From Indolivaga alginatilytica (GTDB lineage Bacteria; Bacteroidota; Bacteroidia; Bacteroidales; Dysgonomonadaceae): DNA of 48,044 nucleotides. The notes beneath the pieces are model-generated. The model saw only the letters and a list, made by a program, of their open reading frames with translations, was not told the DNA's origin and searched no databases. Both the position numbers and the translations under genes were made by a program. Below, in pieces: positions 1 to 48,044 of the stretch (positions are counted from its first letter, which is position 1; every line of letters starts with the position of its first letter). Location: contig NZ_QICL01000032.1 in the NCBI RefSeq assembly GCF_003201355.1, forward strand, positions 1-48,044, read 5' to 3'.

Positions 1-165
1 TTCAAATATGGACTCGATTATATTTTTGAATACCTTTACAAGGCTTATTACAAGCAGAATATAGACCCGTGTAAATTTTTGTCATGTACTGAGCACTTTT
101 GTTACTTTTGTTACCTTCTAATATCGCTTAACACTCATAACCAGCAATTTAAGCAAACAAGGTAA
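1..165 (+). CDS. 3' end of an open frame running in from the left edge
   Basis: Frame 1 is open from the first base to a TAA at 163-165. The first two dozen codons (starting FKYGLDYIFEYLYK) read like ordinary protein. From about base 81 the frame runs into a 15-base motif that recurs inverted near the right end of the window, so the authentic gene may have been interrupted there. I do not recognise a family. This may simply be a chance open frame. Confidence 0.25.
   Translation, partial: FKYGLDYIFEYLYKAYYKQNIDPCKFLSCTEHFCYFCYLLISLNTHNQQFKQTR
81..95 (+). repeat. 15-bp motif, inverted copy at 47948-47962
   Basis: GTCATGTACTGAGCA occurs here, and its exact reverse complement lies at 47948-47962. 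Both are followed, reading outward from the motif, by similar T-rich sequence containing GTTAC. The two copies sit on the outer sides of the two long direct repeats of this window. They look like the end of a dispersed repeat family. Confidence 0.6.
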
Positions 166-257
166 ATTATATATTTTGTCACCTTTTTGTAGCCCTTTGT
201 CACCTTTATGTCTACTTTTTGTAACTAATGCAAATCGGAAGTTGGAGTATGTAAAAG

Positions 258-717
258 GCTCATTTAAGTTATTTATACTATGCACAATCAAAGATTGCTT
301 GTGTTCCTTTTGCCCAAAGCCGCAAAAGGAACCAAAAAGTCTTTGCCGACCACTTACGGTGGTGATCCGTTAACAACTTGCCGTCGGAATAAAATAAGCC
401 GTCCTGTCGGACTCTTTGTATTTTATTCTTACCGACAGCTTCGTTGAACGGATACCTCACCCCCGAAGTAAATGTCGGCTTTGCTTACGCTCGTCAAGCT
501 CTCCGACCTTGGCGGTTGCATGGGGTACCCGATGTGGGAGGAAAGCGTAAAAAACAAAAAGAAATCAAAGTCAAAAGTATTTTTTTGTTTTCGCTTTCAA
601 ACACTTATCGGGTCGTGTAAAGAGGCACAGTCTTGATCTTTTGTTTCGTTTTGCATCAAGGCAAAATGAAAGACAAACCTCGATAGAGGTGTGTCAGTAA
701 AAAAAGAGCGTTTTTCA
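258..717 (+). repeat. Long dispersed repeat, left copy
   Basis: About 450 bp closely match 47411-47862 in the same orientation, with scattered substitutions and small indels (for example ACTTACGG here versus ACTACGG there). Short open frames occur on both strands of both copies, but the indels break or shift them, so the element is probably not protein coding. The remaining sequence from 166 to 846 holds no gene that I can support. The copy lies 130 bp downstream of menB, where the rest of a men operon might be expected. Confidence 0.85.
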
Positions 718-846
718 CTAACAACTCAACTACTGATTGGCATTGTTTATATATAGATAAAGTATTTCATGCAGAGGTATATAATTACAAGCCCGATAAT
801 AAGATAGGTGAAATTTTTTAACCCCTACATACCATATCTGATAAAC

Positions 847-1671
847 TCAAGGGAACTTAGGAAACTTCTTAAAATCGGGTTTACGTTTTTCTAAGAAAGC
901 ATGCTTACCTTCCTGAGCTTCGTCTGTCAGATAATAAAGAAGTGTTGCATTTCCGGCAAGTTCCTGTATACCTGCCTGACCATCAAGTTCGGCATTTAAT
1001 CCCATTTTTATCATTCGCAAAGCCATCGGACTGTGTTGCATCATCTCTTGTGCCCATTTTACAGTCTCATCCTCCAGTTGGTCGAAAGGAACCACTGTAT
1101 TTACCAGACCCATTTCCAAAGCTTCTTTAGCTGAATACTGACGGCAAAGGAACCATATTTCACGCGCCTTTTTTTGCCCCACAATACGAGCCAGATAAGA
1201 AGATCCGAATCCAGCATCGAAACTGCCTACCTTAGGACCTGTTTGTCCAAAAATAGCATTGTCGGAAGCAATTGATATATCGCAAATCACTTGTAAAACG
1301 TGTCCGCCACCGATAGCAAAGCCGTTTACCATAGCGATAACAGGTTTAGGCATCGAACGGATTTGTTTCTGTACTTCAAGAACTTGTAAGCGTGGTACAC
1401 CATCTTTTCCGATGTATCCGCCTTTACCTTTTACGTTCTGGTCTCCACCTGCACAAAATGCTTTGTCGCCTGCACCTGTAAGAACTACTACATAAATCTC
1501 TTGATTCTCATGACAGATACGTAAGGCATCACTTATCTCCATAGTGGTAGTAGGAGTGAATGCGTTACGATAGCGTGGACGGTTGATGGTAATTCGACCT
1601 ATCCCTTCAAAATAATCAAATAGAATATCTTCGTATTCTTTGATGGTTTCCCATTGTCTTGTTGTTGACAT
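847..1671 (-). CDS. menB: 1,4-dihydroxy-2-naphthoyl-CoA synthase
   Basis: A crotonase-fold enzyme of menaquinone biosynthesis that closes the second ring by converting o-succinylbenzoyl-CoA to 1,4-dihydroxy-2-naphthoyl-CoA in the cytoplasm. The 274-aa protein shows the oxyanion-hole segments CAGGDQ near residue 75 and NGFAIGGGH near residue 115, then [12 protein letters not shown] typical of MenB. The ATG at 1671 (MSTTRQW) is preferred over an in-frame ATG at 1701, because the ten extra residues ([10 protein letters not shown]) are low complexity and MenB normally begins near this point. It is the last gene of a menF-menD-menB unit, 81 bp after menD. The expected partners menC and menE do not follow: a dispersed repeat begins 130 bp downstream. 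Confidence 0.95.
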
Positions 1672-1752
1672 ATATTTTTTGTTTTTAGTTTTATGATGCA
1701 TTTTATTTGTAGGGGCGAACCTATGTGTCTGTCTCTACTTGTAACTCTTAAC

Positions 1753-3426
1753 TTAATTACTTGTAACTTTTATTCTATGATAATATTCCTGAAAAGCCTT
1801 TTTGCTAATCTCCATATTTGTAGATATTTCCAATAAAACCGATTGGTCGGTTTTGGTTTCTGTGAATGCTTTTAGATTATTCTCGAGTTCTTCCCGACTC
1901 TCTGCCGATAAATAGTTTAATCCTGCTGCTAAAGCCCAGTTTCTTGCTTGTATATTATGCTCTGCCGATACATATTCCTTTAAAGAAGGTGCTTGATTTA
2001 ATCCCGGAAGCAGATGAAAAATACCACCACCACCGTTATTGATTAAAAGTATTCGCAGATTTTTGATATGTTGTATATTCCACAAAGCGTTCAGCCCGTA
2101 AAAGAAACTAAGATCACCTATAATTAAATAAACAGGCTCTTTATGAACGGATGCAAATCCGACAACAGAGGGTAGAGTACTTTCTATACCATTGACACCT
2201 CTATTGCAATATACTTTAATCGATTTATCCAGTTGAAATAACTGTACATTCCTTACTGTAGAACTATTGGCAAGATGGAGAGCCGAGTTTTTTGGTAATG
2301 CCTTTAAGAAATCTCCTGTAGCCGATATATCTGAAAAAGGTATATCGTCTGTTGGTTCGGGTATTTGTTGAGAAGCATTCTTCCATAAATCGAAGAATGG
2401 CTTTTTTTTATTATCCGATATATCAGCCAATAAGTTAGAAAAGAAATCAAGAGCGTCTGTTTCTACTAAATCAGTCAATGATTGAAATAAGTCTACCACT
2501 TTGCCCGACTCCGTCAGATGCCAATGACTCCTAGGTTTATGTTGTCTGATAAAGTGTTTCAATCGTTTTGAAACTATATGTCCACCGAGTGTGATAACCA
2601 GATCAGGTGAGAAATTTTCTTTCTGATCTTCGGATATTGCATATAATAATGCGTCGAAATTACTTATAAATAAAGGTGAAACGCTATTCGATAGATTTTC
2701 GGTAAAGATTATGCAGTCGGATTTTGTTGCTAAGCTTTCAAGTAATCTGGTTAGTTCAGGACTTTGAAACAGTTGCCCTACAACAATTAAGCGTTTAGGC
2801 AATTTGTTCCATTTATCAATAAAAGGAATTATATCAACTGACTTTCGAGGTCTTGCGTAGTCTATCTTTCTCACTTCGGGAAGAGACTCTTCCGAATAAT
2901 CAAAAAGAGGTTCGTATAAAGGTATATTTATATGTACAGGACCCGAAGCATCGGCTGTGCATGCTATCAATGCTTCATTGATTAAGCGATTGCAATACCA
3001 TTCGTCTGTTTCGTTATTAATTTCGGGCAATTGAACCGATTTTTTCGATAACGAACCGAATACACCAGTCTGAGGTAAAGTCTGTCCGTCCATTTGTCCG
3101 ATCCATTCGGGTGAGCGGTCGGCAGAAACCACTATTAAGGGTAATTGTTGATAATACGCCTCACTTACTGCCGGAGCATAGTTTAGTAGTGCAGAGCCCG
3201 ATGTACAGCAAATAGCAACCGGTTGTTGCAAGGCTTGTATTATTCCTAAAGCATAAAATGCAGCATTTCGCTCGTCCACAATCGTATGGCACTCAAAAAA
3301 TGCATCCTGAGAAAAGGTTTGCATCAAGGGAGCATTACGCGATCCGGGCGAAAGTGCAATCTGTTTTACGCCATAAGCTTTGAGTAAAGCCACTGTTTGT
3401 AATACATTTTTCTTTACTGAGAACAT
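1753..3426 (-). CDS. menD: SEPHCHC synthase (2-succinyl-5-enolpyruvyl-6-hydroxy-3-cyclohexene-1-carboxylate synthase)
   Basis: A thiamine-diphosphate enzyme that joins isochorismate and 2-oxoglutarate in menaquinone synthesis. The 557-aa protein has the normal family length. The N-terminal pyrimidine-binding domain contains SPGSRNAPL near residue 26 and the catalytic-region sequence IVDERNAAF near residue 48. A central domain and a C-terminal diphosphate-binding domain follow, the latter with GVNGIEST and the GDLSFFYGLNAL...NNGGGGIF cofactor motif. It starts 8 bp after menF stops, so translation is probably coupled. Menaquinone is the electron carrier for the fumarate reductase encoded at 39-43 kb in this window. 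Confidence 0.95.
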   Translation of the reverse strand: MFSVKKNVLQTVALLKAYGVKQIALSPGSRNAPLMQTFSQDAFFECHTIVDERNAAFYALGIIQALQQPVAICCTSGSALLNYAPAVSEAYYQQLPLIVVSADRSPEWIGQMDGQTLPQTGVFGSLSKKSVQLPEINNETDEWYCNRLINEALIACTADASGPVHINIPLYEPLFDYSEESLPEVRKIDYARPRKSVDIIPFIDKWNKLPKRLIVVGQLFQSPELTRLLESLATKSDCIIFTENLSNSVSPLFISNFDALLYAISEDQKENFSPDLVITLGGHIVSKRLKHFIRQHKPRSHWHLTESGKVVDLFQSLTDLVETDALDFFSNLLADISDNKKKPFFDLWKNASQQIPEPTDDIPFSDISATGDFLKALPKNSALHLANSSTVRNVQLFQLDKSIKVYCNRGVNGIESTLPSVVGFASVHKEPVYLIIGDLSFFYGLNALWNIQHIKNLRILLINNGGGGIFHLLPGLNQAPSLKEYVSAEHNIQARNWALAAGLNYLSAESREELENNLKAFTETKTDQSVLLEISTNMEISKKAFQEYYHRIKVTSN

Positions 3427-3434
3427 ATGCTGTG

Positions 3435-4541
3435 CTATTCGTTTATTATTGACAATATGGTCTGTAACTTATATTCCGTTTCTTTCCATTCGGATATAAG
3501 TTCTGATGAAGGAAGTATTCCTCCTCCTGCAAATAATCTCAGGTTATCTTTGAATATCTGCATACATCTCAAATTTACGAATAAATCTGTTTTGTTATCT
3601 ACATCCAGATATCCTAAAAAACCGGAGTAATATTTTCGGTCATATCCTTCGTTTTCGATAATAAAATCAAATGCCTCTTTCTTCGGAAAACCGCAAACCG
3701 CAGGACTTGGATGAAGCAGGTTTAATAAGTTTCCTATTTTGGAAGAATCATCTATGTGAAAAGTAAATTCACTTTTGAGATGAGCAAGGTTTCCCGACCG
3801 AATAGTCTTGGGTTCGCTATAGGTTGATTTGATATCGGCTTTTAGCAATTGTTCCTGCATATATTCAATAACAATTTGCTGTTCGAGACGGTTTTTATTA
3901 TCCCAAATCACGTTATTATTTATATCAGATGTTTTCTTTGTACCTGCTAATGCATCCGTTGTCCAATTTCCATTTTGTCCCGAAACAAGTATTTCGGGAG
4001 AGCATCCAAGCCAAGTTCCCGATTCGGGACTATTACATAGGAAGATAAAATTATCGGGATATTTATTGCATGCATTTTGAAAAGACAGCCCCGCAGAGAA
4101 TTGCTCATTCCGGCTAATTTCGAATGTGCGGGAAAGTACCAGCTTCTTAAATGCTCCATCAACTAATGCTTCGTGAAACTTAGTATACCCTTTTTGATAA
4201 TGATCGAATGTAGTCGCTTTTGATTCCTTGTAAAATATAGAAGATTGCGTATTCGTGAAGGATGATTTATATAAAAAATCGAAAATTATGCCTTCCCCTG
4301 TTAATACAATATCGGGTTGAATTAATACTATCGGGGTTTCTCTCGATAGTTGAAAAGGGGCAATAACAAACCCTTTTCTGTTATTCAAATCTGACAGACT
4401 ATCAAAGGTTTCCGACTGGTCGGAGGTCTGTAATACTAAACATATCTCACGTTCGCCCGGTAAACGATAGAGCGAGAAACTAATATTCTTATCGATCAGT
4501 AAATCAAAAAAACGATATTTTATATGTTCTCTAAATTCCAT
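3435..4541 (-). CDS. menF: Isochorismate synthase
   Basis: A chorismate-utilising enzyme that commits chorismate to menaquinone. The 368-aa protein ends in the conserved chorismate-binding domain: SRTFEISR, LGCSPEILVSG, ALAGTKK, LKSEFTFHI, HPSPAVCGFPK and the FAGGGI segment near the C terminus. The N-terminal third is poorly conserved, as is usual for MenF. It is the first gene of menF-menD-menB. A hairpin-forming dispersed repeat lies 18 bp upstream of the ATG. A siderophore-type isochorismate synthase (EntC) is ruled out by linkage to menD and menB. Confidence 0.93.
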   Translation of the reverse strand: MEFREHIKYRFFDLLIDKNISFSLYRLPGEREICLVLQTSDQSETFDSLSDLNNRKGFVIAPFQLSRETPIVLIQPDIVLTGEGIIFDFLYKSSFTNTQSSIFYKESKATTFDHYQKGYTKFHEALVDGAFKKLVLSRTFEISRNEQFSAGLSFQNACNKYPDNFIFLCNSPESGTWLGCSPEILVSGQNGNWTTDALAGTKKTSDINNNVIWDNKNRLEQQIVIEYMQEQLLKADIKSTYSEPKTIRSGNLAHLKSEFTFHIDDSSKIGNLLNLLHPSPAVCGFPKKEAFDFIIENEGYDRKYYSGFLGYLDVDNKTDLFVNLRCMQIFKDNLRLFAGGGILPSSELISEWKETEYKLQTILSIINE

Positions 4542-4558
4542 GATTAAAAATTAAAACT

Positions 4559-4614
4559 AAGGTCTCAGACCTTTTTGCTGCTTTGGTAGCAAATGATAAA
4601 TACAACTTGTTATA
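4559..4614 (+). repeat. Palindromic AAGGTCTNAGACCTT repeat, copy 1 (menF leader)
   Basis: A perfect palindrome, AAGGTCTCAGACCTT (7-bp arms, one central base), is followed by T-rich sequence with GCTTTGG and ends in GTTATA. It lies 18 bp before the menF start, with the palindrome on the gene-proximal side. The same layout recurs upstream of ilvN, frdA and infC. The interval from 4542 to 4975 holds two copies of this repeat, the XRE promoter and no gene. Confidence 0.8.
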
Positions 4615-4669
4615 ATCTAAAAGGATATTTTTTAAGTAACATTAAATATTTAATGCGATGTTTTATCAT

Positions 4670-4724
4670 CATAACAGTCTATGGCTATTATACTTGGAAA
4701 GAAAATAGAAAGGTCTGAGACCTT
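4670..4724 (-). repeat. Palindromic AAGGTCTNAGACCTT repeat, copy 2, inverted
   Basis: On the minus strand this reads AAGGTCTCAGACCTT, then a T-rich stretch with TTTCTTT and an end in CTGTTAT. It aligns with the copies at 42608 and 45152. It is inverted relative to copy 1, which lies 55 bp to the left. Confidence 0.7.
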
Positions 4725-4939
4725 AAATACTTTCATTTACTTATCCTTTGGATTAGTACGATCCGTAAAAACATGCTAAATTAGAGTTTATTCTACTGAA
4801 AGTTGTATTTTTTTGCTTAATAAATTATTCCTAAAGATAAATGAGTGCTTAATGTAGGGAAAAGGCGCCGATATTATTATTCTGATTTATGGTAAAATAT
4901 CGGGAATATAAAAACATGCTATTGATAAATTTATTTTCC

Positions 4940-4947
4940 TATTTTTG
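4940..4947 (+). promoter_or_regulatory. Bacteroidetes -7 box for the XRE regulator
   Basis: TATTTTTG matches the Bacteroidetes -7 consensus TAnnTTTG. I see no well-spaced -33 TTG. The box lies 28 bp upstream of the ATG at 4976. A transcript from it would exclude the further-upstream ATG at 4889, which supports the shorter gene start. Confidence 0.5.
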
Positions 4948-4975
4948 TAATAGAGTAAACTTTATAATTAAAACA

Positions 4976-5359
4976 ATGGAAGCAATTACGGTTAAAGGAA
5001 ATAATCACGGAGCAAATGTAAGACGCTGGCGAGAATGGAGAAATGTAAAACAGGATGTTCTGGCTGATAGTATAGGCGTATCACAAGCTACACTGTCGAG
5101 TTATGAGAAGAAAGACAAACTGGATCAGGAGATCTTGGTGAAAATAGCCAAAGCCTTAGATATTCCTGTGGAAGCTATTACTGAGATAGGAGAAGGCTCT
5201 TCTATTAGCATTGTTAATGCTTATGATAATTCTGGTTCTATAAATTATTCTCCAACTTTCAATCCGATTGATAAAATCATTGAACTTTACGATAAACTTC
5301 TGGAAACCGAAAGAGAAAAAGTAAAATTGCTTGAAGAAATATTGAATGGGAGAAAGTGA
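4976..5359 (+). CDS. XRE-family HTH transcriptional regulator
   Basis: A 127-aa protein with an N-terminal helix-turn-helix of the Cro/CI type at about residues 10-65: VRRWREWRNVKQDVLADSIGV, SQATLSSYEKK, then IAKALDIPVEAI. A Ser/Asn-rich linker and a short C-terminal coiled coil (DKIIELYDKLLETEREKVKLLEEI) probably used for dimerisation follow. The ATG at 4976 is chosen over 4889 because a -7 box lies between them and the HTH begins soon after it. Targets are unknown. It converges on a phosphatase gene across a shared terminator. Its relation to the glycan genes that follow is not established. Confidence 0.85.
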   Translation: MEAITVKGNNHGANVRRWREWRNVKQDVLADSIGVSQATLSSYEKKDKLDQEILVKIAKALDIPVEAITEIGEGSSISIVNAYDNSGSINYSPTFNPIDKIIELYDKLLETEREKVKLLEEILNGRK

Positions 5360-5421
5360 ATTTTCAGAATTTCATTGCTTCATAATTACAACTTAGCAAA
5401 ACCATCCACTACACTTAATAG

Positions 5422-5461
5422 AAAAAAGCACCTGTTATTAATAATTGCAAGTGCTTTTTTT
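5422..5461. terminator. Bidirectional terminator
   Basis: The arms AAAAAAGCAC and GTGCTTTTTT enclose a 19-nt loop. A and T runs on both sides let the hairpin serve both convergent genes, the XRE regulator and the phosphatase. Confidence 0.8.
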
Positions 5462-5482
5462 GATTCTCGAATAGTGTATGAT

Positions 5483-5944
5483 TTATTGGTCTTTAATATG
5501 TTTCTCAATAATCTTTTCACAAGCCAATACGATCAGATCATAAGCATAATCAAAATCTTTCTCTTCACCATGAAAAGGATCAGGGATATCCTGACTGATG
5601 GAAGGATCAACCTCGCTCATTAATAACTTCAATTTATGATGCCTGTTTTTCGGAGCCATTTCTTGCATAAAATCAAGTATATCCTGCGACATGGCATAAA
5701 TAATATCAAAATTTTCAAAATCTTCTATAGTTAATAGTCTGCATTTATGGTCGCTAATATCTATATGATGCTTTTCAGCTGTATAAATTGCACGCGAATC
5801 AGGAGCTTTGCCAATGTGAAATGCTTTAATAGCAGCACTATCGAGCTCCCAATCGAGTCCATTATTTGTTGATAATTCTCTTAAGACTCCTTCCGCTAGA
5901 GGTGAGCGGCAGATATTCCCTTTACACACCATTAATATCTTCAT
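5483..5944 (-). CDS. Low-molecular-weight protein tyrosine phosphatase
   Basis: A cytoplasmic phosphatase of 153 aa, the usual family size. The P-loop CX5R motif is at the N terminus (VCKGNICRSPLAEG), and the general-acid loop appears as IPDPFHG about 30 residues from the C terminus. The ATG at 5944 starts MKILMVCKGN as in the family. The in-frame ATG at 5989 would add 15 unconserved residues. Such phosphatases often regulate exopolysaccharide synthesis by acting on tyrosine kinases, which fits the neighbouring glycan-type genes. It is divergently arranged from them and no kinase is visible, so the link is inference. Confidence 0.93.
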   Translation of the reverse strand: MKILMVCKGNICRSPLAEGVLRELSTNNGLDWELDSAAIKAFHIGKAPDSRAIYTAEKHHIDISDHKCRLLTIEDFENFDIIYAMSQDILDFMQEMAPKNRHHKLKLLMSEVDPSISQDIPDPFHGEEKDFDYAYDLIVLACEKIIEKHIKDQ

Positions 5945-6107
5945 TCCTATGTTTTTAATCTTATTACATTGTAGAGTATCTAAAATCATAGTAAATGTAA
6001 CATTTTTTTGTATAAGCCGGATAATTGACTAATTTAGATGTACTAATTTAAAACTTTATTTAAATTAGTGTGTTTGGTATTATTAAGACAATTTTATTGA
6101 GAAATAG

Positions 6108-7079
6108 ATGGAAATTATTTTAGTTGGCAGTCAGGATGACACCCAAAGGCTGTCGTCGATTATAGACGAAGAGTTGTATTTAAAAGGTTTGCAGATAAAT
6201 TTTGAAAGTATTTTGTCACAAAATTTTTGTCCGAATACCAATCAGGTTTTTATCCTTGCAGCCCGAAAGGTATCTTTTCAAGCAGCCGTAAATGCCTTGG
6301 CATATATAAAAACACATAAACCTTCGGCTTATATTATCTTACTTGCGGAAGATAAAGATATGGAACTAATGAGTGCCGCGTTGGAGTATGGAGTAAATAA
6401 TTTCTGGGTGCTTACTGTAATCAGCGAAAGTATCAGAGATAAGCTTTTAGATCAGCTTAGAATACTCGATCAGCAGAAAAAAACAAAAAGAATACTCGCT
6501 ATCGGAGCACATCCCGATGATGTGGAAATTGGCTGTGGAGGAACGATGCTTAAACATATTTCAAAAAATGATGAGGTGTTGATCCTGACTTTAACCAGAG
6601 GTGCCATAGGAGGTGATACAGAGAAGCGTTTTCTGGAAGCAAAAGCTGCGTGTGAATTCTTACATGCCCGTTTAATAATCAGTAATCTGGAAGACACATC
6701 TGTTTCAGATGGGCCTAAAACCATTCGGGTTATAGAAGAAGTTATTCATAGTTTCCAACCGGATATTATTTATACTCACAGTATAAACGACAACCATCAG
6801 GATCATAGGAATGCACATTTGGCAACTATAATAGCTGCCCGGAAGATAGATGAAATATATGCGTATCAGGCACCCTCTACCAATATAAATTTTCATCCTC
6901 AGAAATTTGAATCTATTGACAATTTTGTGGATATGAAATTACAGCTTATCGCTTTTCATGAAACCCAGAAAAGCAAAGCTGTTTATTTGAAAGACGACAT
7001 AATCAAAGCTACTGCCATCTATTGGGGGCGCTATGCAAATTATAAATCGATAGAACCTTTTGAAATTATCAGATCGTAA
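6108..7079 (+). CDS. PIG-L/LmbE-type deacetylase with receiver-like N-terminal domain
   Basis: The C-terminal domain (about residues 127-323) is a zinc-dependent N-deacetylase of the PIG-L/LmbE family: AHPDD at 134-138, GCGG shortly after, and the metal-ligand region HSINDNHQDHRNAH at 224-237. Such enzymes remove acetyl groups from GlcNAc-containing substrates. Residues 1-120 have the size and strand pattern of a response-regulator receiver (IILVGSQDD, then VFILAARK, IILLAEDK and NFWVLT). The phosphorylatable Asp expected after the third strand and the Lys of the fifth strand are not present, so it looks like a pseudo-receiver. It begins a plus-strand set with an ATP-grasp protein 16 bp downstream and a GT2 synthase. 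Confidence 0.85.
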   Translation: MEIILVGSQDDTQRLSSIIDEELYLKGLQINFESILSQNFCPNTNQVFILAARKVSFQAAVNALAYIKTHKPSAYIILLAEDKDMELMSAALEYGVNNFWVLTVISESIRDKLLDQLRILDQQKKTKRILAIGAHPDDVEIGCGGTMLKHISKNDEVLILTLTRGAIGGDTEKRFLEAKAACEFLHARLIISNLEDTSVSDGPKTIRVIEEVIHSFQPDIIYTHSINDNHQDHRNAHLATIIAARKIDEIYAYQAPSTNINFHPQKFESIDNFVDMKLQLIAFHETQKSKAVYLKDDIIKATAIYWGRYANYKSIEPFEIIRS

Positions 7080-7095
7080 GTAAGTAATTTAAAAT

Positions 7096-8094
7096 ATGGC
7101 TGTGAAAATATTAATTACAGGCGCCGGAGGCCCTGCTGCAATTTGTGCTTATAAGGCTTTAAAAGATAAAGGTTACGACTTTTTTATGGCCGATATGGAT
7201 CCATTGGCAACAGGTCTTTATTTTGTAGAACCGGCTAAAAGATTTGTTATTCCGGGAGGTGTAAAACCTGAATTTAACCAAGCTATTTTGAGGTTATGTG
7301 AGGAGCAACAGATAGATATACTTATTCCTACAGTCGATGTGGAATTGATTCCTTTGATGAGAATAAAAGGGGCGTTTGATGCAATAGGCTGTCGCATGGT
7401 CAGTTGTAGTGAAGACGTGTTGTACACGATTTTGGATAAGCTCAGACTGATGGAAAAGTGCAGCGGAATAGTTCTCTTACCTGAGTTTCAGTCGTTGGAA
7501 GAGTATTTGATAAATCCACAAATCAGCTCAAAGAAACTTGTATTCAAACCTCGTAGTGGCAGCGGTTCGAGAGGAATCATTATTACCTCTTCTCCTGAAA
7601 GGAATGTTTTGGAGAAACTCAAGATGGAAAATTATATGGTTCAGGAGTTCATTGGAGGTACGGAATATAGCATCGATCTAATGCTTAATGAAGATGGATC
7701 GGTAGCGGCGGCAGTGGTTAGGGAGCGCCTCAAAATAGATTCGGGAGTGGTTATTGCCTCCAGAACTATCAAAAATAAACGAATACAGGATTATTGTATA
7801 AAGATAGCTCAAGCCGTAGGTGTTACCTATGGGGTTAACATTCAGGTAATCGTGGATGATTCGGGAAATCCTTATTTACTCGAAATCAACCCGAGATTTT
7901 CGGGAGGATTGAGTTTAGTCGTAGAAAGTGGCCCCAATATTCCCGCTATGTGTGTTGAACACGCCCTTTCGGGTAAACCAATACCTTATGTCGATTATAA
8001 AGAGTTGGCGATGGTTCGTTATTACGAGGAAATATATATGTCCGGTTCAGAGCTTATCAAGCATAACAAAGTATCCTCTACGGAAGAGGCATAA
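7096..8094 (+). CDS. ATP-grasp domain protein (carbamoyl-phosphate-synthase-like ligase)
   Basis: A 332-aa soluble enzyme. A preATP-grasp Rossmann-like region (KILITGAGGPAAICAYKAL at residues 4-22) is followed by an ATP-grasp fold: FKPRSGSGSRG binding loop, MVQEFIGGTEYSIDL, and the metal-binding LLEINPRFSGG. Family members ligate a carboxylate to an amine through an acyl-phosphate. The substrate cannot be read from sequence. Placement between a deacetylase, which would free amino groups, and a polysaccharide-synthase-like GT2 suggests acylation of an amino sugar or a related precursor step, as inference. Confidence 0.85.
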   Translation: MAVKILITGAGGPAAICAYKALKDKGYDFFMADMDPLATGLYFVEPAKRFVIPGGVKPEFNQAILRLCEEQQIDILIPTVDVELIPLMRIKGAFDAIGCRMVSCSEDVLYTILDKLRLMEKCSGIVLLPEFQSLEEYLINPQISSKKLVFKPRSGSGSRGIIITSSPERNVLEKLKMENYMVQEFIGGTEYSIDLMLNEDGSVAAAVVRERLKIDSGVVIASRTIKNKRIQDYCIKIAQAVGVTYGVNIQVIVDDSGNPYLLEINPRFSGGLSLVVESGPNIPAMCVEHALSGKPIPYVDYKELAMVRYYEEIYMSGSELIKHNKVSSTEEA

Positions 8095-8147
8095 GTATGA
8101 AAACAACAAACCCGGAAGCCTCTTCAGGCCTAATGTAAATTATAGAT

Positions 8148-9644
8148 ATGATTACAGCTGTAAAAATTATTTTAACTATTTTCGTACTGTTGGGTGCACT
8201 TCCGTTATTTGCGTCTTTGTATCAGTTTATTTTGGTTATTTTTCATTCAAAACTTAATCATTATAAATTGGCAAAACCTATTACGCCTGCCGTAGCGGTG
8301 GTGATTCCTTGTTGGAATGAGGCAGGTGTAATAGGAAATACGATAGAACATCTATTGTCTATGGACTATCCGCATGAGTCTTTAAAACTTTATATAGTAG
8401 ATGATGCAAGTACGGACAACACTTTTGAAATAGTGGGAGAAAAATGTAAATTATATCCTGATAATATACGTTATATAAAGCGGGAAAAAGGTGGTGAAGG
8501 CAAGGCTCATACGCTCAATGCAGGAATTAAAGTAATATTGGAAGAGGATTGGGCCGAAGCTATTTTAATAATAGATGCGGATATTCTTTTTGAGGAAACT
8601 ACTCTAAGGAAAATGACCCGCCATCTTGCAGATCCGAAGGTAGGGGCTGTGATGGCCTATATAAAAGAAGGATCGACATCTAATACTCTGGTTCATAAAT
8701 TTGTGGCATTTGAATACATTTGTGCACAAGCTGCCAGCCGGCGGGCACAGAATGTATTAGGGGTTACTGCCTGTCTGGCAGGAGGAGCACAGTTGTTAAC
8801 AAAAGAGAACTTGATAGCTATTGGAGGACGAATAGATACTTCATCTCTGGCCGAAGATACTTTTACTACCTTCAGGACTCAGCTGACAGGGCGAAAAACA
8901 ATTTTTGACCCTTATGCTATTGTTTGGGCAGAAGAACCCAATTGTTTGGTGGCACTATGGAAGCAGAGGCTGAGGTGGGCAAGAGGTAATCTTCATGTGA
9001 CCAAAGCTTTTAAACATATATGGCTAAATAAGGAAGTTGGAAACTTGGGTTCTTTTGGCTTTTCTTTCATTTGGTTTACAATTATGCTCATGCCTATATT
9101 AATGATATTATCATCTATAGGGCTTACGGGCTTGTTCTTTCTGGATTTCCCTTATTCATGGTTAATATTTAAACAGTTTTGGATATTAAACACTTTTACG
9201 GATTTATTTATTATTTTAACCTGTAATTTTTTAGATCCGAAAACGGCAAAACGAACACGACTTGAGGGACTTTTATTTCCGGGTATAATATCCTTGTGCC
9301 TGATTATCCTTTCCGTCTATCCTAATCTTCTGGATAGATTACTGGATATAGCGGTTCTTAATTCCAGTGGAAATTATTCTTATTTCGGACTTGATATGAA
9401 ATCATTCATCGTAGTTTTATTCCTTTATTTATGGGTTTCTTTGTGTATGATTGTGTCTTATCTGGCATATTATACCGAGAAAAAAGGTTGTCCATTTTTT
9501 ATTTCACGTTCCTTGTTACTCATTGGTGGTTACGGACCTTTTCTTTGTGCTATCACATTTGCTTCTTACATAAAAGAAATAACCAACTCGGATATGAAAT
9601 GGGATAAAACCCATAAAACAGGGAATTTAAAAACAAACGGTTGA
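8148..9644 (+). CDS. Membrane glycosyltransferase family 2 (processive synthase-like)
   Basis: A 498-aa inner-membrane enzyme. A signal-anchor-like helix (residues 4-32) precedes a cytoplasmic GT-A domain with VDDAST (84-89), DAD (143-145), AEDT (235-238) and the processive-synthase QxxRW motif (Q273, R276, W277). Four or more hydrophobic segments follow from residue 300. This is the architecture of cellulose/poly-GlcNAc/hyaluronan-type synthases. Together with the upstream deacetylase it resembles the logic of PgaC/IcaA plus a deacetylase, although the deacetylase here is of a different family. The exact polymer is unknown. The next gene overlaps the stop region and encodes a small membrane protein. 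Confidence 0.88.
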   Translation: MITAVKIILTIFVLLGALPLFASLYQFILVIFHSKLNHYKLAKPITPAVAVVIPCWNEAGVIGNTIEHLLSMDYPHESLKLYIVDDASTDNTFEIVGEKCKLYPDNIRYIKREKGGEGKAHTLNAGIKVILEEDWAEAILIIDADILFEETTLRKMTRHLADPKVGAVMAYIKEGSTSNTLVHKFVAFEYICAQAASRRAQNVLGVTACLAGGAQLLTKENLIAIGGRIDTSSLAEDTFTTFRTQLTGRKTIFDPYAIVWAEEPNCLVALWKQRLRWARGNLHVTKAFKHIWLNKEVGNLGSFGFSFIWFTIMLMPILMILSSIGLTGLFFLDFPYSWLIFKQFWILNTFTDLFIILTCNFLDPKTAKRTRLEGLLFPGIISLCLIILSVYPNLLDRLLDIAVLNSSGNYSYFGLDMKSFIVVLFLYLWVSLCMIVSYLAYYTEKKGCPFFISRSLLLIGGYGPFLCAITFASYIKEITNSDMKWDKTHKTGNLKTNG

Positions 9645-9649
9645 TTAAA

Positions 9650-9838
9650 ATGAAAAAAGAAGAACAAAATAGGACAGACGATGATACTAAAAAAGAATTG
9701 GCGAGGGAAAGGAAAATATCTTACTATCAGATTCTTTCAATTATAATTCTTTTAATTCTCGGTATTTTATTAGCTGTTTTTTCAGATGATACTGCCTATA
9801 TAGCAGTATGGATAAGGAAATTGTTTGGCAAGCAGTAA
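9650..9838 (+). CDS. Small single-span membrane protein
   Basis: 62 aa: a charged N-terminal region (KKEEQNRTDDDTKKELARERK), one hydrophobic helix (ILSIIILLILGILLAVF) and a short basic end. The ATG at 9650 lies 5 bp after the GT2 stop. A TTG at 9641 is in frame but would overlap GT2. Small membrane partners are known for some GT2 synthases (IcaD, PgaD), so it could be an accessory subunit. There is no recognisable homology to those. Confidence 0.7.
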   Translation: MKKEEQNRTDDDTKKELARERKISYYQILSIIILLILGILLAVFSDDTAYIAVWIRKLFGKQ

Positions 9839-9851
9839 CAGTAGAGCTTGT

Positions 9852-9900
9852 ATGAAAAATATATAGGGGTGTATACAATACACCCCTATATATTTTTCAT
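9852..9900. terminator. Perfect 23-bp inverted repeat, bidirectional terminator
   Basis: The arms at 9852-9874 and 9878-9900 are exactly complementary, with a 3-nt loop (ACA) and a GGGGTGTAT/ATACACCCC core. AT-rich outer arms give A/T runs on both sides. It lies between the convergent small membrane protein gene and the YaiO-like gene. Confidence 0.85.
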
Positions 9901-9911
9901 AAAAATACCGG

Positions 9912-10769
9912 TTATTTCAACTTGTAAGTAAAGCCTAAGCTTACTATATGTAAATTCCAACTATCGACCTTGTCATTCTTGTTGAAATGATTATAGGTGT
10001 AGTTAACTCCTAAATACATGTCTTTAGAAATAGGGAATGAGGTATTGAAATTAAACCCGTAGTATTTCTGGTATTGCTTGAGCGTTGTTACAGCCGGAAG
10101 GTTTCCAAACTCAGGGATCACGTTGTTGTCACCCATTAGTAAGTTAAGAGCTATAACTGAATCCTCATTGGAATAGTATCTGTATCCCAGAATGAAATCG
10201 TTATTAGATATGCCATTGTTAAGATATGTCCATTTAGCAAGGAATAAACTTTTATGCAAGGCATAACTCGCTCCCGTATTTATCATCCAGATATCTTTCT
10301 GTCCTGAAAGGGATATATATTTAACCCCGTTTTCGATCTCTAGTTGTTTTATCCCTATGTAATAGTTTGAAAAGGCAGCAGTAAGATTAGGATACCATTT
10401 CGTATTCGAGAACGAAAAGGCTGCGTACTGATATGTTTTCTTTTTTTTGGGGGTATAATAAAACTCATTGGCTGATTGCCATCCCGTTTTAGTACTATTG
10501 TATGCCATCTGAAGGTTACTGATAAGCGTGTATTGTGCCTTCTTTAGTTTTATGCCTGCCGAAGATTGATTGAGGCTTGTTATGCCGGAGAAGTCTGTAT
10601 ACTGTTGCTGTGCATTAATATATAGATGCGTACTGTCAACTGTTCTTGTTGCAAGATCTTTTCCAATCAAGGACTGTGCTTGAGCTTTAAGGGTTTGATG
10701 TGAAGAAAAACAAAACACCTGAACCAATAATAACAGTAGTATGTAGAAGTTTCTCATGTTAGAACTCAT
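9912..10769 (-). CDS. Outer membrane beta-barrel protein, YaiO-like
   Basis: 285 aa with a signal peptide (MRNFYILLLLLVQVFCFS, ending near QAQS) and then alternating aromatic/hydrophilic strands typical of a small outer membrane barrel, finishing in FTYKLK. Recurrent Tyr-rich strands and an early sequence resembling YaiO (NAQQQYTDFSG...) suggest the YaiO family, whose E. coli member lies beside a glycosyltransferase gene. An alternative start at 10757 would place the Met directly before the signal peptide. It converges on the GT2 operon, which suggests a role in exporting or anchoring the glycan. The family call is by eye. Confidence 0.6.
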   Translation of the reverse strand: MSSNMRNFYILLLLLVQVFCFSSHQTLKAQAQSLIGKDLATRTVDSTHLYINAQQQYTDFSGITSLNQSSAGIKLKKAQYTLISNLQMAYNSTKTGWQSANEFYYTPKKKKTYQYAAFSFSNTKWYPNLTAAFSNYYIGIKQLEIENGVKYISLSGQKDIWMINTGASYALHKSLFLAKWTYLNNGISNNDFILGYRYYSNEDSVIALNLLMGDNNVIPEFGNLPAVTTLKQYQKYYGFNFNTSFPISKDMYLGVNYTYNHFNKNDKVDSWNLHIVSLGFTYKLK

Positions 10770-10857
10770 TTTGCTTAAAGGATTCTTTCTTAAACCAAAA
10801 CAGCAATATCTCTACGTTATAATCGTAGTTATTGATTTCTGTTTTTAGCCAGTCAGG

Positions 10858-11223
10858 TTACTTTGTCTTTTTTATATTTTCTCTATACTCTTTGATTAGA
10901 ATTTCACTTTGAGAGATACTTTCTTCCAAATTTAAAATAGCTTCATTGATAAGTAGGTAGTCTGTGTTGTTTTTTACTTTCTCATCAATAAGTTCTATTT
11001 TTGCCGAGATAGCCGATAGTCCTACCATGCTGAAAGATGAAATGAAATTACTGAAAAAATCAACTTTCGAAGCTATACTTTCTTCTTTACCGCTACTTAG
11101 AAAACTCGTAATTTTAGGAAAAGTCTGTTCTAGCATCAAACTCATCATTTTATCTACCATTTCATTATCTGAGCCTCCGTATAATTCTATTAAATCTTTT
11201 TCGTTAATACTGATATATTCCAT
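10858..11223 (-). CDS. HPt-like protein lacking the phospho-histidine
   Basis: A 121-aa helical protein. The segment ISSFSMVGLSAISAKIELIDE (about residues 60-80) matches the SSxSMVGxxxLxxxAxxLE stretch of histidine phosphotransfer domains. In an HPt domain an AHxLK sequence precedes it. Here the corresponding residues read SNFI, so the phosphate-accepting His is absent. The start at 11223 is chosen because the 11 residues before it form a hydrophobic run unlike an HPt start. It lies 88 bp upstream of the YaiO-like gene on the same strand. With the pseudo-receiver of the deacetylase it may form a non-phosphorylating interaction pair. Confidence 0.6.
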   Translation of the reverse strand: MEYISINEKDLIELYGGSDNEMVDKMMSLMLEQTFPKITSFLSSGKEESIASKVDFFSNFISSFSMVGLSAISAKIELIDEKVKNNTDYLLINEAILNLEESISQSEILIKEYRENIKKTK

Positions 11224-11377
11224 ACAAATTGAGATGAGTAAAAATATAAATACCACTACTTCAAAGATATAAATTTATCTTATTACTTGCGTTGTTTATA
11301 AGAAATTATTACAATAAAGTCTTATCGGTATACTTTTAATATAAAAAGCAAAGAGTTGATGTGTATATGATCAAAAC

Positions 11378-11412
11378 AAAAAAAGACTTACAAATAATTG
11401 TAAGTCTTTTTT
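11378..11412. terminator. Terminator displaced from the tRNA gene
   Basis: The arms GACTTACAA and TTGTAAGTC with a 4-nt loop are flanked by seven A and six T. It abuts the partial tRNA copy at 11413. Reading leftward, it is where the terminator of the tRNA gene lay before the mobile element inserted. Bases 11224-11649 otherwise hold the att repeat and integrase-binding repeats and no gene. Confidence 0.8.
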
Positions 11413-11461
11413 GTGGTCCCACCTGGGCTTGAACCAGGGACCCCCTGATTATGAGTCAGAT
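11413..11461 (-). repeat. Left attachment site: 3' half of a CAU tRNA
   Basis: 49 bp identical to 29847-29895. It covers the tRNA 3' end through the T arm and variable loop to the anticodon stem and stops just before the D-arm half. It is a non-functional tRNA fragment. This is the usual footprint of a tyrosine integrase using a tRNA gene. Confidence 0.93.
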
Positions 11462-11550
11462 TTTAGCCATTTCATTCTGTTTCAGAATTATTCATTAATG
11501 ATTGGTATACAGATATTTAAAAACATCTAAAATGTTAATGAACATTAACC

Positions 11551-11619
11551 GTGGTGCAAGTTATCATTATATTTTGTACACTTGTGGTGCAAATTTTGGT
11601 GCAAATTAATTTGCACCAC
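11551..11619. repeat. Integrase-arm-like repeats, left end
   Basis: The motif (G)TGGTGCAA occurs at 11551, 11584 and 11598 on the plus strand and inverted at 11611-11619. Bases 11599-11618 form a perfect 20-bp palindrome. A matching pair lies just inside the right att site at 29779-29802. Such repeats inside both ends fit binding sites for the integrase arm domain or an excision factor. Confidence 0.65.
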
Positions 11620-11649
11620 GAGCTATAAAAAACTTCAATTGACAATGCC

Positions 11650-12912
11650 ATGAGTACCTTTTATTCAAAACAACCGACAGCAACATTATTCTTTGACACT
11701 CGCAGAATTTTAAAGGATGGGCGGTGTCCTGTTAAACTCGTAATTTATTACAATAAGCAAAAGAAAAGATATAATACGGATTTTTCTCTCTCCTCCGAAG
11801 ATTGGGATAGGCTAAATTCTGTTCAATTGAAAGATAAAGTATTGAAGAAGTTGAAAACGGATATGGAGGCTTTAAGGGTTAAAGCAACGAAAACTGTAGA
11901 ATTGTTAGGCGACACGTTTTCTTTTGAAACTTTTGAGATACTGTTCTACGATAAGCAAATAAAACAAAGGGCAGACAAACAGGATGTTTATAGCAGCTTT
12001 GAAGTATACATTGGAAAACTGGAAGATGAAAAACGAATTGGCACAGCCAGATCCTATATTGATGCTTTAAAATCGTTACGCTCCTTTTCGCCTAAACTGG
12101 AATTTAATAATGTAACCGTAGATTTTCTCAATTCTTATGAACGGCATATGCTAGAGAATGGAAGATCGGTTACAACTATTGGAATTTATCTGCGATCATT
12201 AAGAGCTATCATAAACATAGCTAAAGCCGATAAAATAATCAGCGAAGATCAATACCCCTTCGGTATGAAAAGCCATCGCAAATATGAAATTCCTAAAGCA
12301 AACAATATCAAAAAAGCATTAGAAGAATCTGCAATTACCAAAATAGTTAAGTACGAACCTTTAACAGAGGAAGAAGCCAAAGCTCGTGATTTATGGCTTT
12401 TCAGTTTCTATTGTAACGGAATGAATATGGCTGATATATTTGCTTTGAAATATGAAAATATAGATGGTAATTTTATTTATTTTCATCGTAAGAAAACTAT
12501 CCGAACCCGAAAAATACAAGAACCTCTCGAAATATTTATATCCGAACCAGTAGCAGCTATAATTAAACGATGGGGAAATAAAGAACGTTTGAATAAAAAT
12601 CATATATTTGATGTAATAAATAGTACTATGACCCCCGATGATATCTATCATACAACTCATATAACCATCCGTAGTATTAATGCTTATATGAAACGGATAG
12701 CTAAACGTTTGGGCATAGAAGCAAAAGTCACAACGTATGTAGCACGCCATTCGTGGGCGACAACACTTTTACGAAATGGGGTATCAACAGCATATATTTC
12801 AAAAGGATTCGGGCATGCTTCTTTTGCTACCACAGAGCAATATTTGGGAGGTTTTACGCAAGACCAGAAAAAAGATGTTGCAGAAATACTAACTAAACTC
12901 GCAAATGGATGA
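11650..12912 (+). CDS. Tyrosine recombinase / integrase
   Basis: A 420-aa site-specific recombinase of the Bacteroidetes conjugative/mobilizable element type. An N-terminal arm-binding region (FFDTRRILKDGRCPVKLVIYYN) is followed by a core-binding SAM-like domain (about residues 115-215) and a C-terminal catalytic domain. Catalytic features are YVARHSWATTLLRNG (Arg and following His), ISKGFGHAS (His) and the nucleophile Tyr in TTEQYLGGF. At the usual first-Arg position the sequence is FYCNGMNMADI, with Asn in place of Arg. Related Bacteroides integrases such as IntDOT also lack that Arg. It lies 188 bp inside attL and is the likely catalyst of this element's movement. Confidence 0.95.
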   Translation: MSTFYSKQPTATLFFDTRRILKDGRCPVKLVIYYNKQKKRYNTDFSLSSEDWDRLNSVQLKDKVLKKLKTDMEALRVKATKTVELLGDTFSFETFEILFYDKQIKQRADKQDVYSSFEVYIGKLEDEKRIGTARSYIDALKSLRSFSPKLEFNNVTVDFLNSYERHMLENGRSVTTIGIYLRSLRAIINIAKADKIISEDQYPFGMKSHRKYEIPKANNIKKALEESAITKIVKYEPLTEEEAKARDLWLFSFYCNGMNMADIFALKYENIDGNFIYFHRKKTIRTRKIQEPLEIFISEPVAAIIKRWGNKERLNKNHIFDVINSTMTPDDIYHTTHITIRSINAYMKRIAKRLGIEAKVTTYVARHSWATTLLRNGVSTAYISKGFGHASFATTEQYLGGFTQDQKKDVAEILTKLANG

Positions 12913-13708
12913 ATTAGCAACATATCGAAAAATACTTTTAAGGAAGAAACTTTCTCGGCTGAACGACTATTTCAATCGGAATAATGAAAATGTAGCTGAT
13001 AAAAACTTTCTTATTAGGTACGGTTGGAAAATAATTACATTTCTCATAAAAGGCTTTTTGGGCATCTGTCTGTATGGGGAATACCTTTCATGGAAATTTA
13101 ACGACTTTGCTTTTGATGCTCATTACATGGATTTCCAAATACAGGCAAGAGGATTTACGGCTGATGAAGCGATTAAATTTTTGACCGAACAAGAAATAAA
13201 ATTGAAAGAATACATATATAGGAATGTTATTACAAAGGAAAAGCAATCAAAAGCAGAGAAATCTTTAGACTACTTATTTACTAAATACAGAGCACAAAAA
13301 GAAGAAGAAACAGAAATACCCCATGTTTCAAGAAGACAACCCGAATGGATAACAAGAGTCTGGGAAAATCTATTAGCATATAAATGTGTTCTGTTTGAAT
13401 ATAAAAGTGATTTTGTTTTAATAATGATGGGAGCTACCCCAGTCAATAAACTTATTTGGAGTAAAGGGCTGATAAAATTGGTTCAATTTGTTGAGGAGGG
13501 GATTGAAATAGGTAAAATATATCGTCAGGGCTTTGATGGTAAAGATCAATTTATAATGGAATATATTACTTCCAACTTTCGTCCAAATCCCAATATACCG
13601 AATCAGAAACTAGAGCATTACACGAGTGAAAGAATAAAAACCGCACAAAATGAATTTCTCAAAATAAAGCCGAAAGATAGGATAAAAGAGTTTTTCGTTT
13701 TTGATTAG
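12905..13708 (+). CDS. Hypothetical protein overlapping the integrase stop
   Basis: 267 aa, starting 8 bp before the end of the integrase gene in another frame, so the two are probably translationally coupled. It has one moderately hydrophobic stretch near residues 42-62 (IITFLIKGFLGICLYGEYL) and is otherwise soluble, rich in Lys/Glu and aromatic residues. I recognise no domain. Its TAG stop is followed in the same frame, without any stop, by the AlbA_2 gene. Confidence 0.75.
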   Translation: MDELATYRKILLRKKLSRLNDYFNRNNENVADKNFLIRYGWKIITFLIKGFLGICLYGEYLSWKFNDFAFDAHYMDFQIQARGFTADEAIKFLTEQEIKLKEYIYRNVITKEKQSKAEKSLDYLFTKYRAQKEEETEIPHVSRRQPEWITRVWENLLAYKCVLFEYKSDFVLIMMGATPVNKLIWSKGLIKLVQFVEEGIEIGKIYRQGFDGKDQFIMEYITSNFRPNPNIPNQKLEHYTSERIKTAQNEFLKIKPKDRIKEFFVFD

Positions 13709-13735
13709 ACCATAGAATTTAGATATACGCAACAT

Positions 13736-15160
13736 CTGAATTTTAAAGAAATATTATCTCAACCAGAGGGTCGCCGATTAGAGTTTAAGGAACAATTGCC
13801 TAAAACCTCAGATTTAGCAAAAACAATAGTGGCATTTTCAAATGACGCAGGTGGCGAACTTTTCATAGGTATAAAAGATAATCCTCATGAAGTGGTTGGT
13901 TTGTCCGAAGATGATTTGACTTCCATCGAGGAGCAGATAAGTAATATTATTTATACCAAATGTTATCCGACAATAATTCCTGACATAACATTCTTATCCG
14001 AAGGAGACAAGCATCTGATACGAGTAACTATATACAGAGGAAATACCCCTCCTTATTATGTGAAGGATTTAGGGAAATTACACGGTACTTTTATACGTGT
14101 CGGCTCAACCAATCGTCAAGCGGATGAAAATATTATTGGCGAACTTGAAAGACGAAAACGAAATCTGTCTTTTGATAGTGAGATTGTACTTGATAAACCT
14201 TTGAGTGCACTTAAATATGACAGCTTCAAGCAAATATACAAGGATAAGACAAATGAAGATTTAGACCTCCAAGCTCTGAAAAAGCTAGAACTTATAAAAG
14301 ACGTTGAAGGGGTATTATATCCAACTCAGGCACTTATATTATTTTCGGATGATAATCTACGTAATTCTTTATTCCATTTTGCCAAAATCGAATGTGCACG
14401 TTTTAAGGGCACTAAGTCCGAAACGTTTATAGATCAGAAAACTATAAACACAGACATTTCGATGCAAGCCGAAGAAGCCTACAATTTTGTTCTTCGCCAT
14501 ATCAATAAAGGGGCTACAGTTGAAGGCGTTTATACGATATCTCGTTGGGAATATCCGCTTAAAGCCATTAGAGAAGCTATACGAAATGCGGTCGTCCATC
14601 GTGATTATTCATTGACAGGGAAAGATATAAAAGTCGCCATCTATGACGATATGATTGAGATTACAAGCCCCGGACTACTTCCTCCATCTATTGACTATTC
14701 GGCAATGGAAAGCCGTCAGTCTGATGCAAAGAATAAAATAATAGCACCTGTTTTCAAACGTCTGGGCATTATTGACCAGTGGGGAAATGGGTTAAAGATG
14801 ATTGCTGACGAATTGAAAGAATATCCCGATATAGAATTTAAGTGGAGAGAAACAGGATTATCGTTTCAGGTTCAGTTTATAAAAAAGGAGTTTATCAAAC
14901 AGCAAGAGTTACAAAACAAATCATTATATGCGGAAATTCTATTAATACTTACAAACAAGACTTTATCGAGAAAGGAATTATCGGTAGAACTAGGACAGAA
15001 ACAAGTTTCAGGACAGCTCAATAAAATAATCACAAAACTTATTGATGACAAACTTATTGAGCATACTATCCCTAATAACATAAATCATCCATCTCAAAAA
15101 TTCCAAATAACAAAAAGAGGAAACACTTTCTTGAAAATTATAGATCAAGAAAAGAAATAA
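13736..15160 (+). CDS. AlbA_2 domain ATP-binding (RecG-like) transcriptional regulator, non-canonical start
   Basis: A Schlafen AlbA_2-type N-terminal domain (EFKEQLPKTSDLAKTIVAFSN, GGELFIGIKD) is followed by a GHKL-type ATPase-like region (RNAVVHRDYS, DDMIEITSPG, NGLKMIADEL) and a C-terminal winged helix. Such proteins are common putative regulators in mobile elements. The conserved N terminus (LNFKEILSQPEGRRLEFKE) is encoded from about 13736 but has no ATG, GTG or TTG. The first standard start, TTG at 13796, would delete the EFKE core. CTG at 13736 sits where the initiator Met would be expected. The frame is also continuous with the preceding gene through its TAG at 13706-13708. It may use CTG, be read through, or be a dying gene. 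Confidence 0.75.
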   Translation: MNFKEILSQPEGRRLEFKEQLPKTSDLAKTIVAFSNDAGGELFIGIKDNPHEVVGLSEDDLTSIEEQISNIIYTKCYPTIIPDITFLSEGDKHLIRVTIYRGNTPPYYVKDLGKLHGTFIRVGSTNRQADENIIGELERRKRNLSFDSEIVLDKPLSALKYDSFKQIYKDKTNEDLDLQALKKLELIKDVEGVLYPTQALILFSDDNLRNSLFHFAKIECARFKGTKSETFIDQKTINTDISMQAEEAYNFVLRHINKGATVEGVYTISRWEYPLKAIREAIRNAVVHRDYSLTGKDIKVAIYDDMIEITSPGLLPPSIDYSAMESRQSDAKNKIIAPVFKRLGIIDQWGNGLKMIADELKEYPDIEFKWRETGLSFQVQFIKKEFIKQQELQNKSLYAEILLILTNKTLSRKELSVELGQKQVSGQLNKIITKLIDDKLIEHTIPNNINHPSQKFQITKRGNTFLKIIDQEKK

Positions 15161-15183
15161 TATATTATTTCTCGAATAAATGT

Positions 15184-15224
15184 CCCCCTATAATGGAAAC
15201 TTTCTATTATAGGGGGGCTTTTTC
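15184..15224 (+). terminator. Rho-independent terminator after the AlbA_2 gene
   Basis: The stem CCCCCTATAAT/ATTATAGGGGG, extended by GAAA/TTTC around a one-base loop, is followed by CTTTTT. The rest of 15161-15470 is AT-rich without a gene that I can support. Confidence 0.85.
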
Positions 15225-15470
15225 TATTAATACTGAGCAAAACACGCAATTTTTCATGCTTCAAATTGTTTATTTTCGGTCGAAACTGAACAATAGTATT
15301 CTAAAATCAAATACTATGAATAATATAGGAAATACTACGCTATCTCAGAGTGTAATAATTCGCTGTATTTCATTGCATTACACATATAAATACTTCTAAT
15401 TCCATAACTTTTTGATTATTAAGATATTTGCTCCATAGAAATTTTTTGTATCACCAAAATTATTTGCTTT

Positions 15471-15812
15471 ATGGAAGAATTGTTTAATAAAAAATCGTTG
15501 GAACAGCTCATTAAGAAATGGGTAAGTGATGTTATTGATGAAAAGCTTATACCCAAAGTCTTTCCCTTTCTCAGAGAAAAAGAGAAAGAAGTAAATCCTA
15601 AGAAATTAGTCAAGCTGAAAGAAGCCAGTGAATTTACAGGTTTTGAGAAAAAGTACATCTACAACCTCGTAAATCAAAATGCTATTCCGTTTATACGAGT
15701 TCGTAAATCATTACGGTTCGACTTGGAGGAACTGGACGCATGGATGAGAGCAGGCAAACCCAAGATTGTCGATCTGGGATTAAGAAAGCTAAAGGAGGAT
15801 ACACAACAATGA
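15471..15812 (+). CDS. Excisionase-like helix-turn-helix protein
   Basis: 113 aa. The C-terminal half is a MerR-like winged-helix (HTH_17/excisionase type): LVKLKEASEFTGFEKKYIY, then NAIPFIRVRKSLRFDLEELDAWM. The N-terminal 45 residues are a charged helix (EELFNKKSLEQLIKKWVSDVIDE). Such proteins accompany Bacteroidetes integrases and act as excision factors or control mobilization genes. Its position between the integrase region and the oriT/mob region fits either role. Confidence 0.8.
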   Translation: MEELFNKKSLEQLIKKWVSDVIDEKLIPKVFPFLREKEKEVNPKKLVKLKEASEFTGFEKKYIYNLVNQNAIPFIRVRKSLRFDLEELDAWMRAGKPKIVDLGLRKLKEDTQQ

Positions 15813-16073
15813 TTTTACAGTATCCGTTTTTCACTCGTCGGGAGGAGTGGTCTCCCCCCTAGCCGTTGGGCGCTCCCCGACCGATGAATTATTGTGGTGT
15901 CCCTTGAAAGGAAATACTCATTGCACTGACCTCAGTTAAAACATCCTGTTCAGTGTGCCGGGTTTCCTGAATCCTGATCCTTTGCCTCTGTCCGAACAGC
16001 AGCTATTCGGCTGTATATTTATCCTTTTCTGCTGATTCGGGCAGCAGCTATCCCCCTTAAAGACAGCTCATGG

Positions 16074-16156
16074 CAAGGTTATGGAAATGTATACATTTCC
16101 CACCTTGCTTTGGCTGTCGCCAAAGAGGAAAATTGCTCCCGATGGTCGGCAATTTT
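16074..16156 (+). other. Three stacked hairpins upstream of mobC: oriT candidate
   Basis: Successive inverted repeats: 16074-16107 (CAAGGT/ACCTTG arms around the palindrome GAAATGTATACATTTC), 16108-16125 (CTTTGGC/GCCAAAG, 4-nt loop) and 16129-16156 (AAAATTGC/GCAATTTT). They sit 55 bp before the mobC start, in a stretch (15813-16210) that is clearly more GC-rich than the surrounding element and has no convincing gene. Mobilizable elements usually carry oriT just upstream of their mob genes. The nick site is not identified. Confidence 0.5.
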
Positions 16157-16210
16157 ATTCGGAGGGTTTATCATGTGAGTATTTTTTTATTAAAAATTGA
16201 AGTAATTATT

Positions 16211-16588
16211 ATGTATCAAAATAAATCTAAATCAAATGAATCTTCGGTCAGAAAAAAGACCAAAAAGAAAGTGCTGAGTGCCCGTTTTCTTGAAATAGAA
16301 TATCAGGCATTAAAGAAAAGAGCCAAAGACGCAGGAGTGACTTTAAGCAAGTTTACACGTGTTGTTTTACTCTCTGGGAAGATTGTTCAGCGAATCAGCA
16401 AAAGCGATGCGGAAACGCTTCGTAAGCTCTCAGGGGAAGCCAATAACCTGAACCAACTGGCACGTGCCGCCAATAAGGACGGCTTTACGAATGTCGCTAA
16501 AGATCTGGTTAGTTTAAAAGCCGTAATCGTAAACATCATAAATCAACTGTCACATGATTGGAAAAGTTATGAAAAGAGCAGCTTTTAA
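16211..16588 (+). CDS. MobC-like mobilization (relaxosome) protein
   Basis: 125 aa. A basic N terminus (SSVRKKTKKKVLSARF) precedes a ribbon-helix-helix-like region and the MobC signature LSGEANNLNQLARAANKDG near residue 80. It would bind oriT and help the relaxase. The start at 16211 (MYQNKSKSN) is preferred because the frame upstream translates the oriT-like hairpins. It overlaps the relaxase gene by 35 bp, as mobC-relaxase pairs often do. Confidence 0.85.
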   Translation: MYQNKSKSNESSVRKKTKKKVLSARFLEIEYQALKKRAKDAGVTLSKFTRVVLLSGKIVQRISKSDAETLRKLSGEANNLNQLARAANKDGFTNVAKDLVSLKAVIVNIINQLSHDWKSYEKSSF

Positions 16589-17588
16589 CGGATGTGTCCG
16601 TTATGTAATGAATAAAGAGGAAGCCAAGCTTATTGCTGTCGAGGGTGTATTGCTGGGTAGCATTGAAAGCATTGTACAGAGTTTCCATACGCAACGGTTG
16701 ATGAAACCGAAAATAAAGCATCCTGTAGGTCATATTGCTTTGAGCTATTCGATAGAGGATAAAGACCGCTTAAGTGATGGAGTTATGGTAACACTGGCTA
16801 AAGAGTATATGGAAGGTATGAATATAAAAGATACCCAGTATATACTAGTCCGTCATTTTGACAATGGGATTCCCCATGTGCATTTAGTCTATAACCGTAT
16901 TGACAATAACGGTAAAGTGATAAGCGATAAAAACGACCGTTACCGAAATGAAGCTGTATGTAAAAAACTAAAGGATAAATACGGCTTAACCTATGGTAAG
17001 GGCAAAGAGAAAGTCAAACAGCACCGATTGCGAGGGAAGGATAAAACCAAGTATCAGTTATATAGTGCTGTTAAAGGAGCTTTGGATAAGTCTGCCAACT
17101 GGAATGACTTTAACAGGCTGTTGAAAGAAAAAGGAATCGCTGTAAATCTCAAATACAAGGGACAGACGAGTGAAGTACAGGGCATATCTTTTACAACAGG
17201 TACTGTCAGCTTCAAAGGTTCTGATCTGGATCGCAGTTTCAGCTATTCCAAAATAGACAAACTCTTACAGGAAAGACAACTGAAACAGAAAGCAGAGCAA
17301 AGGCAAACAAACCAACCAAGTAGCAGACCGAGTAACGAGCAAACCACTCAGCGAACTATCCAACCATCTCAGGAAGCAGATAACAATAATGCTGCTTTAT
17401 TGTCTAAGTCCGATTCATGGGGTACTGGCTTTATAGCACATGGGAATGATGCCGAGGAAGATGAGTTCGCCAGACGGATGAGGTATGAACAGGAGAAAAT
17501 TAATAACAAAACTAATCGTAAAAAGGAAGGAGCAGATAAGTATGAAAACAGAAAATCAGGATTTGAATATGTTTATGGATGGTCTTGA
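16554..17588 (+). CDS. Relaxase / mobilization nuclease
   Basis: A 344-aa relaxase of the MobA/VirD2-like superfamily. The N-terminal catalytic domain has candidate tyrosines such as CVRYVMN near residue 17, and the metal-binding HFDNGIPHVHLVYNRID motif (HxH) near residue 105. This is followed by DRYRNEAVCKKLKDKYGL typical of Bacteroides relaxases. A Gln/Ser/Thr-rich linker (about residues 245-285) precedes a charged tail. It would nick oriT and lead the strand into a recipient cell through a helper conjugation machine. Confidence 0.92.
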   Translation: MIGKVMKRAAFNGCVRYVMNKEEAKLIAVEGVLLGSIESIVQSFHTQRLMKPKIKHPVGHIALSYSIEDKDRLSDGVMVTLAKEYMEGMNIKDTQYILVRHFDNGIPHVHLVYNRIDNNGKVISDKNDRYRNEAVCKKLKDKYGLTYGKGKEKVKQHRLRGKDKTKYQLYSAVKGALDKSANWNDFNRLLKEKGIAVNLKYKGQTSEVQGISFTTGTVSFKGSDLDRSFSYSKIDKLLQERQLKQKAEQRQTNQPSSRPSNEQTTQRTIQPSQEADNNNAALLSKSDSWGTGFIAHGNDAEEDEFARRMRYEQEKINNKTNRKKEGADKYENRKSGFEYVYGWS

Positions 17589-18234
17589 AGGAATACTATC
17601 CGAAATAAGAGACGAGCTGTTAAAAATTAATCAGAAGAATAAGGATAGCCCCGAAGCATCTTTGAGCATCGATCTGCTGAATAGGATATCTGATACGATC
17701 GGGCAGGCTAAGAAAGCAATAGATGAAGAAGACTTGAAAAAGTTTATTAATGCTGTAATTAGTGTTACGACCCAATTGCAGGAAGAAGCCAATAAAGCAT
17801 CTGCCGAGTTTCTGAATCAGAAAATAGCGGAACTCAAAGAGCTTGCAAAACAACCGACTATCATTGAAAGAAGATATTCGATTGATTTTAAATCAAGCAG
17901 GACTTTTACTGCTATTGTTCTTGTTTCACTCGCTTTATTGTGTTCTTTATTGTGTAATTATAATCAGTATCAAAGTAATAATGAGCTGACGGATGCTGAT
18001 TGGAAATACCGTTTTGTGAAGATGAACGGTGGTATTTATACGGATGATGTGTTTCATCTGGAGCGTATGTTTGGTTCTCCCGACAGTGTAAAGAAAGTAA
18101 AGGGTTTGAAGGGTCAGATCCTTGATTATGAAATGAAGCTGAGGGAGCAGATCGAGAAGCAGGAGCTGATTGACAGGAATATGAGGGAGAATGAGAAACT
18201 GGATAGTGAGATTAAAATGCTTAAAGGGCAATGA
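17542..18234 (+). CDS. Mobilization-associated membrane protein
   Basis: 230 aa beginning MKTENQDLNMF, with a strong ribosome binding site (AAGGAAGGAG) 10 bp upstream. That site argues against the in-frame ATG at 17485 inside the relaxase gene. Residues 1-120 are helical with an amphipathic/coiled-coil pattern. A single transmembrane helix lies near residues 115-140 (FTAIVLVSLALLCSLLCNY), and a charged C-terminal coiled coil follows (EMKLREQIEKQELIDRNMRE). The family is not recognised. Coupling to the relaxase gene suggests a role in mobilization, perhaps linking the relaxosome to the membrane. Confidence 0.7.
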   Translation: MKTENQDLNMFMDGLEGILSEIRDELLKINQKNKDSPEASLSIDLLNRISDTIGQAKKAIDEEDLKKFINAVISVTTQLQEEANKASAEFLNQKIAELKELAKQPTIIERRYSIDFKSSRTFTAIVLVSLALLCSLLCNYNQYQSNNELTDADWKYRFVKMNGGIYTDDVFHLERMFGSPDSVKKVKGLKGQILDYEMKLREQIEKQELIDRNMRENEKLDSEIKMLKGQ

Positions 18235-18243
18235 TTGACCAAT

Positions 18244-18276
18244 TAAACCAAAGGCAGCAAAACTGCCTTTGGTTTA
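18244..18276. terminator. Terminator after the mobilization genes
   Basis: A 14-bp perfect stem TAAACCAAAGGCAG/CTGCCTTTGGTTTA with a 5-nt loop. It lies between convergent genes and has no long T tract. Confidence 0.75.
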
Positions 18277-18293
18277 AGATGCTGTTCCAATTT

Positions 18294-18689
18294 TTATGGA
18301 GTTGGCATTTTATAAAAATAGAAGTGTGTCCCTTCATTCTCTTCTATTTTACAATAAATAGAGTCTTTCAATATCCAGCACTTTCTTCTGTAACTATAAT
18401 ATTTCGAGAACTGACGTAGAAAGATGATAAACAAGGTTTCATCTTTGGGTTCATAAAAATGGATAGATGCTGAATAGCAGTTATCTTCTTTGTCCATGAT
18501 AAAGGTTAGGGAGGCATTTTCTTTGTCAAAACTGACTTCCACATAATCCAAGAGATTACCTTTTTCTGTATATCTTATAAGACATACAGGATAGTTGCTG
18601 TACTTCTCTTTTATTGCTAAGTGAGAGAGGGGAAGGGCTGAACATGCGTGTTCAATCAAGTATTTGAAATCATTCTTTTTCTGATTCAT
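18294..18689 (-). CDS. Hypothetical protein
   Basis: 131 aa, soluble and rich in aromatic and acidic residues, with no motif that I recognise. The mix (LIEHACSALPLSHLAIKEK, then alternating beta-type segments) suggests a small alpha/beta protein. It stands alone on the minus strand between the mobilization genes and the nucleotidyltransferase-HEPN gene. Bases 18690-18911 between the two divergent genes hold no further gene. Confidence 0.6.
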   Translation of the reverse strand: MNQKKNDFKYLIEHACSALPLSHLAIKEKYSNYPVCLIRYTEKGNLLDYVEVSFDKENASLTFIMDKEDNCYSASIHFYEPKDETLFIIFLRQFSKYYSYRRKCWILKDSIYCKIEENEGTHFYFYKMPTP

Positions 18690-18911
18690 AAATATCCGCT
18701 TTTAAGCCTGATTAGTTAATCAAGCCGATATAAATACTAAAATGAATAGTTTATATCACTGCGGTCTTTATTTGTCAGTTCGTATGGAGTGATAAACCAA
18801 CAATGGCAGGATGTTATTACAAAGATATGATTTTACTTGAAAAGTTAATTTCTATTTCTCTTTTTTCTATACCTTTATACTCTTAACTTTATAGTTATTA
18901 ATAAGATTCCG

Positions 18912-19799
18912 ATGAAAAAGTCTATATTACATTTACCGTCAACAAACCAAAGGGATTTGCATTATCTTGTAGAATCTATTTTAAGCCGTGTTAAGCAAAC
19001 CGAAATGATAATTCTATTTGGTAGCTATGCCCGTAACGATTTTGTTGTATATGATGAAAAATATGAGTTTGGCAAAATACAGTTTTATGTAAGCGATTAC
19101 GATATATTGGTTGTTACAAGCGGTATATCTGATGGTATTGCAGGTAAAGCACTGGATAATATAGAGGTTCAGTACTACAATCGGGCAAAAGATCCTGACA
19201 GGCAACCTCCTGTTCAATTTATTAATATTGATATGAAAAAATTGAGTAAGGAATTAACTGAAGGTCGCTATTTCTATACTCAGATAAAACAAGAAGGTGT
19301 AATCTTGTATGATAGTGAGAAGTTTAAGCTTCCTCGTAGACGTAAACTAAACTTTAAAGAGATACAGCAACAGGCACAAGAATATTTCGATGATAAGTTT
19401 ACAAGAGCAAATAGCTTTTTACGTGATGCGAAATATGCTTACTCTTGTGAAGATTGTAAACAATCCTCATTTTATTTACATCAAGCCTGCGAAAACTATT
19501 TTTATACTATACGTTTGGTTTATACTCAGCAGAATAGCAAACAGCATAACTTAACCAAGTTACTAAACTCGGTAAAGAAATATTCTACTGATTTTGTAAA
19601 AGTATTTCCACAGGATACTCCAGAAGAAAAACGGCTATTTGAGCTTATCAAAGCTGCTTATGTAAATGGTCGCTACGATCCTGATTTTGTAGTTACAAAA
19701 GAGGATATTGATGTTCTTGTTCCGAAAGTGGAATTATTGAGAGATATTACTAAATGTATTTGTGAGGAGAGGATTGTGGAGTATGGGGAGATGATTTAG
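18912..19799 (+). CDS. Fused nucleotidyltransferase-HEPN protein
   Basis: 295 aa. Residues 30-70 carry a minimal nucleotidyltransferase motif: LFGSYAR (G37, S38) and the metal-binding DYD (62-64). Residues 150-285 form a HEPN domain (FYLHQACENYFYTIRLVY, then SKQHNLTKLLNSV). Separate MNT and HEPN genes form toxin-antitoxin pairs, in which the MNT protein nucleotidylates and silences the HEPN ribonuclease. Here both are in one chain. The HEPN part has an Arg and a His but not the close R-x4-6-H spacing, so nuclease activity is uncertain. It may be a defence or maintenance gene of the element. Confidence 0.8.
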   Translation: MKKSILHLPSTNQRDLHYLVESILSRVKQTEMIILFGSYARNDFVVYDEKYEFGKIQFYVSDYDILVVTSGISDGIAGKALDNIEVQYYNRAKDPDRQPPVQFINIDMKKLSKELTEGRYFYTQIKQEGVILYDSEKFKLPRRRKLNFKEIQQQAQEYFDDKFTRANSFLRDAKYAYSCEDCKQSSFYLHQACENYFYTIRLVYTQQNSKQHNLTKLLNSVKKYSTDFVKVFPQDTPEEKRLFELIKAAYVNGRYDPDFVVTKEDIDVLVPKVELLRDITKCICEERIVEYGEMI

Positions 19800-19979
19800 T
19801 GCTGGCACTTAATAGTTAATTAGGCAGAGTTTTGATTATCTAGATTCTTACACAATATTTGGGACACTGTTTGTTTAATCAGTTTTTAGCTATATTTGAA
19901 AACAGGATCCAAGTATAAAACCTGAACCCTGAGTTTTTCATTTACACAAATTAGTGGATAGTACCAGTTTCTTCCAAAC

Positions 19980-21701
19980 TCAAACTTTAAATTCTCTAAA
20001 TACATCTTTATTCAACTCTATAAGCTTTCCATTTTCAACTTTGAAAATTCTATCCATCTTCATTATTATCGATAATTTATGAGATAAAACGATTGTCGTT
20101 TTATTCTTCATAAACTCTACAAGCGATTCGTTTATGATTGATTCTAATTCGTTATCTAAAGCACTCGTAGCTTCATCTAAAATTAAGATTTTAGGATTCA
20201 CTAATAAAGCTCGAGTTATGGCAATCCTCTGTCTCTGTCCACCTGAAAGTGTGACACCATTTTCTCCTACTAAAGAATTAAATCCATCTGGTAATTTCTG
20301 AATAAAATCATATGAATTAGATATTTTACTTGCTTTAATAATATCTGAATCAGTAGCATCAGGATTGCCGTATTTTATGTTGTCATTAATTGTCCCGGAG
20401 AATAATTTTATTTCTTGCGATACTACACCAAAGAGTCGCCTATAACTCGATAAAGGTATCTCATTTATATTTAGTCCATCGATAGTAATTTGTCCATTCG
20501 ATAAATGATAAAATCTTAGTAATAATTGCAAAATAGTCGATTTTCCTCCACCGCTTTCCCCTATAATTCCTATTTTATCTCCTCTTCTTATTTCTAAATT
20601 CAAGCCATCCAGTACCACTGTAGATTCTCTGGAAGGATAATTAAAACAAACATCATTAAATTTTAGACTACCGTTAAAATCTGCCAACTCATCACCGATA
20701 GCTACTTGTGTTATATCTTCGGCAGGTTCATTTAATAATATATTGATGCGTTCTGTAGCTCCTATAGATTTCTGTATTGTGCCAAAAGCAATAGATATAG
20801 CTGAATAAGCACTTCCTATAAAAACAGCATTAACAATGAATTCGATTAATTTACCTGTTGTTATGGTAGCAGTTGCGACTAGTTCACTTGCGTACCAAAT
20901 TATTATTATTATCCCTAATAGCAAAACAAATGAAGCAACACCTTCAATTGCAATTTTGGCTATTGATGTAGATATTGATTTTCTTAAAATATTATCAAGT
21001 GCTTTGGAGTATTTTTCTTCTTCTATATGTTCATTATTAAATGTCTTGATTGTTCTCACTAACTGTAAAGATTCTTGAAGAATTACATTGGCAGACGAAT
21101 AATAATTAAGAGTTTCTCTTGACAGTTTTCTCACCTTCATGGCTAGTTTAAGTGAAAAGTATACAGCAGGAGGAAAAACAAGAATAAGTAAAAAAGTTAA
21201 TTTGTAATTGATCGAAAATAAATTTACAAAACAAAATATAATAATAAAAGGCTGATAAATAACCGATGCAATTTGTTCAGAAAATATACTCTTTATCAAT
21301 GCTATATCTGTATTAATTCGACTAAATAGATCCCCGACTAAATTTGTATCATAAAACTTTAGTGGTTGACGAATTAATTTTGAAAATACCTGATTCATAA
21401 TTCTGAAAGTAGTTTTCTCTGCGAAAATAAAAAAAAGATAATTCTTTATCAGTTTAAAGATACTATTCAGAAGAAATGCTAAGAAGATAGCGAAAGATAT
21501 GTATTTTAAATTAGAAAAAATACCCGTCGTGTTTTTTGTCGCTCCATCTATCAATTGACCAAACAGATAAGGCAAAGAAACCTGTGTTAAGCTTGTAAGT
21601 AATATAAATACGACTCCTAAAATAAAATAACGTTTAAAAGGAGAATAAGCATCTTTAAGAGCAAAAATGTTACTATTTTTAATTGTTTTGAATAAACTCA
21701 T
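19980..21701 (-). CDS. ABC exporter (fused membrane and ATPase domains)
   Basis: A 573-aa half-transporter. Six transmembrane helices span residues 25-310. The nucleotide-binding domain has Walker A (GESGGGKST), Q-loop (VVSQEI), signature (LSGGQRQRIAITRA), Walker B (ILILDEATSALD) and the H-loop His (VLSHKLS). It lacks an N-terminal C39 peptidase domain, so leader removal would need another protease. The M48 gene directly upstream, overlapping by 23 bp, is the obvious candidate. Being last in the operon that begins with the small precursor-like ORF, it probably exports the mature peptide. A lipid or drug exporter cannot be excluded from sequence alone. Confidence 0.88.
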   Translation of the reverse strand: MSLFKTIKNSNIFALKDAYSPFKRYFILGVVFILLTSLTQVSLPYLFGQLIDGATKNTTGIFSNLKYISFAIFLAFLLNSIFKLIKNYLFFIFAEKTTFRIMNQVFSKLIRQPLKFYDTNLVGDLFSRINTDIALIKSIFSEQIASVIYQPFIIIFCFVNLFSINYKLTFLLILVFPPAVYFSLKLAMKVRKLSRETLNYYSSANVILQESLQLVRTIKTFNNEHIEEEKYSKALDNILRKSISTSIAKIAIEGVASFVLLLGIIIIIWYASELVATATITTGKLIEFIVNAVFIGSAYSAISIAFGTIQKSIGATERINILLNEPAEDITQVAIGDELADFNGSLKFNDVCFNYPSRESTVVLDGLNLEIRRGDKIGIIGESGGGKSTILQLLLRFYHLSNGQITIDGLNINEIPLSSYRRLFGVVSQEIKLFSGTINDNIKYGNPDATDSDIIKASKISNSYDFIQKLPDGFNSLVGENGVTLSGGQRQRIAITRALLVNPKILILDEATSALDNELESIINESLVEFMKNKTTIVLSHKLSIIMKMDRIFKVENGKLIELNKDVFREFKV

Positions 21702-22743
21702 GATAAGATTTGATTTTTTTTATTCTGTATTTATTAAAAGGATGGGGAGAATTAATATAATACCCTAATTTAGTTTGAGAAATTGGATCATTTACTAATT
21801 CTATTTTTCTTAAAGCATTTATAAGGTCTGTACTCGAAAATGTTAAGGAAGAATATTTATCAGCTAAATACTCTTGTTGTCTTAAAATTGTATTGTATAA
21901 AAACTTGAAAAATAGCATAAGAAAATCAATAGACAACACAATAAAGACAAATCCTAAAAACAGATTAATACTATTTAATATACAAAATTTGACAACCAGG
22001 TACATAAATAAAAGCAAGAGTAAATTACTCAGCATTTTTATTAAGTAAATCATGCTATGTTTACCTATTTCATGCCCTATTTCATGCCCTATAATTGCTA
22101 TTATTTCTTCTGTATTTAATGTGTTTATTGCTTTACTAGTAACTATTATGTTGTTTTTACCATTTTTCCCCGCTAAAAGGTGTGCATTTATTAACTCATT
22201 GTCATAGTATGAAATTACCCCTTCCATCAACATGTGAGGTGATAAATGATTTTCTATTTGACTTTTTAAAGGTTCTGGTAGAGGATATATATTATTATAT
22301 TTCTTTAATTCATTTTTTCTGTTTTTTTTAATTTTCGAATAAACATCTACTATAATATACAGGATTGCGAATAGCAATAAGGTATACTCTGCACTTATTT
22401 TTTCTATTAAAAACAGACTAAATGATAGCCCTATTGATTTAAGTGTTATATCTAATAATAATTTCGTTAAACGAATTTTATTGGTTTGGCTTCGATTATT
22501 AATATTTATAATTAAAGGAATTATACTTAAAATCGTAAAGAACAAAAAGCAGATAACGAAGCCATAGACGTAATTAACTTCTCTATTGAGAAAAGGGATG
22601 AGTAATACTATATTTAAATATATATACTTAGCTATATCTGTTCGAAATTGAAGGTCTTTATTTGAGTTATATGAGCATATGTTTCTTGAAATAGTTAAAT
22701 AAAGAATAGATATTATAAATGCAGCGATAATTAAACTATCCAT
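21679..22743 (-). CDS. Integral-membrane M48-family metallopeptidase
   Basis: 354 aa. Four hydrophobic segments occupy the first 140 residues. The zinc motif HEIGH (220-224) is embedded in IGHEIGHEIGKHS, two further membrane helices follow, and the probable third ligand lies in QQEYLADKYS. This is the HtpX/Ste24-like arrangement. It sits between a putative maturation protein (4-bp gap) and the ABC exporter (23-bp overlap), which suggests it cleaves the precursor leader or degrades failed product. At DNA level the doubled HEIG comes from a short tandem duplication near 22072-22095. Confidence 0.85.
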   Translation of the reverse strand: MDSLIIAAFIISILYLTISRNICSYNSNKDLQFRTDIAKYIYLNIVLLIPFLNREVNYVYGFVICFLFFTILSIIPLIININNRSQTNKIRLTKLLLDITLKSIGLSFSLFLIEKISAEYTLLLFAILYIIVDVYSKIKKNRKNELKKYNNIYPLPEPLKSQIENHLSPHMLMEGVISYYDNELINAHLLAGKNGKNNIIVTSKAINTLNTEEIIAIIGHEIGHEIGKHSMIYLIKMLSNLLLLLFMYLVVKFCILNSINLFLGFVFIVLSIDFLMLFFKFLYNTILRQQEYLADKYSSLTFSSTDLINALRKIELVNDPISQTKLGYYINSPHPFNKYRIKKIKSYHEFIQNN

Positions 22744-22747
22744 AATA

Positions 22748-23542
22748 TTAAAAAAAAGTGTTTTTGATCTTATTGTTTATTCTTAGGGATTCATCCTGAA
22801 ACTCAAGGATAGTCAAGATACAATCAAAACTTATATTTAATATGGCAGTTATTTCATCTTTTGAAAACTGATCTTTAAGATAGTTTCCAAAATATCCATT
22901 TATATTTTGTTGAAGGCCTATATAGTTTGCACATGATACAACCGTATTATTAGAGTTTTGTCCAAGATATATTAATGATCGAAATACTAAATTTCCTAAT
23001 AGTAGGTTATACTCTTTTTTGTACAACTGAAGCATAAGTGCCTCTAATAGATTCGTATTATACTTTTCTGAAAATGTAAATTCTTTATTTTTACCAAAAT
23101 CTGTTCCTATGTTGATTAAGGATGTGTAGGTTTCGATATTTGATTTTAGTAAATCGTAATTCTTAAAACTTGAAATTAGATCAATGTTCTTCACCTTGTA
23201 AGATAAAAAGCAATAAGGGAAATCATACCTTTCTTCGCCAATATCACTTTTTAAATATAGTAACCATTCTTTTATAAAAAGACTGGTCGGGCTATTATTG
23301 TTATTAAGCATCATATATAATAATATATGAAACTTTGGTATTTGATTCAACTCTTCAAAAACAAGATTATCTACAATTTTTTCGGTCTCGGCAAGAAAGT
23401 CCTCGCCAATTATTTGGTCGGAATAGCTGAATGATTTTACTGAATTATATATTATAAGTCTATCTAAAATACTCAATTGATATTCGGTTATAATGGTCGA
23501 CAACCATTTGTGATAATTATTTAATATTTTGTCCGTCTCCAT
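22748..23542 (-). CDS. Putative peptide maturation protein B, paralogue of its neighbour
   Basis: 264 aa, helical, with no transmembrane segment. The C-terminal half aligns by eye with the upstream 311-aa protein: TSLINIGTDFGKNKEF here versus THSLFYLSDFGERPIF there, then a helical stretch and YIGLQQNINGYFGN versus TLFKSQRKDGSFPAP. The latter resembles the Q-x-x-x-G-x-(F/W) turn of alpha/alpha-toroid proteins. I suspect the DUF6895 family, but that is memory-based and tentative. It lacks the His of the THS motif, so one paralogue may be catalytic and the other structural. It overlaps the upstream gene by 26 bp. Confidence 0.7.
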   Translation of the reverse strand: METDKILNNYHKWLSTIITEYQLSILDRLIIYNSVKSFSYSDQIIGEDFLAETEKIVDNLVFEELNQIPKFHILLYMMLNNNNSPTSLFIKEWLLYLKSDIGEERYDFPYCFLSYKVKNIDLISSFKNYDLLKSNIETYTSLINIGTDFGKNKEFTFSEKYNTNLLEALMLQLYKKEYNLLLGNLVFRSLIYLGQNSNNTVVSCANYIGLQQNINGYFGNYLKDQFSKDEITAILNISFDCILTILEFQDESLRINNKIKNTFF

Positions 23543-24452
23543 TTTTTGATTTTATTAGAAATACTGTTGCTATCAGAGCAACCAATGTAACATGGTAATT
23601 TTGATTTACATAATCCTTTTGATTTACTCTATGGTTTATACCATGCTGTAGCCTTTTACTTCTTTTTGGTGCAGGAAAAGAACCATCTTTCCTTTGGCTT
23701 TTAAATAAGGTTTTACTGGCAATGTCACAAACTTCATTATTTATATTTAAATTGCATAAGTTTATAATATACTCTCCCAGTAGATCCATATCATTTGCTA
23801 ATATATTCTTTAGGGTAAGTGTTAGTAGGCTATGCTCAATTTCATCATTATTATCTGTAAATATAGGCCGCTCTCCAAAATCACTTAAGTAAAATAAAGA
23901 ATGAGTCAACGCATATTCTTCACTAATACTAAAATTTATCAAATCGAATTTTGAAGCTAATATGGATGTTTTCGATATATTTTGCATTTTAGCATAGTCT
24001 TTTCCATCTTTATTAAGATAGGACGATGCCAAATATAAATTATATTCTAAGTCCATCTTTCTAAAAGGAATTATCTCAGGCGTTATATCCCGAGCTGTTT
24101 TATAAGTTCTCTTTATAATAGATTCTAATTTTCGATTATTCTTATAGTTAAGGTAAAATATAATAGAACTTCCATTTATTCTAAAACAGTGGGGATCTAT
24201 TTGTATTTGCTCATAATATCGAGGATTCAATAAGATTGGTTCTGTAAATTGGCTAATTAATTCAACAATCTCAAAATTCTCTATTGTAAAGTGCCTCCTA
24301 TTGCGATATGCTAAAAATAAGAACAAATGCAACTCATTAAACATCTTGTTAGTATTGGGGTCATTAATAGCACCATTATCTAACGGACTAAAATACTTTA
24401 AACTTTCATAAATCCATTTTAATGCCAATCGCTGACTTTCAATTATATTCAT
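23517..24452 (-). CDS. Putative peptide maturation protein A (alpha/alpha-toroid-like)
   Basis: 311 aa from the ATG at 24452; an upstream ATG at 24467 would add MIIIT. It is helical with repeated hydrophobic helices. Notable motifs are EYALTHSLFYLSDFGERP near residue 190, the turn SQRKDGSFPAP near residue 265, and NYHVTLVALIATVFL near the C terminus. These recall prenyltransferase/cyclase toroid repeats, and the THxLFYLSDFG stretch recalls DUF6895 proteins (tentative). It follows the precursor-like gene on the same strand, after a strong hairpin. It is the best candidate for a modification enzyme, since no lanthipeptide synthetase, radical SAM, YcaO or ATP-grasp gene is in the cluster. Confidence 0.7.
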   Translation of the reverse strand: MNIIESQRLALKWIYESLKYFSPLDNGAINDPNTNKMFNELHLFLFLAYRNRRHFTIENFEIVELISQFTEPILLNPRYYEQIQIDPHCFRINGSSIIFYLNYKNNRKLESIIKRTYKTARDITPEIIPFRKMDLEYNLYLASSYLNKDGKDYAKMQNISKTSILASKFDLINFSISEEYALTHSLFYLSDFGERPIFTDNNDEIEHSLLTLTLKNILANDMDLLGEYIINLCNLNINNEVCDIASKTLFKSQRKDGSFPAPKRSKRLQHGINHRVNQKDYVNQNYHVTLVALIATVFLIKSKNGDGQNIK

Positions 24453-24479
24453 AGTTATAATAATCATATAAGATTAATA

Positions 24480-24515
24480 AACAATAAGTGGAAAATACCT
24501 TTTCCACTTATTGTT
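24480..24515 (-). terminator. Strong hairpin between precursor and maturation genes
   Basis: A 16-bp perfect stem (ACAATAAGTGGAAAA and its complement, plus an outer A-T pair) with the loop TACC. On the minus strand it is followed by a weak T-rich tract. Partial termination or 3' stabilisation here would give more precursor transcript than enzyme transcript, as is common in peptide clusters. Confidence 0.75.
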
Positions 24516-24594
24516 GTTAAATTTAAGAATGCTAACTTTTGAATATTAGAAGTTAAAGCTAAAATATTCTCTAGATGAAACACTCTTAATTTGC

Positions 24595-24780
24595 TTACCA
24601 CCAAACAAGAAGACCATGATCTTTGCTGATGAATGCTCCAATATCATCACAATCAGAGCAAGCTGTTTCAGACGTGAAGTTTTGTACTTCCTCTGTGAGG
24701 GGTGAAAATACTAATTTAGAATCTCCTTGGGTAAATTTTGCAAAGTTCTGCACGCGATTTGAAACCATAATTTTTTTCAT
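24595..24780 (-). CDS. Precursor-like small peptide of a natural-product locus
   Basis: 61 aa, starting MKKIMVSNRVQNF. An N-terminal region of about 38 residues with charged and hydrophobic positions (NFAKFTQGDSKLVFSPLTEEV) resembles a recognition leader. The C-terminal tail begins near ETACSDCDD, contains a CxxC pair and ends GLLVWW. There is no double-glycine or lipoprotein signal. It heads an operon with two paralogous unknown proteins, a membrane protease and an ABC exporter, which is the usual gene order for a ribosomally made peptide. The mature product, cleavage site and modification are unknown. A divergent PadR operon lies 133 bp away. Confidence 0.75.
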   Translation of the reverse strand: MKKIMVSNRVQNFAKFTQGDSKLVFSPLTEEVQNFTSETACSDCDDIGAFISKDHGLLVWW

Positions 24781-24863
24781 TTTGTAAGTGTTATTAATTT
24801 AAGACATTCAAATAAATACATTTTAAATTAAAAAAACAGCATACTGTTAATTTTAATTTGATA

Positions 24864-24898
24864 AAATACATCGTATTACAATGTATTTGCTATATTTG
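24864..24898 (+). promoter_or_regulatory. padR promoter with candidate PadR operator
   Basis: An inverted repeat AAATACAT (24864-24871), 9-bp spacer, ATGTATTT (24881-24888) directly abuts a Bacteroidetes -7 box TATATTTG at 24891-24898. A third half-site AAATACAT lies at 24814-24821, nearer the divergent precursor gene. PadR proteins bind ATGT/ACAT-type inverted repeats and usually repress their own promoter. The placement would let one regulator control both operons. Confidence 0.6.
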
Positions 24899-24913
24899 TA
24901 AAAAAATAAGATT

Positions 24914-25240
24914 ATGGAAAAAGATTATATCTCTAATTGGATTGTCCAATTCAAAAAATGCGTTCTACCCTTAATCATTTTAGATTTACTTATAGGGAAA
25001 GATTGTTATGGCTACTTGTTAATTGTGATGATTAAAGATCACACAGGATTTGATATATCTGAAGGAACAATTTATCCAATACTGAACAGACTCCATACAG
25101 AAGGTTTGATCGAATACAAATGGGTAGAACAAAAAACAGGAATCCCTCGAAAATATTATTCCCTGACAGCAGAAGGACAGAATACTCTGGACTTATTAAA
25201 GCAACATTGGAATAAAATAAACGCAACTTTCAAAATATAA
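24914..25240 (+). CDS. PadR-family transcriptional regulator
   Basis: A 108-aa winged-helix protein with typical PadR sequence: ILDLLIGKDCYGYLLIVMIKD, then ISEGTIYPILNRLHTEGLIEYKW and RKYYSLTAEGQ. PadR regulators commonly respond to small molecules and control efflux or antimicrobial genes. It is first in a plus-strand operon with a HAAS-like membrane protein (17-bp gap), a classic pairing, and it is divergent from the precursor gene. It likely represses one or both units and may sense the peptide or envelope state through its partner. Confidence 0.93.
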   Translation: MEKDYISNWIVQFKKCVLPLIILDLLIGKDCYGYLLIVMIKDHTGFDISEGTIYPILNRLHTEGLIEYKWVEQKTGIPRKYYSLTAEGQNTLDLLKQHWNKINATFKI

Positions 25241-25257
25241 AATTAATAAAGAAGATT

Positions 25258-25851
25258 ATGAACAAAAGCAATTTTACATCAGAGCAATCCTACATCAATT
25301 ATGCATCATATATTGAAAAAGTAAAAAGAATAATCTCAGTTTTACCTGATGAAGATGCATTGGAATTAATGAAAGAACTGGATTCACATATCTTTGAATC
25401 TTTGCATGCAGATACTTCAATAATAATTTCGGAAGAAGAGAGAATCAAGACTGTTTTGGATAAGCTGGGTAGCCCCGAGTCGTACTTAGCACCCTTAATT
25501 GCAGAGAAAAGATTAACTCATGCCATCAAAAAGTATAATTTGGTAGAAATTCTAAAAGCAATTTTTGGGATATTTAAGACTGGAGGACAATACTTTTTAC
25601 TTTCAATCCTTTATTTATTCACTTTAGGATTTGGAATAGTTATTATTGCAAAGATCTTCTATCCTCAAAAAACCGGTTTCTTTGTTGAAGAAGGGCAGAT
25701 AATCGGACTAGGTTTTTTCTCGAAGATTAATGCGCAAGCCACTGATTTATTAGGTTATTGGATAATCCCACTAATGATTATTCTAATTATAATCTTTTAT
25801 CTGATAACCACATATTTGTTAAGAAAAATAGTATTAAGAAAGAGAAAATGA
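25258..25851 (+). CDS. HAAS/DUF1700-like membrane protein
   Basis: 197 aa. A cytoplasmic helical domain (residues 1-95: YIEKVKRIISVLPDEDALELMKELDSHI and LDKLGSPESYL) matches the HAAS/DUF1700 pattern found next to PadR genes. Two or more transmembrane helices follow (YFLLSILYLFTLGFGIVIIA and IIPLMIILIIIFYLITTY) and the C terminus is very basic. It probably works with PadR in signalling or immunity. Its stop overlaps the next gene's ATG (ATGA). Confidence 0.8.
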   Translation: MNKSNFTSEQSYINYASYIEKVKRIISVLPDEDALELMKELDSHIFESLHADTSIIISEEERIKTVLDKLGSPESYLAPLIAEKRLTHAIKKYNLVEILKAIFGIFKTGGQYFLLSILYLFTLGFGIVIIAKIFYPQKTGFFVEEGQIIGLGFFSKINAQATDLLGYWIIPLMIILIIIFYLITTYLLRKIVLRKRK

Positions 25852-28442
25852 ATTACCGGATATTCATTATACTACTACTATTAATAAACCCTTTTAAAAC
25901 AAGTGTTTTTTCTCAGAATATAACAATAAGCGGTATTATTCTCGATGCTTATTCTATAGGATGCCAAGATGCCAATATTATTATTTCTGACAAAAATCAA
26001 ACAATTATAGCTTATACCTTTAGCCAAGCAAATGGGTTTTATAGTCTTTCATTCCCTAATTCATCTAATTTAGAGTTAAGTGTCACTCATATTGGTTTTA
26101 AACGGGTAGTGGTTGATATTTCTGATTTTATCATAAAAGATGGTATTATAAATAAAGATTTTTCCTTAGAAGAAAGTCTTCAACTACCCGAAATTATCAT
26201 AAAACCTGAAAATATTGAACCTGATACTGTCAGTTTTGACCTAAACAAATATAAATTAAAAGAAGATGATAATCTTGAAGCCATTCTTAAAAAAAACCCA
26301 AATTTTAATGTAGGTGATGATGGATCAATATTATATAAAGGGAAGAGTATTGACAGAATATTAGTAAATGGTAAAGACTTTTTCACCTATCAAAACAGTA
26401 TTGCTCTGAGTAAAATAGAAAACAGAATGATTTCTCAGCTACAAGTTGTAAATAATTATCGGAATTCATTCTCCTTAGATGATGATGAACCTGAGGAAAC
26501 GGTATTGAATATTAATTCAAAAGAAGAATTTAAAAATGTAATTACCGGGTCGTTAATTGCTGGCTATGGATTTAAAGATAAGTTCGACTTGCAAGGCTCT
26601 GCATTAAAAATTTCGTCCTTATATAATCTCTTCTTAATCAATAGTAATAATAATATTGGAAGACCAACAATCGAGCTAAGAGAAATCCAAAATTTATTTA
26701 GTAACAAACAACCTTTTTCTACATTCCAAATAGAATCTATAAATGAATTATTCCGCATGGAAGACCGGAAAAAGGATATGATTTCAACAACCAATCTGAC
26801 AATAAGAAAGCAAACAGACAAAATAAAAATAAATGGACTTTTTTACTACTTTAAGAATAATAGAGAGAATGATATCTTCTCTAAAAATACAGATGAAAAT
26901 GGCGAAAGTCTTTTGATAAAAGATCAAGATATTTCTTATGAATCGAATTCATTTTTTTCTGATATCACGATTGATTATCTCCTAAAGAAGAATCAGATTC
27001 TAAGTTATGCTTCCAATTTGATCATTTTAAAGCCAACAACATCTTCTCATGTTGTAAACACAATAAAGGATACTCAATTAATACCGACTACTATTGAAAC
27101 TTATTCAAAGGATATCAATGACAGCTATAATTTATTCAACAAGATAATTTATTCAAATAAAATAAACTCACACCTTTTCCTATTTCTTGGTGCTGATTCT
27201 TACTATGAAAAAACAAAACTTAAAAATTCAATAACTGAAGTCAACGACTCTTCAGATATATATATTCAAAGTTTTAAATATGAAAAAAAATATATAAACA
27301 CAAATAATTCAATTCAATACAAAAAAAATAATGCTGTAAATATCTATTTAGAAGGAATTGCCATGTTATCCAATGAATCTCTTTTAGATCAGATACCTCA
27401 TATTGATAATCAAAGAAATTCCTCTAAACTTAATTTAAATATTATTATATCAGGTCAAAAGGTGATGAATAAGATCAATTACAAATTGATTTTAGGTGCT
27501 GAAAAGCAATCTGTCAGCTTCGGTAAATTAAAAAATGACATCTATTTTATACCGTACAACTTAAATTTCAATTATGAAAACAGATTGAATAGATTGAATA
27601 TTTCATTATATTCTTCACAGAACTTAAACCCTGTTGAAAGTGGAATAGAGTATCTCAATAATAATAACTTGATATTGGGCAATGAGAAATATCCCGTTAA
27701 ATCTTATGTAAAACAAAGAGAAGAGATAGGTTATGTTTATAATAATTTTTTTATGGGTAAAAGATATGGTATCTCAATTAGCCATCAAAGATATAAGGAT
27801 CAATTAACTGAGGTCTTTCTCGATATAGACCAATATGGTATTCGCAAATTTATCTTATCAGCTATACCCAAGACCGAAGAATATAAAATATCAGGAGAAG
27901 CTTCCAGGCTTATATTTAAATATGGAAGATATCCTATCAAAACAGATTTAGGACTTAGCTACAGATGGAACAGTGCTCCAATTTATTTTGCTGAAACATT
28001 ATATAATATTACGAATAATCAAGTGAATGGGTTCATGAAATTTGAAAGCATAACTGACAAGATCATAAATTTTGAAACTTCGTTGGATCTCACATCATCG
28101 ATAAATAGGGTGGGATCTGATAGTTTCAATGCGAAATATTTCAAAAGCCGCTTTACTATAAAACTAGATTATGGAAAAATCAGGTCTGAGGTCACATACA
28201 TTCTCTTTAATGATTATATAATTGGTAAAACATATAACAGGCAAAACATTAATTTGAATATATCTTATAAATTAAAAAAAGCAACATTTTTAATTGAAGG
28301 AGAAAATGTAGATCAATTCTTCTCTATCTTTAATAACAAAGCATATAACACAAAATTTTCCATTCTGAACGGAATAAATCAGACGACGGTTTCAAATCAA
28401 GCTATAAACTATTTAATCTTTAAAATAAAATATAATTATTAA
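25848..28442 (+). CDS. TonB-receptor-like outer membrane beta-barrel protein
   Basis: 864 aa starting at the ATG that overlaps the preceding stop. A further-upstream start at 25758 would sit inside the previous gene. It has a signal peptide (MNYRIFIILLLLINPFKTSVFS), then a carboxypeptidase-regulatory-like domain (ITISGIILDAYSIGCQDANI...NGFYSLSF), a plug-like region (LKKNPNFNVGDDGSILYKGKSID) and a long barrel region, as in the Bacteroidetes outer membrane beta-barrel group. It could export, take up or give immunity to the peptide. It is followed by a GLPGLI gene, a frequent Bacteroidetes pairing. Confidence 0.88.
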   Translation: MNYRIFIILLLLINPFKTSVFSQNITISGIILDAYSIGCQDANIIISDKNQTIIAYTFSQANGFYSLSFPNSSNLELSVTHIGFKRVVVDISDFIIKDGIINKDFSLEESLQLPEIIIKPENIEPDTVSFDLNKYKLKEDDNLEAILKKNPNFNVGDDGSILYKGKSIDRILVNGKDFFTYQNSIALSKIENRMISQLQVVNNYRNSFSLDDDEPEETVLNINSKEEFKNVITGSLIAGYGFKDKFDLQGSALKISSLYNLFLINSNNNIGRPTIELREIQNLFSNKQPFSTFQIESINELFRMEDRKKDMISTTNLTIRKQTDKIKINGLFYYFKNNRENDIFSKNTDENGESLLIKDQDISYESNSFFSDITIDYLLKKNQILSYASNLIILKPTTSSHVVNTIKDTQLIPTTIETYSKDINDSYNLFNKIIYSNKINSHLFLFLGADSYYEKTKLKNSITEVNDSSDIYIQSFKYEKKYINTNNSIQYKKNNAVNIYLEGIAMLSNESLLDQIPHIDNQRNSSKLNLNIIISGQKVMNKINYKLILGAEKQSVSFGKLKNDIYFIPYNLNFNYENRLNRLNISLYSSQNLNPVESGIEYLNNNNLILGNEKYPVKSYVKQREEIGYVYNNFFMGKRYGISISHQRYKDQLTEVFLDIDQYGIRKFILSAIPKTEEYKISGEASRLIFKYGRYPIKTDLGLSYRWNSAPIYFAETLYNITNNQVNGFMKFESITDKIINFETSLDLTSSINRVGSDSFNAKYFKSRFTIKLDYGKIRSEVTYILFNDYIIGKTYNRQNINLNISYKLKKATFLIEGENVDQFFSIFNNKAYNTKFSILNGINQTTVSNQAINYLIFKIKYNY

Positions 28443-28457
28443 TTAACATCAAACAAA

Positions 28458-29192
28458 ATGAAAACAATTATTTATTCTTATCTGATTCTTCTTGTATTTT
28501 TATTAGGTGGCGAAGCTAGTGCCCAGTCAGAGAAAAAAGATATAATGAAAGTATCTTATATTTCAAATTCATTGTCTCCTAATATTTTATCTCTTTTAAA
28601 AGAGCAGATTCCGTCACCAAATGAGTATCAAGATGCTGTTAATAGAATTTTAAAGTATAAATTCTTCTATTCATTATATATTAATACTAAAACACATGAA
28701 TCTGTTTATAAGATAGATTCTATACATGTGGAGAAAAAAGTAATGCCTATTGGCAACATTGAGTTTGTTTATACGGATCATTCAGGTATAATGACTGGCA
28801 AAGAAACCATCATGAATTCTACGCAGTTATTTAGTGGAGATATAAAAGCAATGGAGTGGATTATTACAGACCAGACAAAAGAAATTAATGGATATATATG
28901 TAAAAATGCAACAATTAAAAACCATACGGATATATCTGTATGGTTTACACCTGAAATCCCCATTAATAGAGGTCCTGGTTATTTTCAAGGCTTATTGGGC
29001 TTAGTTTTGGAAGGAAGTGATTTTTTTGGAAATGTGACAATTTCAGCTTTTGAATATCTTGATGATAACAACTTTTTTAGCGAATTAGTTGCGAAATATA
29101 GTGAAGAATCTAAGGGAAAAGCAATAACTATAAAAGAAGTTTTAGCTTCAAAAGCAAATATATTTAATACCATAAGAAACAAATCAAAATAA
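28458..29192 (+). CDS. GLPGLI-family protein
   Basis: A 244-aa secreted or periplasmic protein with a signal peptide (MKTIIYSYLILLVFLLGGEASA). The family signature appears as INRGPGYFQGLLGLVLE near residue 170, a GLPGLI variant with Leu in place of Pro. Middle regions (KEINGYICKNATI and DISVWFTPEIP) are also typical. Function is unknown for the family. It is often encoded beside an outer membrane barrel, as here, 15 bp downstream. It is the last gene of the padR operon, followed by a terminator. Confidence 0.85.
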   Translation: MKTIIYSYLILLVFLLGGEASAQSEKKDIMKVSYISNSLSPNILSLLKEQIPSPNEYQDAVNRILKYKFFYSLYINTKTHESVYKIDSIHVEKKVMPIGNIEFVYTDHSGIMTGKETIMNSTQLFSGDIKAMEWIITDQTKEINGYICKNATIKNHTDISVWFTPEIPINRGPGYFQGLLGLVLEGSDFFGNVTISAFEYLDDNNFFSELVAKYSEESKGKAITIKEVLASKANIFNTIRNKSK

Positions 29193-29217
29193 GAATATTG
29201 ACTTTTTTCAACAAATG

Positions 29218-29255
29218 AAAACACCTGTCATTTACTATATGATGCAGGTGTTTTT
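29218..29255 (+). terminator. Terminator of the padR operon
   Basis: The stem AAAACACCTG/CAGGTGTTTT is followed by TTTT. Bases 29256-29778, up to the integrase-arm repeats, are AT-rich and I see no gene that I can support. A few short open frames there lack coding character. Confidence 0.85.
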
Positions 29256-29778
29256 ACTTATATTCTTCTTTGAATGAATTTAGATGGTTTACCAATATCT
29301 TTTTTCGTTTTCTTATCTTTTATTTTTAAAATTTCAATTTTTGTAACTATTTTATCTTGAATATTCAACTGGAGGGAGCGGAATATTGAAATTCATTTCA
29401 ATAGTTTTTGATAAATTATATTGAATACTACCAAAGCTGAGGTGCTTTAATTGTTACCTTGTTTTCAATATACATCAGCGTTAAATTACGAAACTTGTAA
29501 ATTTTTAGAGGAATGAGGAGATCTGTGCAGTATTCTGTTGTATGGCGTGGCTCTGCCTTGTTCGCTTCTCGGGTATACTAGGACATCTAATCCGAGCAGG
29601 TGGGTATACAGTTGCTTTCTTGTTATAGTAACATATTGTGCGAACACGTGGGACATGAAATAAAAACGCTACTTATATATATAACGTTCTTATTTAAAAA
29701 TAGTATCCAGTGTCGGATATACTGGAGCACTACCTTTTTTGAAACAGTATTTTTTTGTACTTTATCTTCAAAACACCT

Positions 29779-29802
29779 GTGGTGCAAATTTATGGTGCAA
29801 AT
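29779..29802 (+). repeat. Integrase-arm-like repeats, right end
   Basis: Two copies of TGGTGCAAAT in direct order match 11584-11607 with a single-base difference in spacing. They lie 45 bp inside the right att site. Confidence 0.65.
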
Positions 29803-29834
29803 AAAAAAACAGTTAAGCGAAATGTGCTTAACTG
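29803..29834 (-). terminator. Replacement terminator for the tRNA, supplied by the element
   Basis: On the minus strand, CAGTTAAGC, a 7-nt loop, GCTTAACTG and then seven T. It lies 13 bp after the tRNA 3' end and replaces the original terminator now at 11378-11412. Confidence 0.85.
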
Positions 29835-29846
29835 CTTGATTTTTAA

Positions 29847-29895
29847 GTGGTCCCACCTGGGCTTGAACCAGGGACCCCCTGATTATGAGTCAGAT
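29847..29895 (-). repeat. Right attachment site within the intact tRNA
   Basis: 49 bp identical to 11413-11461, overlapping the tRNA 3' half. This is the junction of mobile element and chromosome. Confidence 0.93.
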
Positions 29896-29921
29896 GCTCT
29901 AACCAACTGAGCTATAGGACC
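29848..29921 (-). tRNA. tRNA with CAU anticodon (Met or Ile2)
   Basis: The cloverleaf is complete on the minus strand. The acceptor GGTCCTA pairs with TGGGACC (with a G-U). The D arm is AGCTCAGTTGGTTAGAGC, the anticodon loop CTCATAA gives CAU, the T arm is CCTGGTTCAAGCCCAGG, and the discriminator is A. CCA is not encoded. Elongator Met and lysidine-modified Ile2 tRNAs both carry CAU, and I cannot separate them by eye. The 3' half is part of attR, so the mobile element has rebuilt a functional gene. Confidence 0.93.
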
Positions 29922-30022
29922 TGATTGAGACGTAGTCTCTAAATCGGATGCAATATTACTGCTTTTTGTTTATATATGCAAGTCTTGGCCAAAAAAAGCG
30001 TCATCAAAAATTAAGTAAAAAA

Positions 30023-30051
30023 GAAAACCTGCATGGTATATGCAGGTTTTC
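30023..30051 (-). terminator. Terminator of the ilv operon
   Basis: The stem GAAAACCTGCAT/ATGCAGGTTTTC with a 5-nt loop is followed on the minus strand by a T-rich tract. It lies 24 bp after the ilvC stop. Confidence 0.85.
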
Positions 30052-30074
30052 AGTATAATAAGACTAATTGGTGA

Positions 30075-31121
30075 TTAGTTATTTTCTGGTCTTAGTTTTC
30101 TAACAACAGCACCGGTACGCCACATTTCGCTTTCACGAAGAGCTTCAAGTTCTTTTTCAAGACCTTCACGGTAATCTGGTTTTGAGTTTGTGTCGATAGA
30201 GCGTTGAGCTTCATTTCCACATGCTACTTCAGCATATAATTTTGCAAATACAGGTTTAGTTGCATCGTGGAAAGGTCCCATCCAGTCTAAAGCTCCACGT
30301 TGAGCAGTAGTTGAACAGTTTGCATACATCCAGTCCATACCCTTCTCTGCGAAAAGAGGCATTAAGGATTGTGTAAGCTCTTCTACAGTTTCGTTGAATG
30401 CTTCTGATGGAGTATGTCCATTCTCACGAAGAACTTCGTACTGAGCCAAAAGAATACCTTGAATAGCACCCATTAAAGTACCACGTTCACCTGTAAGGTC
30501 AGAATATACCTCACGTTTGAAATCTGTTTCAAATAAATATCCGGAACCTACACCAATACCAAGAGCGATTACACGTTCTTTAGCACGTCCTGTAGCATCT
30601 TGGAAGATAGCATAACTGGAATTCAATCCACGTCCTTCTAAGAACATGCGGCGAAGACTTGTTCCCGAACCTTTAGGAGCAACAAGGATTACATCAACAT
30701 CTGCCGGAGGAATGATATTTGTACGTTCTTTGTATGTAATACCAAATCCGTGAGAGAAATATAATGCTTTACCTGCTGTCAAATAAGGTTTAAGGCGAGG
30801 CCATACTTCTATTTGAGCTGCATCTGATAAAAGATATTGAATGATAGTTCCTTTTTCAGCTGCTTCTTCGATATCGAAAAGAGTTTCACCCGGTACCCAA
30901 CCATCAGCGATAGCTTTTTCCCAAGTTTTACCACCTTTGCGTTGACCGATGATTACATTGAAACCATTGTCACGAAGATTAAGTGCTTGACCGGGACCTT
31001 GAACTCCATAACCGATTACAGCGATTGTTTCGTTTTTTAATACTTCTCTTGCTTTTTCCAAAGGAAATTCTTCACGAGTAGCAACTTGCTCTACTACTCC
31101 TCCAAAATTCATTTCTGCCAT
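30075..31121 (-). CDS. ilvC: Ketol-acid reductoisomerase
   Basis: The second enzyme of branched-chain amino-acid synthesis. It isomerises and reduces acetolactate and acetohydroxybutyrate using NAD(P)H and Mg. 348 aa with the Rossmann dinucleotide motif (IAVIGYGVQGPGQALNLRDNG near residue 33), APKGSGTSLR, and the metal-site region (TDFKREVYSDLTGERGTLMGA), followed by the C-terminal knotted domain (EAFNETVEELTQSLMPL). It is the last gene of the ilv operon, 66 bp after the thioesterase gene. Confidence 0.96.
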   Translation of the reverse strand: MAEMNFGGVVEQVATREEFPLEKAREVLKNETIAVIGYGVQGPGQALNLRDNGFNVIIGQRKGGKTWEKAIADGWVPGETLFDIEEAAEKGTIIQYLLSDAAQIEVWPRLKPYLTAGKALYFSHGFGITYKERTNIIPPADVDVILVAPKGSGTSLRRMFLEGRGLNSSYAIFQDATGRAKERVIALGIGVGSGYLFETDFKREVYSDLTGERGTLMGAIQGILLAQYEVLRENGHTPSEAFNETVEELTQSLMPLFAEKGMDWMYANCSTTAQRGALDWMGPFHDATKPVFAKLYAEVACGNEAQRSIDTNSKPDYREGLEKELEALRESEMWRTGAVVRKLRPENN

Positions 31122-31187
31122 TTTCTTTTTTTTGTTATATATGTAAATAGTATTATTAATTAATCTGATATATAAAGGTTTGCAATC

Positions 31188-31937
31188 TTATTGCCATGTG
31201 ACTCTTGCTAAACAAATAGTTTTATCGTTATGCTTCATCTCCAGAACCGAAGTATCAAGCTCTGTTTCTTTTTTTAGAATATCGAGAGTAGTTCCATATT
31301 GTCCCTCTGCAAGATAATTCATCTCGAAGGTCTTTATTTCTTTTTCCTGAAACATTTCGATAGGGAATATATCTATGAAGTGCTCTATGTACTTCATACT
31401 ATTCAGGTGTTTATTTATGTCAATGTCGCTGTACTTCACTGTAAAGGATGCTGCGGACTCTCCATCTTTTAGGAATGGTATTTTGACTGCACCCGGAATA
31501 GGACAAACTTTATCCGATTTTAGCTCCGTCATTCTTTCCAAATCCAAAATATTGGTTGGATGTCTTGTCTCAAGGTCAATCGACGCCCACATAGATCGGG
31601 CATAACCAATATAATTACCGTCCTGATCTTCGAAGGCGAAACATCTTTCAGAGAATAATTTATTGATGTCCGATACCCATGTGTGCAATTTTATAGATGT
31701 GTCATTGTTCGGATATTCGGATAATTCAATAGACATACGCATCAATACCCATGCCCGCTGTTGGCTACTCATAAAAGAGTATCCGAAATTTCGTTCCTCA
31801 GCATGGCGTGTTGCAGCTTGGAGCATAAATCCGCCCAACATTGGCAATGTTGCTTTCCCTCTGAAGTCACTCAGGTAAGCATCAATTGTATATGTATATA
31901 TTCCTTCTTTGGATGTCATTTGCTTATTAAACTTCAA
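31188..31937 (-). CDS. Acyl-ACP thioesterase
   Basis: 249 aa with two hotdog domains, as in the FatA/Bacteroidetes acyl-ACP thioesterases. Residues 10-130 include LPMLGGFMLQAATRHAE and the RMSIELSEYP segment. Residues 150-245 contain YSDIDINKHLNSMKYIEHFID, where the Asn/His pair belongs to the catalytic set of this family. It would release free fatty acids from acyl-ACP. Its placement inside the ilv operon, overlapping ilvN by 4 bp, may link branched-chain precursors to fatty-acid supply. Confidence 0.88.
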   Translation of the reverse strand: MKFNKQMTSKEGIYTYTIDAYLSDFRGKATLPMLGGFMLQAATRHAEERNFGYSFMSSQQRAWVLMRMSIELSEYPNNDTSIKLHTWVSDINKLFSERCFAFEDQDGNYIGYARSMWASIDLETRHPTNILDLERMTELKSDKVCPIPGAVKIPFLKDGESAASFTVKYSDIDINKHLNSMKYIEHFIDIFPIEMFQEKEIKTFEMNYLAEGQYGTTLDILKKETELDTSVLEMKHNDKTICLARVTWQ

Positions 31938-32482
31938 AGCGATGAATTCTTTCTCTCACGTTCTTGTAACATATCGCTTAACCGTTCAATTTTGGATTTG
32001 GTGATAGCAACCCGTCCTGAACGGATGAATTGAAGGACACCGATCAGTTCGCTTAACTCTTCAAACAAAGCTTGGGTTTCTGCATAATGTCCTGTTTTTT
32101 GGATAACAACACAATTCTCGTTGATCTCCAAAATCTGAGCATGAAATCTACGTATGAGAGCTTCCGCAGATCCTATTTTTATAAATTCGGGTGTAGAAAG
32201 TTTATACAAAGCAATTTCCTGATGTATAAGCTCATCGTCGGTATTGAAATATGATTTGAGAACGTCTACACGTTTGTCTATTTGCCTCACAACCTTTACA
32301 ATATCTTCTCTGTTGGAATATACTGTAATTGTAAATTTATGAATGCCTTTTATTGCTGATGGAGATACCGAAAGTGTCTCGATATTTAATTGGCGACGGG
32401 TAAAAACACTGGTTACCTGACTTAACAGACCTACTGTGTTTTCTGAAAATATTGTAACGGTATATAATGTTTTATCTTCCAT
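31934..32482 (-). CDS. ilvN: Acetolactate synthase small (regulatory) subunit
   Basis: 182 aa. The N-terminal ACT domain (YTVTIFSENTVGLLSQVTSVFTRR) binds valine for feedback inhibition of the large subunit encoded by ilvB. The C-terminal domain (LIRRFHAQILEINENCVVIQKTG) completes the family architecture. It ends with a 4-bp overlap with the thioesterase gene. A degenerate AAGGTCT-type repeat lies 23 bp before its start. It is separated from ilvB by a methyltransferase gene. Confidence 0.94.
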   Translation of the reverse strand: MEDKTLYTVTIFSENTVGLLSQVTSVFTRRQLNIETLSVSPSAIKGIHKFTITVYSNREDIVKVVRQIDKRVDVLKSYFNTDDELIHQEIALYKLSTPEFIKIGSAEALIRRFHAQILEINENCVVIQKTGHYAETQALFEELSELIGVLQFIRSGRVAITKSKIERLSDMLQERERKNSSL

Positions 32483-32504
32483 AATTTCAAATTAATTAAA
32501 ATTT

Positions 32505-32558
32505 AAGCTCTAAGACCTTTTTATTATCCATCTGAATATATATAATCTTTAATTGTTA
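32505..32558 (+). repeat. Palindromic AAGGTCTNAGACCTT repeat, degenerate copy (ilvN leader)
   Basis: AAGCTCTAAGACCTTTTTAT is followed by AT-rich sequence ending near GTTAT. One arm has a substitution (GCTCT for GGTCT), but position and orientation match the copies upstream of menF, frdA and infC. Its end overlaps the methyltransferase stop codon. Confidence 0.55.
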
Positions 32559-33224
32559 TTTCTGACAATAAAGAACTGCAAAGTCATAGTATTTATACAA
32601 ACAATCGACTTCTTTAAAACCTGCATTCCTTAACCATTGTAATTGAGTTGAAACAGGAGTCCTTTTATCAAGCTTTATCCTTTCGTAAGATGCATCTATT
32701 TCGTCTCTGGTTAAATCACTGGTTTCTACTTTTTCGCGCCATTCCTTGTCGTATAAGCGACTGAAATAATCACTTTCTCCTGCAACTTGTTCGGCATTGA
32801 TAAATATACAATTTGGTTTCAGAAGTTTGAAAATAGTATTATATAATTCGACTTTAGCATTATCCTCCAGATGATGGATGGCTAATGAAGAGATTACAGC
32901 ATCATATTGTTTTTCGCCCTTAAAAGTAGTAAAATCCGCTTGGATTATACTTATATTTTCGTTTGATGAAAATCTTTTACGAGCAATATCCAGCATCTTT
33001 TCAGATATATCAACGAGAGTGATTTTTGCATCAGGAAACTTTTGTAGAACAAACTGAGAGAATAATCCGGTGCCGGCACCTAAATCCAGAATTTCGGGAG
33101 AAGGTGTCGATACATTGAGATTATCAATTGCTACTCCATAAAAATCGGAAAAACATGGGATCAGAGACGGTCTCTGTCTGTCATAAAGCCGGGCAATCGA
33201 ATTGAATTGTGATTCTACAGTCAT
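32556..33224 (-). CDS. Class I SAM-dependent methyltransferase
   Basis: 222 aa with the SAM-binding motif I ILDLGAGTGLFSQFV near residue 45, motif II ITLVDISEKMLDIARKRF, and YDAVISSLAIHHLED. This is a UbiE/Coq5-like class I fold with unknown substrate. It starts 4 bp after ilvB stops, so it is cotranscribed with the ilv genes. It is not part of the pathway itself. Confidence 0.85.
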   Translation of the reverse strand: MTVESQFNSIARLYDRQRPSLIPCFSDFYGVAIDNLNVSTPSPEILDLGAGTGLFSQFVLQKFPDAKITLVDISEKMLDIARKRFSSNENISIIQADFTTFKGEKQYDAVISSLAIHHLEDNAKVELYNTIFKLLKPNCIFINAEQVAGESDYFSRLYDKEWREKVETSDLTRDEIDASYERIKLDKRTPVSTQLQWLRNAGFKEVDCLYKYYDFAVLYCQK

Positions 33225-33228
33225 TCTA

Positions 33229-34926
33229 TTATTCGTTTCCTAATAATATGTTTGTCACACAAGTTCCGGAAGGAATCATCGGGTAAACCATTCCTTTTGC
33301 TTCTACCTGTACATCTAAAAGGTAAGAACCTTTATGATTTATCATTTCGGCAATAGCATCATCCAGCTCCTCGCGTTTGTCCACAATTCTTGATTTAATA
33401 TTGTAGGCATTGGCAATCATACAAAAGTCAGGATTCTTCATCGTAGTTTCGGAATATCTTTCGCTAAAGAATAATTCCTGCCATTGGCGTACCATGCCCA
33501 GAAAATGGTTGTTCAGTATGATAATCTTTACATCCACATCATATTGCATGATTGTACCTAATTCCTGTATAGTCATTTGGATACCTCCATCACCTGCAAA
33601 TAAGCATACCGTGCGGTTAGGGGCACCCATTTTGGCCCCAATGGCTGCCGGTAGACCGAATCCCATAGTACCAAGACCGCCCGATGTAACAACACTGCGC
33701 GATTGTTTATACTTAAAGTAACGAACAGCCATCATTTGGTGCTGACCTACATCTGTTACCAGTACCGCATCGTTATTAGTCGCTTCAGATACTTTGTGAA
33801 TTACTTCACCCATTTTCAAACTTCCCGAAGTGGGGAATAGTTCTTCTTGGATAACTACATTGTATTCTCTGTCTGAGCAAGGTTTGAATTCAGCTAACCA
33901 TTCGGAGTGAGTTGTAGTGTCCATCAATTTAGTCACTTCTGCAAGAGTGTCTTTTACATCACCCAATACACGAACTGTTGTTTTTACATTTTTGTCAATC
34001 TCAGCAGGATCTATATCGAAATGAATTACTTTTGCTTGCTTAGCATATGTTTTTAGATCGCCTGTTACGCGGTCGTCGAAACGCATCCCGATAGCTATAA
34101 GTACATCACATTCGTTTGTCTTTAGATTGGGCCCGATATTTCCATGCATTCCCAACATTCCCACATTAAGAGGATGATCTGTTGGAATAGCAGATAGTCC
34201 CAGTACGGTAAGAGCTGTAGGAATGCCCGATTTCTCCAGAAAAACTTTAAGCTCCTCTTCGGCAGATCCGAGTATTACACCTTGTCCTACTAATGCCAGA
34301 GGTTTTTTAGCTTTGCTGATTAATTCAGCGGCAGCTTTTATTTCTTCAGGATCTATTTCCGGTTTTGGAATATAGCTTCTTATAAAAGTTGCTTTTTTAT
34401 ATTCATATTTTATTTTTCCGAATTGGGCATCTTTAGTTATATCCAACAATACGGGACCCGGGCGACCCGACGATGCAATATAAAACGCTCGTGCTACTGC
34501 TGCAGGGATATCTTCCGCACACCTTATCTGGTGGGCCCATTTGGTTACAGGCTGCGAAATACCTACAACATCGGCTTCCTGAAAAGCATCACTACCCAGT
34601 AAGGTAGAAGCTACCTGTCCTGCAATAACCACCATAGGAGTACTATCCATCATAGCATCGGTTATACCTGTTATGGCATTTGTTGCACCGGGTCCTGAGG
34701 TAACAAATGCTACTCCAACTTTTCCCGATGTACGTGCATAACCTTGGGCAGCATGGGTTGCACCTTGTTCGTGACGAACCAATATGTGGCTTACCTTATC
34801 TTTATAATCATATATAGCATCAAATACGGGCATAATAGCTCCTCCGGGATATCCGAAGATAGTGTCTACGCCTTCATTTATCAATGATCGTATAAGAGCC
34901 TCACTTCCTGTAATTTCGTTATTCAT
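33229..34926 (-). CDS. ilvB: Acetolactate synthase large (catalytic) subunit
   Basis: A thiamine-diphosphate and FAD-dependent enzyme that condenses pyruvate with pyruvate or 2-oxobutyrate. 565 aa with FGYPGGAIMPVFDAIYD, the catalytic-Glu region LVRHEQGATHAAQGYAR, a central FAD-type domain (IGMRFDDRVTG) and the TPP motif GDGGIQMTIQELGTI...NNHFLGMVRQWQE. It lies 10 bp after the GT8 gene. Confidence 0.96.
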   Translation of the reverse strand: MNNEITGSEALIRSLINEGVDTIFGYPGGAIMPVFDAIYDYKDKVSHILVRHEQGATHAAQGYARTSGKVGVAFVTSGPGATNAITGITDAMMDSTPMVVIAGQVASTLLGSDAFQEADVVGISQPVTKWAHQIRCAEDIPAAVARAFYIASSGRPGPVLLDITKDAQFGKIKYEYKKATFIRSYIPKPEIDPEEIKAAAELISKAKKPLALVGQGVILGSAEEELKVFLEKSGIPTALTVLGLSAIPTDHPLNVGMLGMHGNIGPNLKTNECDVLIAIGMRFDDRVTGDLKTYAKQAKVIHFDIDPAEIDKNVKTTVRVLGDVKDTLAEVTKLMDTTTHSEWLAEFKPCSDREYNVVIQEELFPTSGSLKMGEVIHKVSEATNNDAVLVTDVGQHQMMAVRYFKYKQSRSVVTSGGLGTMGFGLPAAIGAKMGAPNRTVCLFAGDGGIQMTIQELGTIMQYDVDVKIIILNNHFLGMVRQWQELFFSERYSETTMKNPDFCMIANAYNIKSRIVDKREELDDAIAEMINHKGSYLLDVQVEAKGMVYPMIPSGTCVTNILLGNE

Positions 34927-34936
34927 ATCTCTGTTG

Positions 34937-35863
34937 TTATTTTATTGCTATATTTCTCTTTCTTATACCAAGACTGTACAGAACAGCTCTTTTGTAATGT
35001 CTTATTTTTTTCCTTAACGGCATATCCCCCCATTTTATAGGAGTGTTTTTCCAAGGAGAAATGGCTTTGTACTTACGGTATTTTTTTGTCATCGGATGTA
35101 TCGACTCCCTAAGCCAAGGTTTCATCGAACTGGTAAAATGGATAATTACCGGATATTTTAGAGCATCTGCTCGTTGTTCTTCATATTTACCAAAATCAGT
35201 GCTTTTGACGAAGACATGAAGATGTGCATTGTACCGAAGAGGAAGCAATAAAGCAGAGTCGTGTAACACTCCATTTATAATATCCTGATCTTTAAACCGC
35301 AAATTCTCGTGATTTGTCTGGGCATATTCAAAGCAACGATTCAATATGTTATTATCTCTCCAATATTTTAGATTTATAAGCAGTACTCCTGCATTAATGT
35401 AAGAATACTGATCTGAATATTTTAATTCTTCATAGGTGCGAGGCATGAAGGCCGGGAAATCTACAACACCACCTACGGAGTACCCTTCTATATCGATATT
35501 CCACATTTCTGAAAGGGTGCCCAATACCATCAAATCGCAATCCAGATATATTACCTTTTCAATCTGATCAGATAGAATATTGTGTAAAAACAGCCTGCTA
35601 TAAGTCGATGCTGTTATGTATTCCAGTTCATCTTGTATAATATCAAATTTGTCCAGATATTTGTTTTCAATATCATAGAATAAGATTTCGGTTTCATATT
35701 TTTCAGCAATTCCTTTGAGGGTGCTTTTATTATCTTCACCTAAATCGGAGCCGATTATATGAATTCTTATCTCTGTATCCTTCTTATTTTCCAGTAACGA
35801 TATTATTGTGATACCACAAGGCATGATATAGTTATTGTCCGGACAAAGTGCTATTTCAATCAT
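34937..35863 (-). CDS. Glycosyltransferase family 8
   Basis: 308 aa, retaining GT-A type. N-terminal IALCPDNNYIMPCGITIISLL, the metal-binding DxD in IYLDCDLMVLGTL near residue 103, then INAGVLLINLKYWR and FKDQDIINGVL, and the His in IIHFTSSMKPW. GT8 enzymes add galactose or glucose to lipooligosaccharide or similar acceptors. It sits between ilvD (15-bp gap) and ilvB (10-bp gap), an unexpected place for a surface-glycan gene. Confidence 0.9.
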   Translation of the reverse strand: MIEIALCPDNNYIMPCGITIISLLENKKDTEIRIHIIGSDLGEDNKSTLKGIAEKYETEILFYDIENKYLDKFDIIQDELEYITASTYSRLFLHNILSDQIEKVIYLDCDLMVLGTLSEMWNIDIEGYSVGGVVDFPAFMPRTYEELKYSDQYSYINAGVLLINLKYWRDNNILNRCFEYAQTNHENLRFKDQDIINGVLHDSALLLPLRYNAHLHVFVKSTDFGKYEEQRADALKYPVIIHFTSSMKPWLRESIHPMTKKYRKYKAISPWKNTPIKWGDMPLRKKIRHYKRAVLYSLGIRKRNIAIK

Positions 35864-35878
35864 AGGTCTTACCTCGTT

Positions 35879-37708
35879 TTAGTCTATCAGTCTAACTGCA
35901 CCTAAATCAGCAGAGCTTACCATACTTGCGTATGCTCTTAAAGCTTTAGATACATTTCTTACGCGGTTAGGTCTGAACGCTTCATTTCCCTTGGCAAGTT
36001 CTTCTTGGCGGCGTTTTTCTAATTCATCATCCGATACTTTTACATTGATAGATCGGTTAGGGATATCTATTTCTATAATATCACCGTCTTTTATCAGACC
36101 AATTGCTCCGCCTGCTGCTGCTTCGGGTGATACGTGGCCTATCGAAAGCCCTGAAGTACCTCCTGAAAAACGACCATCGGTAATCAAAGCACATTCTTTT
36201 CCTAAATGTTTTGATTTTATATATGAAGTAGGATAGAGCATCTCTTGCATGCCGGGACCTCCTTTTGGGCCTTCGTATGTGATAACAACTACGTCTCCTG
36301 CTTTAACTTTGTCTCTTAAAATACCATCACAAGCATCATCCTGAGAATGGAATACTTTGGCAGTACCCGAAAATTTGAATATGCTTTCGTCAACACCTGC
36401 GGTTTTAACCACACAACCATCTAAAGCGATGTTTCCTTTCAGAATAGCCAAGCCGCCGTCTTTAGTATATGCATGCTCATAATCACGGATACATCCGTTT
36501 GCCCTGTCGCTATCAACTTCTTTATACATGTTTGTTTGCGACCCCATTACTAAATTGGGTTTGTTTCCGGGAGCTGATTTGTAGAGCTCAAGAGCCTCTG
36601 CCGTTGGGTTTGCCGATGTTATATCGTATTTTTCAATGGCTTGTTGAAGAGTAAGACCATCTACGCGAGGTAGAGAAGTGTCTATTAAACCGGCTTTTGC
36701 CAATTCTCCCATAATGCCCATAATACCTCCGGCTCTGTTTACATCCTGTATGTGATATTTGTCGGTGTTGGGTGCTACTTTACAAAGACATGGAGTCTTT
36801 CTCGAAAGTTGGTCTATATCGGTCATTGTGAAGTCTACTTCAGCTTCGTGAGCTATTGCCAGTAAGTGAAGTATTGTATTAGTAGAACCTCCCATGGCTA
36901 TATCCAATGTCATTGAATTAAGGAAGGCCTGTTTTGTAGCTATTGTGCGAGGAAGTACAGTATCATCGCCATCACGATAATATTTGTAAGTGCTTTCAAC
37001 AATCTTTTTGGCTGCATCCTGAAACAGTTTCAATCTGTTTGCATGGGTAGCAAGAATAGTTCCGTTTCCGGGTAGTGCTAATCCTATGGCTTCGTTTAGG
37101 CAGTTCATCGAATTTGCAGTAAACATTCCTGAGCACGATCCGCACGTTGGACAGGCTGCTCGTTCGATAGCTGATACTTCTTTATCCGAAACATTGCTGT
37201 CTGCGGCCTTTATCATAGCATCTATCAAGTCGAGATGTTTGTTGTCTAATTCTCCGGCTTCCATTGGACCACCCGATACAAATATCGTCGGGATATTCAA
37301 TCGCATGGCTGCCATAAGCATTCCGGGAGTAATTTTATCGCAATTGCTTATACATACCATAGCATCTGCTTTGTGAGCATTTACCATGTATTCGATACTA
37401 TCTGCAATCAAATCACGAGAGGGTAGTGAGTAAAGCATACCATCGTGTCCCATTGCAATACCATCGTCAATGGCTATTGTATTGAATTCGGCTGCAAAAC
37501 AACCCAATGCTTCGATTTCCGCTTTTACTTGCTGACCTATATTATGTAAATGCATATGCCCGGGTACGAACTGAGTAAACGAGTTCACCACCGCAATGAT
37601 TGGTTTACCCAACTGTTCCTCTTTCATACCGTTTGCTCTCCAAAGAGCTCTGGCTCCTGCCATTCTTCTGCCTTGTGTGCTGGTAGAACTTCTTAATTCT
37701 ATTGCCAT
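35879..37708 (-). CDS. ilvD: Dihydroxy-acid dehydratase
   Basis: An iron-sulfur dehydratase in the third step of valine/isoleucine synthesis. 609 aa with cluster-ligand regions [15 protein letters not shown] near residue 120 and [18 protein letters not shown] near residue 190, and the C-terminal [23 protein letters not shown]. It is the first structural gene of the operon. A transcription attenuator lies directly upstream (37726-37932). Confidence 0.97.
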
Positions 37709-37725
37709 CTTGATAGTTTTTTGAT

Positions 37726-37757
37726 AAAAAAAACCTTTCTCATCTAATGAGAAAGGT
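37726..37757 (-). terminator. Attenuator terminator before ilvD
   Basis: On the minus strand the ACCTTTCTCAT arm pairs with ATGAGAAAGGT and is followed by a run of eight T at 37733-37726, 17 bp before the ilvD ATG. The left arm (37757-37746) can instead pair with AATGAGGAAGGT at 37822-37811, which would prevent termination. Confidence 0.9.
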
Positions 37758-37817
37758 TTATATCTAGTGATTACATTTAGCTATTTTAGTACACGATTAT
37801 CGTTATACATACCTTCC

Positions 37818-37880
37818 TCATTTACTCTGTCCGACGAGCAGAATATCAAGAATGAGGACATGTAAAATACAATTTGACAT
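37818..37880 (-). CDS. ilv leader peptide (attenuator)
   Basis: A 20-codon ORF too short for usual gene calls. It reads MSNC, then ILHVLILDILLV, then GQSK and TGA. Ten of the twelve central codons are Ile, Leu or Val, the end products of the operon. Its stop codon lies inside the segment that forms the antiterminator stem. A ribosome stalled in the Ile/Leu/Val run leaves that segment free to pair with the terminator arm. A ribosome reaching the stop covers it, allowing termination. A promoter lies 24 bp upstream. Confidence 0.85.
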   Translation of the reverse strand: MSNCILHVLILDILLVGQSK

Positions 37881-37903
37881 ATATATTGATACTGTGTATT
37901 TCA

Positions 37904-37932
37904 CAAAGATATAAATGTTTTTTTATAAACAA
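37904..37932 (-). promoter_or_regulatory. ilv operon promoter
   Basis: On the minus strand, TTG (37932-37930), 18 bp, then TATCTTTG (37911-37904). This is a full match to the Bacteroidetes -33/-7 pattern. Transcription should begin near 37898, giving a leader of about 190 nt that holds the leader peptide and attenuator. Confidence 0.8.
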
Positions 37933-37978
37933 GCTATTTGGATAATATTTTATTCTTTGCTTTTAAAAATAGAGGTTT

Positions 37979-38569
37979 CTATTTACTCCAAAGCCTTACA
38001 CCCAAACGAAGGACAGGAGAGAAGTCAATATTCGAAATATTGTATTTACGACCTTCAAAGTTTAAACTATGATCTTTTCTACAATAAATATGCAGAGCAG
38101 GTTGTATGTAAAAATACCGTCCGATGAAGAATTGATAGCCTAGGCCTCCTCCAAGGTCAATACTATGAATATCTTTTTCTATTTTGGTGCTTTTTTGTTC
38201 TATGCTGAATGTGTGGAATTCGGCAAAACCATAAAGTTCGAGATTTTTCCATACACTATAACCAAAGAAGATTCCCGGTGATGTTTTGTAAAAACGCTTG
38301 AATTCGGAAGAGTTGTTATTTATACCTGCCGTTTCTGCGTCGTAGGTTCCGCCGTTTATAACGCTTGCCCGTACTCTGAATTTTCCATATCGATATCCAA
38401 CAGCGAAGTGATAACCTCCAGTGAAAAACATAGGTACAAGGCTTTCTATTTCAAAAGCTTGTTTTACGTCGTAGCTATGTGGCTTAGTTATTGGTGTTGA
38501 TTGATCTTGCGAGAACAGTGTGGTAGGTAGTGCGAAAAATAAAAGAAGAGATAATAAATTAAGTTTCAT
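37979..38569 (-). CDS. Small outer membrane beta-barrel protein
   Basis: 196 aa with a signal peptide (MKLNLLSLLLFFALPTTLFS) followed by alternating strands rich in Gly and aromatic residues (FFTGGYHFAVGYRYGKFRVRAS, LGGGLGYQFFIGRYFYIQPAL) and a final strand LRLGVRLWSK. This is the pattern of an 8-strand barrel (OmpA/OmpW-like size). The role is unknown. The ilv promoter lies just downstream of its stop. Confidence 0.7.
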   Translation of the reverse strand: MKLNLLSLLLFFALPTTLFSQDQSTPITKPHSYDVKQAFEIESLVPMFFTGGYHFAVGYRYGKFRVRASVINGGTYDAETAGINNNSSEFKRFYKTSPGIFFGYSVWKNLELYGFAEFHTFSIEQKSTKIEKDIHSIDLGGGLGYQFFIGRYFYIQPALHIYCRKDHSLNFEGRKYNISNIDFSPVLRLGVRLWSK

Positions 38570-38650
38570 TTTTATTCTGAATTTTACAGTTATTGTTTCT
38601 GCAAAGGTCAGAATAGAATGAAGATCAATTAATCCACATTTGTTACCTAA

Positions 38651-39238
38651 TTAGTCTTTATTGAAAATTTCGCCCCGAATTCTACTCAGTGATTTGGCAA
38701 CTATGCCTAAATAATTGGCAATATGATATTGAGGTATTCGTTGAAATATCTCAGGATGATTTTTAAGTAACTTCAGGTATCGCTCTTTTGCTGAGAGTGT
38801 TTGCAAATCAATATTATGTTCTACCATTTTTAAAAAGAAACGTTCTATGGCTATCCGTCCCAATCTCTCTAATGGTGGAATTTTATTATAAAGTTTTGTT
38901 AAGTCTTTATTTCTTAGAATGTATAAGTGAGATTCTTCTATAGTTTTGATATTCATTAGTGAAGGGCAATTGTTCAATCGGCTGTAGTTATCAGTTACCC
39001 AATCGCCTTCAAAGGCAAAATCGGTAGTCATCTGATCTCCATTTTCCAGATCCTTATAATAAATCAGCGCTCCACTACTTATGAAAGCAATAGAATCGGA
39101 TACCTCTCCCTCTTTTAGCAGATAAGTGTCTTTAGTTAATACTTTGCTTTCCAATACTTCCAATATTAACTTCCATTGATCATCTTCTAGTGAGATAATC
39201 GAATTAATATATTCTTGTATATCAATGACTTTTTGCAA
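38651..39238 (-). CDS. Crp/Fnr-family transcriptional regulator
   Basis: 195 aa. The cyclic-nucleotide-binding-like barrel spans residues 15-125 (LLKEGEVSDSIAFISSGAL, DFAFEGDWVTDNYS). A C-terminal HTH follows (YHIANYLGIVAKSLSRIRGEI). No Fnr-type cysteine cluster is present at the N terminus, so a small ligand or no ligand is likely. Next to it lie the barrel gene (80 bp downstream) and the frd operon. A target cannot be assigned. Confidence 0.88.
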   Translation of the reverse strand: MQKVIDIQEYINSIISLEDDQWKLILEVLESKVLTKDTYLLKEGEVSDSIAFISSGALIYYKDLENGDQMTTDFAFEGDWVTDNYSRLNNCPSLMNIKTIEESHLYILRNKDLTKLYNKIPPLERLGRIAIERFFLKMVEHNIDLQTLSAKERYLKLLKNHPEIFQRIPQYHIANYLGIVAKSLSRIRGEIFNKD

Positions 39239-39281
39239 AATATTTTATTGAGTTTATTTGTGGTAACGAATATACTACAAA

Positions 39282-39314
39282 TAAAAGCGGCTACTCAATA
39301 AGTAGCCGCTTTTA
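39282..39314. terminator. Terminator after frdB
   Basis: The stem TAAAAGCGGCTACT/AGTAGCCGCTTTTA with a 5-nt loop is bracketed by A and T runs. It ends the frdCAB transcript on the minus strand. Confidence 0.85.
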
Positions 39315-39337
39315 TAAGAGATATCTTAAGATATTTA

Positions 39338-40093
39338 TTAATCTTTGAATTTAGCTGTGATAAATTCACGATTCAAACGAGCGATATTGCTGATTGAAAT
39401 GTTCTTAGGACATTCCACTTCACAAGCACCTGTATTGGTACAGTTACCGAAGCCTAATTCATCCATTTTAGCAACCATTGATTTTGCACGTTTTGCAGCC
39501 TCTACACGTCCTTGAGGTAATAAAGCAAGTTGACTTACTTTAGCCGAAAGGAATAGCATTGCCGATCCATTTTTACAAGCTGCCACACAAGCTCCGCAAC
39601 CGATACATGATGCTGAGTCCATAGCCTCGTCTGCATCTTCTTTCGAAATTGGAATTGCATTAGCATCCTGTGCGCCACCTGCATTGATTGAAGTATATCC
39701 ACCTGCCTGAATAATTTTATCAAAAGCAGTACGATCTACCATCAAATCGCGGATAACAGGAAATCCTGCTGAACGCCAAGGCTCGATTGTGATAGTTTCG
39801 CCATCTTTAAATTTACGCATGTGTAATTGACATGTGGTGATATCTTCGTCTGGTCCGTGAGGGTGTCCGTTAATATACAAACTACACATACCGCAGATTC
39901 CTTCGCGACAATCGTGATCGAATACGATTGGCTCTTGTCCTTGATTGATAAGTATTTCGTTTTGAATGTCTAACATTTCAAGAAAAGAAGTGTCTACCGA
40001 TATTCCGTCCAATTTGTATGATTCAAAAGCTCCTCTTTCTTTAGGACCTCTTTGACGCCAAACCTTTAATGTTATATTTATTGTCTTATCCAT
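39338..40093 (-). CDS. frdB: Fumarate reductase/succinate dehydrogenase iron-sulfur subunit
   Basis: 251 aa. The N-terminal 2Fe-2S ferredoxin domain has cysteines in [17 protein letters not shown] and ITTCQLHM. The C-terminal ferredoxin domain has [14 protein letters not shown] and [16 protein letters not shown]. It passes electrons between FrdA flavin and the membrane quinone subunit. It is separated from frdA by an inserted four-helix-bundle cassette, and its ATG lies 9 bp from one arm of that cassette's inverted repeat. Confidence 0.95.
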
Positions 40094-40102
40094 TTTTATA
40101 TA

Positions 40103-40132
40103 AGTTACAAGTTACGAGTTACGAGTTACAAG
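40103..40132 (+). repeat. Heptamer inverted repeat, left arm
   Basis: Four tandem copies of AGTTACR (period 7). The reverse complement matches 40590-40620 at about 28 of 30 positions. With that arm it flanks the S23-type ORF. Confidence 0.9.
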
Positions 40133-40183
40133 AACTGTATGCTGTAATCTTTTATTAGTAAATACTATAACTTTATTTATAAA

Positions 40184-40549
40184 TCAAATAACTTCAATAC
40201 GAGCTTTTAGAGATTTTATTAATGACGACGCCATCTTAATTATTTCACTTATTATATTTTGAACCGAATCAGCATTTTCTTTAGAAAGAAAACTCAGTTC
40301 GACGGATATAATAACCTGTGTTTCTAATTCGGAAGCAGAACCTAAAGTTATATACAAAAACTGTATCAGTTCTTTATGCGAATTTCGACCACAACCCTCT
40401 GCTATATTTGAGGGGATTGAAACTGCTGATCTTCTCATTTGTGAAATCAACCCGAATTGTTCAGATTGTGGAAATTGGCTTGTTAGCTCGTAAATCTTTT
40501 TTACTAAAACAATACCTTTTTGCCAAATGGTCAGATCACGATGATTCAT
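40184..40549 (-). CDS. Four-helix-bundle protein (S23 / 23S rRNA intervening-sequence type)
   Basis: 121 aa. It has the family hallmarks: DLTIWQKGIVLVKKIYELTSQFPQSEQFGLISQMRRSAVSIPSNIAEGCGRNS (family positions 5-57), then FLYITLGSASELETQV. Such ORFs were first seen in intervening sequences of 23S rRNA, where they are flanked by inverted repeats, and their function is unclear. Here it lies between frdA and frdB, on the same strand, also flanked by inverted repeats. It is probably a mobile cassette that has kept the frd reading frames intact. Confidence 0.92.
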   Translation of the reverse strand: MNHRDLTIWQKGIVLVKKIYELTSQFPQSEQFGLISQMRRSAVSIPSNIAEGCGRNSHKELIQFLYITLGSASELETQVIISVELSFLSKENADSVQNIISEIIKMASSLIKSLKARIEVI

Positions 40550-40589
40550 CTCTAATTATTTTCTAAATTTACTAGTCAAAACTTGTTAT

Positions 40590-40620
40590 CTTGTAACTCG
40601 TAACTAGTAACTCGTAACTG
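40590..40620 (+). repeat. Heptamer inverted repeat, right arm
   Basis: NGTAACT repeated four times, complementary to 40103-40132. It ends 3 bp before the frdA stop codon. In the mRNA the two arms could close a stem around the S23-type ORF. Confidence 0.9.
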
Positions 40621-40623
40621 ATT

Positions 40624-42582
40624 TTACGCTTTATAGTTACGTTGTTGTCTAACTACAAATTCGTAGTCAAGAGGTTCTTTAATTAACTCAGGTTCTTGAT
40701 CTTCACCTGTAAACTTCCAACATGAAACGTAAGCGTATTCATCATCACGGCGAAGAGCTTCACCTTCCGGTGTTTGGTACTCTTCACGGAAGTGTCCACC
40801 ACAAGATTCGTTTCTGCTCAATCCGTCAATTGCCATTAAATAGCCAATTTCAAGGAAGTCAGCTACACGAAGAGCTTTTTCTAATTCAACATTTAACGTA
40901 CTAGCTTCACCCGGTATGCGTACATTGCTCCAGAATTCTTTTTTCACTTTCTTGATATCCTCAATAGCTTTTTCCAAAGATTCTTTAGTACGTCCCATTC
41001 CTACGAAATCCCACATAATAAGACCAAGTTCCTTATGTATAGAATCTACAGACCGAGTTCCTTTGATACTCATAAGCTTAGCGATCTTTTTATTTACATC
41101 GTCTTCTGCTTGTTGGAATTCAGGAAGTTCAGTGCTGAAACGAGGTACAGTAATCTGATCCGACAAATAGTTTTGAATAGTATATGGTAATACGAAATAT
41201 CCATCAGCGAGACCTTGCATAAGAGCTGATGCTCCAAGGCGGTTAGCTCCGTGATCCGAGAAGTTAGCTTCTCCGATGAAGAAACATCCGGGGATTGAAG
41301 TCATCAATTCATAATCAACCCAAACACCACCCATAGTATAGTGGATAGCAGGATAAATCATCATAGGAGTTTCGTATGGATTGTCATCTACAATCTTGTC
41401 ATACATTTGGAACAAATTACCATATTTAGCTTCTACAGTATCTTTACCTAAACGCTTGATAGCGTCAGAGAAGTCAAGGTACACAGCTAAACCGGTACCA
41501 CCTACACCGAAACCTGCATCACATCTTTCTTTAGCAGCACGAGATGCAACGTCACGAGGTACAAGGTTACCAAACGCAGGATAGCGTCTTTCCAAATAGT
41601 AGTCACGATCTTCTTCTTTCAATTGAGTAGGTTTAAGTTTACCTGCTCTGATAGCTTCAGCATCTTCCTTTTTCTTAGGTACCCAGATACGTCCGTCATT
41701 ACGAAGAGATTCTGACATCAAAGTTAATTTTGATTGGAATTCTCCGTGAACAGGAATACAAGTCGGGTGAATCTGCGCGAAACAAGGATTCGCAAAATAA
41801 GCTCCTTTTTTGTAGCATTGGATAGCAGCCGAACCGTTAGATCCCATTGCATTTGTAGAAAGGAAGAATGCGTTTCCGTATCCACCTGTTCCAACAACTA
41901 CTGCGTGAGCCGAGAAACGTTCGATCTTACCTGTTACTAAGTTACGTGCGATAATACCACGAGCTTTGCCATCAATGATAACAAGGTCGAGCATTTCGTA
42001 ACGTGTGTATAGTTTTACAGAACCTTTTTGTACCTGACGGCTCAGTGAAGAGTATGCGCCAAGTAAAAGTTGTTGCCCTGTTTGTCCTTTAGCGTAAAAA
42101 GTACGTGATACCTGAGATCCTCCGAATGAGCGGTTGTCTAGCAGACCTCCGTATTCGCGAGCAAAAGGTACACCTTGAGCCACACATTGGTCGATGATGT
42201 TATTCGACACTTCAGCCATACGATATACGTTTGCCTCACGTGCACGGTAGTCACCACCTTTGATTGTATCGTAGAATAAACGGTAAACGGAGTCACCGTC
42301 ATTTTGATAATTTTTCGCCCCGTTAATACCACCTTGAGCAGCAATAGAGTGTGCACGGCGAGGAGAATCCTGAATACAGAAGTTAAGGACATTGAATCCC
42401 ATTTCTCCAAGAGATGCAGCAGCAGAACCTCCTGCTAAACCTGTACCTACAACAATTACATCAAGACGACGCTTGTTAGCAGGATTCACCAGTTTTTGAT
42501 GGTCTTTATAGTTTTTCCATTTATCAGCCAAAGGGCCGTCAGGAATTTTAGAATCTTTTTTTGGATCTAATATAGTAGCCAT
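40624..42582 (-). CDS. frdA: Fumarate reductase/succinate dehydrogenase flavoprotein subunit
   Basis: 652 aa, the catalytic subunit with covalently bound FAD. The Rossmann motif is [19 protein letters not shown]. The FAD-attachment His lies in the [17 protein letters not shown] segment. Substrate-site residues lie in QIHPTCIP and in the later [15 protein letters not shown], and [23 protein letters not shown] follows. Length and gene order (C-A-B) fit Bacteroidetes menaquinol:fumarate reductase, central to anaerobic succinate formation. A palindromic repeat lies 26 bp before the start. Confidence 0.96.
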
Positions 42583-42607
42583 ATCTGTTTTTTTTCTTTT
42601 AGCGGTT

Positions 42608-42662
42608 AAGGTCTCAGACCTTTTTATTTCTTTGGTAATTATAAAAGCTAAAACCTGTTATA
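42608..42662 (+). repeat. Palindromic AAGGTCTNAGACCTT repeat, copy (frdA leader)
   Basis: AAGGTCTCAGACCTT at 42608-42622, then T-rich sequence with TTCTTTGGTAA and the end GTTATA. It lies between frdC and frdA with the palindrome nearest the frdA start. It aligns along its whole length with the copy at 45152. Confidence 0.85.
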
Positions 42663-42694
42663 TTTTTAGATGTAAATACGTTTTTTTTACCTAC

Positions 42695-43372
42695 TTACAT
42701 ACAAGAAGAACAAAGGAAATGCTTCGCCAGGAAGAAAATCGGTACTATAGCAAAGCCTACACAAATGATAGTTGCTACTGCATATCCGATAACTTTGAAA
42801 CGAGGTAACCATATTCTGTTGTTGATACCTACTGACTGGAACATACTCCAGAAACCATGTGCAAGGTGAAACCAAAGTGCTGTGATACCGATAAGGTAGA
42901 TAAGCACGTGCACAGGATTACTGAACAAATCGATGGCGATTACCGATCCGTGAGGTTCAGCGCCTTCTAAATGGAAAAGTTCGGAGAATTGCATTTTGTA
43001 CCAGAAGTCGTAAAGGTGCAATACAAGGAAAGCAACAATTACCAGCCCTAATACCAGCATGTTTTTAGAGGACCATTCTACAGGAGAAAGGTTAGATGAT
43101 GCGTATACGTCGCTACCACGTGCTTTTCTGTTCTGCAATGTTAGTACAACTGCATACAGAATATGTACGATAAACAAGGCAGCTAAACCCATAGAAGCTG
43201 CAATCGCATACCAGTTTGTTCCGAGAAGTTCACAAATCATGTCATAGGCTTCGACCGAAAAGATCAAAACTAAGTTCATGCTCATGTGGAATAGTAGGAA
43301 CAAAATCAACGCACAGCCGGACAAAGCCATGATGAATTTGCGGCCAATAGAAGAATTAAGTAACCAACTCAT
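42695..43372 (-). CDS. frdC: Fumarate reductase/succinate dehydrogenase cytochrome b subunit
   Basis: A 225-aa membrane anchor with five hydrophobic helices and histidines suited to heme ligation (LFHMSMNLVLIFSV, ALFIVHILYAVVL, FLVLHLYDFWY, ALWFHLAHGFWSMFQSVG). This is the single-polypeptide diheme type found with menaquinone in Bacteroidetes. It is the first gene of the frd operon. The symbol sdhC is equally used. Confidence 0.93.
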   Translation of the reverse strand: MSWLLNSSIGRKFIMALSGCALILFLLFHMSMNLVLIFSVEAYDMICELLGTNWYAIAASMGLAALFIVHILYAVVLTLQNRKARGSDVYASSNLSPVEWSSKNMLVLGLVIVAFLVLHLYDFWYKMQFSELFHLEGAEPHGSVIAIDLFSNPVHVLIYLIGITALWFHLAHGFWSMFQSVGINNRIWLPRFKVIGYAVATIICVGFAIVPIFFLAKHFLCSSCM

Positions 43373-43466
43373 AAGATTTAATAGTTTTTTAGTTATTTAA
43401 TGGTTATTGATTAGACTCTTATAAATAAAAGTAATAGTGCATCTTTTTTATCAATGATCCGAAGTG

Positions 43467-43474
43467 CAAAAATA
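43467..43474 (-). promoter_or_regulatory. Candidate -7 box for the frd operon
   Basis: TATTTTTG on the minus strand matches TAnnTTTG, 95 bp upstream of the frdC ATG. No clear -33 TTG stands at the usual distance. Bases 43373-43693 hold this box, a terminator and no gene. Confidence 0.45.
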
Positions 43475-43630
43475 GAGTAAATAACCTAGTAAAGAAAGTA
43501 AAATGAGACTTTTTTGTGTGTGCTTGTGTGTTATCAGGGTTAATTATTTTTTCATCTATAATAGATGCGAAATGTAACAACATGGAAAATGGAGTTTGCT
43601 ATTTACCATAATAGATAAATTTTGAACAAT

Positions 43631-43664
43631 AAAAAAGCCGAACAAATGAATGTTCGGCTTTTTT
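43631..43664 (-). terminator. Terminator after rplT
   Basis: The stem AAAAAAGCCGAACA/TGTTCGGCTTTTTT with a 6-nt loop. It ends the thrS-infC-rpmI-rplT transcript. Confidence 0.88.
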
Positions 43665-43693
43665 ATATGTAAGAAGTTGAAAAAAGACCAGCC

Positions 43694-44038
43694 TTATTTC
43701 ACTTTATTTACAATAGCTGTGAATGCTTCCGGATGATTAAGGGCAAGGTCAGCTAGAACTTTGCGGTTAATCTCGATTCCTGCTTTGTGAAGAGCACCCA
43801 TTAAACGAGAGTAAGACATTCCTTCTGCACGTGCAGCAGCGTTGATACGTTGTATCCAAAGTGCACGGAAGTTACGTTTTTTAGCACGACGGTCGCGGAA
43901 TGCATATGTCAGACCTTTTTCCCAAGTATTTTTGGCAACTGTCCAAACATTTTTGCGGGCACCGTAGTAACCTCTTGTTAGTTTTAATACTTTTTTTCTG
44001 CGGTTGCGCGAGGCAACATGATTGACTGATCTTGGCAT
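43694..44038 (-). CDS. rplT: 50S ribosomal protein L20
   Basis: 114 aa, basic, with the conserved [30 protein letters not shown]-terminal tail (residues 2-30) and the globular part containing [25 protein letters not shown]. It binds 23S rRNA early in large-subunit assembly. In many bacteria it also represses its own operon. It is last in infC-rpmI-rplT. Confidence 0.97.
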
Positions 44039-44150
44039 AATTGTAAGATGTTTTGAATGTTAGCGGTTCTCCTTTTATAATAAGAACTCTTTTGATGCGT
44101 ACATTCGGTTAATAAACCTAATTGAAAATTTGCTTTAAAAAACGTTGAAA

Positions 44151-44348
44151 TTATTTCAATCTAAGCATTTGCTTAACATTGTTCTCGTCAGACTTGTGAA
44201 CAGTAGCTGAGTGAGTTAGATTTCTTTTGCGTTTTTTAGTTTTCTTAGTCAGGATGTGACTTTTGAAAGCATGTTTTCTTTTGATTTTTCCTGATCCGGT
44301 AAGGCTGAACCTTTTTTTGGCACCGGAATTAGTCTTCATTTTTGGCAT
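44151..44348 (-). CDS. rpmI: 50S ribosomal protein L35
   Basis: 65 aa, very basic. [35 protein letters not shown] (residues 2-36) is the family signature. It lies between infC and rplT in the standard order. Confidence 0.97.
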
Positions 44349-44422
44349 CTTATTAAACTTAATTTAATTATTTAAAATAGCACCATTGTCTGGTGTTTTC
44401 CTCTATTCTCTTTTCTTTGAGA

Positions 44423-45088
44423 TTACTCTGCTGCGGGTGTATCCTGAGTCTGAGTTTCTCCCTCGGGTTCAGCTGTTGCTTGCTCCTCGGTTTTAGGCTT
44501 TGCCTCTTTCACCTTATGTGGCTTATCTTCTACAGGCTTTGGTTTTGGCTGCACTTTTTTAGGAGATAGCATGATGATCATTTTCTTACCTTCTAATTGA
44601 GGTAGTTGATCCACTTTTGCATAATCTTCTAATTCAGTAGCGAAGCGTAGTAGTAAAACTTCTCCTTGTTCTTTAAATAAGATCGAACGACCTTTGAAAA
44701 ACACGTAAGCTTTTACTTTACAACCTTCTTCCAAAAAAGATTTGGCATGTTTTAATTTAAAGTTGAAATCATGATCATCAGTTTGAGGACCAAAACGAAT
44801 TTCTTTTACCACCACTTTAACTGTTTTTGCTTTTTGCTCTTTCAGTTTTTTCTTTTGTTGGTATAAGAACTTCTGATAATCAGTGATTCGACAAACAGGA
44901 GGATCTGCACTTGGAGAGATTTCGACTAAGTCTAAGCCTTTTTCATCGGCTATTTTCAAAGCTTCATGTGTTGAGTAAACTCCTTGCTCAATGTTTTCTC
45001 CAACCAGACGAACTTGAGGCACACGAATTTTTTCATTAATTCTGTGAAGTTCTTCTTTTTTGTTGTTATTTATTCTGTTGTTCCTCAT
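44423..45088 (-). CDS. infC: Translation initiation factor IF-3
   Basis: 221 aa. The N domain is [22 protein letters not shown] and [26 protein letters not shown]. The linker is [18 protein letters not shown]. The C domain is [41 protein letters not shown]. It ends with about 45 extra residues rich in Pro, Lys, Glu and Thr ([13 protein letters not shown] to TQDTPAAE), longer than the usual 180-aa factor. IF-3 proofreads initiator tRNA on the 30S subunit. The ATG at 45088 is ordinary, not the rare AUU found in E. coli. Confidence 0.96.
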
Positions 45089-45151
45089 TAAAAAAGATTA
45101 TTTCCTTTCTGTTTTATTTCTTATTTTATCTTATCGATTATCTGTTTATTT

Positions 45152-45206
45152 AAGGTCTAAGACCTTTTTATTGCTTTGGTAACTATAACAACAATAGTAA
45201 GTTATA
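45152..45206 (+). repeat. Palindromic AAGGTCTNAGACCTT repeat, copy (infC leader)
   Basis: AAGGTCTAAGACCTT at 45152-45166, then T-rich sequence with TTGCTTTGGTAACTATAA and the end GTTATA. It lies in the 176-bp gap between thrS and infC, 64 bp before the infC start. Confidence 0.85.
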
Positions 45207-45264
45207 GTTTGAAATGTAGCAATAAATAATTAAAATTATTTGTAATTACCAGTGAATCAATGAA

Positions 45265-47211
45265 TCAATGATTCCATGCATTCATCATTTTATCAACCTC
45301 TTCAGTAATTTGATCGGCAAAGGTAGTAAATTTCATTGAACCTTTATCACCTTCACCCTGTTTTCTTACTGAAACTTCTTCACTCTCTGCTTCTTTCTCT
45401 CCAACAATGAGTAAATATGGGATTCTTTTCAACTCGTTATCGCGAATTTTTCTACCGATTTTTTCGTTTCTGTCATCAACTTGCGAACGAATGTCTTTAC
45501 TTTTCAAAAATGCAGATACTCTGTGTGCATAGTCGTTGAATTTTTCGCTGATCGCTAAAATCACTACCTGATCGGGTGTAAGCCAAAGAGGGAATTTTCC
45601 GGCAGTATGTTCTATAAGTACAGCAATGAAACGTTCCATAGAACCGAATGGTGCACGGTGAATCATTACAGGGCAGTGCTTTTGGTTATCAGCTCCGTTG
45701 TATTCAAGTCCGAAACGTTCGGGTAGATTGTAGTCTACCTGTATTGTTCCAAGCTGCCAGCGTCTGCCGATAGCATCCTTTACCATGAAGTCTAGTTTTG
45801 GCCCATAGAATGCAGCTTCTCCCAGTTCAACTCTTGCTGGTAAACCTTTTTCTTCGCAAGCTTCTATGATGGCGCGTTCTGCTTTTTCCCAGTTTTCGTC
45901 AGTCCCGATGTATTTTTCTCTATTATTTGGATCTCTCAATGAGATTTGAGCTTCGAAGTTCTCAAAATCCAGAGCCTTGAAAATGATAAAGATAATATCC
46001 ACCACTTTCAAAAATTCAGCTTTAAGCTGATCGGGGGTACAGAAAATATGCGCATCGTCTTGAGTAAACCCTCTTACACGGGTCAAGCCATGAAGCTCTC
46101 CGCTTTGCTCGTAACGGTATACTGTACCAAATTCAGCTAGGCGAAGAGGTAAATCTTTGTATGAACGGGGTACTACTTTGTATATCTCACAATGGTGAGG
46201 GCAGTTCATCGGTTTCAGAAGAAACTCTTCTCCTTCTTCCGGAGTATTTATCGGTTGGAAAGAGTCTTTTCCGTATTTAGCGTAATGACCCGATGTTACA
46301 TATAGCTGTTTGCTTCCGATATGCGGAGTCATAACCTGTTGGTAATCGAATTTCTTTTGTATTTGCTTTAAGAAATCTTCTAAACGCAGGCGTAACTGTG
46401 TGCCGCGAGGTAACCAAAGAGGTAGCCCTTTTCCTACATTTTCAGAGAATGCAAACAGTTCAAGTTCTTTTCCTATTTTTCTATGATCACGTTTTTTAGC
46501 TTCCTCCAATAATACCAGATATTCATCCAGCATTTTTTGTTTTGGAAAAGTGATTCCATATAGACGGGTCAATTGTTTTCTCTTTTCGTCACCACGCCAA
46601 TATGCACCAGCTGCACTTAGTATTTTTACAGCTTTGATGTAAGAAGTATTAGGTAAGTGAGGACCACGACATAAGTCAGTGAACGATCCTTGTGTATATG
46701 TTGTGATAGTTCCGTCTTCCAAATCGTTGATAAGCTCTACTTTATAGCCTTCGTCACGATCGCCAAATAATCTTAGAGCATCGTTCTTAGAAATGCTTTT
46801 GCGAACTATTTCTTCTTTTTGGGCGATAAGATCCTTCATTTTCTTTTCGATAGCAGCAAACTCTGCATCTTTGACGGGAGTATCTCCAAAATCAATGTCG
46901 TAATAGAAACCATTCTCAATGGCAGGACCAATTCCGAATTTAGCATGAGGATACAATTCCTGTACAGCTTCGGCCATTAAGTGTGCTGAAGAATGCCAAA
47001 ATGCGTGCTTTCCTTCCGTATCATCCCATTTCAAAAGACTTACCGTAGAATCTTCTTCTATCGGACGGGTTAAATCCCATGTTTGTCCGTTGACGCTGGA
47101 TGCTAATACATCTTGAGCCAATCTTGAGCTAATACTTTCTGCAATCTGCATCGAAGTTGTTCCTTTGGGAAATTCCCTCACAGAACCATCAGGAAATGTA
47201 ATTTTAATCAT
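45265..47211 (-). CDS. thrS: Threonyl-tRNA synthetase
   Basis: A class II aminoacyl-tRNA synthetase of 648 aa from the ATG at 47211 ([14 protein letters not shown]). An in-frame ATG at 47238 adds MEINKTSIL and cannot be excluded. Domain order: TGS domain (1-60), editing domain with [16 protein letters not shown] and the later CRGPHLPNT, catalytic core with [45 protein letters not shown] and a zinc-binding Cys/His set, then the anticodon-binding domain ([19 protein letters not shown]). It heads thrS-infC-rpmI-rplT. Confidence 0.96.
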
Positions 47212-47272
47212 TAGTATACTTGTTTTATTTATCTCCATACAAGCGAAGATAATGTTTTATGATTTTAACTTG

Positions 47273-47301
47273 CAAAAGTAAACATTTTATAGATTCTACA
47301 A
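47273..47301 (-). promoter_or_regulatory. thrS promoter
   Basis: On the minus strand, TTG (47301-47299), 18 bp, then TACTTTTG (47280-47273). It has the same spacing as the ilv promoter and lies about 60 bp before the preferred start at 47211. Confidence 0.75.
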
Positions 47302-47410
47302 TCGGTTATCGTAAAAAAGTAATTCCTCTGTTTAAATATGGGTGCTTATATTCTATAAAAGGAGGTGTTATTAGTTATGTTGATCAGTATTTGGATTGTC
47401 TGTAATAAAC

Positions 47411-47862
47411 GCTCTTTTAAGTTATTTATACTACGCGCAATCACAGATTGCTTGTGTTCCTTTTGCCCAAATCCGCAAAAGGAACCAAAAAGTCTTTGCC
47501 GACCACTACGGTGGTGATCCGTTAGCAACTTGCCGTCGGAATAAAATAAGCCGTCCTGTCGGACTCTTTGTATTTTATTCTTTTCGACTGCTTCGTTGAA
47601 CGGATGCCTCACCCCCGAAGTAAACGTCGGCTTTGCTTACGCCCGTCAGGCTTCCGACCTTGGCGGTTGCACGGGGCACCCGATGTGAGAGGAAAGCGCA
47701 AAAAACAAAAAGTAATCAAAGTCGAAAGTAGTTTTTTGTTTTCGCTTTCGGAGCACTTATCGGGTCGGGCAAAAGGCACAGTCTTGATCTTTTGTTTCGT
47801 TTTGCATCAAGGCAAAATGAAAGACAAACCCGATAAGGGTGCGGCAGGAAAAAAGTGTTTTG
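47411..47862 (+). repeat. Long dispersed repeat, right copy
   Basis: The same sequence and orientation as 258-717, differing by scattered substitutions and short indels. Shared landmarks include CAATCRMAGATTGCTTGTG at the left, the CACCCCCGAAGTAAAYGTCGG stretch in the middle and GGCAAAATGAAAGACAAACC near the right end. Small ORFs inside are not consistent between copies. Bases 47302-48044 contain this repeat, the inverted 15-bp motif and no gene that I can support. Confidence 0.85.
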
Positions 47863-47947
47863 TATAATCCAAATACTGATTCGCATAAACAACTTACAAC
47901 AACGAAAAAGGTAACAAGAAAAACAGCAGGCAAAAAAGTGTTACTTT

Positions 47948-47962
47948 TGCTCAGTACATGAC
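47948..47962 (-). repeat. 15-bp motif, inverted partner of 81-95
   Basis: TGCTCAGTACATGAC is the exact reverse complement of bases 81-95. It lies 85 bp to the right of the long repeat's right copy. Confidence 0.6.
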
Positions 47963-48044
47963 AAAAAAAGAGCAATAAATCAGGTAATTTATTGATAATA
48001 AGTGATTTTTCATTTTGAAAAGACCTTGATTTTACGTATCTTAG

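Follow-up and report, generated by a model that had tools for sequence, protein, structure and literature searches.

A putative non-lasso RiPP-type cluster around a DUF6895 protein and its diverged partner on a mobilizable element of Indolivaga alginatilytica

The window analysed here, 48,044 nucleotides of Indolivaga alginatilytica DNA (contig NZ_QICL01000032.1), contains an 18.4-kb integrated mobilizable element that carries two divergent operons as cargo. An integrase, MobC, a relaxase and 55-nt flanking direct repeats at a tRNA-Met gene were all found, which confirms the mobilizable element proposed in a sequence-only reading of this DNA. The features that concern us are these:

11407..11461, left repeat, 55 nt, duplicating a portion of the tRNA-Met gene
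11650..12912, plus strand, tyrosine integrase of the element (PF00589)
16070..17588, plus strand, MobC and relaxase (PF05713, PF03432)
19980..21701, minus strand, MsbA-like ABC exporter, 573 aa, no C39 peptidase domain (ABC_membrane and ABC_tran)
21679..22743, minus strand, membrane M48 metallopeptidase, 354 aa, proposed leader peptidase (PF01435, 70 bits)
22748..23542, minus strand, partner protein, 264 aa, a diverged DUF6895 relative with a Q-x(4)-G-x-F-like motif (profile comparison)
23517..24467, minus strand, DUF6895 protein, 316 aa, proposed peptide-modifying enzyme, epimerase-like (PF21836, E 6e-30)
24480..24515, minus strand, 16-bp hairpin (loop of 4 nt) that separates the 61-aa ORF from the DUF6895 gene
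24595..24780, minus strand, 61-aa candidate precursor peptide, first in the operon, a placement that small ORFs have at 13 of 14 other DUF6895 loci
24914..25240, plus strand, PadR-family regulator (PF03551, E 4e-20)
25258..25851, plus strand, HAAS-domain membrane protein, PadR partner (PF22564, 28.9 bits, cut-off 27)
25848..28442, plus strand, outer-membrane barrel-like protein with a CarboxypepD_reg-like N-terminus (below the Pfam cut-off)
28458..29192, plus strand, GLPGLI family protein (TIGR01200, 90 bits, cut-off 50)
29841..29895, right repeat, 55 nt, overlapping tRNA-Met 29847-29921

The minus-strand operon is as it had been described (the 61-aa ORF, two proteins of unknown kind, an M48 peptidase and an ABC protein), with every gene at its expected position and in the tight order claimed: the 316-aa and 264-aa genes overlap by 26 nt and the M48 and ABC genes by 23 nt. 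Profile scans of the cargo proteins gave no lanthipeptide, radical-SAM, YcaO or ATP-grasp match, again as predicted, and no lasso match. A plasmid search with the cargo DNA found no near match. PADLOC, run on eight proteins with the ABC, barrel and GLPGLI proteins left out, detected nothing beyond two weak PadR matches to CARF/Csa3 models (E 0.001 and 0.004).

One of the two 'unknown' proteins belongs to DUF6895. Its match to PF21836 reaches 105 bits against a cut-off of 23.8, with residues 14-301 aligned to profile positions 3-288 of 289, and it has all of the residues that are invariant in a 15-member DUF6895 alignment, in which it is itself one row (E45, Y185, T188, H189, G198, D228, E232, G262 and H292). 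The title of one paper names a DUF6895 protein a lasso-peptide epimerase (Shi et al., ACS Catal 2026, cited in PMC13352647); the earlier suggestion of unknown chemistry is to that extent superseded, and it survives in that the reaction performed at this locus is one that we infer. Members of the family are very rare among Bacteroidota, the phylum of the window, and a search of phages and viral contigs found no member. In a tree, the window's DUF6895 protein forms the longest branch and has no firm place, and its function may therefore have drifted. Two AlphaFold2 models computed from two-row alignments (the window and L002) reached pLDDT 39.5 and 36.4; DUF6895 is helical in its model, which is too poor to be relied on.

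Pairwise BLASTP reveals no similarity between the DUF6895 protein and its 264-aa partner. Among window ORFs at least 60 aa long, however, a profile of seven partner proteins that excludes the window's own picks out precisely DUF6895 and the partner (E 8.6e-5 and 7e-4; the next ORF at 0.3), which vindicates the view that the two are related; smaller partner profiles score the 264-aa protein more weakly (E 0.023 and 0.079). The two are separate in the window and in Bacillota and fused in Streptomyces and Kitasatospora, where two plasmids (L005 and L014) encode them as one polypeptide, and it is on this account that we think they would act jointly as a peptide-modifying enzyme. One further locus (L016) has a partner gene without DUF6895.

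The M48 protein carries an HExxH motif (residue 220) and five TM-like stretches. Among 198 genomes of the order, 128 hold relatives; outside the window the top match has E 7e-14, with 30% identity over the catalytic half, and none was found in plasmids. At the other DUF6895 loci, ORF lists and annotations, with domain scans of some flanking genes, show no M48 gene. In the ABC protein, ABC_membrane starts at residue 26 and is followed by ABC_tran; as had been claimed, there is no C39 match (Pfam/NCBIfam), and hence not the N-terminal C39 domain of a peptidase-containing bacteriocin exporter. An exporter of similar kind, 28% identical, is present at one related locus (L023).

In 13 of the 14 other DUF6895 loci, most of which are Gram-positive, the gene set begins with a small ORF, so that the outcome named in advance as damaging to a peptide locus, homologues mostly without a small ORF, did not materialise. 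Many of these ORFs are, by sequence comparison, homologous across phyla. The family tests took in every non-window candidate but L006, 12 of 13 in all, and for half of these (L002, L005, L011, L014, L021 and L022), which come from both Bacillota and Actinomycetota, a profile built from other ORFs gave a match at E<=0.02. With three Bacillota ORFs as profile, two actinobacterial ones were found (E 5.4e-5 and 0.0055), one of two actinobacterial ORFs found two from Bacillota (E 0.0086 and 0.015), and a mixed profile found L002 (E 1.2e-6). At E 0.5, none of 1083 decoy ORFs was hit in the Bacillota, actinobacterial and mixed profile searches; a five-member profile gave one decoy at E 0.39. The ORFs not recovered at E<=0.02 were those of L004 (0.17), L023 and L024, together with L012, L013 and L015, which group solely with one another. 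A hand-aligned core motif covers eight of the 13 candidates, L006, L011, L012, L013 and L015 being too different to include.

The window's 61-aa ORF shares the head position of these ORFs and has no recognisable sequence counterpart, and the expectation of a conserved counterpart is borne out for place and not for sequence. None of seven small-ORF family profiles picks it up, its score against the core profile is no better than that of its own shuffles (matched by 593 of 2000), and its best match in 100 other genomes of the host's family is at E 0.053. Two weak plasmid matches (E 0.9 and 2) lie in records unmatched by DUF6895 queries. The encoded peptide has a basic N-terminal and an acidic C-terminal half (charges +3 and -5) and ends in LLVWW. 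An ATG ORF of 61 codons arises on the minus strand of the 446-nt gap in 145 of 5000 dinucleotide shuffles, which makes it only mildly unusual, and no second same-strand ATG ORF of at least 40 aa exists there. The hairpin that follows is terminator- or processing-like and folds with a z of -6.4, equalled by 0 of 200 shuffles; L004 also has a clear hairpin. The case for the 61-aa ORF as precursor, and so as putative substrate of the cluster enzymes, rests on its position and on this hairpin. As a claim about a peptide natural-product locus, then, the sequence-only reading gains from the small ORFs elsewhere, many of them homologous across phyla, and loses in that the window's ORF matches them by position only.

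On the plus strand, Pfam and NCBIfam matches support the divergent padR, HAAS and GLPGLI genes, and PadR with HAAS recurs at two other DUF6895 loci. A candidate PadR operator, AAATACAT-N9-ATGTATTT (24864-24888), was rejected as within chance, since an 8-bp-arm repeat appears in 992 of 5000 mononucleotide shuffles. Counted from an ATG overlapping the stop codon of HAAS, the barrel-like protein has 864 aa; the 894-aa ORF of the list begins upstream at a TTG. Its description as TonB-receptor-like is only partly upheld: a sub-cut-off CarboxypepD_reg match and a hydrophobic N-terminal stretch agree with it, but there is no plug or TonB_dep_Rec match, nor any plug or barrel Pfam match at E<=1. Together with the GLPGLI protein it would work at the cell envelope, in passage of the product or in self-protection. 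It is quite possible, however, that the pair is ordinary envelope cargo that shares the PadR operon by chance. Relatives of the barrel are frequent in the order, in 78 of 149 genomes with its own counted, and the ORF lists and annotations of the other DUF6895 loci, with domain scans of some flanking genes, show no barrel or GLPGLI gene, though most of these loci are Gram-positive. GLPGLI adjoins at least two of 13 barrel relatives fetched (a motif scan gave one, L083, and a profile check of ten neighbours added L087); the pair therefore exists without DUF6895. Against chance association stand the overlap of the barrel start with HAAS, the 15-nt gap between barrel and GLPGLI, and a TIGR04149 RiPP leader domain in the L083 gene row, a domain that the 61-aa ORF does not match. 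Our literature search found nothing that pairs GLPGLI with a biosynthetic gene cluster.

We favour, at a probability of about 0.5, a non-lasso RiPP-type cluster in which DUF6895 and its partner modify a peptide, with epimerization as the preferred chemistry. The small precursor, for which the 61-aa ORF is the best candidate, would be transcribed at the operon head, and the hairpin behind its gene would yield more precursor than enzyme. The two-protein enzyme may then epimerize alpha-carbons by acid/base catalysis, with the invariant histidines H189 and H292 and the invariant acids D228 and E232 as putative catalysts. The membrane M48 peptidase would cut off the leader and the ABC protein would export the product. 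PadR with HAAS probably governs the divergent promoters. Several observations count against this model: the 61-aa ORF has no sequence counterpart, no M48, barrel or GLPGLI gene was noticed in the ORF lists of the other DUF6895 loci, L016 has the partner gene by itself, and the window's DUF6895 protein stands on a long branch without firm placement. Somewhat more tentatively, the locus may represent a new non-lasso RiPP class, in which a two-part DUF6895 enzyme introduces D-residues, or makes a change of similar kind, within a short core (AWSGYVLVW, for example); the window would then hold a mobile, Gram-negative version rebuilt with an M48 leader protease and an outer-membrane module. Our search found no literature linking D-amino acids, RiPPs and M48.

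The chemistry could be another one, such as cyclization, Trp prenylation or some further change, within the same kind of locus. We take the partner's Q-x(4)-G-x-F and the QxxDGxxP...YHTTLV segment of DUF6895 to resemble the repeats of alpha/alpha-toroid cyclases and protein prenyltransferases. In the PDB, the partner profile matches squalene-hopene cyclases best, within a single QW-like stretch (E about 0.005 for the whole sequence, with no stretch by itself under the limit used), and the conserved D228, E232 and H292 could hold a metal. Yet no Pfam prenyltransferase or terpene-cyclase match was obtained for 15 DUF6895 proteins (E<=1) or 13 partner or partner-like proteins (E<=0.1), the DUF6895 profile has no credible PDB match (potassium-channel stretches only, E 0.36 and 0.47), and the published family member is called an epimerase in the title of its paper (Shi et al., ACS Catal 2026); we consider a different reaction unlikely, though well worth keeping in view. 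A little less probable again is a genuine cluster whose enzymes act on some other peptide or protein, the 61-aa ORF being a chance or short regulatory one. Its lack of similarity to other small ORFs and the shuffle frequency would suit this, but its position is that of small ORFs elsewhere, a strong hairpin comes next, and the gap offers no same-strand ATG rival of 40 aa or longer. Finally, the reported link of a DUF6895 epimerase to lasso peptides might suggest an orphan lasso cluster with protease and cyclase elsewhere in the genome. This we regard as very improbable: PF13471 (B2 leader protease) matches nothing in the window's genome, which the tool rates 99.99% complete; of nine further genomes or plasmid records, seven lack it and the remaining two have it on contigs other than that of DUF6895; and no lasso gene was noticed in the DUF6895 neighbourhoods read. 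The Asn-synthetase-like lasso cyclase has no match among the cargo proteins scanned.

Among known systems, the YydFG epipeptide system combines the kinds of gene that are proposed for the window locus: a small precursor, an epimerase, ABC genes and a membrane protease. YydG is a radical SAM enzyme, whereas the window's cargo proteins have no radical SAM match. The DUF6895 lasso-peptide epimerase shares, by name, the Pfam family of the 316-aa protein (Shi et al., ACS Catal 2026), but here the genome is without a lasso protease match and a DUF6895 relative adjoins DUF6895. In MslH, known from the lasso peptide MS-271, two His/Asp pairs reportedly act on a C-terminal Trp (PMC10406935), a two-histidine acid/base epimerization like that proposed for DUF6895; MslA ends in Trp as does the 61-aa ORF, but the MslH fold is calcineurin-like and DUF6895 is another family.

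The locus offers a compact gene set, open to experiment, for an enzyme family on which hardly anything has been published, and it points to a group of small-peptide genes that recur in more than one phylum outside lasso clusters. If these enzymes epimerize or otherwise modify peptides, they would constitute a mobile and compact route to protease-resistant peptides and may provide a new handle for genome mining.

Two divergent operons make up the cargo (19980-29192), whose domains were called with Pfam and NCBIfam and whose G+C content is about 26-30%, against 33-41% for the remaining window. The main features are as follows.

11407-11461 and 29841-29895: 55-nt direct repeat (96%), the right copy overlapping tRNA-Met at 29847-29921
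19980-24780, minus strand: operon of the 61-aa ORF, the 316-aa protein, the 264-aa protein, a membrane M48 peptidase and an ABC exporter
24914-29192, plus strand: operon of padR, a HAAS gene, a barrel-like gene and a GLPGLI gene

The last four minus-strand genes overlap or are spaced by 4 nt. A tyrosine integrase, MobC and a MobA/VirD2-type relaxase are encoded between the two repeats, and this 18.4-kb segment is an integrative mobilizable element. The DNA at 19500-29900 had no near match in the plasmid collection. The element also carries a Schlafen AlbA_2/RecG-C-like protein (13796-15160) and, beside the cargo (18912-19799), a nucleotidyltransferase-like domain (below cut-off) fused to a HEPN domain (46 bits).

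The 316-aa product is a DUF6895 protein, matching PF21836 over nearly its full length (E 6e-30). The title of an ACS Catal 2026 paper, as it appears in the reference list of PMC13352647, calls a DUF6895 protein a lasso-peptide epimerase, and to the extent that a title can tell, the chemistry of the 316-aa protein is therefore not blank. The family is rare: in overlapping genome samples, the window's own genome was the only one with DUF6895 in the phylum (1/395), class (1/227) and family (1/101), and was joined in the order (2/393) by an open frame of 168 aa close to the end of a contig. The class of Alkalicoccus had DUF6895 in 5 of 200 genomes, Alkalicoccus itself included, and further carriers that came to light in plasmids are Pseudalkalibacillus, Streptomyces, Kitasatospora and Cupriavidus. 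Across 15 DUF6895 proteins, M1, E45, Y185, T188, H189, G198, D228, E232, G262 and H292 (window numbering) are invariant. Weak DUF6902 (PF21843) matches occur in 12 of these 15 (the 23517-24467 product and 14 others; best E 5.6e-5), pointing to a possible relationship between DUF6895 and DUF6902.

Outside the window, 14 DUF6895 loci were examined (L002, L004, L005, L006, L011-L015 and L021-L025; L016 was not counted). A small ORF stands on the same strand at the head of the gene set in 13 of them, the sole exception, L025, being a contig-end fragment; in L023 two ABC genes separate it from DUF6895, and in L024 the DUF6895 frame has an internal stop. Public records annotate the small ORF at six loci (L004, L005, L011, L012, L014, L015). 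Candidates were chosen by eye, with an internal ATG of a longer listed frame used for L002, L005, L013 and L021, and the 125-aa candidate of L006 was left out of the profile tests. A profile of three Bacillota ORFs (L021-L023) recovers those of Kitasatospora L014 (5.4e-5) and Streptomyces L005 (0.0055); one built from L005 and L014 recovers L022 (0.0086), L011 (0.012) and L021 (0.015); and one from L004, L005, L014 and L011 recovers L002 (1.2e-6) and L022 (0.021). With these three profiles, all 1083 decoy ORFs, drawn from the window and the same loci, stayed above E 0.5. Many of the small ORFs of DUF6895 loci are related to one another: 6 of the 12 tested count as recovered by profiles built without them. 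In the same tests L004 reached only 0.17 and L023 and L024 were unrecovered; L012, L013 and L015 form a subgroup apart. Typical core-like stretches are GGVLAWSGYVLVW, NTFAWSGWVLVV, GGIAIWSGWALVW and YVLAWERYVLVV. In the Streptomyces plasmids L012 (5037-8892) and L013 (4644-8724), two tandem DUF6895 genes precede the gene of a serine hydrolase of the beta-lactamase family (PF00144, 1e-51 and 2.6e-54), an enzyme that might act on D-residues.

The window's own 61-aa ORF is the weak link in this reading of the locus. It matched none of seven small-ORF family profiles, 593 of 2000 shuffles of it scored equally well with the core profile, and its best match in 100 other genomes of the family had E 0.053; when the gap that holds it was shuffled 5000 times, an ORF this long arose in 145. 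Speaking for it are its position, its basic N-terminal and acidic C-terminal halves, and, ahead of the DUF6895 gene that follows, a perfect hairpin of 16 bp (z -6.4, 0/200 shuffles). Where the corresponding gap is long enough to fold, a clear hairpin is present in L004 (z -3.8) and z is near -2 to -2.6 in L002, L015, L023 and L024; the gaps of L005, L014, L021 and L022 fold no better than shuffles.

Pairwise BLASTP found no similarity between the DUF6895 protein and its 264-aa neighbour, and a profile-profile comparison gave a weak result (E 0.03, probability 1.7%). When seven partner proteins of other loci were made into a profile that excluded the window, and window ORFs of at least 60 aa were searched with it, the DUF6895 protein scored 8.6e-5, the 264-aa protein 7e-4 and all others 0.3 or above; two smaller partner profiles scored the 264-aa protein at 0.023 and 0.079. 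Both proteins are thus most probably remotely related to the partner family, and to one another. A single 577-aa protein unites both halves in a Streptomyces plasmid, and Kitasatospora has a relative that is 51% identical to it; in the L016 plasmid the partner half is annotated with no DUF6895. Genes for large type I polyketide synthases lie a few kb from these fusions and the partner half (L005, L014, L016). Among solved structures, the partner profile matches squalene-hopene cyclases best, along a QW-like stretch (E about 0.005), a hint, no more, of an alpha/alpha toroid.

PadR and HAAS genes, divergent from the DUF6895 operon in the window, recur in L021 and L022 followed by an ABC ATPase and an ABC-2 permease, and the L023 operon ends in an exporter of the window's kind (28% identity). 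M48, barrel and GLPGLI genes were not seen at other DUF6895 loci in ORF lists, annotations and domain scans of part of the flanking genes. Within the order, barrel relatives are widespread (78/149 genomes), and at least 2 of the 13 fetched have GLPGLI neighbours. At one of these, in genome G230 (contig C5, L083:2381-3361, minus strand), a GLPGLI protein is joined in frame, with no stop, to a TIGR04149 RiPP leader (29.2 bits, cut-off 25) within a row of four GLPGLI genes adjoining an outer-membrane barrel gene; as a link between envelope modules of this kind and peptides, this is only anecdotal.

A lasso cluster is rejected as far as tested, the window's genome having no match to the lasso protease PF13471. 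The lasso epimerase MslH, which has a calcineurin fold, epimerizes a C-terminal Trp by means of two His/Asp pairs (PMC10406935). DUF6895, another family, has two invariant histidines and invariant acids through which a similar two-base reaction could proceed, and the window's 61-aa peptide ends in Trp-Trp. A cyclase- or prenyltransferase-like reaction is a less likely alternative; by analogy with MslH, we infer two-base epimerization. The sequence-only reading had taken the cargo for an unrecognised peptide natural-product locus. That the 61-aa ORF encodes its peptide is unproven, and so are the parts assigned to the M48, barrel and GLPGLI proteins. The proposal was right in outline, and DUF6895 loci in other phyla support it.
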